From NCBI GenBank assembly GCA_910574835.1, contig CAJTDE010000005.1:62001-126000 (forward strand): a stretch of DNA of 64,000 nt. Direction: 5' to 3'. Below are positions 1-64,000 of this stretch, piece after piece. Source of the stretch: Clostridia bacterium (GTDB lineage: Bacteria; Bacillota; Clostridia; Lachnospirales; Lachnospiraceae). Every line of letters begins with the position of its first letter. Position 1 is the first letter of the stretch. A program made the position numbers and the translations under genes. Under the pieces are notes generated by a model. The model was given only the letters and a program-made list of their open reading frames with translations, was not told the origin of the DNA and did not search any database.

Positions 1-282
1 GTAAGGGCGCTTCTGAATGTGAAGGGCGGCGTGATTGTCCGGCAGGACGGAACTACGTCAGAGGGAGGAACGCTTCTTCCCAGCGCGTATCTGATTGTCA
101 CGCCGGTATTTGATGAGGAAGGGGAGCTTTCCGGCTTTCGCTTTCAGGGAGGCGGCTACGGACATGGAGTGGGAATGAGCCAGAACGGGGCAAACGGAAT
201 GGCGGAGCGGGGAAAGAGCTTTGAGGAGATTCTTCATTTCTTTTATACGGATGTGGAATTGACGGCCATTCCTGCTTTATGA
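1..282 (+). CDS. SpoIID/LytB-domain protein, C-terminal fragment
   Basis: The frame is open from the first base and stops with TGA at 280-282, so this is the 3' end of a gene that begins outside the window. The last part carries GYGHGVGMSQNGANGMAE, the signature of the SpoIID/LytB domain, and ends with a helix-like FEEILHFFYTDVEL segment that is usual at the end of that domain. In the family, SpoIID is a peptidoglycan lytic transglycosylase acting in forespore engulfment; LytB-type relatives act on the wall during division. Only about 93 residues are visible, so I cannot tell whether this is SpoIID itself or a sporulation-unrelated homologue. Confidence 0.75.
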   Translation, partial: VRALLNVKGGVIVRQDGTTSEGGTLLPSAYLIVTPVFDEEGELSGFRFQGGGYGHGVGMSQNGANGMAERGKSFEEILHFFYTDVELTAIPAL

Positions 283-338
283 TAAGATATCCCAACAAGC
301 CGGGGACATACCGTAATAAGAGAGACAGAGGGAACAAA

Positions 339-1202
339 ATGAAGCTGATAAAGAAAATCATCAAACTGGTGCGGGGTTTTTTAAAGGCCATGAATGAGGA
401 TCACGTAGGCGCTTATGCGGCACAGAGCGCCTATTTTATCATGCTCTCCTTTATCCCTTTTATCATTCTTCTGCTGACGCTGATACAGTATACCACACTG
501 ACCCGGGCGGATATCTACGGCGCGGCCCAGGTGATTTTCCCGGACAGCATGAACGGGTTTGTGATAGATATTATCAATGAGGTCTACAGCAAGACGGCGG
601 TGACAATCTCCCTGTCCGCAATTACGGCGGCCTGGTCTGCCGGGAAGGGCTTTCTGGCTCTGATGCGGGGCATGAACTCCGTGTACGATGTGGAGGAGCA
701 GCGCAATTACATTATACTGCGGTTTCGATCTGCCATTTATACGATTGTATTTGTGATTTCCATTATTCTTTCCCTGGTGGTTCTGGTGTTCGGCAACTCC
801 ATCCATCAGGCGGCTGTGGTGCATCTGCCGTTTTTGGCTGTGATTACCGGTATGATTTTGCAGTTAAAGGACGTAGTCGCCATTGCCTTTTTTACATTGG
901 TGTTTATGCTGCTCTACAAATTTGTTCCCAATCGGAAGGCAAGGCTTTTGAGCCAGGCGCCGGGAGCTATATTTTCCTCGGTTTGCTGGTATCTTTTTTC
1001 CATTGGATTCTCCTTGTATGTGACTTATACGCCGGGACTTAACAATATGTACGGAAGCCTGACGACGATTATTCTGGTCATGCTGTGGCTGTACTTTTGT
1101 ATGTACATCATTCTTCTGGGAGCGGAGATCAATTCCTACTTTGAGGAGCAGTTCCGTATGGTCAGCCGCTACCGCAGTCTGCTTCGCGGGGAAAAAAAGT
1201 GA
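339..1202 (+). CDS. YihY/virulence factor BrkB family membrane protein
   Basis: A 287-residue integral membrane protein of the YihY/BrkB (formerly 'ribonuclease BN') family. The frame is open from 279, but the ATG at 339 follows AGAGGG by a normal distance and starts the basic MKLIKKIIKL leader. Family features seen are DHVGAYAAQSAYFIMLSFIPF in the first membrane segment, AWSAGKGFLALMRGMNSVYD, and the C-terminal YGSLTTIILVMLWLYFCMYIILLGAEIN. About six hydrophobic segments can be counted. The biochemical role of the family is not settled. It starts 57 bases after the upstream stop, so it may share a transcript with the SpoIID-like gene. The C-terminal tail is basic and cytoplasmic in prediction. 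Confidence 0.85.
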   Translation: MKLIKKIIKLVRGFLKAMNEDHVGAYAAQSAYFIMLSFIPFIILLLTLIQYTTLTRADIYGAAQVIFPDSMNGFVIDIINEVYSKTAVTISLSAITAAWSAGKGFLALMRGMNSVYDVEEQRNYIILRFRSAIYTIVFVISIILSLVVLVFGNSIHQAAVVHLPFLAVITGMILQLKDVVAIAFFTLVFMLLYKFVPNRKARLLSQAPGAIFSSVCWYLFSIGFSLYVTYTPGLNNMYGSLTTIILVMLWLYFCMYIILLGAEINSYFEEQFRMVSRYRSLLRGEKK

Positions 1203-1209
1203 AAAGCAC

Positions 1210-1239
1210 TTGACAATTCCGGAAAAACTGTTATAAAAT
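1210..1239 (+). promoter_or_regulatory. Promoter of the pheST T-box transcript
   Basis: TTGACA at 1210-1215 is followed by TATAAA at 1232-1237 (16-base spacing) or TAAAAT at 1234-1239 (18-base spacing). It lies just upstream of the T-box leader and fits a housekeeping sigma-A promoter. Confidence 0.75.
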
Positions 1240-1247
1240 AAATCCCG

Positions 1248-1516
1248 ATAGCAAAACACAGCAAAAATGCAGTGAAGGTGTTAAGTAGATGATTCATCTT
1301 CTTCCAGAGAGGGAATGTCACCGGCTGAAAGCAGTCCCAAGTTCAGAGAATCATTGAATTTCCCACCGGAGCAGCGCCGCTGAAAGCAGAGTAGGCGGCG
1401 ACGGATATACACGTTACGTATAGAATGAGAGTCTGCATAAAGCAGGAATCTGGGTGGTACCGCGGAGATAATTTCGTCCCTTTACAGGGGCGTATTTTAT
1501 TTCCGCGGTATTTTTA
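1248..1516 (+). promoter_or_regulatory. T-box riboswitch leader of pheST (tRNA-Phe sensing)
   Basis: The T-box core TGGGTGGTACCGCGG is at 1451-1465. Upstream lies a stem I region with the AGAGAGGG block near 1305-1312 and, on the 3' side, GAAtTTCCCACCGGAGC where TTC at 1360-1362 sits at the usual place of the specifier codon, matching phenylalanine. Downstream, the TACCGCGGA arm can pair with TCCGCGGTA at 1501-1510, which is followed by a T run, giving the terminator that competes with the antiterminator. In the family, uncharged tRNA pairs with specifier and T-box bulge and prevents termination. The position before pheS agrees with a Phe-responsive switch. Confidence 0.92.
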
Positions 1517-1635
1517 TGGAAGCCGGGGAACACCCTGCGGGCAGGGAGAGTTTCCCTCTCAGACAAAGAGAGAGCGCCCGGGGCAGATACCTTTATGTCA
1601 AAAAAATAAGGAGAAATGGAAGAAAGGAGAACAAT

Positions 1636-2655
1636 ATGAAGGAGAAATTGCAGAAAATCCGCGAACAAGCCATGAAGCAGATACAGTCGGCGGAAAGCTT
1701 GAATACACTGAACGATGTGCGTGTGGCCATTCTCGGAAAAAAGGGAGAGCTGACAAGCGTCCTGAAAGGAATGAAGGACGTTGCTCCTGAGGACCGGCCG
1801 AAGGTAGGCCAGCTTGTCAATGAAACGCGCGAGGAGATTGAGCGTGTTCTGGAGCAGGCCAAGAAAAAAATGGAGGCCCTGGTTCGGGAAGAAAAGCTGA
1901 AAGCCGAGGTGATTGATGTAACGCTTCCATCCAAAAAGAACCGTGTAGGCCATCGTCATCCCAACACCATTGCCCTGGAAGAGGTGGAGCGCATCTTTAT
2001 CGGCATGGGCTATGAGGTGGTGGAAGGCCCGGAGATTGAGTACGATCTTTACAACTTCGAAAAACTGAATATTCCCGATGGCCACCCGGCAAAGGATGAG
2101 CAGGACACCTTCTACATCAACAAGGAAATCGTACTGCGCACCCAGACCTCGCCCTGTCAGGCCCGTGTCATGGAGCAGGGAAAGCTTCCTATCCGTATGA
2201 TTGCACCGGGGCGGGTATTCCGTTCCGACGAAGTGGACGCAACACATTCCCCCTCTTTCCATCAGGTGGAGGGATTGGTGGTAGACAAAAATATCACCTT
2301 TGCGGACCTGAAAGGTACATTAGAGGAATTTGCCAAAGAGCTTTTCGGGCCGGATACGAAGACAAAGTTCCGTCCTCATCATTTCCCGTTCACCGAGCCA
2401 AGCGCCGAGGTGGACGTAAGCTGCTTCAAATGCGGCGGCAAGGGATGCAGGTTCTGCAAGGGAAGCGGCTGGATCGAGATCTTAGGCTGCGGCATGGTAC
2501 ATCCCCATGTACTGGAGATGTGCGGCATCGATCCCGAACAGTATACCGGCTTTGCCTTCGGCATGGGCCTGGAGCGTATCGCTCTGCTGAAATACGAGAT
2601 TGACGATATGCGGCTGCTGTATGAGAACGACATTCGGTTTTTGGGACAATTTTAA
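1636..2655 (+). CDS. pheS: Phenylalanine--tRNA ligase alpha subunit
   Basis: Catalytic subunit of the (alpha-beta)2 phenylalanyl-tRNA synthetase, 339 residues. The start at 1636 follows AAAGGAG; the frame is open further upstream through the T-box terminator, but that extension is leader RNA. The N-terminal helices (residues 1-85) form the tRNA-binding coiled coil. Class II synthetase motifs are visible: motif 2 around [19 protein letters not shown] and motif 3 in [16 protein letters not shown]. The insertion [17 protein letters not shown] contains four cysteines and is typical of Gram-positive PheS. It is followed after about 50 bases by pheT and is controlled by the upstream T-box. Confidence 0.97.
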
Positions 2656-2676
2656 TCAATAATATCCCTGAGACAC

Positions 2677-2700
2677 ATATTACGGAACTTTAAATAGGAG
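2677..2700 (+). repeat. Family B repeat, tail fragment before pheT
   Basis: ATATTACGGAACT at 2677-2689 matches the conserved tail of the family B elements seen at 33294-33420 and elsewhere, and leads directly into the TAGGAGG ribosome binding site of pheT. A short AATAATATCC upstream may be the remnant of the opposite arm. Confidence 0.5.
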
Positions 2701-2706
2701 GTCAGT

Positions 2707-5127
2707 ATGGATACATCATTATCATGGATTAAAGCATACGTGCCGGATCTCGATGTGACGGCACAGGAATACACCGATGCAATGACCCTTTCCGGAACAA
2801 AGGTGGAGGGCTATAAAGCCCTGGACGCTGATTTGGAAAATATCATCATCGGACAGATTTTAAAAATCGAGCGCCATCCGGACGCAGACAAGCTGGTGGT
2901 GTGCCAGGTAGATATAGGCGGGGAAGCCCCGATTCAGATCGTAACAGGCGCCCCCAACGTAGAGGAAGGCCAGAAAATCCCGGTGGTTCTGGACGGCGGC
3001 CGCGTAGCGGGAGGACACGACGGAAAGATGACGCCGGGCGGTATCAAAATCAAAAAAGGCAAGCTTCGGGGCGTAGAGTCAAACGGCATGATGTGCTCCA
3101 TTGAAGAGCTGGGCCAGACCCGGGAGCTGTTCCCGGAGGCTCCGGAAAACGGCATCTACATTTTCCCGGAGGATGCTGCGGTAGGAGAGAGCGCTGTCAA
3201 AGCTCTGGGCCTTGACGATGTGATTTTCGAGTACGAGATCACCTCCAACCGGGTAGACTGCTACAGCGTTATCGGCATTGCCAGAGAAGCGGCGGCTACC
3301 TTCCGCAAAACCTTCATCCCCCCGGAAGTAAAGGTCAAAGGCTCCGGCGGCGATGTAAACGACTATATCCGGGTAGACGTAAAAGATGCGGATCTCTGCC
3401 CCCGTTACTGTGCGAGAGTCGTCAAAAACATCAAGCTCGCTCCCTCACCCAAGTGGATGCAGCGCCGGCTTGCGGTAAACGGAATCCGCCCTATTAATAA
3501 CATTGTGGATATTACCAACTATGTCATGGAGGAATACGGCCAGCCCATGCACGCCTACGATTTGGACACTATTGCAGGTAATCAGATCCTGGTGCGCCGT
3601 GCGGAAAAGGATGAAAAATTCGTCACCTTAGACGGTCAGGAGCGGACAATGGACGATTCCGTACTGATGATCTGCGACGGTGAGAAAGCCATCGGCATAG
3701 CCGGAATCATGGGCGGTGAAAATTCCATGATCACGGACAATGTAAAAACCATGCTCTTTGAAGCCGCCTGCTTTGACGGTGTAAACATCCGCCTTTCCGC
3801 AAAGAAGGTAGGACTGCGCACCGAGGCTTCGGGTAAATTTGAGAAGGGTCTTGACCCCAACAATGCACAGGCCGCTATTGACCGCGCCTGTCAGCTGATT
3901 GAAGAGCTGGGAGCCGGTGAGGTGGTGGACGGCATGGTGGATGTGTACACCGGAATCAAAGAGCCGATCCGGGTGCCTTTTGACGCAGGGAAGATCAACA
4001 CCCTTCTGGGAACGGATATTACCAAGGAGCAGATGCTTTCCTACCTGCATATGGTAGAGCTGGAGTATGACGAACAGACAGGTGAAGTCTTAGTGCCCAC
4101 CTTCCGTCAGGATGTGCTGCGCCTGGCAGATTTGGCGGAGGAGGTAGCGCGGTTCTACGGCTATGACAACATCCCAACCACCCTGCCGACGGGAGAGGCG
4201 ACCACCGGAAAACTGCCCTTTAAGCTTCGACTTGAGGCGGTAGCCAGGGATATTGCGGAGTTCTGCGGCTTTTCTCAGGGAATGACTTATTCCTTTGAAA
4301 GCCCCAAGGTATTTGATAAGCTGCTGCTTGACGGGGAAGATCCGCTGCGCCGTGCCGTTACCATTTCCAATCCCTTAGGAGAGGATTTCAGCATTATGCG
4401 GACTACCTCCCTGAATGGGATGCTGACCTCTTTGGCAACCAACTACAATCGGAGAAATAAAAATGTCCGTCTCTATGAGCTGGGAAATATTTATATGGCA
4501 AAGGAGCTTCCTCTGACAGAGCTTCCGGATGAGCGGATGCAGTTCACCCTGGGGATGTACGGAGAGGGAGATTTCTACACCATGAAGGGTGTGGTTGAGG
4601 AATTTTTTGACAAAATCGGTCTTCACGAAAAGGAGGTTTACGATCCCAAGGCAGGCAAGCCCTTCCTCCATCCCGGCCGTCAGGCAAATATTATCTACGG
4701 CGGCAAGACAGTGGGCTATCTGGGCGAGGTGCATCCCGCCGTGGCCGATACTTACGGAATCGGAGAGCGGGCTTATGTTGTGGTGCTTGACATGCCTTCC
4801 ATAGAACCATTTGCCACTTTTGATCGGAAATATGAAGGCATTGCAAAATATCCGGCGGTAAACCGTGATATTTCTATGGTAATTCCCAAGTCCGTGCTGG
4901 CCGGACAGATTGAGGAGGTTATAGAAAATAAGGGCGGAAGCTATCTGGAAAGCTATCAGCTTTTTGATGTGTATGAGGGCGCTCAGATTAAGAAGGGTTA
5001 TAAGTCTATGGCTTACTCCATCGTATTCCGGGCAAAGGATAAGACTTTGGAGGAAGCGGATGTGGCTTCGGCCATGAAGCGGATTCTGAAGGGCCTGGAG
5101 GCGCTGGATGCGGAACTGAGACAGTAG
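2707..5127 (+). CDS. pheT: Phenylalanine--tRNA ligase beta subunit
   Basis: Beta subunit of PheRS, 806 residues, full length for the family. Start ATG follows TAGGAGGTCAGT. Domains in order: EMAP/OB-fold tRNA-binding domain at about residues 40-155 (HPDADKLVVCQVDIG), B3/B4 editing domain at about 200-390 that hydrolyses mischarged Tyr-tRNA-Phe, B5 DNA-binding-like domain at about 405-480, the catalytic-like core at about 490-690, and the C-terminal ferredoxin-fold anticodon-binding domain at about 710-806 (KYPAVNRDISMVIP). It works only together with PheS and is cotranscribed with it. A family B repeat tail provides its leader. Confidence 0.97.
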   Translation: MDTSLSWIKAYVPDLDVTAQEYTDAMTLSGTKVEGYKALDADLENIIIGQILKIERHPDADKLVVCQVDIGGEAPIQIVTGAPNVEEGQKIPVVLDGGRVAGGHDGKMTPGGIKIKKGKLRGVESNGMMCSIEELGQTRELFPEAPENGIYIFPEDAAVGESAVKALGLDDVIFEYEITSNRVDCYSVIGIAREAAATFRKTFIPPEVKVKGSGGDVNDYIRVDVKDADLCPRYCARVVKNIKLAPSPKWMQRRLAVNGIRPINNIVDITNYVMEEYGQPMHAYDLDTIAGNQILVRRAEKDEKFVTLDGQERTMDDSVLMICDGEKAIGIAGIMGGENSMITDNVKTMLFEAACFDGVNIRLSAKKVGLRTEASGKFEKGLDPNNAQAAIDRACQLIEELGAGEVVDGMVDVYTGIKEPIRVPFDAGKINTLLGTDITKEQMLSYLHMVELEYDEQTGEVLVPTFRQDVLRLADLAEEVARFYGYDNIPTTLPTGEATTGKLPFKLRLEAVARDIAEFCGFSQGMTYSFESPKVFDKLLLDGEDPLRRAVTISNPLGEDFSIMRTTSLNGMLTSLATNYNRRNKNVRLYELGNIYMAKELPLTELPDERMQFTLGMYGEGDFYTMKGVVEEFFDKIGLHEKEVYDPKAGKPFLHPGRQANIIYGGKTVGYLGEVHPAVADTYGIGERAYVVVLDMPSIEPFATFDRKYEGIAKYPAVNRDISMVIPKSVLAGQIEEVIENKGGSYLESYQLFDVYEGAQIKKGYKSMAYSIVFRAKDKTLEEADVASAMKRILKGLEALDAELRQ

Positions 5128-5187
5128 AATAGAAAAGAAATGCTTTGAAGTATTCAAGCTCTCCTGAACGGACAGTTTACCCCGTTT

Positions 5188-5240
5188 GCGGAGGGAGGAA
5201 CGGCGTTCTGCGCCGCGCCTTCCTCCGCTTCTTCTTTTTC
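5188..5240 (+). terminator. Probable Rho-independent terminator of pheST
   Basis: GCGGAGGGAGGAACGGCG pairs with CGCCGCGCCTTCCTCCGC across a five-base loop, followed by a pyrimidine-rich TTCTTCTTTTTC run. It lies about 60 bases after the pheT stop. Confidence 0.75.
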
Positions 5241-5331
5241 CCGGGATATCGGGGGCTGATTCCGGCCACATCCCTGATTGCTCTATTGCTCTTTTGCAAC
5301 AATCTCATGTACGGTAAAGAAGCAAGCAGCC

Positions 5332-5664
5332 TTATAATCTGTTTTTATCACCCCATTCGCACATTCCGTCTAAAATAGGAATTAAAGACTTTCCACGCTC
5401 TGTTAAGCTATATTCTACCTTTGGCGGGATTTGTGGATATTCTTTTCTATGCACTAATTGGTCTGCTTCTAATTCTTTTAAAGTGGAGCTTAAAGTCTTA
5501 TATGAAATTTCACTGATATATTTTTTCATTTCGTTAAAACGAACGACTCCGAACTCCATTAAAGTATACAAAATAGTCATCTTATATTTGCCATTGATTA
5601 ATGACAAGGTATAGCTGAAACCTGTTGTTTCAAGACATTCATTTGAAATGCAGCGTTCACTCAT
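5332..5664 (-). CDS. HxlR-type winged-helix transcriptional regulator
   Basis: 110-residue winged-helix protein of the HxlR/MarR-like class. Seen: an N-terminal cysteine pair region (residues 5-10), LINGKYKMTILYTLM at the start of the DNA-binding domain, the recognition region YISEISYKTLSSTLKELEADQLV, and the wing YPQIPPKVEYSLTERGKSL followed by a dimerisation helix. The gene is divergent from two flavodoxin-like genes, the classical layout for HxlR regulators such as HypR and YodB that sense electrophiles or oxidants through a conserved N-terminal cysteine. I infer that it represses the neighbouring pair; the effector is unknown. Confidence 0.88.
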   Translation of the reverse strand: MSERCISNECLETTGFSYTLSLINGKYKMTILYTLMEFGVVRFNEMKKYISEISYKTLSSTLKELEADQLVHRKEYPQIPPKVEYSLTERGKSLIPILDGMCEWGDKNRL

Positions 5665-5702
5665 TTTACACTCTCCTTTAGGTAAGTATATAACTTTATT
5701 GT

Positions 5703-5729
5703 AAGTATCGCACTTATATGTGCGTACTT
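5703..5729. promoter_or_regulatory. Inverted repeat, likely HxlR operator
   Basis: AAGTATCGCAC at 5703-5713 is mirrored by GTGCGTACTT at 5720-5729 with a six-base spacer. It lies in the divergent gap between the HxlR regulator and the flavodoxin pair, where an operator is expected. A second weaker AAGT...ACTT palindrome lies just beside it towards the regulator. Confidence 0.5.
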
Positions 5730-5809
5730 GATTTTATTTCAATTCTTGCTAAGATTATAATATCAAAAGCAGAGAAAGTCAATCTCACAGAATTAGGAGG
5801 ACATATTTT

Positions 5810-6355
5810 ATGAGCAAAAACATAGTTGTAATAACGGGAAGCCCCCGGAAAAACGGGAATAGCTTTGCTATGACAGACGCTTTCATCAAGGCAGCCGAAG
5901 CAAAGGGGCACACAATCACACGGTTTGACGCCGCATTAAAAAAAGTGGGCGGCTGCCGGGCGTGTGAAACCTGTTTCTCCACTGGAAAAGCCTGTACTTT
6001 TGATGATGATTTCAACACGATTGCACCGGCAATTCTTGAAGCGGACGTTATCGTATTTACCATGCCTGTCTACTGGTATTCTATCCCGGCGCAGATTAAA
6101 GGTGTTATTGACCGTATCTTTTCTATGGTTGTAGGCGGCAAGGATATTGCCGGAAAGGAATGTGCGCTGATTGCCTGTTGTGAAGAAGATGATATGTCCG
6201 TCATGGACGGCGTTCGTATTCCTATTGAGCGTATGGCGGCATTGAATAAATGGAAGATGGTAGGCGAGGTTTTAATTCCCGGCGTATTAAATGTTGGCGA
6301 TATAGACAAAACCGAGGGCTGCAAAAAAGCGGCTGATTTAGCCAATTCAATTTAA
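5810..6355 (+). CDS. Flavodoxin family / NADPH-dependent FMN reductase-like protein
   Basis: 181-residue flavodoxin-fold protein. VVITGSPRKNGNSFAMT at residues 5-21 is the FMN phosphate-binding loop of the FMN-reductase/iron-sulfur flavoprotein class. CRACETCFSTGKAC (about 49-62) is a cysteine-rich stretch as in iron-sulfur flavoproteins, and MPVYWYSIPAQIKGVIDRIF (about 86-105) is the second flavin-contact segment. Start follows TTAGGAGG. It is the first gene of a pair divergent from an HxlR regulator, which suggests a role in reductive detoxification of quinones or similar electrophiles. The substrate cannot be read from sequence. Confidence 0.85.
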   Translation: MSKNIVVITGSPRKNGNSFAMTDAFIKAAEAKGHTITRFDAALKKVGGCRACETCFSTGKACTFDDDFNTIAPAILEADVIVFTMPVYWYSIPAQIKGVIDRIFSMVVGGKDIAGKECALIACCEEDDMSVMDGVRIPIERMAALNKWKMVGEVLIPGVLNVGDIDKTEGCKKAADLANSI

Positions 6356-6371
6356 AGGAGACCAGCTAATT

Positions 6372-6938
6372 ATGAGCAAAAAAATTATTATTCTCAATGG
6401 AAGTCCAAGAAAAGCCGGAAATACAACAGCATTAACGGCAGAATTTAAGAAAGGCGCAGAGGAAGCCGGAAACACCGTGACAGAGTTTTTTCTTGACGGT
6501 ATGAATATAAACGGTTGTAAAGGCTGTTTTGGCGGCGGTAAAAACCCGGATAGCCCTTGTGTCCAAAAAGACGATATGGATAAAATCTATCCTGTTTACA
6601 AGGAAGCGGACATCGTGGTTCTTGCAACACCGCTTTACTATTGGACTATCAGCGGACAATTAAAAACTGCCTTTGACCGCTTATTTGCTGTTGCGGAATG
6701 CGACCCTAATTATCGAAACCCTAAAAAGGAAAGTGTTCTCATTATGGCAGCCGAGGGCTGCGGCTTTGAAGAAACTCTTTATTGGTATGAACATCTTGAA
6801 AAACATTTAGGGTGGAAAAGCATTGGAAAAGTGCTTTGCGGCGGTGTAATGGCTATGGGGGATATTGCCAGGAAACCCGAATTACAGGAAGCCTACAATT
6901 TAGGAAAATCAATCATCTCTCCTTTAATCCGAATATGA
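6372..6938 (+). CDS. Flavodoxin family / NADPH-dependent FMN reductase-like protein
   Basis: 188-residue paralogue of the gene just upstream, beginning 16 bases after it with a GGAGACC ribosome binding site. IIILNGSPRKAGNTTALT is the flavin-binding loop, GCKGCFGGGKNPDSPC a cysteine-containing stretch with altered spacing, and TPLYYWTISGQLKTAFDRLF the conserved second segment. The two copies are clearly related yet far apart in sequence, so this is an old duplication or independent recruitment. It probably shares the HxlR-controlled promoter. The last few residues may differ from family members. Confidence 0.83.
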   Translation: MSKKIIILNGSPRKAGNTTALTAEFKKGAEEAGNTVTEFFLDGMNINGCKGCFGGGKNPDSPCVQKDDMDKIYPVYKEADIVVLATPLYYWTISGQLKTAFDRLFAVAECDPNYRNPKKESVLIMAAEGCGFEETLYWYEHLEKHLGWKSIGKVLCGGVMAMGDIARKPELQEAYNLGKSIISPLIRI

Positions 6939-7113
6939 TTGCTTATACAATGACAAAATCTTATATGATGGTGGCTTTTGCTTTGATGTGCAGCTTCACA
7001 CTAAGTTCGGTATCAAGCTATTAAATTTTAAGAACAGCATATATTTCTTTTCAAAAAAGTACAAGTGTAGTATAGTTAAAATAACAAAATTCCAATTTCG
7101 ATTTACCTGGTTA

Positions 7114-7282
7114 GTCCGGCTAAGAAATATCAAGTTTTAAAAAATTAATTTCTGCCGTCCGGTAAAGTCGCAAAGGCGCACGAGAGGAACTTTTATGAGT
7201 GTCCTTTCGAATAAAAGTTCCTCTCATCACAGGTGCGCCGAAGTGACTTTACCCTTCAGTGCCATCGCGCAGCGATTTGAAT
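7114..7282 (+). repeat. Family A structured repeat, copy 1
   Basis: Begins GTCCGGCTAAGAAAT and runs to the GATTTGAAT before the ribosome binding site of the response regulator. Nested inverted repeats can be read: GGTAAAGTC with GACTTTACC, GGCGCAC with GTGCGCC, and GAGAGGAACTTTTAT with ATAAAAGTTCCTCTC, forming one long hairpin, followed by ATCGCGCAGCGAT as a small hairpin. Further copies are at 21948-22117 (minus), 23390-23560 and 34418-34554, with degenerate ones at 9506-9553 and 44739-44784. It has no coding capacity of its own but extends the frame of the next gene upstream. Confidence 0.88.
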
Positions 7283-7296
7283 TAGGAGAAAAAGAA

Positions 7297-8016
7297 ATGC
7301 TGAAAATAGCAATCTGCGACGATGAACAGGAGATGGTTACGGCTCACAGGCAGGCCGCGGAAGCGGCTCTTGGAGCCTGCCGCGCCGTGGGGGAGATTGT
7401 CACCTACACCCAAAGCGCAAACCTGTTCTGCGACATTGTGGAGGATGGCTTTCATTTTGATTTAATCCTCCTTGACATTGAAATGCCGGGAAAGACCGGG
7501 ATGGAGCTTGCAAAAGAGCTTCGTCCCGCATTGCCCAATGTAAAAATTATTTTCATCACCTCCCATGTGGAATATGCCATCGATGCCTATGAGTTGTCTA
7601 TTTTCCGATATGTTCCCAAAAATGACGAAGGAAAGCGTCTTACTCAGGCCCTGGAGGATGCAATCCGCCTTCTTATGATAGAAGACGGCAAGGTCTATAC
7701 CATTCAGACAAGCAGCCGTCTGGAGAAAATCCCTTATCGGGCGATTTACTACATCGAGCGTGACGGAAAAAACGCCAGCATCACCTGGGAAAACGGCGCT
7801 TCAAAGGTGCGCGGCAGCTTACAGCAGATTTATGAGGAATTGGCGTCGGAGGAATTTATTTTTATTGATCGGGGCTGTATTGTCAACCTTATCCATGTGA
7901 TGCAGGTGAAAAACAGCATGGTTTTCCTGGAAAACGGTGTGTTTCTTCCTGTCAGCCGTTCTCACCTGCAAGACGTAAAGGATCAGATCAACGCCTATTG
8001 GGGGATGCACATATGA
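7297..8016 (+). CDS. LytTR-family response regulator (AgrA-like)
   Basis: 239-residue response regulator. The receiver domain (about 1-120) shows the acidic pair CDDEQEM, the phosphoacceptor in LILLDIEMPGKTG and the FITSH threonine/serine region. The LytTR DNA-binding domain follows at about 135-235 (YYIERDGKNASITW, FIFIDRGCIVNLIHV, LPVSRSHLQDVKD). The frame stays open upstream to 7195, but that part is translated repeat DNA; the ATG at 7297 has TTAGGAGAAAAAGAA before it and starts the canonical MLKIAICDDE. Its stop overlaps the start of the AgrC-like kinase gene, so both are one operon. Targets may include the adjacent ABC genes; that is inference. Confidence 0.9.
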   Translation: MLKIAICDDEQEMVTAHRQAAEAALGACRAVGEIVTYTQSANLFCDIVEDGFHFDLILLDIEMPGKTGMELAKELRPALPNVKIIFITSHVEYAIDAYELSIFRYVPKNDEGKRLTQALEDAIRLLMIEDGKVYTIQTSSRLEKIPYRAIYYIERDGKNASITWENGASKVRGSLQQIYEELASEEFIFIDRGCIVNLIHVMQVKNSMVFLENGVFLPVSRSHLQDVKDQINAYWGMHI

Positions 8017-9305
8017 GACAGGGAATGCTTGTAGTATCCGTATTTTTGACAGGAGGTCTGCGGGCCTGGCTGTACTTTCTTCTGGCGGGCTGCGTATTGG
8101 AGAAAAAGGGTTCATGGGAGCAGAGAAAAATTCTTTTGGGTGGGGCGGGAGCAGGCGCAGCTGCGGCACTGTTTTTTTTGCTGCAGATACCAGACTATGG
8201 AAGGATGTGCCTGGAAGCCCTTTTGCTTGGGGGCTGCGGAGCTTATCTTTTGGGTACGGAGGTAAGGATGAGCCTCTTTTTTGGGGCATTTTATGAGATA
8301 GCCTTTTCGCTGTGGCAGCTTTTGCTTTCAGCGGCGTTGGCAATATGGCGCGGTTCCGAAATATTTTTGGACGGGAGAAGCCCGGAGGGACAGGCGGGTT
8401 CCTGGCTGGCCTTTGGCCTTCTGGGACTTGTGGCTCTCTATGGGGCAAAGCGGCAGGAGATGACGGAGCAGGAGCATTTCCGCCTTTTGTCGCTTCCTGT
8501 TCTTGGCGGCTTTCTGGGAATCATTACCTTGTCCGAGCAAAAAGCTCCTTTTATTTCCGAGGATGTGCTGGATATCTGGACGATGCTGTCGCTTGTTCTT
8601 CTGATGGGGGTATTGATATTTCATATGAACCGGCAGTACCGGATGGAGCAGGAGCTTGCAAGGCTTAAGGCGGAGCAGGCAGAGCTTTTAGAGCGTGATT
8701 ACCAGGCGTTAAATCAGTCTTACGGAGCGAATGCCCGGCTGTTTCATGATATGCACCGCCATCTGGAAGCGCTTTACCGGCTGCTTTCTCAGAAGTGCTA
8801 TGAGGAGGCCAAGGGTTATGTGGAGGATTTACGGACGCCTGTCCGGGAAATGACGGAAACGGTCTATACCGGGGATGAGGCGGCGGATTATCTCCTGAAC
8901 AGCCGGATGTCAGCGGCAGCCAGGGAGGGGATTTCCTTGGAGATCAAGGCGGAATTTCCCCGGCATACCAATATCCGCAGCGCGGATCTCTGTGCAATAC
9001 TGGGAAATCTGCTGGACAATGCTCTGGAGGCGGCAGGAAAGGTAAAGGAGCCGGAAGAGAGGCAGGCGGCTCTGACCATCCGCCGGATTCACCGGATGCT
9101 TGTGATTAAGGTGGAAAATACGTTTGCAGAGGACGTAGAGGAGCATGGCGGAGAGCTGAAGACCACAAAGACTGACGGGGGTCTCCACGGTTGGGGGCTG
9201 AAAAGCGTCCGAAGCGCGGCGGAGAAGTATGAAGGAACCCTTCGCACCTCCTGGGAGGGAAAACGGTTTCGGGCGGTGGTAACGCTTGTTTATCAAGGAG
9301 TATAA
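8013..9305 (+). CDS. AgrC-like sensor histidine kinase (GHKL ATPase)
   Basis: 430-residue membrane kinase. The ATG at 8013 overlaps the stop of the response regulator gene (ATGA), with a GGGGG motif a few bases upstream; a TTG at 7998 is an alternative. The first 205 residues hold about six hydrophobic segments, followed by a coiled coil (MEQELARLKAEQAELLERDY), the phosphorylation region with LFHDMHRHLEAL, and the GHKL ATPase domain with NLLDNALEAAGK and GWGLKSV. The architecture is that of AgrC/peptide pheromone sensors. No pheromone precursor or AgrB-like processing protease is visible nearby, so the ligand is unknown. Confidence 0.88.
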   Translation: MRQGMLVVSVFLTGGLRAWLYFLLAGCVLEKKGSWEQRKILLGGAGAGAAAALFFLLQIPDYGRMCLEALLLGGCGAYLLGTEVRMSLFFGAFYEIAFSLWQLLLSAALAIWRGSEIFLDGRSPEGQAGSWLAFGLLGLVALYGAKRQEMTEQEHFRLLSLPVLGGFLGIITLSEQKAPFISEDVLDIWTMLSLVLLMGVLIFHMNRQYRMEQELARLKAEQAELLERDYQALNQSYGANARLFHDMHRHLEALYRLLSQKCYEEAKGYVEDLRTPVREMTETVYTGDEAADYLLNSRMSAAAREGISLEIKAEFPRHTNIRSADLCAILGNLLDNALEAAGKVKEPEERQAALTIRRIHRMLVIKVENTFAEDVEEHGGELKTTKTDGGLHGWGLKSVRSAAEKYEGTLRTSWEGKRFRAVVTLVYQGV

Positions 9306-9360
9306 GTTTGTTATAATGGCGGGTGTCCTTTTGATTGAAGCGGGAAAGGGATTGTTTGAA

Positions 9361-9403
9361 AGAGCTTACACTTGTTTATAGGAATAGGTGAGGCTCTTTT
9401 TTG
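9361..9403 (+). terminator. Probable terminator after the AgrC-like kinase
   Basis: AGAGCTTACACT can fold back on AGGTGAGGCTCT, followed by TTTTTTG. The stem is imperfect in the middle. It lies about 55 bases after the kinase stop. Confidence 0.5.
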
Positions 9404-9505
9404 TTTTCATTCCAATCGTGGTCAAAAACCAACCGATTGCGGACATTTGGGCAGAGAGTTTGTTTTTGCGTTATGCTTTAAGCACAACAAAACAACAGAT
9501 GTTAC

Positions 9506-9553
9506 GTGCGTCGAAGCGACTTTACCCTTTAGTGCTGTCGCGCAGCGACTGGA
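9506..9553 (+). repeat. Family A repeat, 3' half only
   Basis: GTGCGTCGAAGCGACTTTAC through GTCGCGCAGCGAC (9538-9550) matches the 3' third of the family A element. The 5' arms are missing. It again ends at a TAGGAGG ribosome binding site, here of the 51-aa membrane protein. Confidence 0.75.
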
Positions 9554-9569
9554 ATAGGAGGACTTTATT

Positions 9570-9725
9570 ATGCGTCATGTTTGGATTCGTGGAATTTTGG
9601 CTTTGGTTTGGCTGGCAGCGGCTATTGTAAGCGGCGGAGCCTTGTATGTGATTTTGGGTATGATATTTCTTGTTTCCGCTTTTTCCGCTTGGAGACAGGA
9701 TAAGGACGGGAAGGGAGAGAAGTAG
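9570..9725 (+). CDS. Small membrane protein (51 aa)
   Basis: ATG at 9570 follows AATAGGAGG by nine bases and opens a 51-codon frame ending with TAG at 9723-9725, one base before the ATG of the ABC ATPase gene. The product starts MRHVWIRGILALVWL and has two short hydrophobic stretches (about residues 6-22 and 24-41) followed by the charged tail WRQDKDGKGEK. The spacing and overlap-like junction with the transporter genes make a real gene likely. I do not recognise the family. It may be a small subunit or regulator of the ABC transporter. Confidence 0.65.
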   Translation: MRHVWIRGILALVWLAAAIVSGGALYVILGMIFLVSAFSAWRQDKDGKGEK

Positions 9726-9726
9726 A

Positions 9727-10461
9727 ATGTCAGCAGCACTGTCTATTCAAAATTTAAATGCATGGTACACGCCCAAAAAGCCGGTGCTGAGCGGACTTTC
9801 CCTGGAGCTTCGCGCTCATGAGTCAATAGGTCTGATTGGGCTGAACGGAGCAGGAAAAACAACTTTATTGAATGTCCTCTCAGGTCTTCATGGGGATTTT
9901 CATGCGGATGCTTTGAGAAGTAACGAAAAAACGGTATCCTTCCGGGATAAGCGCTTTAAAAGATATCGTTACACCGTATTTGCGGAGGATCACTCCTTTT
10001 CCTTTTTTACCTTTCGCGAATATCTTTCCTATGTATTTCGGGCCTATAAAAAACAGGTTCCCAATGTGGAGGATTTGATTGGAGGTTTTGGATTTGAAGC
10101 ATATACGGATAAGCTTTTTGGGGATTTGTCTATGGGAAACCGGAAAAAGGCATTTTTGATAACGGCATTTGCCCTGAAACCGGAGCTGTTGTTTCTGGAT
10201 GAACCGGTAAACGGACTTGATTTTTCCGGGACGGAGTTTTTGTATCGGCTGATAAAAGGGTATGGAGCATATGGGACCCTGCTGTTTTCGTCACATATTT
10301 TGGAGAGTATCACCCTCACGGCAGACAGGGTACTGGTGCTTAAGGAAGGGCAGATCAGCGGGAGCTTTTCCCGTGAGGAGATGGATGCGGAGGAGATTCG
10401 AAGAGCTTTGGGGACTGCGGAACTTGAAAACAGCAATTACGGAACTGGAATAGAGGAATGA
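9727..10461 (+). CDS. ABC transporter ATP-binding protein
   Basis: 244-residue ABC ATPase. The ATG at 9727 comes two bases after the stop of the 51-aa gene, with GGGAGAGAAG upstream; a longer frame to 9670 overlaps that gene and is unlikely. Walker A is GLNGAGKTTLL (about 37-47), the Q-loop region is FAEDHSF, the signature is the degenerate LSMGNRKK instead of LSGGQ, and Walker B is LLFLDEPVNGLD. Together with the next gene it forms a two-component transporter of unknown substrate. Its last codons, ENSNYGTGIEE, are encoded by a family B repeat tail, so the natural C-terminus may have been replaced. Confidence 0.88.
   Translation: MSAALSIQNLNAWYTPKKPVLSGLSLELRAHESIGLIGLNGAGKTTLLNVLSGLHGDFHADALRSNEKTVSFRDKRFKRYRYTVFAEDHSFSFFTFREYLSYVFRAYKKQVPNVEDLIGGFGFEAYTDKLFGDLSMGNRKKAFLITAFALKPELLFLDEPVNGLDFSGTEFLYRLIKGYGAYGTLLFSSHILESITLTADRVLVLKEGQISGSFSREEMDAEEIRRALGTAELENSNYGTGIEE
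10435..10457 (+). repeat. Family B repeat tail overlapping the end of the ABC ATPase gene
   Basis: AATTACGGAACTGGAATAG at 10435-10453 is nearly identical to the tail of other family B copies, but here it is translated as the final residues of the ATPase and supplies the stop codon region and the ribosome binding site of the following permease gene. Confidence 0.55.
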
Positions 10462-11600
10462 TTATGTGGAAAGGATTTATGGTTTATTTATTCGGCTCGC
10501 GGTATGAGAAGGCTGTAAAGAGCGGACTTATCTGCCTGTTTGTATTCTGGGGCTTAAGGCAGGCGGAGATTTCTGTTAAAATTGCCCCCGGCATCTTGTA
10601 TTTGATGACAGGAGCCGTTACCGCTTGCTCGATGTGGCAAGACTTATCCGCTGAAAATGAAGTAATGGCAGGAAAGAATCTTTTTATGCTTCCTTTTTCC
10701 GGACGGAAGCTCATAGTTTCCTATGTAGGCGCTCTGAGTCTCTATACGTTTCTTACACGCACGGCTCTGGTTTTATCTCTGGCTCTGGCCGTTTCCTTTT
10801 GGGGAGCGGCGGAGCTGACGGGAAGCCTGCTCTCTGCTCTGTACGGAAGCCTGCTGACAGCATGGATCTATGGAGAAAGGAAGTATCGGAAAAGAACTCT
10901 TTTATGGATTGCGGCTACTATAGTCTTTGGCATTTTCTTCAGCAGCACCTGGCTTTTTTCCGCAGGGATGGCTCTAAGCTGTTTTATCGCGGTATGCTTT
11001 TTGATAAGAATGGATGTCTATGCTTTTTATGAAGGAAGCAGAACAGTGCAAAAAGAAACGAAGCTTAAAAATATTGATCAATTTTCGATTTGGACTTATT
11101 TTTTACGATATTTAAGTCATCACAAAAACTACCTTGTCAATACTCTGATTCTCTGGGGCGTTGCCGCGGGTCTGCCTTTGTGCCTTGGACAGACGGATAG
11201 AAGCTTTGCCCTTCCCATCGGCCTCTCCCTGCTCACCTTAAATACGCCCATCTGCATCCTTCTGTCCGCAGATCCCCATCTGGAGCAGGCAGTCCGGATG
11301 CTGCCCGGGCAAAAGCGGAGCTTTGTTTTTCCCTACGGTCTGTTTCTCTTTACCTTCAATCTGATTGGAGCTTTTATTTTTCTCCTGAGCTTTGAAATGC
11401 AGGAAGGCGGCGGGAGCGGAAGTGATTTGGTTATGGCCATACTCATAGCAGGCTTGGGAGCGTTGGGTTCCGCGGAAATGGAATGGCATTTTCCCATACG
11501 AAGCTGGAAAACCAAAAGCGATCTCTGGCATCATCCCAGAAAATACGTGGTGCCGGGAAGTCTTCTTCTGATATCCGGTCTTTTTGCTTCCTGGTTCTGA
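10458..11600 (+). CDS. ABC-transporter permease-like membrane protein
   Basis: 380-residue polytopic membrane protein whose ATG at 10458 overlaps the stop of the ATPase gene (ATGA). Roughly ten hydrophobic segments are visible, arranged as ABC-2-like permeases, e.g. TFLTRTALVLSLALAVSFW and YGLFLFTFNLIGAFIFLLSF, with a hydrophilic central loop (about 190-215). No enzymatic motif is present. I do not recognise a specific substrate family. Coupling to the ATPase is clear from gene overlap. Position downstream of an AgrA/AgrC-like system suggests that system may regulate it, as in bacteriocin or peptide export loci, but no precursor peptide was seen. Confidence 0.75.
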   Translation: MIMWKGFMVYLFGSRYEKAVKSGLICLFVFWGLRQAEISVKIAPGILYLMTGAVTACSMWQDLSAENEVMAGKNLFMLPFSGRKLIVSYVGALSLYTFLTRTALVLSLALAVSFWGAAELTGSLLSALYGSLLTAWIYGERKYRKRTLLWIAATIVFGIFFSSTWLFSAGMALSCFIAVCFLIRMDVYAFYEGSRTVQKETKLKNIDQFSIWTYFLRYLSHHKNYLVNTLILWGVAAGLPLCLGQTDRSFALPIGLSLLTLNTPICILLSADPHLEQAVRMLPGQKRSFVFPYGLFLFTFNLIGAFIFLLSFEMQEGGGSGSDLVMAILIAGLGALGSAEMEWHFPIRSWKTKSDLWHHPRKYVVPGSLLLISGLFASWF

Positions 11601-11825
11601 GAAAGTGGGCTGTTCATGCAACCAATTCACGTTATTATTCACTCCATGACCGGTAATCAATTCTCTGCTAAATTTTCCGGCAACCAAACCGTGATCTTTT
11701 CAAAACCTGCCGTTTGTAGTAAAATATAAAAGTGCTTATTTTATGTGTGAGAATGAATCACAGACGGCGGATTCCACCGCTGCGGAAGGAAAAATAAGAG
11801 GAAAAACGAACAAAAGAGGTGTTAC

Positions 11826-12455
11826 ATGGAAAGGAGTAAAGTTACAGGAAAAAAGATACTCGCCGCTACCTTCGGAGTTTTGCTTGTGGGTATAGGAGTA
11901 GCCTTCAACAATTGTACCGGATTTGGAAATGATCCCATTGGAATCGTTTATGACGGAATCCGGAGCATAACCGGCATGAATCAGGCGCAGCTTGGCATGG
12001 CCTCCAATGTGGTGAATGTAGTTCTTTTGGTATTTCTGTTTTTTGCAGGAAGGCGCTATGTGAGTGTAGGAACTTTTGTTTACCTCATACCCTACGGATT
12101 TTGTGTGGATTTGGGAACTTTTCTTTATCATCAGCTTGCATTTTCCGATGCATTTCTTTTGCGGATTGTATTCAGCGTAATTGGGTGTACATTTTTGTGC
12201 TTAGGGGTGGCGATTTACATTACGGTAGATATCGGCGTGGACCCGTTTACCGGGCTGGTATTGGTGCTGTGGGGAGTGATTAAGAAAGAATACCGATATG
12301 TAAAGATAGGATTTGATCTTGCTATGGTGGTTCTGGGTACGGTACTGGGAGGAAAGCTCGGAGTGGTAACTGTGGTTACGGCCCTGGCAGTCGGGCCGAT
12401 CATTCAGATTTTTATGGGAGTTTTGAAAAAATTCGGTTCTGCTTCCGGGGATTGA
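11826..12455 (+). CDS. YczE/YitT-like membrane protein
   Basis: 209-residue membrane protein with five or six hydrophobic segments. The N-terminal KKILAATFGVLLVGIGVAFNNCTGFGNDPIGIVYDGI and the internal repeat LCLGVAIYITVDIGVDPFTGLVLVLW are typical of the YczE/YyaS/YitT (COG2364) family, which has two halves each with a G-x-DP motif. The function of this family is not established; YczE in Bacillus affects surfactin production by an unknown route. Start follows AAGAGGTGTTAC. It stands alone. Confidence 0.83.
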   Translation: MERSKVTGKKILAATFGVLLVGIGVAFNNCTGFGNDPIGIVYDGIRSITGMNQAQLGMASNVVNVVLLVFLFFAGRRYVSVGTFVYLIPYGFCVDLGTFLYHQLAFSDAFLLRIVFSVIGCTFLCLGVAIYITVDIGVDPFTGLVLVLWGVIKKEYRYVKIGFDLAMVVLGTVLGGKLGVVTVVTALAVGPIIQIFMGVLKKFGSASGD

Positions 12456-12524
12456 AATACTAGGAGAAGTAGGGTACAATCAAAATATCAAATAGAAAAT
12501 TTACGATGCAAAAGGAGAAGAGCG

Positions 12525-13493
12525 ATGAGAGTAGGTATTGCAGGCGCCGGCATGATAGTGCCGACCTTTTTGGATGCGGCGGCTTTGGTAAAGGAGATGG
12601 AAATTTACGCTATCTTTGCGAGAAAGGAGGAAGTGCGGAAGGAATTTTGCGGGAAATATCAGATTCCCGTGGGATACGATTCCTATGAGAAGCTTTTGTC
12701 GGATTCCAGGGTAGATGTGATTTATGTGGCCCTTCCCAACAATCTGCATTTTTCCTTTGCAAAGGAAGCGCTTCTGGCCGGGAAGCACGTGATTCTGGAG
12801 AAGCCTTTTACAGTTACCTATGAGGAGGCAAAGGAGATAGCGGCGATTGCCAGGGAGAAGAAGCTATATCTCTTTGAGGCCATTACTACCCAGTACAACC
12901 CCAATTATAATAAGATGAAGGAGCTTTTGCCGAGGCTTGGGGATATCAAGCTGGTAGCCCTGAATTTTTCCCAGTATTCCAGCCGGTATGATAACTTTAA
13001 AAAGGGCGTCATAAGCCCCTCCTTTGATCCGAACAATGCAGGAGGCGCCCTGATGGATCTGAATATCTACAACATTCATTTTGTGGCAGGTCTGTTTGGA
13101 AAGCCTCTGAAGGTGCGCTATTGTTCAAATATGGAACGTGATGTGGATACCTCCGGGATTCTTGTGATGGAGTATCCTGATTTTCAGGCGGTTTGCATTG
13201 CGGCCAAGGACTGCGGAGCGCCCTTGAGTGTCAGCGTTCAGGGAAATAAGGGCTTTATCCACAGCGATTATGCTTCCAGTATCCTGGCGGAGTTTTCCTT
13301 CCAGGAAAATAAGTGCGAGCCGGAGCATTATCATCTGGCCGACAGTCCGCAGCGGCTGTTCTATGAGCTTCAGACATTTGCGGAATATTATGAGGATAAG
13401 GATTGGGAGGCTTTTGACAAGCGGCTCAGCCATAGCCTGATGGTGATGGAGATTCTCGACCAGGCCCGGGATTCGGAAAATCAAGGGCTGTAG
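12525..13493 (+). CDS. Gfo/Idh/MocA family oxidoreductase
   Basis: 322-residue NAD(P)-dependent oxidoreductase. The N-terminal Rossmann fold begins VGIAGAGMIVPTFLDAA; DVIYVALPNNLHFSFAKEALLAGKHVILEKPF (about 64-95) contains the EKP catalytic-lysine motif. The C-terminal alpha/beta domain includes GGALMDLNIYNIHFV, equivalent to the family's GG-x-x-x-D-x-G-x-H region but with N-I-Y-N before H. Start follows AAAGGAGAAGAGC. No sugar cluster surrounds it, so the substrate (an aldose, polyol or similar) cannot be named. Confidence 0.9.
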   Translation: MRVGIAGAGMIVPTFLDAAALVKEMEIYAIFARKEEVRKEFCGKYQIPVGYDSYEKLLSDSRVDVIYVALPNNLHFSFAKEALLAGKHVILEKPFTVTYEEAKEIAAIAREKKLYLFEAITTQYNPNYNKMKELLPRLGDIKLVALNFSQYSSRYDNFKKGVISPSFDPNNAGGALMDLNIYNIHFVAGLFGKPLKVRYCSNMERDVDTSGILVMEYPDFQAVCIAAKDCGAPLSVSVQGNKGFIHSDYASSILAEFSFQENKCEPEHYHLADSPQRLFYELQTFAEYYEDKDWEAFDKRLSHSLMVMEILDQARDSENQGL

Positions 13494-13535
13494 AAGCTGA
13501 GAGGTTTTCACGAAGGAGCGGGCAAAGGAAAATCT

Positions 13536-14042
13536 TTATAATAAGTGATAATAAGGACAGATATCCTCATAATGCCCGTCCTTCATCAGAAAACCGCCCG
13601 GAATCACGCCCAATTGCTGAAAACCAAGGCGCTCGTAGAGGTGTCTGGCATGGGTATTGGTACGCACCACGGCATTAAACTGAAGAATCCGGAAGCCGTG
13701 GGCCTTTCCCCGGGCAATACAGTCCAAAACAAGCTGCTCGCCGATATGCAGTCCCCGGGCTTTAGCGCTGACCGCATAGCTTGCATTGGCGATATGCCCG
13801 CAGCGGCCTTCGTTGTTGGGGTGCAGGATATAAAGCCCCAGAATATTATCGGCAGGGGAAGCCTCCGAAATACTGCCTTCCGCAACACCGCAGTAGGTCT
13901 GAGAGGCGAAAAATGCCGGGCCGGTTGAGTCGTTCAGCAGATCTAATTGCGGAAAGGCAACGCCTTCCTCCACTACTTCATTCCAGATGGCCATCATTGA
14001 AGGAAGATCGGATAGGGTATAGGAGCGTATCTTTATGTTCAT
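13536..14042 (-). CDS. GNAT family N-acetyltransferase
   Basis: 168-residue acetyltransferase fold. Seen: IRSYTLSDLPSMMAIWNEVVEEG at the N-terminus, the core strand NASYAVSAKARGLHIGEQLVLDCIARGKAHGF with the pyrophosphate-binding R-G-L-H-I-G loop, and the C-terminal LQFNAVVRTNTHARHLYERLGFQQLG typical of GNAT motif B. The substrate is unknown. A good promoter lies upstream on the same strand. The gene is transcribed towards the Gfo/Idh/MocA gene. Confidence 0.88.
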   Translation of the reverse strand: MNIKIRSYTLSDLPSMMAIWNEVVEEGVAFPQLDLLNDSTGPAFFASQTYCGVAEGSISEASPADNILGLYILHPNNEGRCGHIANASYAVSAKARGLHIGEQLVLDCIARGKAHGFRILQFNAVVRTNTHARHLYERLGFQQLGVIPGGFLMKDGHYEDICPYYHLL

Positions 14043-14089
14043 ATGAAATATATCCTTTCAAAATTATTGTTTTGAGGCTGGCAATGCTT

Positions 14090-14118
14090 AGTATAGTGAA
14101 AATAGAGGGGCTTGTCAA
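14090..14118 (-). promoter_or_regulatory. Promoter of the GNAT gene
   Basis: On the minus strand TTGACA (14118-14113) is followed after 17 bases by TATACT (14095-14090), about 45 bases before the start codon. Confidence 0.75.
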
Positions 14119-14119
14119 A

Positions 14120-14500
14120 TGAACTTTTCCTGTTACTGTTCACGGATAAGGACCGTGTATATGCAAACATTAAGGTACATAAGAGCTTACAATACGGACA
14201 ACTGAGCGGCGGAGGGGAGGAGGGCCGCCCCGATCCGGGGTGGAGGTTCCTGCCCGCAGCCTACACAGTTTTACGAATAAGCCATCATGTATCAAGACGC
14301 CCCCACCAAGAAAGAAAAACCTACATAAAAAAAGTCAAACAATACACAGCAATCAGTATACCCAACTGCATCACAGACAAAAACGAAAGCTTTTAATGTA
14401 GTAGTGAGGAAACACTGATTTCCAAGACAACTTCGGCAAAAGGTCTATGAGTATTTTTGTCATCTGCCATTTTATTCCCCGTATAGTTTTGAAAAATATG
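14120..14500. other. Intergenic stretch without identifiable gene
   Basis: Between the GNAT promoter and the DUF1349 gene. A 94-codon plus-strand frame (14112-14396) has biased, low-complexity content and no ribosome binding site. A GC-rich stretch at about 14205-14265 could fold locally. I see no convincing gene or RNA. Confidence 0.4.
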
Positions 14501-15088
14501 TTACACATGCGCCAGCCATTTACATTCCGTAATCTCCATATTTGAAAATACGGCCTCAAAAGAGGATTCCTCCGGAGAACAGGCATAGATGCCGAAACTT
14601 ATCTCCTTAGCGCCTTCCCACATATGGCAGATCCGCATCTGCTTAAAGTTCTCCCCATCCTCGGAACATTCGATACGGTAGTCCGATTCCCGGCGGCTCA
14701 GACGATACCACATGGACTTGATATCCGCGGAAATATCGGTGGTTGCCCAGTCAGAATAGCCGTGATTCGTCACCACGCTGCCGAGACGCTGATACGTGTC
14801 GTTTTCATACTCAATCGAAGCCTTCAGCCAGTTTTCACTGTCCAGATAGAGGATAATTCCGCACTGATCAAAACGGCGCTTACTGGCAAATTCCGTTTTT
14901 ACCACAAATGAGAAATATGGCTCCGCTGTGGTAAGCTGCAGAAGAGGAGCATTGTCATTCTGAAAGCCGTAGTAGGTTCTCTGCCAGAGATCTGTTCCCG
15001 GCTCTGTGATAATAGTGATGCGGTCCTCCTGAATGGAGGTTTCCTTCGGCTCTCTGGTCCATTTCAAATCCTTTAAATCCCATTTCAT
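14501..15088 (-). CDS. DUF1349 family protein
   Basis: 195-residue soluble protein resembling the DUF1349 family, which has a concanavalin-like beta-sandwich fold. Seen are DLWQRTYYGFQNDNAPLL, EPYFSFVVKTEFASKRRFDQCGIILYLDSENWLKASIEYEN and the terminal FGIYACSPEESSFEAVFSNMEI, all typical of the family. The ATG at 15088 is used here; a TTG at 15094 lies at a better distance from AAAGG and may be the true start (two extra residues). No signal peptide. Such proteins may bind carbohydrate but the function is unproven. It stands alone. Confidence 0.8.
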   Translation of the reverse strand: MKWDLKDLKWTREPKETSIQEDRITIITEPGTDLWQRTYYGFQNDNAPLLQLTTAEPYFSFVVKTEFASKRRFDQCGIILYLDSENWLKASIEYENDTYQRLGSVVTNHGYSDWATTDISADIKSMWYRLSRRESDYRIECSEDGENFKQMRICHMWEGAKEISFGIYACSPEESSFEAVFSNMEITECKWLAHV

Positions 15089-15379
15089 AATCAATCAAAT
15101 CCTTTCCCTTCATTATTTTAAACGGCATCCCATCATTAGACCGGGAATCCATTCAATTACAGTCATTATACCATCCCGGTCCGGCCGGTCAATAAAAAGA
15201 AAAGACATATTTTTAAGAAAATCGTTAAAACGTCAGCAGCACAGACGGCAATTTCCCAACATCGCCGCCGGAACTGTTATATGCTAAAAGAGTTCATATA
15301 CAAAAGATCGAAAATCAACGTGACATCTGATGCCCATACATGATAAGATATAGAAAATACTTTCAGGGGGCTTAACGAA

Positions 15380-16315
15380 ATGTTTTATTCCATACATGAA
15401 AAGGAAATTCAGGAGGTAACCCTGGAGCAGATCGACAGCCACGATATCTGCGTAGGCTATCTGACACTGGATGAGCTGCGCAAATGCTATGACAAGCTTG
15501 GTCTGTCCGAGGTGGCCGTAAAGGACTGCATGACGGATTTTACTCATTTTCGGACAAGTATTGATGTGTATGATGAGTTTAGCTTCGGCATGATCAACAT
15601 TGTGGATATCCTGAACTTAAGCAGCAAGCGCAACCGCATCGGCTTTTTTATCAAGAAAAATCTCTTTATTATAATAAAAATCATTGACAAGGGCGACAGT
15701 ATCCGCCAGATGTTCCTGGATGCCATCGGACGCTTCCGGCAGAATGCTACGATGGAAAAGGTGATCTACGGCGTGCTGGAGCGTCTTCTCTCCAGCGGCA
15801 ACCGGGGACTGGTGATGACGGAGCGGCAAATCATTGCGATGGAGCGGGAGGTCGTAAACGGGAAGATGGATGAAGATCTGAATAAAGAGATTTTTGATCT
15901 GCGGAACCGTCTGTCCACCCTGAAGAACTATTACGACCAGCTGATTGACATCGGCGAGGCTCTTCAGGAGAATGAAAATGATCTCTTCGAGGAGGAGGAT
16001 CTGCGCTATTTTAAGATTTTTACGGATAAATCCGAACGCCTGAGCAATAATACCCAGCTCCTTTGCGATAATCTTATCCATCTGAGGGAGGCTTTGGACG
16101 CCACGCTGAATTATAATCTGAACAACACCATGAAGCTGTTCACGATTGTGACGATTATTTTCCAGCCTCTGACCTTGATTGTGGGCTGGTACGGAATGAA
16201 TTTCACCAATATGCCGGAACTTGTCTGGAAATTTGGTTACATCTATGTGATTGTACTCAGCATTACCGTGGTGGCCGGGATTTTATTCTATTTTAAAAAG
16301 AAAAAATATATGTAA
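15380..16315 (+). CDS. CorA-family divalent cation transporter
   Basis: 311-residue protein. The large N-terminal cytosolic domain (1-245) ends in a long helix, followed by two membrane segments. The selectivity-filter signature GMNFTNMPE (family GMN-F-x-x-MPE) is at about residues 272-280, and the tail ends with a basic KKKKYM. CorA proteins form pentameric channels importing Mg2+ (sometimes Co2+ or Ni2+). Start follows a CAGGGGGC stretch. Nothing in the context restricts the ion. Confidence 0.9.
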   Translation: MFYSIHEKEIQEVTLEQIDSHDICVGYLTLDELRKCYDKLGLSEVAVKDCMTDFTHFRTSIDVYDEFSFGMINIVDILNLSSKRNRIGFFIKKNLFIIIKIIDKGDSIRQMFLDAIGRFRQNATMEKVIYGVLERLLSSGNRGLVMTERQIIAMEREVVNGKMDEDLNKEIFDLRNRLSTLKNYYDQLIDIGEALQENENDLFEEEDLRYFKIFTDKSERLSNNTQLLCDNLIHLREALDATLNYNLNNTMKLFTIVTIIFQPLTLIVGWYGMNFTNMPELVWKFGYIYVIVLSITVVAGILFYFKKKKYM

Positions 16316-16327
16316 GGAAGCTTTTAT

Positions 16328-17353
16328 ATGAAAACGAGTGATTTTTATTATGATTTGCCCCAGGAATTGATTGCCCAGGACCCTTTGGAGGATCGGAGCA
16401 GCTCCAGGCTTCTTGTGCTGAACCGGGAGACGGGAGAGAGGCGGCACTGCGTGTTTCGGGAGATTGCGGAGTTTTTGAATCCCGGGGACTGCCTGGTGGT
16501 GAATAATACCAAAGTGATTCCGGCCCGGCTTATGGGCGTAAAGGAAGAAACGGGGGCAGGCATTGAGGTTTTGCTTTTGAAGCGCTGTGAGGACAATGTG
16601 TGGGAAACTCTGGTGAAGCCGGGGAAAAAGGCCCGGCCCGGAGCGCGGATTTCCTTTGGAGACGGGCTTCTTGTGGGCGAAGTGCTGGAGGTGGTGGAGG
16701 AAGGAAACCGCCGGATTCGCTTTACCTATGAGGGGATTTTTGAGGAAATTTTGGACAGGCTGGGACAGATGCCTCTGCCGCCCTATATTACGCATCAGCT
16801 GAAGGATAAGAACAGGTATCAGACCGTATATGCCAGGCATGAGGGATCGGCGGCCGCGCCTACGGCCGGACTTCATTTTACGCCGGAGCTTTTGAAGGAG
16901 ATTGAGGAAAAGGGCGTAAAGCTTGCTCATGTAACCCTTCATGTGGGACTGGGCACCTTCCGGCCGGTGAAGGTGGAGGATGTGACGCAGCACCATATGC
17001 ATTCGGAATTTTATGTGGTGGAGGAGGAGCAGGCCAGGCTTATCAATGAGACAAAGGCGGCAGGCGGGCGTGTGATCTGCGTGGGAACTACGAGCTGCCG
17101 CACCCTGGAGTCGGCGGCGGGTGAGAACGGGCTTCTTCGTGCCGGGAGCGGCTGGACGGATATCTTTATTTATCCGGGGTATCGCTTTCAGATGATGGAT
17201 GCTTTGATCACCAACTTCCATCTGCCGGAATCTACACTGCTGATGCTTGTGTCGGCATTTGCCGGGAAGGAGCAGGTGATGGCGGCTTATGAGGAGGCGG
17301 TTCGGGAGAGGTATCGCTTTTTTTCCTTTGGGGATGCGATGCTTATATCGTGA
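16328..17353 (+). CDS. queA: tRNA preQ1(34) S-adenosylmethionine ribosyltransferase-isomerase
   Basis: 341-residue QueA. It transfers and isomerises the ribosyl moiety of SAM onto preQ1 in tRNA, giving epoxyqueuosine. Family signatures: [26 protein letters not shown] at the N-terminus, [36 protein letters not shown], and the C-terminal [20 protein letters not shown]. Full length. Start follows AAGGAAGCTTTTAT and is 12 bases after the corA stop, so cotranscription with corA is possible. The tgt and queuosine transport genes usually near queA are not in this window. Confidence 0.97.
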
Positions 17354-17398
17354 GTGAAAATTTTTAGTCTAATTCTCTGTTAAAAGAATTAGGCTTAA

Positions 17399-19306
17399 AT
17401 GAAAGGATGTGAAAAGTCGGGGCAAAGTCTGCTCGACGCGGCAATGGCTAACACAATGACGGTAAAAGAAGCGGCAATGCTGTGGGGGGTAACGGAACGT
17501 TGGGTAACCGTTCTATGCAAAGAAGGACGGATAGAAGGCGCTTATAAGAAAGACCGCAGCTGGTCGATTCCTGCAAATGCCAAAAAACCTGCGGACAGCC
17601 GGATTAAAACCGGTGCATATAGAAAAACAAAAATATCACCTGACCTGCCTCTGCCGGTGGGAATTTCAGATTATCGTCTGGCCGCATCCGAGTACTATTA
17701 TGTTGATAAAACCATGATGATCAGGGATTTTCTGGATGAACGGCCGATGGTGTCTTTGTTTACCCGCCCGCGCCGTTTTGGCAAGACCTTAAATATGGAT
17801 ATGATACGTACTTTCTTTGAAAAGACGGGGGAAGATACCTCTGTTTATTTCAGAGATAAAAAGATTTGGGCTTGCGGTAAAAAATATCGTGATTATCAGG
17901 GAAAATATCCGGTGATTTTCATTACCTTTAAAGATGTAAAGCGGGATACCTGGGAAGAGACTTATGATCAGATCTCAAAGATTTTGAGACAGGAGTTTGA
18001 ACGTCACAGCGAGCTTTTGCAAAGCGGACGATGCAGCAAATATGAGAAATTATACTTTAAAAATGTTCTGGAAGAGAAAGCGGACAATACGGATATGATG
18101 ATGTCATTGCAAAGGCTTTCTCAAATGCTGGACGAACACTACGGTATTCCGCCGATTATTATTATTGATGAGTATGACACGCCGATCCAGCAGGGACATA
18201 TGAGGGGGTTTTATGATAAAGTAATTCTATTTATGCGCAATCTCTTTTCAGGCGGCCTGAAGGATAATCGCCATCTTTCTTACGGCTTTTTGACAGGGAT
18301 TCTTCGTGTGGCCAAAGAAAGCATATTCAGCGGCTTAAATAATTTAAAAGTCAATACGATATTAGATGACCGATATAGTGAATATTTTGGTTTTACGTCT
18401 GAAGAAGTAAAAGGGATGGCACGTTATTATCATGCGGAGGAAAAGTATGAGGAAATATGCGCTTGGTATGACGGGTATCAGTTTGGAGATTCGGATATAT
18501 TTAACCCTTGGTCCGTAATCAACTATTTTAGCAATGGCTGTCAACCTAAGGCTTTTTGGCAGTCAACAGGAAGCAATGAGATAATTGGTGAAGTTTTGGC
18601 ACATGCAGGGGAGGAGATCTATGAACGCCTCAATGCTTTACTGCAGGGTAAGAGTTTTCTGACATATATTGATACCGGAGTTATTTATCCTCAGATTCGA
18701 AATAATCCTTCCTCTGTGTACAGCTTTCTTCTAGTTGCGGGTTATCTAAAAGCCATAAAGGCAGATTCGGCTTTCGGCGGTGATTACATGTGTGAGGTGG
18801 CGCTGCCCAACCAGGAGATTGCCTTTGTCTATAACAAAGAGATTTTGCAAAAATTGACCGGTATTATTCCCCAGGCTGCTGCGGTCTCGATTCAGGAAGC
18901 ATTGTATTCTAATGATGCACAAAGGCTGCAAAAGGAGATGCACAGGCTTCTTCTTCAATCAGTAAGCTGCTATGATACGGCCGGAGAAAATTTTTATCAT
19001 GGTTTTGTTCTGGGACTTTGCGCCATGATGGATAATTGCTACTATATCAGCTCGAATGGAGAATCAGGAGAGGGGCGATACGACATTCAATTATTGCCTA
19101 AGGCAGAGAATATGCCGGGCATTCTGATTGAACTGAAGGCGGCCAGGAATTTCTCCAAAGATAAACTAAAGCGGCTCTCAGAGGCGGCATTGGCTCAGAT
19201 TGAGGAGCGTAAGTATGATACGGATATGGAGGCCAAGGGCGTTAAAACGATTTTTAAGTACGGGGTTGCCTTCAGCGGGAAACAGGTCGAGATTACTACA
19301 GTATGA
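17399..19306 (+). CDS. AAA-ATPase-like / PD-(D/E)XK nuclease-like protein with N-terminal HTH
   Basis: 635 residues. Residues about 20-65 form a helix-turn-helix of the MerR/excisionase type (MTVKEAAMLWGVTERWVTVL, then KDRSWSIPANAKKP). The middle is the AAA-ATPase-like domain (PF09820 type): RPRRFGKTLNMDM as a Walker A-like loop at about 121-133, IIIIDEYDTPIQQ at about 253 as Walker B. The C-terminus (about 530-635) resembles the PD-(D/E)XK nuclease module of this family, with ILIELKAA as the core strand. Such proteins are expanded in gut Firmicutes and Bacteroidetes; their role is unknown. The start may instead be ATG 17444; no clear ribosome binding site decides. It stands alone. Confidence 0.85.
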   Translation: MKGCEKSGQSLLDAAMANTMTVKEAAMLWGVTERWVTVLCKEGRIEGAYKKDRSWSIPANAKKPADSRIKTGAYRKTKISPDLPLPVGISDYRLAASEYYYVDKTMMIRDFLDERPMVSLFTRPRRFGKTLNMDMIRTFFEKTGEDTSVYFRDKKIWACGKKYRDYQGKYPVIFITFKDVKRDTWEETYDQISKILRQEFERHSELLQSGRCSKYEKLYFKNVLEEKADNTDMMMSLQRLSQMLDEHYGIPPIIIIDEYDTPIQQGHMRGFYDKVILFMRNLFSGGLKDNRHLSYGFLTGILRVAKESIFSGLNNLKVNTILDDRYSEYFGFTSEEVKGMARYYHAEEKYEEICAWYDGYQFGDSDIFNPWSVINYFSNGCQPKAFWQSTGSNEIIGEVLAHAGEEIYERLNALLQGKSFLTYIDTGVIYPQIRNNPSSVYSFLLVAGYLKAIKADSAFGGDYMCEVALPNQEIAFVYNKEILQKLTGIIPQAAAVSIQEALYSNDAQRLQKEMHRLLLQSVSCYDTAGENFYHGFVLGLCAMMDNCYYISSNGESGEGRYDIQLLPKAENMPGILIELKAARNFSKDKLKRLSEAALAQIEERKYDTDMEAKGVKTIFKYGVAFSGKQVEITTV

Positions 19307-19344
19307 AAAAGCCGGAAAATTTAACAAGCTTTGAATTACGGAGA

Positions 19345-19376
19345 AAAACGGGACCGCCGCCAATCGGACGGTCCCA
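19345..19376 (-). terminator. Terminator of the aroF-tyrA-aroA operon
   Basis: Read on the minus strand, GGGACCG pairs with CGGTCCC across a 12-base loop and is followed by GTTTTTC. It lies about 15 bases after the aroA stop codon. Confidence 0.8.
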
Positions 19377-19388
19377 TAAAAATGCATA

Positions 19389-20669
19389 TTATGAATGCAA
19401 ATATCCCAAATCCGTGTAAAATCCAGGATAAGAGATATTCACACACTCCGCCCCGCGAATCTCGGTTTCCCCGTCCGCATTCAGCCCCGCAACGGCAAAG
19501 GACATGGCAATCCGGTGGTCCAGATGGCTGTCAATCACAGCGCCGTGAAGAGGATATCCCCCCTCGATGATCAAACCGTCCTCCGTGGGGGTGATATGTG
19601 CGCCCATAGCGGACAGATTTTCCGCCATAACGTCAATCCGGTTGGATTCCTTGACTTTAAGCTCCGCCGCATCCCGAATAATGGTTGTCCCGGAAGCGAA
19701 GCAGGCCATCACCGCAATCACCGGAATCTCATCAATTAAAGCGGGGATAAGCTCCCCTTCCAAAACACAGCCCCGCAAATGGGAGGCTTTTATCAGAAGA
19801 TCTGCCACAGGCTCCCCGTCATGATTATCCGCGGGAAGAATCGTTATGTCGGCGCCCATTCTATTCAGAACGCGAAGAATACCGTCCCGGGTAGGATTGA
19901 TGCCCACATTATGAATCAAAAGCTCGGAACCGGGGGTGATGCATCCCGCAGCAAGAAAATAGGCGGCCGAGGAAATATCGCCGGGTACACGGATTTTCTG
20001 CCCTGAAAGCTGCGGTTCCGGTTCAATGGAGGCTGTGGTCCCTTCGGTGCGAACCTTGGCGCCGAAAGAGCGAAGCATCAGCTCCGTGTGATTGCGGGAA
20101 AGAGCAGGCTCGGTGACGAGAGTGGGACAGTCGCCATACAGGCCGGCCAGCAGAATCGCAGATTTTACCTGAGCCGAGGCAACCTTAGTGGTGTAATGGA
20201 TGCCGTGAAGAGGATGCCCCTGAATCCGAAGGGGGGCACAGCCGTTTCCCTTCAGACTTTCAATCGAGGCGCCCATCAGGGATAGGGGTTCTATAATGCG
20301 TCCCATCGGGCGTTTTTGGATAGAGGCGTCGCCGGTGAGGGTAGTTTCAAAGTCCTGCCCGCTTAAAATGCCGGAAATCAGTCTTGTGGTCGTGCCGCTG
20401 TTGTCGGTGTCCAGAATATCCGCCGGCTTTTTCAGCCCATGCAGTCCCTTTCCGTGAATAAGAAGCCGTGCGGCGTTCTGCTCTTCAATGGAAATACCCA
20501 TGCGGCGGAAGCAGTCAATGGTAGAGAGACAGTCCGCTCCCGGAAGAAAGCCCTCAACTTCCGTAAGCCCCTCGGCCAAGGCGCCGAACATAACGGCCCG
20601 ATGAGAGATAGATTTGTCGCCGGGGACCGTGATACTGCCTTTTAAATTTTTTGTACGCGTAAAAATCAT
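19389..20669 (-). CDS. aroA: 3-phosphoshikimate 1-carboxyvinyltransferase (EPSP synthase)
   Basis: 426-residue EPSP synthase, the sixth shikimate pathway enzyme, joining shikimate-3-phosphate with phosphoenolpyruvate. Seen: GSITVPGDKSISHRAVMFGALAEG at the N-terminus (substrate-binding lysine and serine), LDTDNSGTTTRLISGIL (PEP site, N-S-G-T-T-x-R), and LKVKESNRIDVMAENLSAMGA near residue 340. Start follows CAGGAGCTTGAAAAGC. It is the last gene of the minus-strand aroF-tyrA-aroA unit and is separated from tyrA by a family B repeat that fills the gap. Confidence 0.97.
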   Translation of the reverse strand: MIFTRTKNLKGSITVPGDKSISHRAVMFGALAEGLTEVEGFLPGADCLSTIDCFRRMGISIEEQNAARLLIHGKGLHGLKKPADILDTDNSGTTTRLISGILSGQDFETTLTGDASIQKRPMGRIIEPLSLMGASIESLKGNGCAPLRIQGHPLHGIHYTTKVASAQVKSAILLAGLYGDCPTLVTEPALSRNHTELMLRSFGAKVRTEGTTASIEPEPQLSGQKIRVPGDISSAAYFLAAGCITPGSELLIHNVGINPTRDGILRVLNRMGADITILPADNHDGEPVADLLIKASHLRGCVLEGELIPALIDEIPVIAVMACFASGTTIIRDAAELKVKESNRIDVMAENLSAMGAHITPTEDGLIIEGGYPLHGAVIDSHLDHRIAMSFAVAGLNADGETEIRGAECVNISYPGFYTDLGYLHS

Positions 20670-20702
20670 AGCTTTTCAAGCTCCTGTTCCAGTCTTATTC
20701 CT

Positions 20703-20833
20703 CTTATTCCAGTTCCGTAATACCCCTTTTAATACACATGGATGAAATCGGTTTCCAGTCTCATAAAGCATGCGCCTGTAAATGGATTTGTGCATTAAAA
20801 GAGATATTACTGATTTCCAATCCCATAATATCC
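20703..20833 (-). repeat. Family B structured repeat, copy between tyrA and aroA
   Basis: On the minus strand it begins GGATATTATGGGATTGGAA and ends GTATTACGGAACTGGAATAA. The core ACAAATCCATTTACAGGCGC and GAGACTGGAAACCGATTT correspond to the core of the copy at 33294-33420, with an outer stem made by CAGTAATATC and GGTATTACGG. It fills almost the whole tyrA-aroA gap and ends shortly before the aroA start. Confidence 0.8.
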
Positions 20834-20837
20834 CAAT

Positions 20838-21935
20838 TCAGCGCTCATAAATCGTATACCGATACTTTCGAAGCAAAGCAATAGCCTTCTCATAAGAAGC
20901 CTCATCATAAAGCTCCACCTTCAGCACCGCTTCCTCAAATTCACGATTGTGAATAATTCCGATATTCTTCAAGCTGACGCCGCCTGCTGCCAAAATAGTA
21001 GAGAGAACCGCGACGCCGCCTGCTTCATCCACCATATCGCAGTAAAAGGCATACATTTTTTTGATAGGCCCTGCAGAGGAATCAGGAATGGAATTGCGGT
21101 AATTGCGGGAAGTCTCAAAAAAACGGTACAGTCCGTTCCCGTCCGCCTCCTCCAGTTGCTTTTTCACCGAGGTAAGCTGCTCTAAGTAGCAGTCCAGAAC
21201 ACGTATAAGGTTTTCCTTATTCGTCATACAGATCTGCTCCCACATTTCCGGCGAGGAAGAGGCAATGCGGGTAATATCCTTAAAGCCGCCTGCGGCAATA
21301 CGCTTCATCAATTCATCCGCACCGTCAAGCTCCTGTACCAGATTGACCAGAGAGGAAGCAATCAGATGGGGCAGATGGCTTACGGAGGCCGTAATAAAGT
21401 CATGCCTCCGATAATCAAGCACCAGCGGCAAAGCTTTCAGGGAAGCAATAAAAGGCACAAACAGATCCACTGCCTCCTGAGGCACCTTAGATGAAGGCGT
21501 TATAATATAGTAAGCATTTTCAATGAGATGCGGCTTGGCATTGGCGTAGCCTGTTTTCTCCGAGCCGGCCATAGGATGACCGCCGATAAAATGCTCCTCC
21601 AGCTCAAGCGCCGTCACCCGCTCATGGATATCCGTCTTGGTGCTGCCCACATCCGTAAGAATACAGTCCGCTTTGATCACCGGCTTCAGCCGTTCCAGAT
21701 ACATGGCATTGGTAGCAACAGGCGCACACAGGAAAATACAGTCGCAGGCCGCAAACTGGCCGTCCACCGCGGTACAGGCAATGTCCACGGTTCCCTCGTT
21801 GGCAGCTTCAATCAGCGTATCCGCAGTCCGCATATAAGCCATAATCTGAATTTCCGGATGAAAGGCTTTGATCGCTTTGGCAATGGAGCCGCCGATCAGT
21901 CCCAAGCCTACAAATCCTACGGTTTCTATCTTCAT
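20838..21935 (-). CDS. tyrA: Prephenate dehydrogenase with ACT domain
   Basis: 365 residues. Prephenate dehydrogenase makes 4-hydroxyphenylpyruvate, the tyrosine branch. The nucleotide-binding loop VGFVGLGLIGGSIAKAI is at about 7-22; HPMAGSEKTGYANA and the helical dimerisation region (about 170-280) follow. The C-terminal 70 residues, from GGVAVLSTILAAGGVSLKNIGI, look like an ACT domain expected to mediate feedback by tyrosine. Start follows TAGGAGGATACT, which directly abuts the family A repeat in the aroF-tyrA gap. Cotranscription with aroF and aroA is likely. Confidence 0.95.
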   Translation of the reverse strand: MKIETVGFVGLGLIGGSIAKAIKAFHPEIQIMAYMRTADTLIEAANEGTVDIACTAVDGQFAACDCIFLCAPVATNAMYLERLKPVIKADCILTDVGSTKTDIHERVTALELEEHFIGGHPMAGSEKTGYANAKPHLIENAYYIITPSSKVPQEAVDLFVPFIASLKALPLVLDYRRHDFITASVSHLPHLIASSLVNLVQELDGADELMKRIAAGGFKDITRIASSSPEMWEQICMTNKENLIRVLDCYLEQLTSVKKQLEEADGNGLYRFFETSRNYRNSIPDSSAGPIKKMYAFYCDMVDEAGGVAVLSTILAAGGVSLKNIGIIHNREFEEAVLKVELYDEASYEKAIALLRKYRYTIYER

Positions 21936-21947
21936 AGTATCCTCCTA

Positions 21948-22117
21948 TAAAAGTCGCTGCGCGACGGCACTAAAGGGTAAAGTCACTTCGACGCACCTGT
22001 AATGAGAGAAACTTTCATTCGAAAGGGCACTCATGAAAGTTCCTCTCGTGCGTCTTTGCGACTTTACCAGTCGGCAGAAATTATTTTTTAAAATTACTTG
22101 ACATTTCTTAGCTGGAC
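21948..22117 (-). repeat. Family A structured repeat, copy 2 (between aroF and tyrA)
   Basis: Minus-strand copy beginning GTCCAGCTAAGAAATGTCAA and ending GTCGCGCAGCGACTTTTATA just before the tyrA ribosome binding site. It keeps GGTAAAGTCGC with GTGACTTTACC, a GCACGAGAGGAACTTTCAT arm pairing with ATGAAAGTTTCTCTC-like sequence, and the terminal GTCGCGCAGCGAC hairpin. Differences from copy 1 fall in loops or are compensated. It starts only 14 bases after the aroF stop. Confidence 0.88.
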
Positions 22118-22130
22118 TGTCTACTCAATC

Positions 22131-23144
22131 TTAAAAGCTTCGCCCGGAAAGAGCCGCATAAGCCTTCAGCTCCTTTGCAAGCTCATCAAACTGTGCAAAG
22201 GTCAGAGACTGGGGGCCGTCCGAGAGGGCGCAGGCCGGATTGTTATGTACCTCGATCATCAGACCGTCCGCACCGGCAGCCACCGCACACTTGGCAAGAG
22301 GACTCACATAAGCCCGGACGCCGGAGGCATGGCTTGGGTCCACGATCACAGGCAGGTGGGTTTTTGATTTCAGCACCGGAACAGCGCTGATGTCCAGGGT
22401 GTTTCGTGTGGCTGTCTCATAAGTACGGATACCCCGCTCACACAAAACCACATTTCGGTTGCCCTCGGCAATGATATACTCCGCCGCGTTGAGCCACTCG
22501 TCAATGGTAGAAGAGAGTCCCCGCTTTAAGAGTACCGGAAGCCCTGACTGGCCGGCCTCCCGAAGAAGCTGAAAGTTCTGCATATTCCGGGCGCCTATCT
22601 GAAGCATATCCACATATTTCACGGCCGCCGAGATGGAAGCCTCGCTGATGACCTCACAGATGGTTGCAAGGCCCGTTTCCTCCTGGGCCTTTTTCATATA
22701 ACGAAGACCCTCCTCCTCAAGTCCCTGAAAGGAGTAAGGCGAAGTGCGGGGCTTATAGGCTCCGCCGCGAAGGAAGGTAGCTCCTGCCTTCTTTACGGAT
22801 TTGGCGATTAACAGAAGCTGCTCATCCGACTCAATGGCGCAGGGACCGGCCATAACGGTTAGATTGTCCGGGCCGATAACGGTATTTCCCACCGGAATAG
22901 AAGTGGGATCGGGATGGAATTTGCGGTTGCTGAGCTTATAGCTCTCCGTAATGGGAACAATTTTATCTACATCCGGCGCAATCTCCAGATTGGAGAGATT
23001 CAGACGTGTCTTGTCTCCCACAACACCGATAATCGTAACCTGTTTTCCTTCCGACAGATGGGTTTCCAGACCGTTTTCGCGGATAATGTTCAGCACATGC
23101 TCAATGGAAGCTTTGGGCGCCTTTGGTTTCATTACAATAATCAT
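22131..23144 (-). CDS. aroF: 3-deoxy-7-phosphoheptulonate (DAHP) synthase, type I-beta with N-terminal ferredoxin-like domain
   Basis: 337 residues, the first enzyme of the shikimate pathway, condensing PEP with erythrose 4-phosphate. Residues 1-70 form the ferredoxin-like regulatory domain found in the Thermotoga-type enzyme ([31 protein letters not shown]). The barrel has [45 protein letters not shown], and VDPSHASG, i.e. the complete metal and substrate site. In this type the N-terminal domain binds Tyr or Phe for feedback inhibition. Start follows GAGGAATTTATC. It heads the operon with tyrA and aroA. Confidence 0.96.
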
Positions 23145-23159
23145 GATAAATTCCTCATT

Positions 23160-23250
23160 TCCTCATAATAAAAGCCGTCATGCCAAAAAACCGGCAAAAC
23201 CGGGCCGATGACAGCCGTCAGACACATGTCCGGTGGGGCACATGCAAGTA
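23160..23250 (-). promoter_or_regulatory. Structured 5' leader of aroF, possible attenuator
   Basis: Between promoter and aroF on the minus strand lie CCCGGTTTTGCCGG followed by TTTTTTGG, which resembles a small terminator, and flanking segments GGCTGTCATCGG and CATGACGGC that can pair alternatively. CATGTG...ACATG upstream also pairs. This is compatible with transcription attenuation, but I see no obvious leader peptide or T-box motif. Confidence 0.35.
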
Positions 23251-23252
23251 TC

Positions 23253-23281
23253 AGTTTACGTTTTTTTTGATGAAATGTCAA
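23253..23281 (-). promoter_or_regulatory. Promoter of the aroF-tyrA-aroA operon
   Basis: Minus strand: TTGACA (23281-23276), 17-base spacer, TAAACT (23258-23253). The transcript would begin about 100 bases before the aroF start. Confidence 0.75.
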
Positions 23282-23389
23282 TACTGTTTCGCTTTAAAGT
23301 GATAAAATAAATAAGAGAGTTATAATTGTTCACAGAATGACAGTAAATGAGAGTTCAGACGGCAACAGTAACAATTTAGGAAAGATATA

Positions 23390-23560
23390 GTCCAGGTAAG
23401 AAATGTCAAGTAATTTTGAGAAATATTTTTTTACCGGACAGTAAAGTCGCAAAGGCGCATGAGAGTAATTTTCATGAGTGCCCTTTTGAATGAAGGTTCC
23501 TCTAATTACAGGTGTGCCGAAGTAACTTTACCCTTTAGTGCTGTCGCGCAGCGACTATAG
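23390..23560 (+). repeat. Family A structured repeat, copy 3
   Basis: Begins GTCCAGGTAAGAAATGTCAA and ends with GTCGCGCAGCGAC at 23543-23555. The arms GTAAAGTCGC / GTAACTTTAC, GGCGCAT / GTGTGCC and GAGAGTAATTTTCAT / ATGAAGGTTCCTCT are kept with some wobble pairs. It is in the leader region of the PBP gene, about 115 bases before its start, one of the copies not directly touching a ribosome binding site. Confidence 0.85.
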
Positions 23561-23677
23561 ATAGAAATAGACATAAATATTTAATTAAATGTTTCTAAAA
23601 CAGTATAAGATAAGATATAATGAAGATTATAGTAACTTTTTCAATAAGATTGAGAGTATTTGAAACGAGACAGCATC

Positions 23678-25909
23678 ATGAAAATAATAAAAAGACTATT
23701 CAAAATCCTCCTTTTCTTAAGCATCACATCCATCCTTGCCCTGGGCGGAGCCGTCATCTACAAGGTCTACCCCTTGTACGAGGAATACAGCCAGGAAGCA
23801 AAAAAGGTTGTGGAGGAGTCCAACACCAATACCTTCAAACGCAATCTCACCAGCTACTTCTACGATGACGAGGGCAGCCTGCTCACCGAGTTGTCGGGAA
23901 ACGGGAGCAAGATCTATCTGAGCTTCGACGAAATTCCGGAAAATGTAGTCAATGCCTTCATCGCCATTGAGGACAGAAGATTCTGGGAGCACAAAGGCAT
24001 AGACATAAAAGGAATGATCCGGGTGGGCGTGGAGTTTGTTACCTCAGGAGGCGAAACGGTCCACGGTGCCAGTACCATCACCCAGCAGCTTGTGCGGAAC
24101 GTATTTATCACAAAAGAAGTCACCCTGGAGCGAAAGGTCAAGGAGATCTGCTACGCCCTGGAGGTGGAAAAAAAGTATTCCAAGGAAGAAATCATAGAAT
24201 TTTACATCAACAACATTTACTTTGCCAACAACTGCTACGGCATCGAGGCGGCGGCGCAGTTCTATTTCAACAAGCCGGCCAGTGAGCTGTCTTTAAATGA
24301 GACAGCCTATTTGTGCGCAGTTCCCAACTCCCCCTCCTACTACGATCCGCTGAAAAACAGCGGCAACGCCCTTCCAAGACGGGACAAGGTGCTGAAAGAT
24401 ATGCAGGAATGTGAGATGATTACGGAGACCCAGCGTATCCAGGCGCTTCGGGAGGATCTTGTTCTCAATGAAAAAAAGCCCATAGAAATCAAGGACTATG
24501 AAACCACTTACGCCATCGACTGCGCCATCCGCTATCTGATGAAACTGGACGGCTTTCTGTTCCGCAGCTCCTTTGCCACAATGGAAGACTACAACTTTTA
24601 CATGGAAACCTACAATCAATCCTACGAGCGTCTGCGTGCGGAGCTGTATACAGGAGGCTATGTCATCCAAACTACATTAAATAAGGAAAAGCAGAAGCTT
24701 CTTCAGGAGAGTGTGGATAACGCTCTGGCCTTTGACGAGGAAATGACGGAAAACGGTCAGTTTGCCCTCCAGGGAGCGGCTACCGTGGTCAGCAATGAAA
24801 CCGGCAAGGTAGAGGCCATTGTAGGTGGAAGAACCCAGAATAACGGCACCTACACCCTGAACCGGGCCTATCAGTCCTACCGTCAGCCGGGAAGCTCCAT
24901 CAAGCCGCTGATCGTCTACCTGCCGGCCCTGGAGCGGGGCTATACGGATCGGTCCGCAGTGACAGATATTAACGTAGAAAAGGCGAAGGAGGAACCGGAA
25001 AAGGTTCTGGAAATGTACGGCGCCAAAACCACCCTCCGTGCTGCGGTGGAAAGCTCCAAAAACGGCGTGGCCTGGCGGCTTTTCTGCGAGATTACCCCGG
25101 AAGCCGGGTTGTCCTACCTTCAGGACATGAGCTTTGCCCGGATTGTGCCCGATGATTTTTATCCGGCTTCCTCTCTGGGCGGCCTTACCTACGGAACGAC
25201 AACCGTAGAGATGGCAAATGCCTACTCCTGCGTGGCAAATCACGGAAAATTTCAGCAGACGGATTGTATCATATCCATTTTGGACAAATACGGGGAGGAG
25301 CTTTACGAGCCGTATGAAACCAGGCAGGTTTACGAGGCGGAGCAGGCGGAGCTGATGATAGATATTTTACAGGGCGTGATCAAGAAGGGCACGGCAAGAA
25401 AAATGGGGTGGAAGAGTACGGTGGAGGCCGCCGGAAAGACGGGAACCACCAACAACAGCAAGGACGGATGGTTTGTGGGAGTCACTCCGGACTACGCGAT
25501 GGCGGTTTGGGTTGGTTATGATATGCCCAGGGAGCTGAACAACCTGTACGGAGGAAGCTATCCGGCCCAGATCTGGAAGGACGCGATGGAGGCCCTTGTG
25601 GAAGGCTCGGAGCATGAGCGCTTTGAGACTACCACGGAGATTGTAAACGGAGATGAGAAATACTATCCGGGAAGAGACGGCTCAGAGGTGCTTTCGCCGG
25701 GGTATACGGTGCAGAATTACCGGGACGATCACGCCCTGGCGGATCGCATTGAAGCGCTGATTGCGCAGATTGCCCAGGAAACCGACCGGGGGCAGCAGGA
25801 GGCTTACTATGAACAGGCAAAGGCTCTGGCGGAGCAGATCTACGGGCAGACGCTGAAAGGGGCACAGAGGCGGAGACTGGAGGAGGTTTACGGCACATAT
25901 TTCAATTAA
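23678..25909 (+). CDS. Class A penicillin-binding protein (PBP1A-type transglycosylase/transpeptidase)
   Basis: 743 residues from ATG 23678 (a TTG at 23660 is an alternative; the ribosome binding site is weak). A basic N-terminus and one membrane anchor (about 8-30) are followed by the GT51 glycosyltransferase domain with AIEDRRFWEHKGID and GASTITQQLVRN, then the transpeptidase domain with the active-site serine in QPGSSIKPLIV, the SxN motif SSKNG and KTGTTNNSKDGWFVG. It polymerises and crosslinks peptidoglycan at the outer membrane face. The last 70 residues are a charged helical tail. It is monocistronic. Confidence 0.95.
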   Translation: MKIIKRLFKILLFLSITSILALGGAVIYKVYPLYEEYSQEAKKVVEESNTNTFKRNLTSYFYDDEGSLLTELSGNGSKIYLSFDEIPENVVNAFIAIEDRRFWEHKGIDIKGMIRVGVEFVTSGGETVHGASTITQQLVRNVFITKEVTLERKVKEICYALEVEKKYSKEEIIEFYINNIYFANNCYGIEAAAQFYFNKPASELSLNETAYLCAVPNSPSYYDPLKNSGNALPRRDKVLKDMQECEMITETQRIQALREDLVLNEKKPIEIKDYETTYAIDCAIRYLMKLDGFLFRSSFATMEDYNFYMETYNQSYERLRAELYTGGYVIQTTLNKEKQKLLQESVDNALAFDEEMTENGQFALQGAATVVSNETGKVEAIVGGRTQNNGTYTLNRAYQSYRQPGSSIKPLIVYLPALERGYTDRSAVTDINVEKAKEEPEKVLEMYGAKTTLRAAVESSKNGVAWRLFCEITPEAGLSYLQDMSFARIVPDDFYPASSLGGLTYGTTTVEMANAYSCVANHGKFQQTDCIISILDKYGEELYEPYETRQVYEAEQAELMIDILQGVIKKGTARKMGWKSTVEAAGKTGTTNNSKDGWFVGVTPDYAMAVWVGYDMPRELNNLYGGSYPAQIWKDAMEALVEGSEHERFETTTEIVNGDEKYYPGRDGSEVLSPGYTVQNYRDDHALADRIEALIAQIAQETDRGQQEAYYEQAKALAEQIYGQTLKGAQRRRLEEVYGTYFN

Positions 25910-26018
25910 TTTGCTATATAACCGGACATCTCATTTCCAAAACAGGAATTTCTTGTTATTTTTTCCGGCCTTTTGACAGCTTGCCCCGGGGTTTCGCTTG
26001 TCGATCTGTATAAAACAC

Positions 26019-26047
26019 TTGAACTTTTTCAAAATTTTTAGTAGAAT
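26019..26047 (+). promoter_or_regulatory. Promoter of the EF-G-like gene
   Basis: TTGAAC at 26019-26024, 17-base spacer, TAGAAT at 26042-26047, about 70 bases before the start codon. Confidence 0.65.
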
Positions 26048-26114
26048 ATATACATGGCGGTCTCCGGGGTGGAAATGAGACGTGGAGACGCAAAAAAATT
26101 TTGGAGGATAAGGC

Positions 26115-28190
26115 ATGAACATTTACACAACTGACAAGATTCGCAACGTAGTGCTCTTAGGACACGGCGGCTGTGGTAAGACCAGTCTGGTAGAAGCTAT
26201 GGCATATGTATCCGGGCTTACGACCCGAATCGGCAAGGTAACCGACGGGAATACCATCAGTGATTACGATAAGGAAGAGATTAAGAGAAAGTTCTCAATC
26301 AGCACTTCCGTGATTCCGCTGATTTGGCAGGACTGCAAAATAAATATTTTAGACGCACCGGGATATTTTGACTTTGTAGGCGAGGCAGAGGAAGCTGTGG
26401 CCGCTGCGGACGCCGCAATTATCGTGGTATCCGGTAAGGCCGGCGTGGAGGTAGGAACAGAAAAGGCATGGGAGATGTGCGAAAAGTACAAGCTGCCCCG
26501 GATGTTCTTTGTAACCGAGATGGACGTGGATCATGCATCCTTCCGCCAGGTGGTAGAGGACTTAACCGAGCGCTACGGCAAGAAGATTGCTCCCTTCTAT
26601 CAGCCTATCCGCGAGGATGAGAAGTTTGTGGGCTACATCAATGTGTGCAAGATGGAAGGCCGCCGCTTTACGGACATCGGCAAGCGTGAGCCTTGTGAGA
26701 TTCCGGAATATTCCAAAGAAAACCTGGCCATCTGCCGGGAGGCCCTTTTAGATGCGGTTGCGGAGACCTCCGATGAATTTATGGAGCGTTATTTCAACGG
26801 GGAGGAATTTACCGTCAGCGAGATTCGTGCGGCCATGAAGTTCAATGTGGGCGACGGTTCCGTGATTCCCGTTTCGATGGGTTCCAGTGCGGAGCTTCGG
26901 AACATTCACAATCTGATGAATGACATTGTAGAGCTGTTCCCAAGCCCGGATAAAAAGGCCTGCAATGGCATCAACACCAAGACCAACGAGATTTTCGAGG
27001 CAAATTACGACTTCTCTAAGGCAAAATCCGCTTATGTATTTAAGACCATCGTGGACCCCTTTATCGGAAAATATTCTCTTATCAAGGTGTCCTCCGGCGT
27101 TATCAAATCTGACGATGCCCTCTACAACCAGGATAAGGAGACAGAGGAAAAGCTGAGCAAGCTCTATGTAATGCAGGGCAATAAGCCTATCGAGGTTTCG
27201 GAGCTTCACGCAGGCGATATCGGAGCTATCGGCAAGCTGAACAGTACCAAGACGGGAGATACCCTTTCCACCAAGGCTACACCGGTGGCGTTCGGAAGAA
27301 CCGAGGTTTCCAAGCCCTATACATACATGTGCTATAAGGCAAAGAATAAGGGAGATGAGGATAAGATTTCCCAGGCACTTACGAAGATGATGGAAGAGGA
27401 TTTGACTCTTAAGGCTGTCAATGATTCCGAGAACCGTCAGACTCTGCTTTACGGCATGGGCGATCAGCACCTGGATGTGGTTGTAAGTAAGCTGGAGGAG
27501 AAGTTTAAGGTTGCAGTAGAGCTGAGCCGTCCAAAGGTTGCCTTCCGCGAGACCATCCGCAAGAAATCGGATGTGGATTCCAAGTATAAGAAGCAGTCCG
27601 GCGGGCACGGACAGTACGGCCATGTGAAGATGACCTTTGAGCCATCGGGAGATTTGGAGACGGCTTATGTATTCGATCAGATTGTAGTGGGCGGAGCCGT
27701 TCCCAAGAATTACTTCCCGGCTGTGGAAAAGGGTGTGCAGGAATCCGTTATCAAGGGACCTCTGGCCGGATATCCCGTTGTAGGCGTGAAGGCGGTACTC
27801 TATGACGGATCTTACCATCCGGTAGACTCCTCGGAGATGGCGTTTAAGACAGCCACCGTTCAGGCGTTTAAGAAGGGCTTTATGGATGCAAGTCCGGTGC
27901 TTTTGGAGCCTATCTGTTCTATGACCGTTACGGTTCCCGATAAGTATACGGGAGACGTTATGGGCGATCTGAATAAGCGCCGCGGCCGTGTACTGGGCAT
28001 GAATCCGGTAGCAGGCGGCAAGCAGGAGGTTGTGGCAGATGTGCCTATGACCGAGATTTTCGGGTATTCCACAGACCTACGCTCCATGACAGGAGGAAGC
28101 GGTGTCTATGCATACGAGTTTGCACGCTATGAGCAGGCTCCGTCTGATGTACAGGAGAGGGAAGTGGCAGCGAGAGCTGCAGAGGAATAA
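26115..28190 (+). CDS. Elongation factor G-like GTPase (EF-G paralogue)
   Basis: 691 residues with EF-G domain order: G domain (about 1-270), domain II (290-375), III-V (390-691). G1 is GHGGCGKTS at 16-24, G3 is DAPGYFDF. The position of the NKxD specificity motif reads TEMD, so base recognition is altered, as in the 'EF-G-like' paralogues of Firmicutes and Actinobacteria. Domain IV carries SGGHGQYGHV and domain V RRGRVLGMNPVAGGKQEV. The role of these paralogues is unclear; ribosome recycling or stress functions have been proposed for relatives. Start follows TTGGAGGATAAGGC. It has its own promoter. Confidence 0.9.
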   Translation: MNIYTTDKIRNVVLLGHGGCGKTSLVEAMAYVSGLTTRIGKVTDGNTISDYDKEEIKRKFSISTSVIPLIWQDCKINILDAPGYFDFVGEAEEAVAAADAAIIVVSGKAGVEVGTEKAWEMCEKYKLPRMFFVTEMDVDHASFRQVVEDLTERYGKKIAPFYQPIREDEKFVGYINVCKMEGRRFTDIGKREPCEIPEYSKENLAICREALLDAVAETSDEFMERYFNGEEFTVSEIRAAMKFNVGDGSVIPVSMGSSAELRNIHNLMNDIVELFPSPDKKACNGINTKTNEIFEANYDFSKAKSAYVFKTIVDPFIGKYSLIKVSSGVIKSDDALYNQDKETEEKLSKLYVMQGNKPIEVSELHAGDIGAIGKLNSTKTGDTLSTKATPVAFGRTEVSKPYTYMCYKAKNKGDEDKISQALTKMMEEDLTLKAVNDSENRQTLLYGMGDQHLDVVVSKLEEKFKVAVELSRPKVAFRETIRKKSDVDSKYKKQSGGHGQYGHVKMTFEPSGDLETAYVFDQIVVGGAVPKNYFPAVEKGVQESVIKGPLAGYPVVGVKAVLYDGSYHPVDSSEMAFKTATVQAFKKGFMDASPVLLEPICSMTVTVPDKYTGDVMGDLNKRRGRVLGMNPVAGGKQEVVADVPMTEIFGYSTDLRSMTGGSGVYAYEFARYEQAPSDVQEREVAARAAEE

Positions 28191-28225
28191 GAGAAATGCG
28201 GCCGTAAAGCCGCAGTAAAGAGTAT

Positions 28226-28259
28226 GGGAGCGGATTCTCCTAGAGGGGAATCCGCTCTC
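28226..28259 (+). terminator. Hairpin after the EF-G-like gene, probable terminator
   Basis: GAGCGGATTC pairs with GAATCCGCTC around CTCCTAGAGG, which can extend the stem. A T run is lacking, so it may be a processing or weak termination hairpin. Confidence 0.5.
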
Positions 28260-28390
28260 GTACGTTGAATCGGGCTGTAGTCTATTCCAAAGAGGAGGCG
28301 TCTGTAAGGGGATGCATTGACAGAGAATTACAGGGAATCCTATATCAAGGGATAAGAAGTGCAAGGAATCAATCATGAAAGGATAACAAA

Positions 28391-29653
28391 ATGAATAATA
28401 ATAAGATTCAAAAAGTATCGGAGTCTATTATCCGGCTTCCGGGTGTGCGCTCCATAGGAGTGATCGGTGATCCGGGCTGTGAGGGCCTTGGAACCTACAA
28501 TATGAAAGTATATGCGGGAGCCTTGGAGGAGACCGGCAGGGATGATATTACGCTTGTTGTGGGAGATCTGGTGCCCGCAGGAACCAGGCATCATTATCAG
28601 ACGATCCAGGAGCTTACGGAGATTTTAGCAGGAAACAGAGTCTATGCCCTTCGGGGAAACCACGATACGGGAGCTTATACAGAGTATTTCGGAGAAAAGA
28701 ACTACGCACTTCTTGCAGAAAAATTTGCCGTAGTTGTACTGGACAATGCAAAGCGAACCTTTGAGGAGGAGGGCATGGAGCTTTTGTCCGGTGTCCTGGC
28801 TATGGAAGATGTGGAGCAGGTGATCATTGCATTTCACATCCCTGTGCCAAACCATTTCATCTTAAACTGCGTAACCGAGGAAGAATTTGCCCGTCTGAAA
28901 AAAGCCTATGAGCCTTGGAAACAGAAAGTAAAATATCTCCTCTGCGGTCATGTCCATTCCGGATTTGAGGATTGCGTGGACGGGATTCCGCTGATCTGCA
29001 CCGGTGGCGGCGGGGCTATGATTGAGGATGTGTCAAAGGACATTCGTGCCTGTGATGTGGAGCATCATGTGGTGCATTTCTATGAGAAGGACGGAAGCCT
29101 GCACCATCAGGTCATAAATCTTTCGGAGGACTGTTACGGACGTGAGCGCAAGGATGGTATTTTAAGCCAGAAGCTGAAAGAGACAGTAGAGGGTGAGCTG
29201 ATGGCTCATTTCAAATATATGATGTTCGCGGATCGGGCGGAGCGCAGAGGAATGAAGAGGATTGCCAACCTGTTTCGTGCACTTGCGGCTTCCGAATATT
29301 ATCATGCGCGGAGTTTTTACTCCGTACTGGATCGTCCTGCGCCGTTCCTGGAAACGGCGGCAGCTTTTGTCCCGGGAGAGGAGTTTGAACAGGAATATTT
29401 CTACCGGATGCTTGCGGACTATGCAAAGGAGCATGAATTTCCGCTGGCGGAGCAGGCTTATGCCGGCGCTGCGGCTGCGGAAAAGGAACATGCCGCGCTC
29501 TTAAAGGAAGCGGCGGATCCGGACAGATTCACCAGGGAGGTGATTTATGTCTGCCCTGTCTGCGGCTATGTGATGACCGGAGACAAGGCGCCCGAGCGCT
29601 GCCCGGTGTGCGGCGGACCGAAGAAGCAGTATGAGGTCTTTGAAAAAGAGTGA
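28391..29653 (+). CDS. Metallophosphoesterase-rubrerythrin-rubredoxin fusion protein
   Basis: 420 residues, three modules. Residues about 1-235: calcineurin-like phosphoesterase with GDLVPAG, LRGNHDTG and CGHVHSG; the first metal motif is IGDPGCEG, lacking the usual D-x-H. Residues about 255-375: four-helix ferritin-like domain of the rubrerythrin type, with ETVEGELMAHFKYMMFA, ASEYYHARSF and AAAAEKEHAALL carrying the di-iron ligands. Residues about 385-420: rubredoxin-like CPVCGY...CPVCGG. Rubrerythrin-rubredoxin modules reduce peroxide in anaerobes; joining them to a phosphoesterase suggests an oxidative-stress-linked phosphodiesterase. Start follows AAAGGATAACAAA. Substrate unknown. Confidence 0.88.
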   Translation: MNNNKIQKVSESIIRLPGVRSIGVIGDPGCEGLGTYNMKVYAGALEETGRDDITLVVGDLVPAGTRHHYQTIQELTEILAGNRVYALRGNHDTGAYTEYFGEKNYALLAEKFAVVVLDNAKRTFEEEGMELLSGVLAMEDVEQVIIAFHIPVPNHFILNCVTEEEFARLKKAYEPWKQKVKYLLCGHVHSGFEDCVDGIPLICTGGGGAMIEDVSKDIRACDVEHHVVHFYEKDGSLHHQVINLSEDCYGRERKDGILSQKLKETVEGELMAHFKYMMFADRAERRGMKRIANLFRALAASEYYHARSFYSVLDRPAPFLETAAAFVPGEEFEQEYFYRMLADYAKEHEFPLAEQAYAGAAAAEKEHAALLKEAADPDRFTREVIYVCPVCGYVMTGDKAPERCPVCGGPKKQYEVFEKE

Positions 29654-29715
29654 CGGCAGGGAAATGATGTACGATTGCTTGTCTAATAAGAAGTGCGGAA
29701 ATGGGGAGAATGAAT

Positions 29716-30177
29716 GTGAAAAAATATCGAAATATCTGCATAATAGGTGCAATGCTTCTTCTGGCAGTTTCAGGCTGCTCCAAAAAAGAGGAAAAGGTTG
29801 AGCCGGAGGATCGGGTTTTCATGGTAAATGACACTCTTTACTATGGGACAGAGGAAACAGGACCTATGGGAGACGCCGGCTGTGTGGAGGGAGAAATACT
29901 TTCCACGACCAAGGCAGGAGAGCTTCCGACGGAGAACGGCCAGTCCAATTTCGGCGGCATAGGGAATCCTTATACCTTTGATTCCGGTGACGGCGCGATT
30001 ATGGTCTTTGTAGAAGAGGAATATTTCTGGTTTTATGCAAAGGAAACAGCGAAAACGGAAGGAACCTTTACAGGAGGCTACGATGATTCCGATATGGGAG
30101 ACACCGGGGAGGGGTATCCAATGGGAAGCACTATTATTGTGAGTTTCAGGGGAAATTTGGAAACTTTGTCAAAGTAG
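29716..30177 (+). CDS. Lipoprotein, probably truncated by a frameshift
   Basis: From GTG 29716, preceded by GGGGAG at a good distance (ATG 29701 is an alternative), a 153-residue lipoprotein with the signal NICIIGAMLLLAVSGC and a lipobox ending SGC. The mature part includes GEILSTTKAGELPTENGQSN, NPYTFDSGDGAIMVF and YPMGSTIIVSF. The frame then stops after RGNLETLSK, while the overlapping frame continues with GKFGNFVKVDENTVSMTLEE, a sensible continuation. I therefore think the gene carries a frameshift near 30140-30146. I do not know the function; it is a cell-surface protein. Confidence 0.7.
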   Translation: MKKYRNICIIGAMLLLAVSGCSKKEEKVEPEDRVFMVNDTLYYGTEETGPMGDAGCVEGEILSTTKAGELPTENGQSNFGGIGNPYTFDSGDGAIMVFVEEEYFWFYAKETAKTEGTFTGGYDDSDMGDTGEGYPMGSTIIVSFRGNLETLSK

Positions 30178-30280
30178 ATGAAAACACGGTTTCTATGACT
30201 TTAGAGGAGCTTACCTCCTGGCCGGAAGCCGGCTTTGAAGAGATTCGGGATGAGATTTTGTATGTTGGTGCGGAACTACG
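30141..30280 (+). pseudogene. Out-of-frame 3' remnant of the lipoprotein gene
   Basis: In the frame starting at 30141 the translation FQGKFGNFVKVDEN, then TVSMTLEELTSWPEAG, then FEEIRDEILYVGAE, follows naturally on the lipoprotein sequence, but it is in a different frame from the start. The frame stays open to 30368, overlapping the TraX-like start, but beyond about 30280 it no longer looks like protein of this family. Confidence 0.6.
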
Positions 30281-30352
30281 CAATAAGTTTCGGTTTGCAA
30301 AGCATTATTTCATAATGAATGTATTTATATATGGAATGAAAGGAATGACAAA

Positions 30353-31096
30353 ATGCAAAAGAGATTGAGCGGAAACCAGTTAAAAGTGATAGCGATATTT
30401 GCCATGACTATAGATCACGCGACATCTGTTATCTGGCCGCATTATCCTACGGATTGGTGGATTCTGCTGATTCATATCATCGGAAGAATGGCGGCTCCCA
30501 TTTTCTGGTTTTTTGTGGCGGAGGGGTGGCATTACACGCACAATCGGAAGAAATATGCCTTCCGCTTGCTATTGTTTGCCATAGCAGGTCATTTTGCTTA
30601 CAATTTTGCATTTGGGATTCCCTTTATTCCGTTTCAAACCTCTGTGTTTAACCAGACAAGCGTTCTGTGGGCCTTGTTTTTGGGAACGGCGGCCTTGTAT
30701 GTCAATGAGCATAAGAGCTTTCGGCAATGGCAGAAAACCTTGATGGTGATAGGAATTACCCTGCTTGCATTTCCGGCGGACTGGAGCAGTATTGCGGTAC
30801 TGGCGATTCTTCAGATTTCGGAGAACAGAGGGAATTTTAAAAAGCAGATGATGGGGATGATGGCCTGTGTCTCTCTATATGCGTTGGTATACGCGATTTT
30901 CATTCATCCTCTTTATGGGCTTATTCAGCTGTTTACGGCGCTTACCATTCCTCTTTTACGGCGCTACAATGGAGAGCGGGGGACGTGGAAGGGAATGAAA
31001 TGGTTTTTCTATCTCTATTATCCGCTGCATCTGATTCTGTGCGGCGCTGTCAGGATTGCGCTGTATGGGAATGTGGGGCTGATGATCGGAGGGTGA
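30353..31096 (+). CDS. TraX-family membrane protein
   Basis: 247 residues with seven or eight hydrophobic segments. LSGNQLKVIAIFAMTIDHAT at the N-terminus and IGRMAAPIFWFFVAEGWHYT are typical of the TraX family (PF05857), named for F-pilin acetylation but widespread in Firmicutes chromosomes, and related to acyltransferase-3-like membrane proteins. The C-terminus FFYLYYPLHLILCGAVRIAL fits. No conjugation genes are present, so a pilin role is unlikely here; acetylation of a surface component is possible. Start follows GGAATGACAAA. Confidence 0.85.
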   Translation: MQKRLSGNQLKVIAIFAMTIDHATSVIWPHYPTDWWILLIHIIGRMAAPIFWFFVAEGWHYTHNRKKYAFRLLLFAIAGHFAYNFAFGIPFIPFQTSVFNQTSVLWALFLGTAALYVNEHKSFRQWQKTLMVIGITLLAFPADWSSIAVLAILQISENRGNFKKQMMGMMACVSLYALVYAIFIHPLYGLIQLFTALTIPLLRRYNGERGTWKGMKWFFYLYYPLHLILCGAVRIALYGNVGLMIGG

Positions 31097-31152
31097 GATA
31101 GCTTTATTTATGAATTTAAAAGGGAAAATAAAAAGAAAGTAGAGAATCGGAA

Positions 31153-32421
31153 ATGGATAAACGTATCTATGAGGAATATCTTGAAATATTAAAGGAAGAG
31201 CTGGTGCCGGCCCTGGGCTGTACGGAGCCGATTGCCATTGCTTACGGAGCCGCAAAGGCCAGGGAGCTTCTGGGACAGCTTCCGGAGCAGATTGTGGTTC
31301 GATGCAGCGGGAATATCATAAAAAATGTAAAGGCAGTTATCGTGCCGGCTACAGGAGATATGAAGGGAATTGAGACCAGCGCCATTTTGGGAGCGGTAGG
31401 CGGCAATGCGGATAAAAAGCTGGAGGTTTTGGTAGACATTCGGGACGAAGATCTGGAAAAGACAAGAGAGCTTTTGAAAAAGAAAATCTGCCGCGTGGAG
31501 CTTTTGGAGGGTGTGTCAAATCTGCAGATTATTATTGAGATGAGCACGGGGAAGGAGACGGCGCTTGCGGAGATTGCCTTTGCCCATACGAATATCGTTC
31601 GTTTGGAAAAAAACGGAGAAGTGGTATTTTCCAAGGAAAAAAGGGCGGAGAGTGCGGCTGAAACCGATAGGAGCCTGCTGAACCTGAAGGATATCTATGA
31701 ATTTGCAAAGACTGTCCGGATTGAGGATGTGCAGGATCTTCTGGACCGCCAGTTAGCCTATAATATGACGATTGCCAAGGAAGGACTTACCAAGAAATAT
31801 GGAGCAAATGTCGGAGCGACCATACTGAAATACTATGGCGATGATGTGAGAAACCGCGCCCGCGCCCTTCCGGCAGCAGGAAGCGATGCCAGAATGAACG
31901 GCTGTGCCCTTCCGGTTATGATTAATTCCGGAAGCGGAAACCAGGGAATGACAGTCAGCCTTCCGGTGGCGGTTTTTGCCGACTATCTTTTTGCCGACGA
32001 GGAAACAAAGTACCGGGCGCTGGTGCTCTCAAATCTGGCCGCAATTTATCAGAAAAATGAGCTGGGAAAGTTAAGCGCATACTGCGGGGCCGTATCAGCG
32101 GCTACGGGAGCGGGGGCAGGCATAGCCTATCTTCATGGAGGAGATTTCGAAGTGATTATGGAAACTATGACGAATACGCTGGCAAATGTGTCGGGTATCG
32201 TCTGCGACGGGGCTAAGGCATCCTGCGCAGCAAAAATTGCATCCTCGGTGGATGCGGCTATTATGGCATATTATATGGCGGCCAATCATCAGGGCTTTAA
32301 AAATGGGGAGGGACTGGTAAAAAAGGATGCGGAGGCCACGATCAAAAGCTTTGGGCGTATGGGCCGGGAAGGAATGCGATCTACGGATGTGGAGATATTG
32401 AAGATTATGCTGGAGCCGTAA
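31153..32421 (+). CDS. UPF0597 / L-cysteine desulfidase-like protein
   Basis: 422 residues, full length for the UPF0597 (YhaM/CdsB-like, serine dehydratase alpha-like) family. Seen: ALGCTEPIAIAYGAAKAREL, where the cysteine is conserved, CSGNIIKNVKAVIVP, the glycine-rich GNQGMTVSLPVAVFA, and the C-terminal IVCDGAKASCAAKIASSVDAA with further conserved cysteines likely to bind an iron-sulfur cluster. Relatives degrade L-cysteine to pyruvate, ammonia and sulfide or deaminate serine. Start follows AAGTAGAGAATCGGAA. The cofactor and substrate here are inferred. Confidence 0.85.
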   Translation: MDKRIYEEYLEILKEELVPALGCTEPIAIAYGAAKARELLGQLPEQIVVRCSGNIIKNVKAVIVPATGDMKGIETSAILGAVGGNADKKLEVLVDIRDEDLEKTRELLKKKICRVELLEGVSNLQIIIEMSTGKETALAEIAFAHTNIVRLEKNGEVVFSKEKRAESAAETDRSLLNLKDIYEFAKTVRIEDVQDLLDRQLAYNMTIAKEGLTKKYGANVGATILKYYGDDVRNRARALPAAGSDARMNGCALPVMINSGSGNQGMTVSLPVAVFADYLFADEETKYRALVLSNLAAIYQKNELGKLSAYCGAVSAATGAGAGIAYLHGGDFEVIMETMTNTLANVSGIVCDGAKASCAAKIASSVDAAIMAYYMAANHQGFKNGEGLVKKDAEATIKSFGRMGREGMRSTDVEILKIMLEP

Positions 32422-32472
32422 GGAAAAAATATTAAAATTGCATTTTCGGTGGTTTTATGATATTCTATCCCC

Positions 32473-33288
32473 ATGTCTAAATTTAAACTATTTCATTACC
32501 ATTTGAATACGGATAAGCTTTCGAGAGGCAGTAAGGGTCTGACCTTTGTTCTTATGGCTGATATGCACAACCATGTTTACGGCCCGGGGAATGAGCTGCT
32601 TCTTAAAGCTGTGGAAGAACAAAAGCCGGATGCCGTACTTGTTGCCGGAGATATGCTGATTGCCCACAGCGAGGAATCCTTTACTCCGGCCCTGGAGCTT
32701 TTTCGCGGGCTGCGGGAGCGGAGGCTTCCCGTTTTTTATGGAAACGGCAATCATGAGTACCGCATGAGGCTTCGTCCGAAGATCTACGGAACCATGTATC
32801 AGGAGTATACAAAGGGGCTTCGGGACTGCGGCGTCATCCTTTTGGAAAATGAGCGCATTTCCTTTGAAAAAAATGGTTTTAAGATGCGGATCTACGGCTT
32901 TGAACTGGATTGGCGCTATTATGAAAAGCTGAATCACATACCTTTTCAGCCAGGCGAGCTGACGAATGTATTTGGAACGCCGGACGGGGAATATTACAAT
33001 ATCCTTCTGGCCCATAATCCTGTGTATTTTGACAGTTATGCGGTATGGGGGGCGGACCTGACGGTCTCCGGACATCTTCATGGGGGAATTATTCGGATTC
33101 CGGGGATCGGAGGGGTGATTTCACCTCAGGCCAAGCTTTTTCCAAAGTATGATGCGGGGCATTTCAAAAAGGATGGCAGGGATCTTGTTGTCAGCCGGGG
33201 ACTGGGTACCCATACGGTCAATATCCGGATTTTCAATCCGGCGGAGCTGTCTGTGATTCATCTGCATCCGAAAGAAAGCAGTCAATAA
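32473..33288 (+). CDS. Metallophosphoesterase
   Basis: 271 residues with the calcineurin-like signature: LMADMHNHVYG (D-x-H), LVAGDMLI (GD), YGNGNHEYR (GNHE), LLAHNP and VSGHLHGG, i.e. the full two-metal site. The family includes YkoQ/YaeI-type phosphodiesterases acting on lipids, nucleotides or cyclic phosphates. There is no clear N-terminal membrane segment. The frame begins at 32473 close after the UPF0597 gene without a strong ribosome binding site; the start is therefore uncertain. Substrate unknown. Confidence 0.87.
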   Translation: MSKFKLFHYHLNTDKLSRGSKGLTFVLMADMHNHVYGPGNELLLKAVEEQKPDAVLVAGDMLIAHSEESFTPALELFRGLRERRLPVFYGNGNHEYRMRLRPKIYGTMYQEYTKGLRDCGVILLENERISFEKNGFKMRIYGFELDWRYYEKLNHIPFQPGELTNVFGTPDGEYYNILLAHNPVYFDSYAVWGADLTVSGHLHGGIIRIPGIGGVISPQAKLFPKYDAGHFKKDGRDLVVSRGLGTHTVNIRIFNPAELSVIHLHPKESSQ

Positions 33289-33293
33289 TTTTG

Positions 33294-33420
33294 GATATTA
33301 CGGAACTAGAACAGTAATATCTTATCTGTGCACAAATCGATTTACAGGCACAGTTTTAAGTGACTGGAAATTGATTTACCAGGGGTGTACGGAGAAGATA
33401 TTACGGAACTGGAATAGGAG
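33294..33420 (+). repeat. Family B structured repeat, copy before scpA
   Basis: GATATTACGGAACT occurs directly repeated at 33294-33307 and 33397-33410. Between them GTAATATCTT (33314-33323) pairs with AAGATATTAC (33395-33404), GTGCAC with GTGTAC, AAATCGATTT with AAATTGATTT, and CAGGCAC with GTGACTG, giving one long hairpin. The element ends with GGAACTGGAATAGGAG, the last bases being the scpA ribosome binding site. Confidence 0.85.
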
Positions 33421-33427
33421 AACGGCT

Positions 33428-34204
33428 ATGGGCATTCCTGTAAAATTGCCGATATTTGAAGGTCCCTTGGATCTTCTTCTGCATTTAATAGAGAGCAACA
33501 AGATTGATATCTATGACATTCCCATTGTCATGATTACCGATCAATATATGGAATACATCCGGGCGATGGAGACAAAGGATCTTAACACCATGAGCGAATT
33601 TTTGGTGATGGCGGCGACTCTTTTGGAGATCAAGGCCAAGCTTCTCCTTCCGGCTGAGGTGGACGAGGAAGGGGAAGAGATTGATCCCAGAGCTGAGCTT
33701 GTAGAGCGCCTTTTGGAGTACAAGATGTATAAATATATGGCCCTGGAGCTGAAAGACCGTCAAAGCCTTGCAGCCAAGGTTCTTTATAAGGAAGCAACCA
33801 TTCCGGATGAGGTGGCTTCTTACATAGAGCCTGTGGATCTGGAAGAGCTGGTGGGGGATCTGACCCTTCAAAAGCTCAATGAAATTTTTAAATCTATTCT
33901 GCGCAGGCAGGAGGATAAGATCGACCCGGTGCGCAGCAAGTTTGGAGATATTGAGAAGGAGGAGGTCAGCCTGGAGGATAAGATGTCCTTTGTGGAGACC
34001 TATATCTGTGGGAACAGGCGCTTTTGTTTTCGGAATCTTTTGGAGCAGGAAGCGAAAAAAAGCAAGCTTCATGTGATTGTGACTTTTTTGGCTGTGCTGG
34101 AGCTGATGAAGACAGGAAGGCTTACTGTGCGGCAGGAGGAGACTTTTGGGGAGATATGGATTGAGGCGAAGGAAGTGGGGGCGGACGGGACGGCTGCAAA
34201 ATAA
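33428..34204 (+). CDS. scpA: Segregation and condensation protein A
   Basis: 258-residue kleisin subunit of the Smc-ScpA-ScpB condensin, which organises and helps segregate the chromosome. ATG 33428 after TAGGAGAACGGCT starts MGIPVKLPIFEGPLDLLLHLIE, the conserved N-terminal Smc-neck-binding helix region; DIYDIPIVMITDQYMEYI and FLVMAATLLEIKAKLLLP follow. The C-terminal winged helix (about 185-258) binds the Smc head. The open frame upstream (to 33371) is family B repeat. Its last codons (GCAAAATAA) also form the base of a long hairpin. Confidence 0.96.
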   Translation: MGIPVKLPIFEGPLDLLLHLIESNKIDIYDIPIVMITDQYMEYIRAMETKDLNTMSEFLVMAATLLEIKAKLLLPAEVDEEGEEIDPRAELVERLLEYKMYKYMALELKDRQSLAAKVLYKEATIPDEVASYIEPVDLEELVGDLTLQKLNEIFKSILRRQEDKIDPVRSKFGDIEKEEVSLEDKMSFVETYICGNRRFCFRNLLEQEAKKSKLHVIVTFLAVLELMKTGRLTVRQEETFGEIWIEAKEVGADGTAAK

Positions 34205-34397
34205 GACGGCAGCCATTTCCATATCCTGTGTTCGGACGGTTCGCGTACAGGGCGTCTGCTCCGGATGGACATTGACCTTTTTTGCTTTTTAGAACTCTTG
34301 GGTTTTGGGGTCAATGTTCATCCGTATCAGACGCCCTGTACGCGAACAGCCGGACACCGGATATCGGAAAAGTCTGCCATCTTATTTTGCAGCGTCC
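34188..34397 (+). repeat. Family C long hairpin, copy a (scpA-scpB gap)
   Basis: Outer stem GCTGCAAAATAAG (34193-34205, overlapping the scpA stop) with CTTATTTTGCAGC (34381-34393). Then TTTCCATATCCTGTG pairs with CACCGGATATCGGAAA, TTCGCGTACAGGGCGTCTG with CAGACGCCCTGTACGCGAA, and GGATGGACATTGACC with GGTCAATGTTCATCC around a T/G-rich loop. About 210 nt fold into one hairpin. Homologous architecture at 43966-44188 and, inverted, at 46262-46462. Confidence 0.88.
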
Positions 34398-34417
34398 CTG
34401 GTTTTGGGGGTTAAATT

Positions 34418-34554
34418 GTCCGGTTAAGAAATGTGGGTGTTTTTGAAAAAAATTGTTTTTGCCGGATGGTAAAGTCGCAAAGGCACACGAGAGGAACTTT
34501 TATGAGTGTCCTTTTGGATGAAGATTTCTTTTGTTACAGGTGTGTCGAAGCGGC
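34418..34554 (+). repeat. Family A structured repeat, copy 4 (3' end lost)
   Basis: Starts GTCCGGTTAAGAAATG and contains GGTAAAGTCGCAAAGGCACA and GAGAGGAACTTTTAT, but the complementary side has decayed (ATGAAGATTTCTTTTG) and the sequence leaves the consensus after GTGTGTCGAAGCGGC, where the scpB leader begins. The terminal GTCGCGCAGCGAC hairpin is absent. Confidence 0.8.
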
Positions 34555-34582
34555 TATAATTAAGAAGAATGGGGAATTGATT

Positions 34583-35155
34583 GTGGAAGATGAAAGATTG
34601 ATTGCGGCTATAGAGGCTATTTTGTTTACTATGGGGGATTCGGTGGAGATCTCGCATTTGGCAGGGGCCTTGGAGGTGGAGGTAAAAAAGATACGGGAGC
34701 TTCTTGGGGAAATGAAGGGGCGATATGAGAGGGAGGATCGGGGGATTCGGCTTTTGGAGCTTCAAGATGCCTGTCAGCTCTGTACGAAGACGGAATATTA
34801 TGATTATTTGATTCGTATTGCGAAGCAGCCGAAAAAATATGCGCTTACGGAGGTGTTGCTGGAGACGCTTTCTATTGTGGCTTATAAGCAGCCGGTGACT
34901 AGGCTGGAGATTGAGAAGATTCGCGGGGTTAAGTGTGATCATGCGGTGAATAAGCTGGTGGAGTATGGCTTGATTGAAGAGGTAGGCCGCCTGGATGCGC
35001 CGGGACGTCCGCTCTTGTTTGGAACTACGGAGGATTTTCTCAGAAGTTTTGGCGTAACCTCTACGGAGGAGCTTCCGCGGATGAGTCCGGAGCAGATTGA
35101 GGACTTTAAGGAGGAGGCGGAGGAAGAGATACAGCAGAAGATTAATAAAAAATAG
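34583..35155 (+). CDS. scpB: Segregation and condensation protein B
   Basis: 190-residue ScpB, the dimeric winged-helix partner of ScpA in the Smc complex. GTG 34583 after GGGGAATTGATT is chosen because VEDERLIAAIEAILFTMGD corresponds to the family N-terminus; the open frame further upstream to 34433 is translated repeat. Tandem winged-helix domains: residues about 1-85, and 90-165 with LTEVLLETLSIVAYKQPVTR and the R-G-V-x-x-D/H motif IRGVKCDHAVNKLVEYGLIE. The end is acidic. The gap from scpA holds a long hairpin and a family A repeat. Confidence 0.95.
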   Translation: MEDERLIAAIEAILFTMGDSVEISHLAGALEVEVKKIRELLGEMKGRYEREDRGIRLLELQDACQLCTKTEYYDYLIRIAKQPKKYALTEVLLETLSIVAYKQPVTRLEIEKIRGVKCDHAVNKLVEYGLIEEVGRLDAPGRPLLFGTTEDFLRSFGVTSTEELPRMSPEQIEDFKEEAEEEIQQKINKK

Positions 35156-35289
35156 CATAAAAAGAGAATTATAAGACCGGCAGTCTCCTTTAGGGATTGG
35201 CGGTTTTTTCATATATTTATTTAAAAATCGAATGTATTTTGCATGAAATACGGGACGGAGTAAAAAGGCAAAAAAATGGGAAAAATCTC

Positions 35290-35464
35290 GTTACTTTTCA
35301 CACCCACGCCAATCACTCCGTTGATTGGCGTGGAGCCAGTACAGTTATGGGGCCAAAGGGACTGCCCCTCGCCGAAGGCGACTTTAAATGGGCAGTCCCT
35401 GTTACAATTTGCACCCTTATCAAATAAAAACTTTGCAAAAACTGGCGTGGGTGTGAATTGTAAC
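35290..35464. repeat. 175-bp element with 22-bp terminal inverted repeats
   Basis: GTTAC..TTCACACCCACGCCA at 35290-35311 is matched by TGGCGTGGGTGTGAA..GTAAC at 35443-35464, with two mismatched positions. Inside, CCACGCCAATCA pairs with TGATTGGCGTGG, AGGGACTGCCC with GGGCAGTCCCT, and an internal GTTACAATTTGCACCC repeats the end motif. No open frame of interest. The layout is MITE-like or a structured RNA. It lies between scpB and the promoter of the next operon. Confidence 0.7.
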
Positions 35465-35503
35465 AAAATCTTGGAATTTGATGTGGTTTTGATTAGATTT
35501 ATA

Positions 35504-35531
35504 TTGACTTATGTTGGAATTGTGCTATAAT
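35504..35531 (+). promoter_or_regulatory. Promoter of the SDR-PHP-aldolase-dehydrogenase operon
   Basis: TTGACT at 35504-35509, 16-base spacer, TATAAT at 35526-35531. The transcript would have a ~200-base leader containing the family B-like element at 35576-35725. Confidence 0.75.
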
Positions 35532-35575
35532 AAGCTTGTAATTCAAAAACAATCCATTGGTAAATGGTGGAAACA

Positions 35576-35725
35576 GCAGTATCCGCTTTCATATCGGAAG
35601 AGATTGCAAGGTTACCGGTCACAAAGCGGACCATAAAGGAACGGCAGCTTTTCGGGTAAATGATCTTGTGACCGGAGATTCTTTCGGGTAAGGATGGAAA
35701 AAGGGATACTGCGGTACTGGAATGG
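35576..35725 (+). repeat. Family B-like structured element in the SDR leader
   Basis: Outer stem GCAGTATCC (35576-35584) with GGATACTGC (35704-35712); inner stem CCGGTCACAA (35615-35624) with TTGTGACCGG (35666-35675). It ends GCGGTACTGGAATGGAGG, the shared family B tail running into the ribosome binding site. The core differs from the copies at 33294 and 36623, and part of it (AGAGATTGCAAGGTTACCGG) recurs near 53765. Confidence 0.65.
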
Positions 35726-35736
35726 AGGAAAAAACC

Positions 35737-36609
35737 ATGAATCTAGCAGAAGCAAAAGAGTATGCAAAACAAAACATTCACAACAGACCACAGACAACCG
35801 GGCGCTTAGCCGGAAAAATCGCGGTTGTTACAGGCGGGGCACAGGGATTCGGACTTGGAATTGCGACAGAGATGTATAAAGAGGGAGCCAGCGTAGTTCT
35901 GGCTGATTTAAATGAAGCTCAGGCTGTGGAAGCGGCTAAAGCATTGGGAGAGCGTGCTGTTGGCTTAAAGGTAGACGTGTCAAGCGCAGAGTCTATGGAA
36001 GCTATGGTATGCGGAGCCGTAGAGCACTTCGGCGGACTTGATATATTTGTGTCCAATGCGGGCGTTCTCAAAGCCGGAAGTCTGGAGGATATGGAGCCGT
36101 CAGCTTTCGAGTTTGTGACAAAGGTGAATTACATCGGATACTTCAACGCAGCAAAATATGCTTCTGCAATCATGAAAGCACAGCACGAGGCGGACGACAG
36201 CCTTTGGTTTGATATCATTCAGATTAACTCCAAATCCGGTTTGGAGGGTTCCAAGAATAACAGCGCCTATGCGGGCGGCAAGTTCGGCGGAATCGGTCTT
36301 ACCCAGAGCTTCGCACTGGAACTGGTAGCATGGCAGATTAAGGTCAATTCCATCTGCCCCGGCAATTTCTACGACGGTCCCCTGTGGTCCGATCCGGAGA
36401 GAGGGCTTTTCGTACAGTACTTAAATGCCGGCAAGGTTCCGGGAGCCAAGACCGTACAGGATGTAAAGGACTATTACCTGTCCAAATCTCCCATCCACCG
36501 CGGATGTACTCCCGTAGACGTATCCAAGGCCCTGTTCTACTGCGTGGAGCAGAACTTTGAGACCGGACAGGCCGTACCCGTAACCGGCGGACAGAATATG
36601 CTGAACTAA
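35737..36609 (+). CDS. SDR family oxidoreductase
   Basis: 290-residue short-chain dehydrogenase. The ATG at 35737 follows TGGAGGAAAAAACC; an in-frame ATG at 35722 lies before the ribosome binding site and is not used. After a 30-residue extension (NLAEAKEYAKQNIHNRPQTTG) comes the NAD(P) loop VVTGGAQGFGLGIA, then VSNAGVLKAG, and the catalytic region INSKSGLEGSKNNSAYAGGKFGG with S, Y and K. The C-terminus TGQAVPVTGGQNML is typical. The long N-terminal extension and the neighbours resemble sorbitol-6-phosphate 2-dehydrogenase or RhaD-like dehydrogenase parts. I infer action on a sugar or polyol phosphate. Confidence 0.88.
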   Translation: MNLAEAKEYAKQNIHNRPQTTGRLAGKIAVVTGGAQGFGLGIATEMYKEGASVVLADLNEAQAVEAAKALGERAVGLKVDVSSAESMEAMVCGAVEHFGGLDIFVSNAGVLKAGSLEDMEPSAFEFVTKVNYIGYFNAAKYASAIMKAQHEADDSLWFDIIQINSKSGLEGSKNNSAYAGGKFGGIGLTQSFALELVAWQIKVNSICPGNFYDGPLWSDPERGLFVQYLNAGKVPGAKTVQDVKDYYLSKSPIHRGCTPVDVSKALFYCVEQNFETGQAVPVTGGQNMLN

Positions 36610-36622
36610 TCTTTTAAATCAG

Positions 36623-36727
36623 CATCCTGTCATCCGTGCCCAGATGGATTTACAGACGCAGTTATTTTGCGGCTGGAAATTCATCTCATTAAAGGGTGCG
36701 GGTGTCAGGATGCGGAACTGGAATGGA
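36623..36727 (+). repeat. Family B structured repeat, copy before the PHP gene
   Basis: Outer stem CATCCTG (36623-36629) with CAGGATG (36706-36712). The core CAGATGGATTTACAGACGCA and GCGGCTGGAAATTCATCT pair with each other and match the core of the copies at 33294 and 20703. Ends GCGGAACTGGAATGGAGG at the ribosome binding site of the PHP-domain gene. Confidence 0.8.
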
Positions 36728-36738
36728 GGCACTCATTG

Positions 36739-37920
36739 ATGGATAAATTCGTAGAACGGCAGAAAGCACTGAAGCTTCTCAATGCCCCGACCCCGGAAGA
36801 ACGTCTGGCAAATCTGGCTATTGTCCTTGGAAGCGAGAAGGAGAAGCCGGAGGTAAAGCCGCAGTTTGCCAATAATCACATACATACCATATATTCCTTC
36901 TCCCCCTATTCCCCGGCGGCAGCTATTTACTGTGCAAGGGATGAGGGCCTGGAGACAGCAGGAATCATGGATCACGACAGCATTGCCGGCGCGGTAGAGT
37001 TCCGCAAGGCCGGTAAGATCGCCGGAATCGGCACTACCTGCGGAATGGAATGCCGCGCCAATCTGGACGGTACACGCATGGCAGGAAGAAAATTAAATAA
37101 TCCGGACCAGGCAGGGATCGCTTATATGGCCATTCACAGCGTACCCGATTCAGGCTTTGCAAGGCTTCAGGAGGTATTCGGACCCCTGAGAGAAAAGAGA
37201 AACGAACGGAACCGCAAGATGGTTGCCAATATCAACACCCTTATGGAGCCAAAGGGAATCACTCTGGACTTTGACAAGGACGTACTGCCCATTTCCCAGT
37301 ATGCAAATGGCGGCTCCGTCACCGAGCGTCATCTTCTGTGCGCTTTAAGCGAAAAGATTATCGCCAAGGCCGGGAAGGAAAAGTGTGCGGAATTTGTGGA
37401 GAATCAGTTGGGAATCAAGCTTTCCGAAAAGCAAAAAGGACAGCTTTCCGATCCTTTGAATCCGCATTTTGTATATGATCTCTTAGGTGTGATGAAAGCG
37501 GAGCTGGTGGAGAAGATTTATATTCCGGCTACGGAGGAATGTATTTCCTTCAAGGATCTGGTGAAGCTGGCGGACGAAGTGGGAGCCATTCTCTGTTATC
37601 CCTATCTGGGAGATATTACGAACTCCGTAACAGGAGACAAAAAGGCGGCTAAGTTTGAGGACGAGTTCCTGGATGAGCTTTTTGAGATGTTAAAGGAAGA
37701 GGGCGTTCACGGCGTGACCTATATGCCGGCCCGCAACACCAAGGAGCAGATGACCAGGCTTCAGAACCTTTGCCGGGAGTACGGTATGACGGAGATCTCC
37801 GGTGAGGATGTGAACAGCTCCCGTCAAAGTATGATTTGCAAACAGCTTGAGGATCCTCAGTTTAAGCATCTGGTGGATGCCACCTGGAAGCTGATTGAAC
37901 GGGAAAAGGTGAGTGAATAA
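36739..37920 (+). CDS. PHP-domain metal-dependent hydrolase
   Basis: 393 residues; ATG 36739 is 12 bases after TGGAGG. The PHP motif set is visible: NNHIHTIYSFSPYSP (H-x-H), IMDHDSIAGAVEF (D-H-D), GMECRAN (E) and a late SGEDVNSSRQ in place of the usual D-x-H. PHP proteins are phosphoesterases with a trinuclear metal site. At about 393 residues this is larger than YcdX-like or histidinol phosphatase-like forms, with an inserted region at about 120-260. As part of an operon with an SDR, a class II aldolase and a dehydrogenase, it may dephosphorylate or hydrolyse a sugar-phosphate intermediate. Confidence 0.85.
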   Translation: MDKFVERQKALKLLNAPTPEERLANLAIVLGSEKEKPEVKPQFANNHIHTIYSFSPYSPAAAIYCARDEGLETAGIMDHDSIAGAVEFRKAGKIAGIGTTCGMECRANLDGTRMAGRKLNNPDQAGIAYMAIHSVPDSGFARLQEVFGPLREKRNERNRKMVANINTLMEPKGITLDFDKDVLPISQYANGGSVTERHLLCALSEKIIAKAGKEKCAEFVENQLGIKLSEKQKGQLSDPLNPHFVYDLLGVMKAELVEKIYIPATEECISFKDLVKLADEVGAILCYPYLGDITNSVTGDKKAAKFEDEFLDELFEMLKEEGVHGVTYMPARNTKEQMTRLQNLCREYGMTEISGEDVNSSRQSMICKQLEDPQFKHLVDATWKLIEREKVSE

Positions 37921-37921
37921 C

Positions 37922-38569
37922 ATGCAGATAGACAAGGATGCGATCCGGGAGATATTGCTTGTAGCAAAGCGCTTGGACGAAAAGCAGCTTTTGAATGCAG
38001 TGGAGGGCAATATTTCCATTAAGCGCGGCGGGCTGATCTATGTGACCCCCAGTGCCAGAAATAAGGCATTTCTCACGGAGGAAATGATAGCCGTTACCGA
38101 TTTGGACGGCAATCAGGTAGGCGGAACCTTAAAAGCCACCTCGGAGCTTCGGCTTCATGTGCTGACTTACCGGATGCGGGAGGATATCGGAGGAATCGTC
38201 CACGCACATCCCGCTTATCTTACGGCACACGCAGTATGCGGTAAGCCGGTGGAGACAAGGGCCTATCCGGAAATGATGTTTAAATACGGGCGCATTGAGG
38301 TAGCAGGCTACGGGAGGCCGGGAACGGATGATATCTGCCGGGATCTGGGGCCCATTTTAAAGCACAGCAATGTAGCCCTTCTGGAAAATCACGGCGCCAT
38401 TGCGGTAGGTCCGGACGCCATAGAGGCCATGAACAATATGGAAGCCGCCGAAGCCATTGCCAAGGTGCTTACGATTTCAAAGCTTGTAGGGACTCAGAAG
38501 GATCTTCCGGAGGAGGAATGCCACCATCTGCTTTCCCAGCATGAGGAGCAGCAGGTTACCTTCCGGTAA
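37922..38569 (+). CDS. Class II aldolase/adducin family protein
   Basis: 215 residues; ATG 37922 starts one base after the PHP stop (GTG 37913 is an in-frame alternative). Class II aldolase features: VEGNISIKRGGLIYVTPSARNK, IVHAHPAYLTAHAV with two zinc-binding histidines, EMMFKYGRIEVAGYGRPGTDD, and LLENHGAIAVGPDAIEAM with the third histidine. Relatives are L-fuculose-phosphate, ribulose-5-phosphate and rhamnulose-phosphate aldolases/epimerases. The catalytic acid is not certain. Coupling with the SDR and zinc-type dehydrogenase suggests breakdown of a phosphorylated sugar or polyol. Confidence 0.9.
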   Translation: MQIDKDAIREILLVAKRLDEKQLLNAVEGNISIKRGGLIYVTPSARNKAFLTEEMIAVTDLDGNQVGGTLKATSELRLHVLTYRMREDIGGIVHAHPAYLTAHAVCGKPVETRAYPEMMFKYGRIEVAGYGRPGTDDICRDLGPILKHSNVALLENHGAIAVGPDAIEAMNNMEAAEAIAKVLTISKLVGTQKDLPEEECHHLLSQHEEQQVTFR

Positions 38570-38651
38570 AGAGGATTTTCGGAAAACATTGCATCCGCAC
38601 GTATCAGAAAATGAAAAATTAAGGCTTGATAAAGCCAAAAGGAGAGAAAAT

Positions 38652-39914
38652 ATGAAAACAAAAGCGTTAAGATTGTACGGAAAAGAAGATCTGCGTCTGG
38701 AGGAGTTTGAGCTTCCGGAGCTTAAGGATGACGAGATTCTGGCAAAGGTTGTATCTGACAGTATCTGCATGTCCTCCTACAAGGCTGCTATGCAGGGTGC
38801 GGATCACAAGCGTGTTCCCAATGATGTGGCGGAGCATCCCACCATCATCGGCCATGAGTTCTGCGGCGAGCTGGTAAAGGTAGGCTCCAAGTGGGCCAAT
38901 GAGTTCAAGGAGGGAGAGAAGTTCTCCATTCAGCCGGCTCTCAACTACAAGGGAAGCCTGGACGCGCCGGGATATTCCTTCCAATTTATCGGCGGAGACG
39001 CTACCTATGTGGTAATCCCCAATGAGGTTATGGAAATGGGCTGTCTCCTTCACTTTGACAGCGAGAATTATTTCGGCGGTTCTCTGGCGGAGCCTTTGTC
39101 CTGCGTGGCAGGAACCTTCCATGCCATGTACCATGTGACCAGAGGAAAATATGAGCATGACATGGGAATCGTAGAGGGCGGCAAGATGGCAATTCTGGCA
39201 GGCGTAGGCCCGATGGGGCTGGCTGCTATTGATTATATCATTCATTGCGACCGCAATCCGTCCCTTCTGATTGTAACGGATATTGACGACGCGCGTCTGG
39301 CGCGTGCGGAGCAGATTCTTTCTCCCGAGGAAGCCGCGAAAAAGGGAATTAAGCTTGTCTATGTGAACACAGGCAAGGTTGAGGATCAGAAGAAGTGCAT
39401 GATGGACTTCACGGACGGAGCCGGCTATGACGATGTACTCTGCTTTGCTCCCGTTGCTCCGGTGGTAGAGCTGGCTGACAGTATTCTGGCACAGGACGGC
39501 TGCCTGAACTTCTTTGCAGGACCCTCCAACCCGGAATTTTCCGCAAAGTTCAACTTCTACAACGTACATTACTCCGGAACTCATGTAGTGGGAACCTCCG
39601 GCGGCAATACGGATGATATGAAGGAATGTCTGGCTATGATGGGACAGGGCAAGCTGGATCCGGCTATTCTGGTTACCCATATCGGTGGCCTTGACGTGGC
39701 AAGAGAGACTACCTTGAATCTTCCCAAGGTTCCGGGCGGAAAGAAGCTGATTTACACACACATTTCTCTGCCGCTGACAGCTATTGCGGATTTTGAGGAA
39801 AAAGGAAAGACAGAGCCTATGTTTGCGGAGCTTCATAAGCTGGTTTCCAAGACAAACGGACTGTGGAATACGGAAGCGGAGAAGTATCTGCTGGAGCATG
39901 CGCCGGCCATCTAA
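38652..39914 (+). CDS. Zinc-type alcohol dehydrogenase family protein (sorbose-1-phosphate reductase-like)
   Basis: 420-residue medium-chain dehydrogenase; the ATG at 38652 follows AAAGGAGAGAAAAT, and the open frame upstream overlapping the aldolase gene is not used. Seen: KALRLYGKEDLRLEEFELPELKDDEILAK, the GHEFCGELVKVG motif, and the Rossmann loop LAGVGPMGLAAIDYI at about 180-195. The usual catalytic-zinc cysteine reads C in DSICMSSYK. The length and sequence style resemble L-sorbose-1-phosphate reductases. Last gene of the operon, followed by a terminator. Confidence 0.83.
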   Translation: MKTKALRLYGKEDLRLEEFELPELKDDEILAKVVSDSICMSSYKAAMQGADHKRVPNDVAEHPTIIGHEFCGELVKVGSKWANEFKEGEKFSIQPALNYKGSLDAPGYSFQFIGGDATYVVIPNEVMEMGCLLHFDSENYFGGSLAEPLSCVAGTFHAMYHVTRGKYEHDMGIVEGGKMAILAGVGPMGLAAIDYIIHCDRNPSLLIVTDIDDARLARAEQILSPEEAAKKGIKLVYVNTGKVEDQKKCMMDFTDGAGYDDVLCFAPVAPVVELADSILAQDGCLNFFAGPSNPEFSAKFNFYNVHYSGTHVVGTSGGNTDDMKECLAMMGQGKLDPAILVTHIGGLDVARETTLNLPKVPGGKKLIYTHISLPLTAIADFEEKGKTEPMFAELHKLVSKTNGLWNTEAEKYLLEHAPAI

Positions 39915-39970
39915 TGAGAAGATAAAATAGGAATACACACAGTTCGATATAGGAACGGTGACAGGATAAA

Positions 39971-40020
39971 GGGAGCGTCGCAAAATATCTGCGGATTTAT
40001 TTTGCGGCGTCCCTTTCTTG
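39971..40020 (+). terminator. Terminator of the SDR-PHP-aldolase-dehydrogenase operon
   Basis: GGGAGCGTCGCAAAATA folds on TATTTTGCGGCGTCCC and is followed by TTTCTT. About 60 bases after the dehydrogenase stop. Confidence 0.8.
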
Positions 40021-40176
40021 ATATCTGTGAGAATAAAAATTTAATAATTCTTAAGAAAAGAATCAAGCATTTTGAAAGTTCTTTGTATACAATCAGGATA
40101 AAGAAGAAGCTTTTTTCAGCAGACATAAGAAAAACGTCTGAACTATATGGCGAGACAGCAAGAAGGAGCATAACAA

Positions 40177-40887
40177 ATGGAAAAGATTTTGATTGTAGAG
40201 GATGACAAAGCCCTAAGCAACGGCATCGCTTTAGCGCTGAAAGCAGAGGGCTATTTATTTTTACAGACCTATGACTTGGCCGAAGCAAGGAAAATTCTGG
40301 ACAAAGAGGAGATTTCTCTTGTGATTCTGGACCTGAATCTGCCGGATGGCAGCGGACTTACGCTTCTTACGGAGGTTAAGCAAAAGCAGGAGACGCCGGT
40401 GGTCATACTCACGGCAAACGATCTGGAAACGGACATTGTTACCGGTCTGGAGCTTGGAGCCGACGACTATATCACCAAGCCTTTCAGTCTTATGGTGCTG
40501 CGCGCCCGCATCAATACTCAGATGCGGAAGATGCGCCGGGGAGGACTGCAGGTATATCAGTCGGGGAAATTTTATTTTTCCTTCTCCAGTATGGAATTTA
40601 TCAAAGGAAATCAGAAGATCGAGCTTAGCAAAACCGAGCAGCGGCTTTTAAAGCTGCTGGTTGAGAACCGGGGACTGACCCTCTCTAGGGGCGAGCTTGT
40701 GGATCGCGTTTGGACCGACGGCGCCCAGTATGTGGATGAAAATGCATTGTCCGTCACGATCAAGCGCCTCCGGGATAAGCTTGAGGACAACTCTTCCGCC
40801 CCCAGGTATATCAAAACCGTCTACGGAATCGGCTATACCTGGTCGGACGAACGGCTTGGAGGTATTCAAAAAGGCACACATGGATAA
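40177..40887 (+). CDS. OmpR-family response regulator
   Basis: 236 residues. Receiver domain 1-118: ILIVEDDKAL, VILDLNLPDGSGL with the phospho-aspartate, VVILTANDLE and TKPFSLMVL. The winged-helix trans_reg_C domain (about 135-230) has ELSKTEQRLLKLLVENRG, DRVWTDGAQYVDENALSVTI and KTVYGIGYTW. Start follows GGAGCATAACAA. It overlaps the kinase gene by eight bases. The pair resembles BceRS/VanRS-type systems that respond to cell-wall antibiotics, but no ABC gene follows directly. Confidence 0.92.
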   Translation: MEKILIVEDDKALSNGIALALKAEGYLFLQTYDLAEARKILDKEEISLVILDLNLPDGSGLTLLTEVKQKQETPVVILTANDLETDIVTGLELGADDYITKPFSLMVLRARINTQMRKMRRGGLQVYQSGKFYFSFSSMEFIKGNQKIELSKTEQRLLKLLVENRGLTLSRGELVDRVWTDGAQYVDENALSVTIKRLRDKLEDNSSAPRYIKTVYGIGYTWSDERLGGIQKGTHG

Positions 40888-41824
40888 CTATATGATTCTC
40901 TGTATGGCATTTGCAGCCGCAGCCATTGTCCTGGCATTCTGCATGGTTCTGGAGAGAAGGCAGATACACAGGCACCTGAATCACCTGGATCGGATGCTGG
41001 AGACGGCCATAGACGGAAGCTTTGAGGAGCGGCATTTTGACGAAAGCCGTCTTTCCTCCTTTGAGGCAAGGCTTTATCAGTATCTAAGCCGCCAGGCGGG
41101 AAAGGAGCGGGAGCTTACCCGGGAGAAGAAGGAGATTCACGGGCTGATTGCAGATATTTCCCATCAGACCAAGACGCCCATAGCCAATCTGATACTGTAT
41201 GCGGATCTCCTTTCGGAGCAGGCGCCGGAGGAATCAAGGGAGCTTTCCCGGCAGATTACCGTACAGGCGGAAAAGCTTCAGTTTCTTATCACATCGCTTA
41301 TCAAGGGTTCCCGTTTGGAGCAGGGAATCATTCACCCCGCGCCGAAAAAATGTTCCGTTGGCGAGCTTATTGTCCGAACTGCAAAGGAGGGCGCTTATCT
41401 GGCTGAGAAAAAGGGGATACGGCTTGCCTGGCAGATTGAGGAGGGAACGGATCTGGCCTGGTTTGACCCCAAGTGGACAGGGGAAGCTTTGTGGAATCTT
41501 CTGGACAATGCCATCAAATATACCTTTGAGGGGGATACCGTTCTGATACAGGGGCGCGCCTATGAGCTTTTTTACCGGATTGATGTTGTGGATCACGGCA
41601 GGGGGATTTCGGAGGAGGAGATCCCGAAGGTCTTTCATAGATTTTACCGCTCTCCCAAGAGCCGGGAGGAAGAGGGTGTGGGGCTTGGCCTTTATCTGGC
41701 AAGGGAAATTATCCAGGCCCAGGGAGGTTATATGAAGGTAACATCGGGGAAGGAAACTGTGTTTTCCATCTTTCTTCTCCGAAGGGAGGAAGCGTTTCAT
41801 ACGGAACTTGATCATGGAGCTTAG
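40880..41824 (+). CDS. Sensor histidine kinase
   Basis: 314 residues; ATG 40880 lies within the last codons of the response regulator gene, with GGAGG upstream in the coding sequence of the regulator. One clear N-terminal membrane segment (YMILCMAFAAAAIVLAFCMV) and little extracytoplasmic sequence. H-box: DISHQTKTPIANLILYADLL; N-box LWNLLDNAIKYT; G boxes VDHGRGISEEE and GVGLGLYLAREI. A small kinase of the BceS/VanS-like intramembrane-sensing kind, which usually relies on a partner membrane protein for detection. The partner may be the MacB/FtsX-type exporter 5 kb downstream; that is inference. Confidence 0.9.
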   Translation: MDNYMILCMAFAAAAIVLAFCMVLERRQIHRHLNHLDRMLETAIDGSFEERHFDESRLSSFEARLYQYLSRQAGKERELTREKKEIHGLIADISHQTKTPIANLILYADLLSEQAPEESRELSRQITVQAEKLQFLITSLIKGSRLEQGIIHPAPKKCSVGELIVRTAKEGAYLAEKKGIRLAWQIEEGTDLAWFDPKWTGEALWNLLDNAIKYTFEGDTVLIQGRAYELFYRIDVVDHGRGISEEEIPKVFHRFYRSPKSREEEGVGLGLYLAREIIQAQGGYMKVTSGKETVFSIFLLRREEAFHTELDHGA

Positions 41825-41950
41825 GCAGAATAACAAAAATATCTGCCGAGGCTCTTTTTTTCTGAAATCTGCAACTTTTCCCGCGCAGGAATGGTCTATT
41901 ATACGAAAGGGTAAAAAAGCTTTTTTACGAAATCATCCGGAAACGGAAAT

Positions 41951-41967
41951 GGAACTGGAATAAGAGG
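41951..41967 (+). repeat. Family B tail before the ECF sigma gene
   Basis: GGAACTGGAATAAGAGG matches the conserved family B tail and includes the ribosome binding site of the sigma factor gene. No paired arms were found upstream. Confidence 0.45.
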
Positions 41968-41973
41968 TAAGAA

Positions 41974-42465
41974 ATGCAGCAGGATTATTTTGAGGAAATT
42001 GTAGAATACATTCTGGAAAATCAGAACAGGCTTTACCGTCTGGCCTACTCCAATGTTCAAAATGAGCAGGATGCTATGGATGTAGTGCAAAATACCATCT
42101 GCAAAGCTCTGGAACATGCAGGCGAGCTTCGCGATATCCGCGCGGTAAGAACCTGGGTTTATCGGATTCTAATGAATGAGAGCATGACGTTTCTCAGGAA
42201 AAACAGAAGGGAACTGTTGCTGGAAGAACCCTTGGATGAGGAGGCGTTTGTCTGTGATCCGGAGTATGCGGACAGGGACGAATTGTTTGAGCGAATCAAG
42301 GGACTGCCTGCAACGGTGCAGAATATTATCCGGCTTCGGTTTTATGAAGAGCTGTCATTGCAGGAAATATCGGAAGCGATGGGGCTTAATCTGAATACGG
42401 TGAAGGCGAAGCTTTACCGGGGTCTTAAGGCCCTGCGTGTGGAAATGGAGGGAATGAAGGTTTGA
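41974..42465 (+). CDS. ECF-type RNA polymerase sigma factor
   Basis: 163 residues. Region 2: NRLYRLAYSNVQNEQDAMDVVQNTICKALEH, which binds RNA polymerase and the -10 element; region 4: VQNIIRLRFYEELSLQEISEAMGLNLNTVKAKLYRGLKAL, recognising the -35. Length and domain pair are those of ECF sigma factors (SigV/SigW-like). It overlaps the following RsiV-like gene, so that protein is probably its anti-sigma factor. Start follows AAGAGGTAAGAA. Confidence 0.93.
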   Translation: MQQDYFEEIVEYILENQNRLYRLAYSNVQNEQDAMDVVQNTICKALEHAGELRDIRAVRTWVYRILMNESMTFLRKNRRELLLEEPLDEEAFVCDPEYADRDELFERIKGLPATVQNIIRLRFYEELSLQEISEAMGLNLNTVKAKLYRGLKALRVEMEGMKV

Positions 42466-43334
42466 AAGAGTTGGAGAAGAGCAAAGAAACCTATGAGAGC
42501 ATCGTGATTCCGAAGGAGTTGGAGGGAAAAGTTCAGGAGACCATTGAAGCTTCCCGCCGGAAGAGAGAAAAGCGCTTTGCAAAAAACAGGCGCAGAAAGC
42601 TTTACAGATGGGCCGTGGGAATAGCGGCGGTCTTTACGGTGGCAACGACCATTGGACTGAATACGAGTGAGGCATTTGCGATGGAGGTGCAGAAAATCCC
42701 GGTTATCGGAGAGCTTGCACGGATACTTACCATTCGCTCTTATGAAAAAACGGAAGGAGACACTCAGATTGCCGCTGAGATTCCCGGTGTGGATTTGGGT
42801 GAGGACGGACAAAAGCTGTCGGAGGAGGTCAACGCTCAGATTGAAAAAATGACAGCACAGTATGAGAGTGAGGCTGTGGAAAGAGCGAAAGAGTATAAGA
42901 AAGCGTTTCTGGAAACAGGCGGAACGGAAGAGGAATGGGCGGAGCATGATATTCGTATTCGTGTGTGGTATGAGATTAAAAATCAGACGGAGGATGTGTT
43001 GTCTTTCGTGGTAAAGGGTACGGAGAGCTGGACGAGCGCTTATGCGGAAACACGGTATTACAATCTGGACTTGGAGAGCAATGAGTTTTTGACGCTTGAG
43101 AGTTTTCTGGGGAAGGATTATGTGGAGAAGGCAAATGAAAGTATCCGCGGACAGATAGAGGAGCGGATGAAAAAGGGAGAGGCTTTCTTTGCTCCGGAGG
43201 AAGGCGGCTTTGAGACGATTGAGGCGGAACCTGATTTTTATGTGAATGAGAAGGGGAATCCGGTGATTGTATTTGAAAAATATGCGATTGCGCCGGGAGC
43301 TATGGGGGAAGTGGAGTTTGAGATTGCTTTGTAA
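42462..43334 (+). CDS. RsiV-like anti-sigma factor with DUF4179/DUF3298-type domains
   Basis: 290 residues from TTG 42462, overlapping the sigma factor stop (TTGA). The cytoplasmic N-terminus (1-45) is followed by a basic stretch and one membrane segment (YRWAVGIAAVFTVATTIGLNT), then an extracellular part. The region about 85-290 resembles the RsiV extracytoplasmic domain: IPGVDLGEDGQKLSEEVNAQ, YYNLDLESNEFLTLESFLG and EADPDFYVNEKGNPVIVFEKYAIAPGAMG-like C-terminus (here AEPDFYVNEKG). RsiV in Bacillus binds lysozyme and is then cleaved, releasing SigV. A lysozyme-sensing role here is inferred from family and context. Confidence 0.87.
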   Translation: MKELEKSKETYESIVIPKELEGKVQETIEASRRKREKRFAKNRRRKLYRWAVGIAAVFTVATTIGLNTSEAFAMEVQKIPVIGELARILTIRSYEKTEGDTQIAAEIPGVDLGEDGQKLSEEVNAQIEKMTAQYESEAVERAKEYKKAFLETGGTEEEWAEHDIRIRVWYEIKNQTEDVLSFVVKGTESWTSAYAETRYYNLDLESNEFLTLESFLGKDYVEKANESIRGQIEERMKKGEAFFAPEEGGFETIEAEPDFYVNEKGNPVIVFEKYAIAPGAMGEVEFEIAL

Positions 43335-43350
43335 GGAAAGGATGATGGAA

Positions 43351-43956
43351 ATGAAAAGAAGAGGATTTGTTTTGGTTTTGGCGATGGTTATGGTGATGGG
43401 GGCTTCGGCTTGTAAGGGAGAAGAGATCAAGGAAGAGGATAATTTTTCGGCTGTGGGGCAGGAGGATCTACAAAACGATCAGAAAGAGGCAGAAGATGAG
43501 AAGGGGGATGCGGAGGAGCCTCAAGCGGGTGTGGGATCGGATGATGAGTTGGAAGATGGAGTGGACGGGAGTGATGCGGAAGTGGGGAAACCTGATAGTA
43601 ATTTGGATAATTTTGATGCGGATATGGGGGAGGTTTCGGATTTTGCGGCTTTGATTAAGGAGGCTGTGGGAGAGAAGGATTTGGAGAAGCTTGCACAGCT
43701 GACAGGTTTTCCGGTTTATGTCGGACTGGACGGGGTGGATGTAGTGGAGACAAAGGAAGCGTTTTTGAAGCTTGATCCGGATGAGGTGTTTTCGGAGGAG
43801 ATGATGCGTTCGATTGAGAAAGCGGATGTTGGGGATTTGGCGGCTAGTATGGCTGGGTTTACTTTGATGGATTATGATACGGAAGGGAGCGCTGGTATTA
43901 CTTTTGGAATGGTGGATGGGGGGCTTTTTGTTACTGGGATTAATTATGGGTATTGA
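43351..43956 (+). CDS. Lipoprotein with acidic linker
   Basis: 201 residues from ATG 43351 (43345 and 43342 are in-frame alternatives; GGAAAGG lies upstream). Lipoprotein signal RGFVLVLAMVMVMGASAC with the lipobox ASAC, then a very acidic, low-complexity linker (residues about 22-90, rich in E, D and G), then a small domain, about 95-201, with DFAALIKEAVGEKDLEKLAQLTGFPVYVG and LDPDEVFSEEMMRSIEKADV. The second domain resembles the small helical domains found in surface lipoproteins of Clostridia. It probably belongs to the sigma/anti-sigma operon, 16 bases downstream. Function unknown. The third codon positions are strongly G/T-biased. Confidence 0.75.
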   Translation: MKRRGFVLVLAMVMVMGASACKGEEIKEEDNFSAVGQEDLQNDQKEAEDEKGDAEEPQAGVGSDDELEDGVDGSDAEVGKPDSNLDNFDADMGEVSDFAALIKEAVGEKDLEKLAQLTGFPVYVGLDGVDVVETKEAFLKLDPDEVFSEEMMRSIEKADVGDLAASMAGFTLMDYDTEGSAGITFGMVDGGLFVTGINYGY

Positions 43957-43965
43957 GGGACGGAC

Positions 43966-44188
43966 GATTTAATTGCCAGGAGCCAGCCCAGCCCGGCGGA
44001 TTTTCCATATCTGTGTTCGGACGGTTCACGTACAGGCTGTCTGCTCTGGTCATACATTATCTTTGAGGTTTTTTAGGTCTTTTGGTTTTTTGGTAATGTA
44101 TGCCCATATCAGACAGCCTGTACGCGAACAGCCGGACACCTGATATCGGAAAATCCGCCGGGCTGGGCTGGCTCCTGGCAATTAAATC
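43966..44188 (+). repeat. Family C long hairpin, copy b
   Basis: Perfect 41-bp outer stem: 43966-44006 is the exact reverse complement of 44148-44188. Inside, ATATCTGTGTTCGG faces CCGGACACCTGATAT, CGTACAGGCTGTCTG pairs with CAGACAGCCTGTACG, and CATACATTA pairs with TAATGTATG around a T-rich loop (about 44062-44091). Total 223 nt in one hairpin. The unpaired blocks and their order match copy a at 34188-34397, while the outer stem sequence is unrelated. Confidence 0.93.
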
Positions 44189-44352
44189 TGGGGATGTGGA
44201 AATTAGCGGGGGGGATAGGAAGCTCATTTATGAATTATGAATTTGTAATGTTGGTTTTTGAATAGGAGGGGCATATTAACTGGATTTTTTTGAAGTTGGT
44301 TTAGTTGGCTTAATTTGACTTAAATTTTTTTGAAGCTGAATGTCATATATAT

Positions 44353-44381
44353 TTGACAAAATGTCGTGTGGGTGGTAAGAT
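44353..44381 (+). promoter_or_regulatory. Promoter with overlapping palindrome before the XRE regulator
   Basis: TTGACA at 44353-44358, 17-base spacer, TAAGAT at 44376-44381. The -35 box is part of TGTCATATATATTTGACA (44341-44358), an inverted repeat TGTCA/TGACA, followed by TGTCG, which could be an operator for the XRE protein encoded next. Confidence 0.6.
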
Positions 44382-44526
44382 AAATTTAAGAAGGGAACGT
44401 ATTAATTGGGTAGATAAATAACAGTTTGAAAGTAAGAGAATGAAGCAGGGGATGGGTAAGTTGTAAAAGTTTTGTTTTTGAATGGGGTTTGAGGTGAAAC
44501 TGTTTTTTGATAGGGGGTGGCGGATT

Positions 44527-44739
44527 GTGGCTAAGAATCTGAAGCTGAAGGCGGCGAGAGCGGAGCTTGATTATTCTCAGGAGGATCTGGCGAAGCTGGT
44601 GGGGGTGTCGCGGCAGACGATTAATATGATTGAACGGGGGGATTATAATCCTACTTTGAATCTTTGCTTAAGTATCTGCCATGCTTTGGGAAAAACCTTG
44701 GATGAAATTTTTTGGAAGGATATTGCGGAACTGGAATAG
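44527..44739 (+). CDS. XRE-family helix-turn-helix regulator
   Basis: 70 residues from GTG 44527, preceded by GGGGGTGG; ATG 44482 is an in-frame alternative with no ribosome binding site. LKAARAELDYSQEDLAKLVGVSRQTINMIERGDYNPTLNLCLSICHALGKTLDEIF is a complete HTH-XRE domain of the short, stand-alone type (YozG-like), usually adjacent to genes for membrane proteins, as here. The final residues DIAELE are encoded by a family B repeat tail. It may repress its own promoter through the palindrome overlapping the -35 box. Confidence 0.9.
   Translation: MAKNLKLKAARAELDYSQEDLAKLVGVSRQTINMIERGDYNPTLNLCLSICHALGKTLDEIFWKDIAELE
44719..44739 (+). repeat. Family B tail at the end of the XRE gene
   Basis: GATATTGCGGAACTGGAATAG matches the family B tail; its final TAG is the stop codon of the XRE gene. 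It is joined directly to a degenerate family A copy. Confidence 0.5.
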
Positions 44740-44784
44740 TCCGGTTGAAATGGACTTTACCCTTTAGTGCCGTCGCGCAGCGAC
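44739..44784 (+). repeat. Family A repeat with internal deletion
   Basis: GTCCGGTT (44739-44746), the usual 5' end of the element, is followed after six bases by GGACTTTACCCTTTAGTGCC and GTCGCGCAGCGAC (44772-44784), the usual 3' end. The central hairpin (about 120 bases) is missing. It is followed by TATAGGAGG, the ribosome binding site of the next gene. Confidence 0.75.
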
Positions 44785-44803
44785 TTTTATAGGAGGGATA
44801 GCG

Positions 44804-46117
44804 ATGAAGAAGGAATGGATCTTATGGAATGTTCTTCAAAATCCGGAGAATATTACGGCAGACGAGCGGATGGAGCAGATTGAGTGGAAGAATTATTACT
44901 GGTCCTATAAGGCATTGCTGCAGATATTTTTTTTATTTATTGTGTTATGGCCGGGCATTATGACTTTGTTTCAGAGCTATCTGGGAGAAAGCTTTAGCTT
45001 TGATGTTTTGCTCAGGCTTGCTATACTTCAGATTATAGTGATTATAGAGAGCGGCCGCTTTCTGTACAGCTGTTATTTCGGGAATCAGGAATTTTATGAT
45101 CGGAGCAAAGGCAGAACGTCGTATCTTGTAATTGGTTTGCAGATAGCGGTCATTTCCTGGATCATGCTTTGGATAGAACGCGGGTTCCGTCATCCGCTGC
45201 CTTGGATTATGATGGTCGTTGGGCTGCTTATTTATTGGGGGTTGTGTCATCTGGCTTATTTGCACCATGCTATGCTGATGGACGAAACAACGGAAGAGGC
45301 AGGGCATAAGAGTGAGAGATGGATTCCCGGGGTATGCGGAGTTACTTTAGCTGCTTATTTCTTAGTGGTGAATGTCCTTATGTGTACTGCCATAACAGGG
45401 GGGAGAAGTACGTCTCATCTGACGGAGGAAGAACAGCGCATGATAAACACCGTGCAGCTTGGAATTAGTAATTACTATGCTTTGTCAAACTACCGGATGG
45501 ACTACACTTTCAAAACCGATACACAGCCGGAAGCTCCTGTTTATTATGAGAATAACAGTTATGATCTGTCCCATGTCTACTGTCTGGCAAATGACGGAGA
45601 ACTTTACAACCAGATCTTAAATCCTGGAAACGATAAAAGCATTTACCGGGAATACCGCAGAGAATCGGAAAATCACTTTTCATGGGAAATGGCCTATGAA
45701 GGACGCTGGATCTCCGACATCGAATGGGCCGAGCTTTGGACAGAAAACCAGGAAGAACCGGAATTTTGGATCAATGAACCCTACACCGGCCTGCCGGAGA
45801 TTGATCCAAAGTCCGTAACTTCCGTCATAAAAGAATATCAAAATCAAAACACCTGCTATACTATTACCTACAACCAGGATTACGACACGGCAGGTACAAC
45901 CTTAAAAGATAATGAGGATCTAAAAAACTTTACGGCCACAGACTGCTACACCCTCAATGAATACAATACCCTTATCCAATACGAGCGCACCGAAACCGGC
46001 ATAACAAAAGCGACCGAAGAACCGCGCACCCTGCAGCGCACCATCACCATTCTGGGCGTAGACAGAGAACAAATTCAATCCGAAATACGGACCCTAACAA
46101 GCCGATACACCCCCTAA
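44804..46117 (+). CDS. Membrane protein of unknown function (437 aa)
   Basis: 437 residues; the start follows TATAGGAGGGATAGCG. Residues about 30-215 hold five hydrophobic segments (e.g. ALLQIFFLFIVLWPGIMTLF, GVTLAAYFLVVNVLMCTAI); the C-terminal half (220-437) is hydrophilic and probably extracellular, with many aromatic, Asn and Glu residues and no recognised domain. The upstream XRE regulator is probably its regulator, as XRE-membrane protein pairs are common in Clostridia. Base composition changes inside the gene: the first half is G/T-rich on the coding strand, the second half A/C-rich. I do not recognise the family. Confidence 0.7.
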   Translation: MKKEWILWNVLQNPENITADERMEQIEWKNYYWSYKALLQIFFLFIVLWPGIMTLFQSYLGESFSFDVLLRLAILQIIVIIESGRFLYSCYFGNQEFYDRSKGRTSYLVIGLQIAVISWIMLWIERGFRHPLPWIMMVVGLLIYWGLCHLAYLHHAMLMDETTEEAGHKSERWIPGVCGVTLAAYFLVVNVLMCTAITGGRSTSHLTEEEQRMINTVQLGISNYYALSNYRMDYTFKTDTQPEAPVYYENNSYDLSHVYCLANDGELYNQILNPGNDKSIYREYRRESENHFSWEMAYEGRWISDIEWAELWTENQEEPEFWINEPYTGLPEIDPKSVTSVIKEYQNQNTCYTITYNQDYDTAGTTLKDNEDLKNFTATDCYTLNEYNTLIQYERTETGITKATEEPRTLQRTITILGVDREQIQSEIRTLTSRYTP

Positions 46118-46261
46118 CCCCTATTTAATGCTTCACTCCCTGCCGGCAAAAATCATGAAGCTAACTCCGAAAAGCTTATGAAAGTTTCAGACAAGAATCA
46201 CCCCAAAAAAGAATTTGCAATTTTAACACCCCCAAAACAATTAGGCGCAGGAAGAAAACCA

Positions 46262-46462
46262 GGGAGAAGGGCCGGGCGGGGAGGATTTTCACTTATCCGG
46301 TGTCCACCTTTTCGACACATATGTATGAGCTGAGCGGACTTTGCCAAAAAACATCCAACACCCAGATAACAAAAAGGGCAAAGTCCGATCAGAGCATACA
46401 TATGTAACGAGAAACACGTGGACACAGGATATGGAAAATTCTCCCCGCCCGGTCCTTCTCCC
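46262..46462 (-). repeat. Family C long hairpin, copy c (inverted)
   Basis: Outer stem GGGAGAAGG.CCGGGCGGGG (46262-46281) with CCCCGCCCGG.CCTTCTCCC (46443-46462). Then GGTGTCCAC with GTGGACAC, ACATATGTATG with CATACATATGT, and CGGACTTTGCC with GGGCAAAGTCCG around an A-rich loop. Read on the minus strand the blocks TTTTCCATATCCTGTGT, GCTCTG, a T-rich loop, CTCAG and GGACACCGGATA come in the same order as in copies a and b, so this copy lies in opposite orientation. Confidence 0.88.
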
Positions 46463-46732
46463 GTCCGTCCCCAACCTCCCCGCATTAAAAAAATTACAAA
46501 TCTAACAACTCCGTTATATTCCCGAAAGAAAAGAGAAATCCTCCCATGCTATACTCATTACATAAAGCCGGATGCACCAAACACGCAGACACTTCATCTG
46601 CCCCCACCCCTGCATAAATACACATCTTTAAACGCAGGAACCGCACCCGGCTCAAAAGAGTACCCCCGGAAACACATTTGCCAAGCATGAATTTCCGAGA
46701 GCGCCCAAAAAAGAAACGGAGGACACAACCCA
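46463..46732 (+). other. Leader region of the ABC exporter operon
   Basis: Between the long hairpin and the ATPase start. It is A/C-rich, contains a TATACT that could be a -10 box near 46548, and no clear -35. A 90-codon frame (46418-46690) runs through the hairpin and has a biased composition. I see no gene or other RNA here. Confidence 0.35.
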
Positions 46733-47407
46733 ATGACAATCCTGGAAACAAGAGACCTGAAAAAATACTACAATTCCGGCGAAACCACCGTAAAAGCCTT
46801 AGACGGCGTAAACCTGAAGATAGAAGCCGGCACCTTCACCGCCATCGTCGGCACCTCCGGCAGCGGAAAATCCACACTGCTCCACATGCTCGGCGGCCTG
46901 GACCGCCCCACGGAGGGCAAAGTACTGGTAGACAAAAAAGACATATTTACCTTCAAGGAAGAAGCCCTCACCATCTTCCGCCGAAGAAAAATCGGCTTCG
47001 TATTCCAAAGCTACAACCTGGTCCCGGTCCTCAATGTAAAGGAAAACATCCTGCTCCCCATCGAGCTTGACGGCGGCCGCCCGGATCAAGCCTACATCCA
47101 AAAAATCATAACCCTCCTGGGCCTGGAAGAAAAGCTTCAAAACCTTCCCAGCAACCTCTCCGGCGGTCAGCAGCAGAGAGTGGCCATCGCCCGCGCCCTG
47201 GCAGGCAAGCCGGCAATCATTCTGGCCGACGAGCCAACCGGCAACTTGGATTCCCGGACCAGTCAGGACGTCATGAGCCTGCTAAAAGTGACAAGCGAGC
47301 GTTTCCGCCAGACCATCGTCATGATCACCCACAACGAAGAGATCGCCCAGACCGCCGACCGTATCATCCGCATCGAGGACGGCCGTATCGCAAAGGATGG
47401 TGAATAA
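46733..47407 (+). CDS. ABC transporter ATP-binding protein (MacB/LolD-like)
   Basis: 224 residues. Walker A GTSGSGKST (about 38-46), Q-loop FVFQSYNLVPVLNV, signature LSGGQQQRVAIARAL, Walker B IILADEPTGNLDS, then TIVMITHNEEIAQTADRII. This is the MacB/LolD/BceA-type ATPase that works with FtsX-domain permeases. It starts after ACGGAGGACACAACCC and is followed by the permease gene. Transporters of this class export or expel antimicrobial peptides, or release lipoproteins. The substrate is unknown; the orphan kinase at 40880-41824 could be its sensor partner. Confidence 0.93.
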   Translation: MTILETRDLKKYYNSGETTVKALDGVNLKIEAGTFTAIVGTSGSGKSTLLHMLGGLDRPTEGKVLVDKKDIFTFKEEALTIFRRRKIGFVFQSYNLVPVLNVKENILLPIELDGGRPDQAYIQKIITLLGLEEKLQNLPSNLSGGQQQRVAIARALAGKPAIILADEPTGNLDSRTSQDVMSLLKVTSERFRQTIVMITHNEEIAQTADRIIRIEDGRIAKDGE

Positions 47408-47408
47408 C

Positions 47409-50012
47409 ATGCTGCGCGTAAGAAATCAAAAAACCATCCGCCGCCTGGCAAACAGAAGCTTTTCGGCCAACCGGACACGAAACATCATGGCAGTCATTGC
47501 CGTCACCTTAACCACCCTGTTGTTCAGCGCCCTCTTTACCACGGCCATTTCCGTCAAATACTCCACGGAACAGACCACCATGCGCCAGGTGGGAGGTTAT
47601 GCCCACTGCGGATTCAAGGATCTGACAGCCGAACAGAAGGACACCTTGAAAACCCACCCTTTAATTGAAAAATACGGCACAAACAAGGTACTGACCTCCT
47701 TGGAGGAAGGTGTCTTCGAGAAAAACCGCGTGGAAGTCCGTTATATAGACGAGATCGGCGCCGACATGTTTTTCTGCAGCCCCACAACCGGCAGTCTTCC
47801 GGGGACAGAGCGGGAGCTGGCCACAGACACCTGGGTACTGGATCAACTGGGTGTTCCCCATAAAATAGGAGAGCAGATCACCGTACCTTTCGTTTTTCAC
47901 GGAGAAACCAGAGAAGAAACCTTCACCCTAAGCGGCTTCTGGGAGCGGGACAGCGCCGCAATGGTCAGTGAAATGTGGCTGTCCGAGGAATTTGTAGATC
48001 AAATGCTGTCCGAATACACCCCGGACGAGCGGATGGTTGCTATGGGCGCAGGCAAATGGAACCTGGACATCTGTTTTGCCAACAGCAGGAATATCCCTGG
48101 AAATCTGGAAACAATCGCCAGGGACAACGGCTATGAGATCGAAGATGCAATGGCTGAAAAATACCTGCGCACCGGTGTCAACTGGGCTTATCTGAGTACC
48201 CACAGCAACCAGGGAGAGGATCTTTTAAGCATCGCTGCCGTGGTATTTCTCACGATGATGATCATACTGACCGGGTATCTTATCATTTACAACATCTTCC
48301 AGATCTCCGTATCCAGTGATATCCGTTTCTACGGCCTGTTGAAAACCATCGGCACAACCGGACGCCAGATCCGCGCCATGATAAGGCTCCAGGCCCTGAA
48401 GCTGTGTATCCTGGGACTGCCCCTGGGACTTCTTGCAGGCTACCTGGCCGGCAATCAGATTTCAGCCATTGTTATGAAAAATATGAGCGGACAGCAGGTC
48501 TACCTGACCTTAAATCCGTGGATATTCGCAGGTGCGGCCCTGTTTTCCCTGCTGACTGTGCTCTTAAGCTGCCATAAGCCCGGCCGGATAGCAGGAGCCG
48601 TCTCCCCGGTAGAGTCTCTGCGCTATACGGAAAGCGTCTCCGGCAAGAAAAAGAGTAAAAAAGACAGACATGGCCCCAAGGTATTGCAGATGGCTTTAGC
48701 CAACCTTGGAAGAAACCGGAAAAAGACGGTTCTCGTAATCCTTTCCCTGTCCTTAAGCGTGGTGCTGCTCTACGGTGTAAGCGCATTTTCCGCAGGCTTT
48801 GACATGGATAAATTCGTTGCAAAATTTATGACAGCCGACTATTTGGTCGGTCACAAGGATCTTTTTAAGAATAGATTCGGAAGCGAAAACCAGGAACTGA
48901 AGGAGGAATTTCTGGCTTCTGTCAACAGCATAGAGGGAATCCGGGAATCCGGATTGATTTACTATAATACGGGAAATACCACGGCTTCTATGACGAAAGC
49001 TCAGTACCTGCGGTTCTTAGATCCCATGCAGATGCAGACCCTGGGGGATGAATTTCATGCACTTGGGGATGAGGATCTCACCAATCCCCCCATCGGTATC
49101 TACGGACTGGACGAGATGCCTTTCCAATATCTCAAGTTTGTCGACGGGGAAGTGGATTATGAGGAATTAAAAAAAGGAAATGTAATCATTCAGCTTGTTC
49201 ATCAGGACGATTACGGAAATCCATACCTTGAAAGAGCGCCCTATTCCGTGGGGGATGAAGTCACCTTTACCTATGCGGATGAGTATGAATACATTGGCGA
49301 CGATATGGATGCCGAGCTTGTCATCCACAAAAGCCACGAGAAAACCTATACCATCGGCGCCACAGCCGTTCTGCCGGGGCCTCTGACCGTTCGGAGATTC
49401 GGCGGCGCGAATTTCGCCGTTGCCCCGGAGATCTTGAAGAAGGAGGCGGGGGAAAAAGCTGTCCGAATGAGCTGCCTTGTGAATATGGAGGAAGGCATGG
49501 AGGATCAGATGGAGACATTTTTGGAAAGATATATGGAAAATGCGGACTCCGATCTGGATTTTGAATCCAAAAAGGGCTACAGCGACCAGTTCCAATCCTT
49601 CCGCCGGATGTTTCTTCTGATTGGAACAGCGGCCAGTCTGGTTGTGGCTTTGGTAGGCGTCTTAAACTTTATCAATGCCATTGTGACGGGAATCCGCGCC
49701 CGGCGCAGGGAGATGGCCGTGCTTCAAAGCATCGGCATGACCGGACGGCAGCTCAAGGAAATGCTGATACTGGAGGGCTGCGCCTATGGAATATCAGCCA
49801 TTCTGCTGTCGCTGATCTTAAGCCTTCTCATGCAAAGCCTGGTGCTTGGACAGCTGGAGCATATTTTGTGGTTCTTCACGGCAAAATGGATTTGGAGCCC
49901 CATACTGGGGATGCTTCTGGTGTTCCTGGTTCTGGGAGCTGTCATTCCCGCTGCGGCCTACAGGACCGTGGAGCGGCAGAGCGTGGTGGAGCGGCTTCGG
50001 GAGGTCGAGTAA
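47409..50012 (+). CDS. FtsX-like ABC transporter permease
   Basis: 867 residues from ATG 47409 one base after the ATPase stop (ATG 47397 overlaps it and is possible). Two FtsX modules: TM1 at about 25-45, a large extracellular domain (about 60-265), three segments at about 270-390 (FLTMMIILTGYLIIYNIFQI; LKLCILGLPLGLLAGYLAG), a central pair at about 430-460 and a second extracellular domain (about 470-715), then the last three segments with VALVGVLNFINAIVTGIRARRREMAVLQSIGMTGRQLKEML. This architecture fits MacB-like/YtrF-like exporters. Forms a complex with the ATPase upstream. Codon use is C-rich in the first half and mixed in the second. Confidence 0.9.
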   Translation: MLRVRNQKTIRRLANRSFSANRTRNIMAVIAVTLTTLLFSALFTTAISVKYSTEQTTMRQVGGYAHCGFKDLTAEQKDTLKTHPLIEKYGTNKVLTSLEEGVFEKNRVEVRYIDEIGADMFFCSPTTGSLPGTERELATDTWVLDQLGVPHKIGEQITVPFVFHGETREETFTLSGFWERDSAAMVSEMWLSEEFVDQMLSEYTPDERMVAMGAGKWNLDICFANSRNIPGNLETIARDNGYEIEDAMAEKYLRTGVNWAYLSTHSNQGEDLLSIAAVVFLTMMIILTGYLIIYNIFQISVSSDIRFYGLLKTIGTTGRQIRAMIRLQALKLCILGLPLGLLAGYLAGNQISAIVMKNMSGQQVYLTLNPWIFAGAALFSLLTVLLSCHKPGRIAGAVSPVESLRYTESVSGKKKSKKDRHGPKVLQMALANLGRNRKKTVLVILSLSLSVVLLYGVSAFSAGFDMDKFVAKFMTADYLVGHKDLFKNRFGSENQELKEEFLASVNSIEGIRESGLIYYNTGNTTASMTKAQYLRFLDPMQMQTLGDEFHALGDEDLTNPPIGIYGLDEMPFQYLKFVDGEVDYEELKKGNVIIQLVHQDDYGNPYLERAPYSVGDEVTFTYADEYEYIGDDMDAELVIHKSHEKTYTIGATAVLPGPLTVRRFGGANFAVAPEILKKEAGEKAVRMSCLVNMEEGMEDQMETFLERYMENADSDLDFESKKGYSDQFQSFRRMFLLIGTAASLVVALVGVLNFINAIVTGIRARRREMAVLQSIGMTGRQLKEMLILEGCAYGISAILLSLILSLLMQSLVLGQLEHILWFFTAKWIWSPILGMLLVFLVLGAVIPAAAYRTVERQSVVERLREVE

Positions 50013-50113
50013 GGTAAATTTATAGGAAGGAATGAGCCGTAAAAATACTTTCCTTAACTTATTTGAGTATGATATACTCTATTTTAGGAACGAACTCTGT
50101 GGAGGTGGAAATT

Positions 50114-50935
50114 ATGCTGTATCATTATACGGACTTTGCTGCTTTTGACGGCATTATCCGGTGCGCGGAATTGAGGCTGAATAATATTCTGAATATGAAT
50201 GACGCTTCTGAAATGAGATTTTTTATGAATGGCATATGCCGTGCTGTTATGGAAAGACTGCAGGCAAGCGGCCGGGAAGAGAAGAGTCGAGTGATAGAGG
50301 GTTTTTTCCGCGGAGAACTGGAAGAAGAGTTTCGTTATTCGGCCTATGCCGCCTGTTTTTCCAAGTACAGGGATGATGCGGCTCAGTGGGAGCGGTACGG
50401 GCATTTGGGCCAAGGCGTCTGCATTGCCTTTCATGAAAACTTGATGCAGAAGATGACAGGCGGGGCCGTATCACTGCAAACGGTATATTATCAAAAGGAT
50501 ATGCGGGAACACCGGCTTGTAGAAGAGTTTTATCATCTGATGACGGAAGAAAGAAAATTTTCAGAAATACAGCAGGAGCTGAGAGCGCTCATGAGCGATG
50601 CGTGGATACAGTCGGCAGCTTTCAAGCATCCCTCATTTGCAAGGGAAAAAGAACGCCGCTTGGTTATTTCTCCATTTATATTAAATGAATTTGCTGTGGA
50701 ACCCAGGTATCATGTGTCGGCAGGACGGATTAAAAAGTATTATCCCCTTGACTTGAACAGAATGTGCGGAAGGCTGGGACTCCACATGTCGGAATTGTTT
50801 GGAGAGATCATTATCGGTCCCGCATCCTCTCAGTCGATACCGATCCTGCAGGACTATTTGGTTGACTGCGGCTTAAATTCATTAAAGAATAAGATCAGCA
50901 TGTCCGACTGTCCCCTTCGGAAGCCGATATCTTAA
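50114..50935 (+). CDS. DUF2971 family protein
   Basis: 273 residues; ATG 50114 is preceded by GGAGGTGGAAATT, while the open frame back to 50063 lacks a ribosome binding site. LYHYTDFAAFDGIIRCAELRLNNILNMNDASEM and YAACFSKYRDDAAQWERYGHLGQGVCIAF are the hallmark N-terminal segments of DUF2971, with the C-terminal EIIIGPASSQSIPILQDYLVDCGL. DUF2971 proteins occur near phage-defence and toxin loci but their activity is unknown. The fold and the conserved Y-T-D, H and R residues suggest an ADP-ribosyltransferase-like or related enzyme; that is inference. It stands alone. Confidence 0.85.
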   Translation: MLYHYTDFAAFDGIIRCAELRLNNILNMNDASEMRFFMNGICRAVMERLQASGREEKSRVIEGFFRGELEEEFRYSAYAACFSKYRDDAAQWERYGHLGQGVCIAFHENLMQKMTGGAVSLQTVYYQKDMREHRLVEEFYHLMTEERKFSEIQQELRALMSDAWIQSAAFKHPSFAREKERRLVISPFILNEFAVEPRYHVSAGRIKKYYPLDLNRMCGRLGLHMSELFGEIIIGPASSQSIPILQDYLVDCGLNSLKNKISMSDCPLRKPIS

Positions 50936-51028
50936 TAGCTTCCGGAGATATGAACAATCAATTTGACTATTAAGGATTATACATTTCGTAAGTTTTGATT
51001 TTTTTAGAACAGAATCTTTTAGAACAGA

Positions 51029-51066
51029 ATCGGGGAGAAATGAGCTTAGGCTTATTTCTCCCCGAT
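51029..51066. terminator. Bidirectional terminator hairpin
   Basis: ATCGGGGAGAAAT pairs perfectly with ATTTCTCCCCGAT around GAGCTTAGGCTT. T-rich tracts lie on both sides. It separates the convergent DUF2971 gene and the BlaR1-like operon. Confidence 0.75.
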
Positions 51067-51125
51067 AATTAAAACTGTTTTCTCTAACTGTTCTTTCCAA
51101 AGACTTTTATATGCCGGCCCTGGAA

Positions 51126-51353
51126 TTAGGGAACAATCTCCCAATCGCTTAACGGAGTTTTAGTTGAGTAATTGAAAAGCCTGCGGTAAAGTACGCCGTC
51201 GATGACTGTATACTGCCAGTCGATATCCGGCTTACGCTCCACATCGGACAGCGCCGGCTGATAAGAGCTGGGAGACATGGCCGATACGCTTAAGGGCGCG
51301 GCTAAAAAGATTAGATTAAATGCTGTTACAAAATAAAGAATCGCTTTTTTCAT
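51126..51353 (-). CDS. Small secreted protein
   Basis: 75 residues with a signal peptide (MKKAILYFVTAFNLIFLAAPLSVSA, cleavage after A-x-A) and a mature part of about 50 residues including DIDWQYTVIDGVLYRRLFNYSTKTPLSDWEI. It starts a few bases after the stop of the BlaR1-like gene and follows CCTCC-complementary GGAGGAATAAGT on the minus strand. Same operon as the BlaI/BlaR1 pair. The family is unknown to me; the aromatic W-x-Y...W pattern suggests a wall- or peptide-binding role, which is speculative. Confidence 0.7.
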   Translation of the reverse strand: MKKAILYFVTAFNLIFLAAPLSVSAMSPSSYQPALSDVERKPDIDWQYTVIDGVLYRRLFNYSTKTPLSDWEIVP

Positions 51354-51358
51354 AGTAC

Positions 51359-52522
51359 TTATTCCTCCTTTTTTTGATCATATATTGGTACATTTTTAAA
51401 AGTATCCAAAATTTCTATACTTGTATATACATATTGATTGTCCATATAAAGATCATACATATCGCCGTTGCGGATATAAAAGTTTCCCTCTGAGGGATTT
51501 CGAAATAATTCTCTCCCCGTATTATCTGTCTGCACGGAATAAGAAGTCTCGAAAACAAAGGTGAATGACAGAATAAACAGTAAAAAGAACAGACACATTC
51601 CCCACCAGGAGCTTTGTTTGACAGACTTTGCCTTTATGTACCGGAATCGCTGAAGGATAGCCGCTTCCTTCTGACCGGATAAAAGAGTAAAATCCATATG
51701 CTTCGGAAAGGTTCTTTTTTCTTTAACGTAGCGCAGCGTCCTGCCTAAACCGGTCAGATAAGCTTCTTTTTGAGATTGTGTCGTTATCCGGATCAGCTGT
51801 GCGTCTGCCGAAAGCTCCTGTAACTGATGAATAGCAGGAATAAGACAGAAGATAAGCACAGGGTTCCACCATTGAATAACAATCAAAAGATCCAGCAGCA
51901 GCTTCATTAAAAAATGTTTTCGCCTGCAGTGAATCAGTTCATGGAGAAATACACAGTACAGTTCTTCTTCCGTATAATCAATATCCGGAAGAAAAATAAC
52001 CGGATGCCGAAAGCCCAAAAGCGCCGGTGTAGGAAAGCAGCCTGTTTGAAGCAGCCGAAAACGGACAGATCCTTTTGGAAAAACATGTTCCCGGGCACGT
52101 TGAAAAACCGCAGCAACCTTCGGGTCGGTTACTTCCGGAAGCAGCGCCGCTATCTTACGGCACTGACAGTATCTGTAAATCTTTACCCCAAATACAATGA
52201 ATGAACCGGTCAGCCAGATTCCATACAAAACCATAACCGGAGTCAGCGCTATAAACTCTGTCTCATAAAAAGGTGATAAAAGTATATCCCGAAAAGCAGG
52301 AAATGCCTTTCTGGAGTAGATAGTTCTGGTCAGCTGAAATGGAGAAAACGAAAGCTCTACCGGGAGCAATCCTCTAAGAAGTATCAATAGTGCGAATACA
52401 TATATGCAGTTTAAACCAATGTATGATATCAAATGATCATTTTTTAAAATCAACCATAAAATCAAAGTTAAAAGAATAATGGCAATGAGTGAGGCAAAAA
52501 ACGAATAAGGTGATAGCAGCAT
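51359..52522 (-). CDS. BlaR1/MecR1-like M56 family membrane metallopeptidase
   Basis: 387 residues. Four hydrophobic segments: about 5-25, 32-52, 102-125 and 300-320. The zinc protease signature HELIHCRRKH (HExxH) is at about residues 192-201, with the third ligand in ELSADAQLI (E-x-x-A-D-A). The C-terminal extracellular part (about 325-387) is short and lacks the penicillin-binding sensor domain of true BlaR1 (no SxxK or KTG), so it does not sense beta-lactams in the classical way. Adjacent to the BlaI-type repressor, which it would inactivate on stimulation. Confidence 0.9.
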   Translation of the reverse strand: MLLSPYSFFASLIAIILLTLILWLILKNDHLISYIGLNCIYVFALLILLRGLLPVELSFSPFQLTRTIYSRKAFPAFRDILLSPFYETEFIALTPVMVLYGIWLTGSFIVFGVKIYRYCQCRKIAALLPEVTDPKVAAVFQRAREHVFPKGSVRFRLLQTGCFPTPALLGFRHPVIFLPDIDYTEEELYCVFLHELIHCRRKHFLMKLLLDLLIVIQWWNPVLIFCLIPAIHQLQELSADAQLIRITTQSQKEAYLTGLGRTLRYVKEKRTFPKHMDFTLLSGQKEAAILQRFRYIKAKSVKQSSWWGMCLFFLLFILSFTFVFETSYSVQTDNTGRELFRNPSEGNFYIRNGDMYDLYMDNQYVYTSIEILDTFKNVPIYDQKKEE

Positions 52523-52525
52523 GGT

Positions 52526-52918
52526 TTATTCCTTTCTGTTTTTGTAATCCTGTATCATCGTTTCCAATTCTTCTAAAAATTCATCATCTACATAATCTGT
52601 GCACAGCAGCGTGGAAAAGTAAGACAAGAGACTGCTGGCAATAAAACCATCTTTGGAAAGCGCCTGGATCAATGCCCACTGCTCTTCATATTCCTTTTTT
52701 GAAACTACGGGAATATAAGCGCGTCCCATTTTTGTCGTTGACTGTCGAAGGGATTCCACTTTAATGTAGCCCTTTTTCTCCAGATGTACCAGAACCTTAG
52801 CTACGGTATTCCGGCTTAAGGCAGGGTCCATCTTTAAAATATCTGAAATCAGACAGGAATGTCCGGCGGACCATAAAAGATCCATAATCTCCTTTTCCTT
52901 TGGAAAAAGTTTTTTCAA
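52526..52918 (-). CDS. BlaI/MecI/CopY-family transcriptional repressor
   Basis: 130 residues. The N-terminal winged helix KLFPKEKEIMDLLWSAGHSCLISDILK, NTVAKVLVHLEKKGYIKVES and the wing AYIPVVSKKEYEEQ are typical of BlaI/MecI; the C-terminal helices (about 80-130) form the dimer. Its stop is three bases upstream of the M56 start codon, so the two are cotranscribed. Divergent from a membrane protein gene, with mirrored promoters and repeated ATTGTGT half-sites in the gap, so it probably represses both directions. Confidence 0.92.
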   Translation of the reverse strand: MKKLFPKEKEIMDLLWSAGHSCLISDILKMDPALSRNTVAKVLVHLEKKGYIKVESLRQSTTKMGRAYIPVVSKKEYEEQWALIQALSKDGFIASSLLSYFSTLLCTDYVDDEFLEELETMIQDYKNRKE

Positions 52919-52949
52919 ACTTCAACCCCCTTATATTTACTTTGATTTA

Positions 52950-52978
52950 ATAATAGAACAATAGATTTGCGATGTCAA
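52950..52978 (-). promoter_or_regulatory. Promoter of the BlaI-BlaR1-like operon
   Basis: Minus strand: TTGACA (52978-52973), 17-base spacer, TATTAT (52955-52950). Confidence 0.75.
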
Positions 52979-52992
52979 TATATAATTGTGTA

Positions 52993-53021
52993 TTGACAAA
53001 GATATGTTTATTATGTATTAT
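52993..53021 (+). promoter_or_regulatory. Promoter of the divergent membrane-protein gene
   Basis: TTGACA at 52993-52998, 17-base spacer, TATTAT at 53016-53021. Its -35 box mirrors the -35 box of the minus-strand promoter 14 bases away (TGTCAATA ... TATTGACA). Confidence 0.75.
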
Positions 53022-53026
53022 GTAAA

Positions 53027-53041
53027 ACACAATTATTGTGT
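53027..53041. promoter_or_regulatory. Palindromic operator, likely for the BlaI-type repressor
   Basis: ACACAATTATTGTGT is a perfect 7-1-7 palindrome just downstream of the plus-strand -10 box. The half site ATTGTGT recurs at 52985-52991 between the two -35 boxes. Confidence 0.6.
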
Positions 53042-53116
53042 CTTAAGTAAGGCATAATAAAAAATTCTTAGCTCATGAAAGGATGTAAGAAAAAAGTGTC
53101 CAAGGGGGGAGACATG

Positions 53117-53749
53117 ATGAGAAAAGAATGGAAGGAACAAAAGCAGCTTTTAAAACTGGGAGCAGGCGCATGCTGTGTCAGCACAGGGTATGTTCTGTGG
53201 GTTCCGTTTGTGATAACAGACAGGTTAGGAGGAGCCAAAGCGCCCTTCGAGGTACGTCTTACAGGAGTATTCTTACTTGCGTTAGGAGCAGTGCTTCTGC
53301 TTTGGGGATTCAGGGTAAAAGATTGGAAAGAGTGGTTGAAGCTCTTTCTTTTTTTCGGACTTTTACAGCTTGTCCTTTCGGCTGCGTCCGGCCTGTTTGC
53401 GCTTCTGGTCTTATCTTTATCCGGTGAAAACGGGAGGGCGGCAAAGGAGGCGGCAGATCTTTTCAGTATGATTCTTGCTCTTTTTCATCATGCATGGACG
53501 CTCTGCCTTATCGGGAGGCTCATAAAGAAGGGCCGGTTTGCCCTTTGGTTTCCCGGAAGACTGTTTCTTAAGTTCCTGGGTATCTGTTCCCTGGCAGCGT
53601 TGTGCCAGCTTCTTTTGGGCAGGCTGCCGAAGAGTACGGCAGGAATCTTATCCCAGGGGGTTCTGGGAGGCGGCCTGTTGTTTACGATTCTCTGCCTGAT
53701 GGTGAAGCTGACAGAACAGCAGCTTTCCGGGGAACAGTCGCAGGAGTGA
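53117..53749 (+). CDS. Membrane protein of unknown function (210 aa)
   Basis: 210 residues from ATG 53117 after GGGGGGAGACATG (ATG 53114 possible). Five or six hydrophobic segments, e.g. LLKLGAGACCVSTGYVLWVPFVI, LTGVFLLALGAVLLLWGF and LGICSLAALCQLLLG. No catalytic motif. It has its own promoter overlapped by a palindrome and is divergent from the BlaI-like repressor, so it is a likely target of that repressor. It could be the resistance or stress determinant of this regulon. The family is not one I recognise. Confidence 0.7.
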   Translation: MRKEWKEQKQLLKLGAGACCVSTGYVLWVPFVITDRLGGAKAPFEVRLTGVFLLALGAVLLLWGFRVKDWKEWLKLFLFFGLLQLVLSAASGLFALLVLSLSGENGRAAKEAADLFSMILALFHHAWTLCLIGRLIKKGRFALWFPGRLFLKFLGICSLAALCQLLLGRLPKSTAGILSQGVLGGGLLFTILCLMVKLTEQQLSGEQSQE

Positions 53750-53761
53750 CGGCCGAAAGCA

Positions 53762-53815
53762 GCAGAGAGATTGCAGTTACCGGTCACGGAGTGAACGGTA
53801 ACGGATTGTAAAACC
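53762..53815 (+). repeat. Short inverted repeat related to the 35.6-kb element
   Basis: GTTACCG.GTCAC pairs with GTGA.CGGTAAC around GGA. The preceding AGAGATTGCA.GTTACCGGTCAC resembles 35601-35622 in the SDR leader. It precedes the RHS gene's ribosome binding site region. Confidence 0.4.
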
Positions 53816-53834
53816 GGAATCGGGGGAACATAAG

Positions 53835-56800
53835 ATGAAACGAAGTATAGTACGGAAGATAAGAAGGACAGCCATAGCGGCGCTGGCAGTCATTCTATTT
53901 GTAAGCAGCGAGCTGTCCGCCTACGGGGCGTTGGTTCCGCAGGAGGGAGATATCCCGGTATCTCAGGAAGAAAAGGAGCGGGAAGTATTCGCCTACCCGG
54001 AGCCAAATATCTACGAGGGAGAGGGGGAGCCTTCCGCAAAGGAAGAATATCAGCCGGAAGCCTCCAAAGAAGAAGTTCCGCTCCTGGCCCCGGATCTTAC
54101 GGAAGAAGTCCTTCCTTATGCTGAAAAATGGGAAGAACCCATAGAAACAGGCATGTACTACAAAACATATCAAAACCCGGACGGTTCTTTTCGGACCGTC
54201 TATACTGCCGCTCCAAACCTTTACGAAGATGAAGAGGGAAAAGAATGTCCCATTGACAATACCCTGGTCTTAGAGGAAACATCGGCATCCCGGTCCGCCG
54301 TATCCGCAGCCGCCGAATTACCGGACGAAGGAACAGCAAAAGAGCAGGAGCCGTCTGACGCCCGGGCCTTCGAAGGCGTATACGTGAACAAGGCGAACAG
54401 TATGAGAGTGGAGCTGCCGGCCGTGATGCTTCCGGAGGAGGGCAGGGGTATTACCATAGAGGAAGGCGGCATCCGCCTTACGATGCTTCCGGAAGAAGGC
54501 GATTACAGCCATGCCATAGCAGAAGAGAACGCCCTGCGCTACAACCAGGTCTTTGACAACATCGATATCCAGTATACCGTTCAGGAGACAGGTGTCAAAG
54601 AAGATGTCATCCTTCTTGCGCCCACGGAGCGGAACAGCTTTTCCTATCTTCTGGAAAAGGACGGCTTTAACGCAAGAGAAGAAAACGGAAATGTTTTGAT
54701 TATACCGGAAGGCCGGGAAGAACCCTTCGCCGTACTGTCGGCTCCCTGTATGAGCGATGCGTCCGGTTCGGAAAGCCGGGCGCTGTTCTTAAGCCTTACG
54801 GAAGAAGATTCCGCCTATCGGATTACCGTGACAGCCGACAAAGAATGGCTGGAAGATCCGGCAAGGGTATACCCCGTGCGGATCGATCCCAATACCATCG
54901 TTCTGAAGAACGAATTGACCTTGATCACCGTCAGCTCGGAGTTTCCCTTTGGAACTTACAACGCCATCTCTCCGGTCTACGCGGGTTATGAAAGCAGCTT
55001 AGGTCTGGGAAAATGCCGCCTCTTTGTAATATCTGATTTTCTATATCCGGAGATCGGTATGGAAGGGGACGGCTCCGTAACCATTCTCTCTGCCTCCATG
55101 CATCTGTATCAGACAAGCAAGCTGGGAAACGGGCAGCTGGCATGTTATGTGATTGATGAGGGCTACGCCTTCAGCGGAGCCGGCAGCTGGAATAACCTGG
55201 TGAATCTAAAGCGGCATCCGGCAGGGGCAAACTGCGTAGTAAGCTCCAAGACAGGCTGGCAGACATTTGATATCACGGATGCAGTCAACGGCTGGCATGA
55301 AGGCTTGTTTGAGAGCCACGGATTATTGCTGATTGCCACAGATGAAACCCAGGGTGTGGGAGGCTTTGCTTCCGAATGTGACAGCAATTCCGGCCTGCGC
55401 CCCTATTACGAAATCAATTGGAAATACAAAGACGAGGTAGATCCCAATTATTCCCTGGATCAGACGACCCTTACTCTTCGCCCCATCCTTGAGACCGGTA
55501 TCCAGGGAAAATTAAACCTCTACGGCGTATTTGCGGACGGTATGGCTACGCCGGGCGCTCAGGTGATTTACTCCCTTACGGAGGACGCCGGGAAATATTC
55601 CGGACTCTCCACAGCCAAAAGCCGGACGGAATATCCCAACAGCGCCGGCTTTGAAAGCGCTTTTCCAAAGGGCAGCACCCGCTACCGCCAAGGCATCAGC
55701 AACTGGCAGACAGCCGTTCCTTTTACGGTTCCGGAAATCAACAAGGTTTACCGCATCCAGGCGTCCGCAGTCAAAGACGGTAAAACCGGAAAGGCCGTAT
55801 ACAGTGAAGAATTTTTAAAATACAAGGTAACACGGTATGATACCCTTCCCAAGATAGCGGACTATTACGGCGTCCCCCTGTCCCAGCTTATGTATGACAA
55901 TCGGGTTCAGGACATGCTTCTGGTAGAGGGCAACACCCTGCTGATCCGCAATCCCGCAAAGAACAAAAACAAGCCCTACCAGCCGGCAGCTCTGACCGAT
56001 GCGGACAAGGCGGCCATCGATTCCCAGCTTATGGGCAGGGGGCTTCACTGTGAGTTCGGCTTTGAGCCGGTGAACCTGAATACAGGAAACTTCTATATGG
56101 AGCAGGAGGACAGCAGTGTTCCCGATTACGGAGAAGCCCTGTCTATTATCCGGAGCTACAACAGCCGGGGAGCGGACTACACCGGAGCTTTTGGCGCAGG
56201 TTTTTCCTTCGCTTACGATGAGCAGCTTACCCGGAAGGATGATAAAACACTTCTTTATCGGAGGGGAGACGGAAGTACATTGGAGTTTACCCTGCAGGCC
56301 GACGGAACTTACATATCCCCGGCCGGCTATGAGATGCTCATAAAGCCGGTGGAGGAGGGAAAAGGTGAGATCACCAATCCGACCACAGAGGAACAGGCCG
56401 AAGAGGCGGCAAAGGGGGAAACCGTGTTCGGCACTTATCCGGTGTATCGTTATGAGCTGGAGGAGAAGGCGGAAAACGGAGGGACAATTACACGAAGCTT
56501 TGACTCCTTTGGCCTTCTGACTCGGATGAAGGATGAAAAGGGAAATACCGTTACCCTTACCTATGACGCCGGCAGCCTCTTAGAAAGCATCACCTCCGCA
56601 TCCGGACAAAGCTATCGGTTTGAATGGGAGGACGGTCATATCTGCGCCGTTATTCGTCCCGACGGGAAAAAGCTTCTTTATGCCTATAACGAAGAAAATG
56701 AACTGATTTCTTACACGGATGCCCTGGGTATCACTTTGCGTTATGAATATGACGACGGGCACCGCATGACCGCCTGGTATGACGGCAACGGGGACCGGAT

Positions 56801-59800
56801 GGTATCAAATGAGTACGATGTTCTGGGCCGGATAACAAAGCAGACAGACGGCAACGGCGGCATTACCGTATTTTCTTACCAAAAGGGGCAGACTACGGCG
56901 AAGGACGCCTTGGGGCAGGAGACCATCTATCTGTACGATGCTCAGTATCGAACAAAGGAAATTCGGTACCCTGACGGCACAAAGGAAAGCTATGCCTACA
57001 CAGCAGGAAATCAGACAGCCTCCCACACGGACCGGCTGGGTCATACTGCTGCCTACACCTATGATGAACAGGGAAATCTTCTGACTGAAACCCGTTTTGA
57101 CGGCGCAGCCCGTTCTTATACCTATGACGGAGATAACCGCCTTACCGCTCAGACTGATTATAATGGGGCGGTTACGGCTTACGAATACGATAAAAAGGGT
57201 AATCTAACCCGGATGGTGCGTCCTGACGGAAGCAGTCTGGTTTACGGGTATAACGGGAAGAATCAGCTTACATCCATAAAGGATCCGGAAGGGAATACCG
57301 TCACCCTGTCCTATACGGGAGTAAGCCTTACCGGAATCAGGGATGCATTGGGAAACCAGGCAGCCTTTGCTTATGATGCCTTTGGAAACCTTATCTCCAT
57401 GACGGATCCCGAAGGGAACACAAGCCGGATTGAATACGACGCGGAAGGGAGAAAGCTTCAGGAAATCGACGCTTTGGGAGGCGTGACTTCTTACACATTC
57501 GACAATGCCGGAAATGTTCTCTCCATTACGGAACCTATGGAGAATACCACATCCTTTACCTACGATGCGGGCGGCAATCCCCTAACGGCAGAGGATCCGG
57601 AAGGGAATCTCTACACCTATACCTACGACGCCTTAAATCAGCGTCTGACAGAAACCCTGCCGGACAAAACCGTGATAAAAAAGGAATACGATTCCAACGG
57701 AAACTGCGTCCTGGAAACAGACGGGGAGGACAACACCTACACCTACCGCTATGACGCATTGGGGAATCTTCTGGAGGAAAGGGATCCTCAGGGCCATGCC
57801 ACCGTCTATACCTACGACTACCGCAATAATCAGATAGAAACCAGGACCGATGCTTTAGGCGGCGTGCTGCGCCTGGAATATGACGTCCAGGGCAATCCCG
57901 TCCGATTTACTTCGGAAAACGGAGCGTCCGTTGCCTATACCTATGATATCCTGGGCCGCCTTATCAAAGAGGAGAATGAAGCTTCCGGTCTGACGACTGC
58001 GTATGCCTATGACAAGAACGGAAGTCTCTTAAGCCGTAAGGACAATCAGGGAAGAAGCTGGTCCTATACCTACGATGCGTCCGGAAACCTGACAAAACAG
58101 GTCCTGCCTAATGACGGACAGATACTCTATGAATATGATGCGGCCGGCCGTATTGTGAAAGAAACGGACGCCCTTGGCCATGAGACAAGCCAAACTTACG
58201 ATGCTTTGGGGCGTGTGCTGTCTCAAACCAACGCAAAGGGAGAGACAACCTCCTATGCCTATGATGCAAACGGCAATGAAATCACCCGGACAGACGCCCT
58301 GGGACATACCGCCCGGACTATCTATGACGGCCTGAACCGTGCCGCAGCCTATGTGGACGAAAGGGGCTTTCAGACCTCCGTTACCTACGACGGAGCCGGA
58401 AACCTGACCTCACTTACCGACGCCTTAAACGGAACCACCTCCTATGTTCATGACGGCCGGGGACTTTCCACAGAGGTTACGGACGCTCTGGGGAATCTCT
58501 ACCGGAACACTTTCAACGCTTCCGGCAGCCGAAGCCGTGTGGACGCACCGGACGGGACCTGGATCAGCTATACCTACGACGCTCTGGGACGTCAGACAGG
58601 GAGCGCCGACAGCGAGGGCCTGGTAAAAAGCTATGCCTATGACATATGCGGAAATCTGCTGAAAGTCTCCGACAATGAAGGCCGCAGCACAAAGTATGCA
58701 TATGATTCCTCCGGCAATCTGATATCCGTAACCGACGCTCTGGGGAATGTGACTGCCTATACCTACGATGCTTACGATCAGGTGCTGTCAGTGACCGATC
58801 CTGCGGGGAGCGTCACCAGATACACCTATGATTCTATGGGAAATGTGATATCCGCCACGGATGGAGCAGGACTTACCACCGCATATACATACGACAAAGC
58901 CGGCAGATGCATTGCCGCTGAGGATGCTCTTCACGGAAAGCAGACATATGCCTACGATGCTTTGGGAAACCTGGAGCGTGATACGAACCCCTTGGGAGAA
59001 ACCAATACTTATACCTACGATGCCCTGGGCCGTGTTACAGAGATTTTGGAGGCCGGAGGACTTTGCACCCGGTATGCTTATGACGATTCCGGAAATCTTA
59101 TAAAAGAAATAGATCCCAACGGCAATGAAACCAGCTATGAATACGATGCCTTAGATCGTCTCATTTCCATTACGGAGGCGGATAAAAGCCGGGAGGACTA
59201 TCTGTATGACGCTCTGGGGAATCTGATAAAATATCAGGATGCTCTGGGGAATGTAACCTCCTATGGGTATGACAGCGTAAGCCAGATGACAGAGCTTGTA
59301 CTGCCGGAGGGCGGCGTCTGGCGTTATGCCTACAACGGACACGGGAAAATCATCCGGGAAACCGATCCCCTGGGCCGAGAAATCTCCTATGGTTATTCTA
59401 AGGCCGGAGAGCTGATAAGCCGTACTCTGGCAGATGGGGCGGAGTACCGGTATCATTACGATCTTCTGGGGCGCATCACAGGACTTGACGCCCCGGAGGG
59501 AAGACATCTATCCTGGGAATACAACGGGGCCGGGGATCTGATTCGGGAGACGGATGCCAAAGGGAATACGATCTCTTATACTTACGATAAGCTGCACAGG
59601 CTTCTTTCCATTATCAATCCGGAGGGAGCAAAGACCGGCTACGGCTACGATATGGCGGGGAACCTGATAAGCGTTGTCTCTCCTATGGGAACAGAGAGCG
59701 GCTTTCAGTATGATGCTCTTGACCGGGTAAGTCAGATATTGACCCCGGGTATGCCAAAGATCTCCTATTCCTACGACGAAGCCGGCAATCTGGCCGCCAT

Positions 59801-62800
59801 TACCGAAACAGGAAGAGAAGCAGGAACAGGAATAGGCGCTGGCACGGAAGCCGGAATCGGAGCGTACATAGGAGCCGGGAAGGGAAAGAGCGTCAGCCGC
59901 ACGACCCGGTACGCTTATGATGCCAACAGGAACCTTCTTGCTGAAACGGATCCGATGAACCAGGTTCGCCTCTATACTTACGACAACCGGAACCGTCTGA
60001 CCCAGACAGTCAGCGCAGGAGGGCGTAAGGAGCAGTATGATTATGATCAGGACAGCCGCCTGACCGGAATCACGGATGCCTTGGGGAACAAGACGCGCCT
60101 GTCTTACGACGGCAACGACAATCTTACAAGCCTGACGGACGGGGAAGGCCGGAGCATCACTTATACCTACGACCCGGCGGATCAGCTGATTGAGGCTGCG
60201 GAGGAAGGAGCTGCCGCCAGATATACTTATGATTCCGTAGGAAATGTAAGCTCCGTAACGAACGGAAACGGCCTTACCACAAGCTATACCTACGATCTGG
60301 CAGGCCGTCTTACCGGCCGCACGAATCCCCTTGGGGAAACGGAAAGCTACGCTTATGATTTAAACGACTGCCTGGAGACATTTACCCGGGGAGACGGGAG
60401 CGCCATTACATATGATTATGATAAATTAAACCAGCTTGTTAATGTGGATTACAGCGGTACGGAAGAAGACGCTTCCCAGGTGCTCTATGCCTACGACCCG
60501 GAAGGCCGCCGGATTTCTATGGAGGATTTGACGGGAACAAGCGCTTATGCTTACGATGAGGCGGGACGAATAAAGAGCGTTACGGATGGAAGAGGGAACA
60601 CAGTTTCCTACGAATATGACGCCTTCGGGAATCTGTCCGCCCTTATTTATCCGGACGGCGGCAGAGTGTCCTATACCTATGACCTTTTGGACCGCTTGAC
60701 GGAGGTAAGGGATCGGCAGGGAGGAATTACTTCCTATACCTACGATCCGGACGGACTGCTTCTTGAGGTGAAGCGTCCCAACGGGACGAAATCCATCCTC
60801 ACGTATGACGGAGCCGGACAGATCGAGACCATCAAAAACCTGGACAAGGGAGGAGCGGAGCTGTCCTTCTATCGCTATGCCTACGACCATTCCGGCTTTA
60901 TCACAGGGGAAGAAGTAAGGCAGAGGGTGGAAGGGAAAACAGAGTTTTTCACGAATACATATACGTATGACAATCGGGGACAGCTTGTCTTGGTGTCCAC
61001 TTTAAAGGAGGGAAAGACCAGCGAATTACGTTACACCTACGATAAAGCAGGCAACCGGATCAGCGTGGAGAAGAACGAGGACACGGTCCGTGCTTATCTG
61101 GAAGAGTACGCTTACGATAAAGCGGATCGGCCGGCAAGCCGGACAGTAAGCGGAAACCGGGAGAATCCGGCACTGAATGGAACCACCGCTTTCACGTATG
61201 ATAAGAACGGAAATCTGATTCGGGAAATCGGTCCGGACGAACGGGTCACCACCTACGCCTATGATGTGGAGAACCGGTTAAAAGCCGTTATGGAAGGAGA
61301 GCGTCTGTTAATGGCGGCCCTCTATGATGGAGACGGGAACCGGGTATTTCGGATGGAGTACGGCGGCAGGACCGGAGGCGGTTCCGTAAGCGGAGCAGAA
61401 AAAGAAGAGAACACCACCTCGATCACGGAGGAAATAGAAAGGGAAGCAGGCAGAAGCGGCTCGCCCTTAATTCCCCATGCCTGGGAAACGGAGGAGGAGC
61501 AGGAAGAGGTCACGGAGACAAGGAACAACATCTTTTGGTATGGCTTTGGTCAGGGATTGATCCAGGGACTTACCACCGTGCCCGGTTACTTAAGCCGGTG
61601 GCTCCATGAGCATTGGGAGTATATTCTTAGGAGAATCGATATCCACAAGGACTACGAGGTCCACACCTTTACGGAAGGAGGGGACGAGGCAAGAAAGCCC
61701 AAGGAGGGGGACACATGGACCACCACCCTTTATGATGAAATTTTTATTCCCTATCAGGTGGGGGAGGCCGCCCGGGAGAACTATGTGGAGACCAGCTATG
61801 TGAATGACGTGAACCGTGCTTATGCGGAGACGTTGATGGAATATCAGGCAGACGGTTCCGCCGCCAGCATCTATGAATATGGGATTCAGCGTTTAAGCTA
61901 TACGGATACGGGAAGCCAAGAGCTGTTCACCTATCTCTATGATGGAAGGGGAAGCGTATCAAACTTAACTTCCCAGTCCGGGGCATCTGTGCTAAGCTAT
62001 GTGTATGATGCTTATGGAATGTCGGAGGCCTACAATAGTACGGATGGCAACAACCCCACGTCCGGCGCAGGAAATCCATACGGTTACAATGGGGAGTACA
62101 CCGATCCGGATACCGGCTTCCAATATCTAAGGAGCCGCTACTACAACAGCCAGACGGGAAGCTTTCTGACGGAGGACACTTATTCGGGAAGCATCTTGGA
62201 ACCCTTAAGCCAGAACCGCTACATCTATACGGGAAACAACCCGGTGAACCTTGCGGATCCCGGCGGCCATGCCTGGATTAGCGGGACTGCGGCAAAGGTA
62301 GCGGCAGCAGCAAAGAAAACGACATCCAAGCCAGGGGCGGTGAAATCCGGTGCGGCAACGGCGGTAAAGAATGCGACAAAGAAAGCAGTAACATCCACAA
62401 AGAATACCGTATCAACAAGCAGTCAGAAGAGCAAGGGAAGTTCGAAACAGAATTTAAGCAAGGGTGTTAAAACGGCATCTACAAAGCAGCAGAAGATCGT
62501 TACAACTTCAAGTAAAAGTTCCGGTTCCTCTTCTGCAAAAAAGAGCTGGGAAAGTGCGGTAGCCGGCAGTATCACGGGAATAGCGGCAAGCGTAGTCAGA
62601 AGGCTTACACCAGGGCATAGTTATATCAACAACAAGCTGTTCACGGCCAGCAGTGCAAAGGAGAGGAAGCTGTGTTCCAATGCAGGAAGGGCGACAGCCG
62701 GTGTTAAGCCTACTACGGCAACGGTAGCGCCAGTAATACCCGGAGTTTTTGAAGGACTGGGTGCTCTGTTGTCAGCCTTGGAAGGAGCCTTGGCCGGAGC

Positions 62801-63560
62801 GGTAGGGGGTGTAGTTGGCAGCGTAATACTACCAGTGGCTTTAGTGGCAGCAGTAGCCGCTTTAGGTATAGGAGCGTATAAATATCTGTCAGAAGAAAAG
62901 GTGGCATTGACACCTACTATTGCTGAGCAGATACTTGAGATGGCAAGGAAGAAGAAAGAAGAACAGGAGACCATTAAAGTCGGGCCTGAGGATTATGATG
63001 TTTTAGATAAAGATGGAAATGTGATTTACAAAGGAGGAGGTGGGAGTCAAAATAATAATGATGATGGAGAGGAAAAGCCAGCCCCGGTAGAGCCTAAGCC
63101 GGAAAGCAGTGGTTCGAGTTCGGAAAATGTTCCGGAGGTGAGTGGAGAAAGTGGCAAGTATTCTGAGGAAGAAATAAAAAATATCTTAGATAATCTAAGG
63201 GGCGATGGATTTAAAAATAATCCTTTAAGGCAAGCATATGAGAATGAGGTTGCTGGATTGAAAGAATATGGGGAGGAGTTGTTGGAAAGTGGAATGTCAG
63301 AAGAACAAGTGGCTAGGACATTGAATAAAGCGAGAAGAGATCTGGGAATTAAATATAAAAATGCAACACCACAACCACTCAGAGACTACATTTATGAAAT
63401 TAATATGAAAAGATATGGAGACATATTAGGTCCTACATATGACTGGTTAGTAAATACAAAAGGGGCTACAAATATAGAGATAATTGATTCATCTTCTCGA
63501 CCGAATTTGGATATTGATAAGTTATTATCGGGATTTGAAGAATGGCTAAGGGGGCAGTAA
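53835..63560 (+). CDS. Secreted RHS/YD-repeat polymorphic toxin (3241 aa)
   Basis: N-terminal signal peptide (1-32, KIRRTAIAALAVILFVSSELSAYG); a DNRLRE-like beta region at about 355-532; a LysM-like peptidoglycan-binding segment at about 663-710 (YDTLPKIADYYGVPLSQLM); then dozens of YD repeats (YTYDALG-x-L type) from about 890 to 2500 that would form the RHS shell. The RHS core ends at about 2812 with RYIYTGNNPVNLADPGGH. The remaining 430 residues are variable: a Lys/Ser/Thr-rich linker, a hydrophobic stretch (about 2968-3022), an acidic linker and a final domain (about 3105-3241, SEEEIKNILDNLRGDG ... EEWLRGQ), which I take as the toxin but do not recognise. WapA-like in design. The start follows a GGGGGAACATAAG motif. 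Confidence 0.93.
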   Translation: MKRSIVRKIRRTAIAALAVILFVSSELSAYGALVPQEGDIPVSQEEKEREVFAYPEPNIYEGEGEPSAKEEYQPEASKEEVPLLAPDLTEEVLPYAEKWEEPIETGMYYKTYQNPDGSFRTVYTAAPNLYEDEEGKECPIDNTLVLEETSASRSAVSAAAELPDEGTAKEQEPSDARAFEGVYVNKANSMRVELPAVMLPEEGRGITIEEGGIRLTMLPEEGDYSHAIAEENALRYNQVFDNIDIQYTVQETGVKEDVILLAPTERNSFSYLLEKDGFNAREENGNVLIIPEGREEPFAVLSAPCMSDASGSESRALFLSLTEEDSAYRITVTADKEWLEDPARVYPVRIDPNTIVLKNELTLITVSSEFPFGTYNAISPVYAGYESSLGLGKCRLFVISDFLYPEIGMEGDGSVTILSASMHLYQTSKLGNGQLACYVIDEGYAFSGAGSWNNLVNLKRHPAGANCVVSSKTGWQTFDITDAVNGWHEGLFESHGLLLIATDETQGVGGFASECDSNSGLRPYYEINWKYKDEVDPNYSLDQTTLTLRPILETGIQGKLNLYGVFADGMATPGAQVIYSLTEDAGKYSGLSTAKSRTEYPNSAGFESAFPKGSTRYRQGISNWQTAVPFTVPEINKVYRIQASAVKDGKTGKAVYSEEFLKYKVTRYDTLPKIADYYGVPLSQLMYDNRVQDMLLVEGNTLLIRNPAKNKNKPYQPAALTDADKAAIDSQLMGRGLHCEFGFEPVNLNTGNFYMEQEDSSVPDYGEALSIIRSYNSRGADYTGAFGAGFSFAYDEQLTRKDDKTLLYRRGDGSTLEFTLQADGTYISPAGYEMLIKPVEEGKGEITNPTTEEQAEEAAKGETVFGTYPVYRYELEEKAENGGTITRSFDSFGLLTRMKDEKGNTVTLTYDAGSLLESITSASGQSYRFEWEDGHICAVIRPDGKKLLYAYNEENELISYTDALGITLRYEYDDGHRMTAWYDGNGDRMVSNEYDVLGRITKQTDGNGGITVFSYQKGQTTAKDALGQETIYLYDAQYRTKEIRYPDGTKESYAYTAGNQTASHTDRLGHTAAYTYDEQGNLLTETRFDGAARSYTYDGDNRLTAQTDYNGAVTAYEYDKKGNLTRMVRPDGSSLVYGYNGKNQLTSIKDPEGNTVTLSYTGVSLTGIRDALGNQAAFAYDAFGNLISMTDPEGNTSRIEYDAEGRKLQEIDALGGVTSYTFDNAGNVLSITEPMENTTSFTYDAGGNPLTAEDPEGNLYTYTYDALNQRLTETLPDKTVIKKEYDSNGNCVLETDGEDNTYTYRYDALGNLLEERDPQGHATVYTYDYRNNQIETRTDALGGVLRLEYDVQGNPVRFTSENGASVAYTYDILGRLIKEENEASGLTTAYAYDKNGSLLSRKDNQGRSWSYTYDASGNLTKQVLPNDGQILYEYDAAGRIVKETDALGHETSQTYDALGRVLSQTNAKGETTSYAYDANGNEITRTDALGHTARTIYDGLNRAAAYVDERGFQTSVTYDGAGNLTSLTDALNGTTSYVHDGRGLSTEVTDALGNLYRNTFNASGSRSRVDAPDGTWISYTYDALGRQTGSADSEGLVKSYAYDICGNLLKVSDNEGRSTKYAYDSSGNLISVTDALGNVTAYTYDAYDQVLSVTDPAGSVTRYTYDSMGNVISATDGAGLTTAYTYDKAGRCIAAEDALHGKQTYAYDALGNLERDTNPLGETNTYTYDALGRVTEILEAGGLCTRYAYDDSGNLIKEIDPNGNETSYEYDALDRLISITEADKSREDYLYDALGNLIKYQDALGNVTSYGYDSVSQMTELVLPEGGVWRYAYNGHGKIIRETDPLGREISYGYSKAGELISRTLADGAEYRYHYDLLGRITGLDAPEGRHLSWEYNGAGDLIRETDAKGNTISYTYDKLHRLLSIINPEGAKTGYGYDMAGNLISVVSPMGTESGFQYDALDRVSQILTPGMPKISYSYDEAGNLAAITETGREAGTGIGAGTEAGIGAYIGAGKGKSVSRTTRYAYDANRNLLAETDPMNQVRLYTYDNRNRLTQTVSAGGRKEQYDYDQDSRLTGITDALGNKTRLSYDGNDNLTSLTDGEGRSITYTYDPADQLIEAAEEGAAARYTYDSVGNVSSVTNGNGLTTSYTYDLAGRLTGRTNPLGETESYAYDLNDCLETFTRGDGSAITYDYDKLNQLVNVDYSGTEEDASQVLYAYDPEGRRISMEDLTGTSAYAYDEAGRIKSVTDGRGNTVSYEYDAFGNLSALIYPDGGRVSYTYDLLDRLTEVRDRQGGITSYTYDPDGLLLEVKRPNGTKSILTYDGAGQIETIKNLDKGGAELSFYRYAYDHSGFITGEEVRQRVEGKTEFFTNTYTYDNRGQLVLVSTLKEGKTSELRYTYDKAGNRISVEKNEDTVRAYLEEYAYDKADRPASRTVSGNRENPALNGTTAFTYDKNGNLIREIGPDERVTTYAYDVENRLKAVMEGERLLMAALYDGDGNRVFRMEYGGRTGGGSVSGAEKEENTTSITEEIEREAGRSGSPLIPHAWETEEEQEEVTETRNNIFWYGFGQGLIQGLTTVPGYLSRWLHEHWEYILRRIDIHKDYEVHTFTEGGDEARKPKEGDTWTTTLYDEIFIPYQVGEAARENYVETSYVNDVNRAYAETLMEYQADGSAASIYEYGIQRLSYTDTGSQELFTYLYDGRGSVSNLTSQSGASVLSYVYDAYGMSEAYNSTDGNNPTSGAGNPYGYNGEYTDPDTGFQYLRSRYYNSQTGSFLTEDTYSGSILEPLSQNRYIYTGNNPVNLADPGGHAWISGTAAKVAAAAKKTTSKPGAVKSGAATAVKNATKKAVTSTKNTVSTSSQKSKGSSKQNLSKGVKTASTKQQKIVTTSSKSSGSSSAKKSWESAVAGSITGIAASVVRRLTPGHSYINNKLFTASSAKERKLCSNAGRATAGVKPTTATVAPVIPGVFEGLGALLSALEGALAGAVGGVVGSVILPVALVAAVAALGIGAYKYLSEEKVALTPTIAEQILEMARKKKEEQETIKVGPEDYDVLDKDGNVIYKGGGGSQNNNDDGEEKPAPVEPKPESSGSSSENVPEVSGESGKYSEEEIKNILDNLRGDGFKNNPLRQAYENEVAGLKEYGEELLESGMSEEQVARTLNKARRDLGIKYKNATPQPLRDYIYEINMKRYGDILGPTYDWLVNTKGATNIEIIDSSSRPNLDIDKLLSGFEEWLRGQ

Positions 63561-63562
63561 AT

Positions 63563-63991
63563 ATGAGTGATACAGAAAATATAATTGAGCTATCAAATAT
63601 AGAAATATATGAATATTGTACACTGAATATAAAGACAGGAGAAAAAGAATATTACAAGACTAAAAAGAAAATATCATATTTTACAGGTTTTTATTATAAA
63701 CATGATGATATTTTTTTTGCATTATATCCTACAGTAAATGGACCTATAATGTATTATGAAGGAAAAGAATATCCATTAAAGAAAGATTTACATATTAGTT
63801 TATTAAAAATGGAAAGGTTAAGGGTATTTTCTATTAAAGAATATAATATTTGTATCAAATATAGTACATCACCATATATCGGATATGATGTATGGTCCGA
63901 GGAGATTGATATCGATCTGTTTTATCAAATTAAACAATTATATAAAAATGATGACTATTACAAAAAATTTACAAAAGATCCATGTCAGTAA
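63563..63991 (+). CDS. Putative immunity protein to the RHS toxin
   Basis: 142 residues from ATG 63563, two bases after the RHS stop (an ATG at 63542 overlaps the toxin gene). The product is rich in Y, K, I and E, with MSDTENIIELSNIEIYEYCTLN, YYKTKKKISYFTGFYYKHDD and CIKYSTSPYIGYDVWSEE; it has no signal peptide or membrane segment. The sequence is much more AT-rich than the rest of the window. I do not recognise the family. Position directly after a toxin C-terminus, small size and foreign composition make immunity the likely role, to be confirmed. Confidence 0.7.
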   Translation: MSDTENIIELSNIEIYEYCTLNIKTGEKEYYKTKKKISYFTGFYYKHDDIFFALYPTVNGPIMYYEGKEYPLKKDLHISLLKMERLRVFSIKEYNICIKYSTSPYIGYDVWSEEIDIDLFYQIKQLYKNDDYYKKFTKDPCQ

Positions 63992-64000
63992 ACCCTATAG

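Follow-up and report, generated by a model that had tools for sequence, protein, structure and literature searches.

Three long hairpins (copies 1–3) lie in the window, by which we mean the whole 64,000-nucleotide stretch of DNA that was analysed, and all three are very stable and share one layout, as the original prediction had it: folded as RNA, copy 1 reaches −145.4 kcal/mol (z −14.7), copy 2 −160.8 kcal/mol (z −17.9) and copy 3 −129.6 kcal/mol (z −12.2), each below all 200 shuffles. The outer stem of copy 2 is indeed perfect over 41 bp, and copy 1 does overlap the end of scpA, whose stop codon (34202–34204) lies within the 5′ arm. That all three stand just 3′ of a gene is correct for copies 1 and 2 and wrong for copy 3, which begins 145 nt past a + strand gene and is inverted relative to that gene. 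A closing-block pattern derived from the three copies themselves matched each of them, with four matches at three or fewer mismatches against 0.11 expected, the fourth being the other arm of copy 3. The tetranucleotide GGAC is found directly 5′ of the stem in 31 of 46 own-genome rows. The limits of the copy 2 footprint (see below) were taken from the averaged skew profile.

Features of the three hairpins and their flanks, in window positions
Feature	Position	Strand	Remark
GGAC, foot of copy 1	34183..34186	+	read in sequence
Copy 1, full hairpin	34187..34398	+	5′ arm comprises the last codons of scpA and its TAA stop
Copy 1, conserved block 1 (ATTTCCATATCCTGTGT)	34215..34231	+	
Copy 1, T/G-rich terminal loop	34278..34308	+	31 nt between arms
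Copy 1, conserved block 2 (GGACACCGGATATCGGAAAA)	34352..34371	+	closing-block pattern match
Footprint, copy 2	42700..45400	+	GC skew 0.42–0.47 in 2-kb windows, 42001–45000; limits approximate
GGAC, foot of copy 2	43962..43965	+	read in sequence
Copy 2, full hairpin	43966..44188	+	stop of ORF 43267–43956 is 10 nt before
Copy 2, T/G-rich terminal loop	44060..44093	+	34 nt between arms
Copy 2, conserved block 2	44134..44153	+	closing-block pattern match
Footprint, copy 3	45400..47700	−	+ strand skew −0.09 to −0.16; limits approximate
Copy 3, full hairpin	46262..46462	−	orientation opposite to neighbouring genes
Copy 3, conserved block 2 (variant)	46286..46305	−	closing-block pattern match
Copy 3, conserved block 1 (TTTTCCATATCCTGTGT)	46422..46438	−	

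The hairpins belong to a large family. The window's own genome (G000) holds 60 strong matches (E 1.2e-31 or better) over 27 contigs, and among relatives there are 74 in G002 and 64 in G007 (E ≤ 1e-30). No match to the hairpins was found in Rfam, where the whole window searched at the gathering threshold returned only a T-box elsewhere in it; at a permissive threshold copy 2 gave only miRNA-like matches far below gathering, and viral contigs, phages and plasmids gave no match to the family at the settings used. Insertion sites differ between species: the element is absent from the copy 1 junction in all 11 relatives read, the copy 2 site is occupied in G007 and G002 too, and the copy 3 site is occupied also in G007 and, by eye, in G013, with an end-remnant in G002; both copy 2 and copy 3 are absent from the stretches of G005 and G006 that were read. 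The empty sites at these three loci are too diverged for placing the element ends in a check for target-site duplication. Averaged over every pairing among 119 copies, outer-arm identity is 0.57. We considered recent transposition and rejected it, since the similarity of loops and that of outer stems are uncoupled: only 2 of 33 loop-similar pairs share their outer stems too, and both are same-site pairs in two species. Copying of the element as a hairpin is at most a candidate process: no enzyme for it was found, and copies that match in loop as well as outer stem are limited to shared sites of two species.

The stems vary between copies yet stay paired, both sides changing, just as had been read from the three copies of the window: across 43 own-genome copies (L051, which has no closing block, was dropped, and L052 and four short copies were left out) both sides have changed in 47 of 75 stem pairs, and the covariation score is 0.383 against 0.107 when shuffled, with none of 500 shuffles as high. 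Copies at the same site behave alike. In the outer stems of 27 same-site pairs, several of them placed by one matching flank and some with a common member, we counted 121 double Watson–Crick changes, 14 other doubles and 73 singles; the doubles are clustered (29 adjacent vs. 18.7 expected, p = 0.0055, in 25 pairs, without L031/L327 and L053/L079), and one pair carries a 7-bp indel in both arms. Between the close genomes G000 and G007, the outer arms have changed by 0.8 and 1.4%, compared with 2.3% for the loop, 2.0% for the upstream gene and 4.4 and 3.3% downstream (29 pairs). The stems are thus under constraint, and their two arms change in concert, also where the copies compared occupy one site.

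A long hairpin may covary strongly because one arm is copied onto the other at the DNA level, and covariation alone is no proof of a structured RNA. The outer-stem doubles are not enriched in transitions over the flanks (transitions 44:77, vs. 351:475 among downstream substitutions, Fisher p = 0.24; 614:620 in upstream genes) and therefore look like one-step arm copying. Together with the lack of a G–U preference in the outer stems (7 GU and 19 AC among + strand mismatches of 87 non-redundant stems; 13 GU and 22 AC among same-site singles; the close G000/G007 pairs lean the other way with 6 GU and 3 AC, as do the core stems, see below), this fits a DNA arm copied onto the other arm. Folding of the minus strand, suggested by an early count of 26 AC and 4 GU in the outer stems, was given up: 11 of the 26 AC cells come from one column beside a conserved block and the later counts are mixed, so we make no claim as to the folding strand. 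The balanced composition of the stems is no evidence either way, because pairing forces balance.

A second feature, new here, is a compositional footprint centred on the element, whose + strand is poorer in C and A and richer in G and T for about 1.25 kb on each side. In own-species flanks of a constant set of copies (57 upstream and 58 downstream), GC skew is 0.41 at 0–250 bp on both sides and falls to 0.13 at 1.25 kb and to 0.11 and 0.06 at 2.25 kb, while 80 control positions average 0.07–0.10. Both 500-bp flanks are positive in 54 of 57 copies in G000, 36 of 39 in G002 and 41 of 42 in G007, and more weakly so in G013 (4/6). The loops have a G+T content of 0.73–0.81 in five of six genomes and of 0.58 in G013. 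Shortened copies have a skew above 0.25 on both sides in two of the eight examined, and the footprint is absent from the 12 short sister hairpins examined elsewhere. Sequence change is also higher near the copies (1.95% at 0–500 bp vs. 1.05% beyond 2.5 kb, 33 pairs), which we do not interpret, as the near bins are richer in non-coding DNA.

Among the 62 copies with a far flank, 45 are oriented with the far background skew and 17 oppose it. In 14 of these 17 the near skew stays positive on the element's strand (the 14 include a single site counted in both G007 and G012, and two copies that share a gap), while three do not follow the element. An orientation by replication strand, suggested by 145 of 146 copies with positive skew (a count made with a T/G-loop filter, absent from the later footprint counts), was dropped because in most copies the near skew goes with the element, even where the far background runs the other way.

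The dispersed copies, the differences in site, the constraint on the stems, the concerted arms and the C/A-poor flanks all support a DNA element. The original prediction had offered a structured RNA or a self-copying hairpin; the covarying family without a match in Rfam is real, and between these two natures the evidence leans to DNA. We believe, at a little under even chances, that the three elements belong to a DNA repeat, dispersed and non-coding, whose + strand works as a single-stranded hairpin.

It is rather unlikely that the hairpin is instead an RNA structure, a terminator or stabiliser at the 3′ end of the upstream transcript, with the footprint left by transcription or R-loops that expose the non-template strand. 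A + strand frame of at least 70 codons does end at most 90 nt upstream in 115 of 157 copies, compared with 58 of 152 in the mirror count (the same filtered run as the 145 of 146); the core stems of same-site copies have transition-led doubles (39:21) and more GU than AC singles (39 vs. 25); and by eye, G005 and G006 carry terminator-like hairpins where copy 2 is missing, and a short sister hairpin (L387 in G232) has a terminal stem followed by CCCTTTTGCTTT. Transcription would not, on the other hand, readily explain copy 3, which lies inverted between + strand genes with the local skew inverted likewise, nor the near skew that tracks the element against its background, and the outer stems are without the G–U preference of the core. 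The idea that the copies stand in for terminators was set aside, as a terminator scan scored 2 of 57 copies and 2 of 37 control gene ends, with a detector that finds few terminators anywhere.

Comparison of bearers with non-bearers concerns another improbable reading, that the footprint came first and the element inserts preferentially, in a fixed orientation, into DNA already G/T-rich on one strand. We tallied differences from A,C to G,T and those in the opposite direction, pairwise and unpolarised, and found a ratio of at least 2:1 in 13 of 27 near and 3 of 26 far comparisons at four G002 sites. Downstream of copy 1 this ratio is reached in 8 of 10 relatives (G007 set apart), and over the same columns all 10 have a lower skew than G000 (0.11–0.28 vs. 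0.36–0.47, G007 excepted); upstream, just 3 of the 10 reach it. The footprint is often, though not always, weaker in relatives without the copy. Skew without a copy, which favours prior skew, is seen in G007 at the copy 1 site, in G000, G012 and G013 to the left of site B, and in G002, G005 and G012 (counted as copy-less) to the left of copy 3, where they are at least equally skewed. The alignment of 45 of the 62 copies with their far background points the same way, as does the far control right of site B, which is unbalanced (44:14, 54:16 and 56:18 vs. G013, G005 and G006). Right of copy 3, G012 and G013, counted as bearers, are as low as non-bearers, and at site A, with the copy present, near comparisons range from 25:49 to 50:34. 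Insertion into skewed DNA is opposed by the lower skew of the 10 relatives downstream of copy 1, by the averaged peak, which sits on the element itself on both sides, and by site D, where bearers compared with bearers are balanced (34:30, 34:36, 26:21 and 27:22).

That the arms are a mere product of template switching, and the repeats inert remains with an unselected fold, is quite improbable: perfect stems can arise and be mended by such switching (PMC8794818), and the transition share of the doubles is like that of downstream substitutions, but the outer arms of G000/G007 change at about one-quarter to one-third of the downstream rate with few doubles (one, against 11 singles, in 28 pairs with copy 3 counted twice), so that correction alone looks too slow, and the conserved blocks and bulges persist among copies.

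In the single-stranded DNA hairpin that we favour, the + strand around a copy would repeatedly become single-stranded and fold, with the conserved blocks and the GGAC foot perhaps serving as binding sites. Deamination or some other damage would strip the unpaired + strand of C and A, leaving the flanking footprint and the T/G-rich loop, and the likeness of the arms may be maintained by selection on the fold combined with template switching between them. Opening, nicking or moving might be due to a single-strand transposase encoded elsewhere and supplied in trans, or to replication or repair stalled at the hairpin; we found no partner transposase, and G007 lacks any Y1 match despite its 64 copies. 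More tentatively, the element could be a cis-acting, strand-specific mutator, in which a process opens about 1.25 kb on each side and leaves the + strand single. Neighbouring genes would then exchange A and C for G and T on the + strand over evolutionary time, and it would be the element, rather than replication or transcription, that determines the direction. If the element does cause its footprint, a short repeat without coding capacity would shape the mutation spectrum and codon use of dozens of genes, and even the ends of proteins, independently of the replication strand, and would offer a natural system for studying how a single strand comes to be exposed at hairpins in bacterial DNA.

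Template-switched perfect hairpins (PMC8794818) are alike in their perfect stems and multi-base compensatory changes; the excerpt consulted does not mention a flanking footprint, and the outer stems here are without RNA-strand preference. REP/REPIN (BIME) elements are likewise dispersed, extragenic and palindromic, occur in high copy number and carry a tetranucleotide where the stem begins. This foot is GGAC in the present family and GTAG in many REPs (PMC2817692, in the part seen). The hairpin here, of about 210 nt, differs in having three nested stems whose sequence is particular to each copy. The copy-rich genomes showed no RAYT, and RAYT was therefore rejected as a partner: PF01797 (Y1) matches occur in 8 of 16 genus genomes and not in G007, two of the four such frames in G000 were read and are both presumably IS200-TnpA-like, and one frame that we take to be RAYT-like is in G001, where BLAST found no family copies. 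MITEs are short, non-coding, dispersed elements with inverted ends, all of which applies here; unlike theirs, the outer arms lack a sequence common to the copies, and a MITE-type parent transposon was not found for this family. Integron attC sites, recognised as folded single strands, share variable stems, conserved boxes and bulges, and a position 3′ of genes, whereas here 60 copies are scattered over 27 contigs with no cassette arrays. Finally, in strand-coordinated damage of single-stranded DNA and in class-switch regions, both known from eukaryotic systems, one strand loses C and partly A; the footprint described here resembles this loss, and is centred on a bacterial repeat.

Three long hairpins in the window share one layout, as the original prediction had proposed; reading the layout and folding against shuffled sequence both bear this out, each of the three copies forming a far more stable fold than its shuffles. 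The foot of the hairpin is GGAC in 31 of the 46 own-genome rows. The outer stem, about 25–45 bp and different in sequence from copy to copy, encloses block 1, TTTCCATATC(C)TGTGT, ahead of the second stem, which is followed by an internal loop, a third stem and a T/G-rich loop some 30 nt long; block 2, GGACACCGGATATCGGAAA, lies on the returning side. The two blocks are paired with each other, and bulges recur. The overlap of the first hairpin with the scpA stop was also read correctly: the end of the gene, stop codon included, comes from copy 1.

Hairpin elements, related hairpins and other features
Feature	Location	Strand	Remark
Copy 1	34187–34398	+	hairpin element, window
Copy 2	43966–44188	+	hairpin element, window
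Copy 3	46262–46462	-	hairpin element, window
Sister hairpins	L067–L072, L080–L084, L386–L388		other species and another genus
T-box leader	1263–1484	+	window; 124.9 bits
Other repeat, ~176 nt	35288–35466		window; inverted repeat with 30-nt arms
Very long open frame	53835–63560	+	window; 3241 codons
Frame taken to be a RAYT-like Y1 transposase	L101:1258–1926	-	genome G001

A covariance model built on 43 own-genome copies, with 150 of 1737 candidates scored, places the element at 60 positions in the 5.0 Mb source genome (G000) at E 1.2e-31 or better, with 18 additional matches, weaker or truncated, at E ≤ 0.1. Relatives carry many copies, an outcome the original prediction had named as support: with reverse-strand duplicates removed, G002 has 74 and G007 has 64 at E ≤ 1e-30. 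Rfam likewise offers no name for the hairpins, its sole match in the window at gathering being the T-box leader elsewhere. By BLAST, 13 of the 16 genomes of the genus (G000 included) have matches to the element and none of 179 genomes outside it does. A pattern scan of public genomes returned at least 93 stretches, found, among the matches listed, in five assemblies (B90_2, C56_79_FC_BP, A46_38.BP.DSS, Lachnoclostridium sp. S30_Bin3 and Bacterium 1XD21-13); from MGBC assembly names we take the origin to be the mouse gut. Viral contigs gave no match to the exact pattern, and phages and plasmids no blastn match to copy 2.

Shorter sister hairpins (≈125–150 nt) with the inner motif of the full element occur in G003, G009, G010, G011, G014 and G015, as well as in G232 of another genus, which with G000 accounts for the matches among 150 family genomes searched (2/150). 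In one G232 hairpin (L387), CCCTTTTGCTTT follows the outer stem, an arrangement resembling an intrinsic terminator. Shortened copies of about 88 nt (L043, L045, L057, L058 and others) keep the outer stem and block 1 and are missing the inner stems.

The claim that the stems differ yet stay paired holds: in the outer stems of 27 same-site pairs, 121 double changes lead to another Watson–Crick pair, against 14 other double changes and 73 one-sided ones, and one pair (L017/L203) has a 7-bp indel in both arms. Over 29 same-site pairs of G000 and G007, downstream DNA differs by 4.4% at 35–95 nt and 3.3% at 95–380 nt, the loops by 2.3% and the upstream gene by 2.0%, the arms by only 0.8 and 1.4% (outer) and 0.6 and 1.5% (inner), and the blocks by 0.2 and 0.7%; this low divergence of arms and blocks relative to downstream DNA shows a fold under constraint. 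At wider distances (small sets of 6 and 7 pairs) the outer arms differ by 15–20%, level with the upstream gene (14–17%) and roughly half as much as near downstream DNA (29–34%). Stepwise change through G–U intermediates is expected to enrich transitions. The outer double changes comprise 44 of transition and 77 of transversion type, resembling downstream substitutions (351:475, p 0.24), with 614:620 in upstream genes; among double changes of the core stems, transitions outnumber transversions (39:21), so that stepwise compensation may matter there. Template switching is an established mechanism of arm copying (PMC8794818).

At the copy 1 site, the end of scpA, none of the 11 relatives read has an element. 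The copy 2 site is occupied in G007 and G002, with none in the stretches read of G005 and G006, and the copy 3 site in G007 and G013, no copy being seen there in G005 or G006; G012 holds another, different-looking copy in the same gap. Copies therefore come and go. Still, many are common to several genomes, 24 own-genome copies having a G007 counterpart with both flanks matching, and the family gives no impression of recent activity. A short end-remnant of copy 3, CCCTTCTCCCGTCCGTC, in G002 (L155, near 2530–2560), the remainder being gone, is probably a deletion scar. Two further pairs, L006 (G000)/L197 (G002) and L020 (G000)/L065 (G006), have flanks 95–99% identical in species otherwise less alike, by either recent transfer or assembly contamination. 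The other repeat, of ≈176 nt, has many copies 94–99% alike in G000 and G007, whereas the hairpin family has diverged; this ≈176-nt repeat looks to have spread more recently.

Most copies also lie within a footprint, in that their flanks have fewer C and A and more G and T on the element's + strand. With orientation set by the blocks alone, GC skew in a constant set of 57 upstream and 58 downstream flanks (each ≥ 2.5 kb, drawn from several genomes, with same-site copies among them) is 0.41 within the first 250 bp on either side, 0.13 at 1.25 kb, and 0.11 upstream and 0.06 downstream at 2.25 kb; for 80 control positions in these loci, each more than 2.5 kb away from the nearest copy, the mean is 0.07–0.10. 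In a larger set (169 copies for the near flanks and a smaller number for the far ones, some identical copies being entered under two species), C near the copies is 13–14% against a background of ~22% and A ~22% against 25–26%, while G reaches 32–35% and T 29–32%. Both 500-bp flanks are positive in 54/57 copies of G000, 36/39 of G002, 41/42 of G007, 9/10 of G012, 6/6 of G005 and 4/6 of G013. Among 62 copies with a far flank of ≥ 2 kb, near skew is positive in all 45 oriented with the far skew and in 14 of the 17 oriented against it (two-sided sign test 0.013); copy 3 is a direct example of local skew going with the element. The 12 sister hairpins examined show no consistent footprint, and in most of the ≈88-nt copies it is weak or absent.

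Bearers and non-bearers of a copy were compared pairwise and unpolarised, setting positions with A or C in the non-bearer and G or T in the bearer against those with the opposite pattern. Ratios at site 1 are at least 2:1 in 8 of 10 relatives downstream (G007 apart; 89:22 with G002, lowest 58:35) and in 3 of 10 upstream. Site 2 gives 77:26 and 58:9 upstream and 56:4 and 55:14 downstream against G005 and G006, with balanced counts against the two other bearers. The right flank of site 3 is directional against G004 and G006, copy-bearing G012 and G013 being equally low; the left shows no directional change, and in several relatives the skew exceeds that of G000. At four further G002 sites, near flanks reach 2:1 in 13 of 27 comparisons: site B right 5/5 (27:12 to 34:7) and left 2/5, site C right 3/3 (42:14, 68:17, 81:14) and left 1/3, site D 2/2 (76:23, 78:22; bearer against bearer balanced), and site A 0/9 (25:49 to 50:34). 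In far flanks 3 of 26 comparisons reach this ratio, each of them to the right of site B (44:14, 54:16, 56:18), and some lean the opposite way (44:74). Directional change thus accompanies the copy at most sites, not all; the exceptions may be due to copies since lost or to skew that was there beforehand. In the site B right far flank, L368 11216–12116 is skewed and remote from the G002 copies; it adjoins the place of a G000 copy (C6:23088), and the skew may have been left by a copy since lost.

The two-sided loss of C and A from one strand, peaking at the hairpin, together with the T/G-rich loop, matches repeated single-strand exposure; given the known chemistry of unpaired DNA, it is the pattern we infer such exposure would leave. 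The element's + strand would be repeatedly exposed on both sides of the hairpin, losing C and A and gaining T and G, most of all next to it. The main rival is a role of the hairpin as RNA at gene 3′ ends: in 115 of 157 copies a + strand open frame ends no more than 90 nt upstream, against 58 of 152 in the mirror image. If replication or host-gene transcription were the cause, the skew would not turn round with an inverted element; if it were resection from a double-strand break, different strands would be exposed to the left and right, and the signs would be opposite. A process tied to the element is therefore favoured as the cause of the footprint, the candidates being stalling at the folded + strand and a trans-acting single-strand nuclease or transposase. 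No enzyme for the element was identified, and Y1 matches across the genus do not follow copy number. The RAYT-like frame lies in G001, a member of the genus without copies by BLAST.

Searches of the openly licensed literature, PMC8794818 and PMC2817692 included, showed no account of the hairpin family or of such a footprint. The element is alike in kind to the extragenic palindromes of REP and MITE type, though it departs in part from both.
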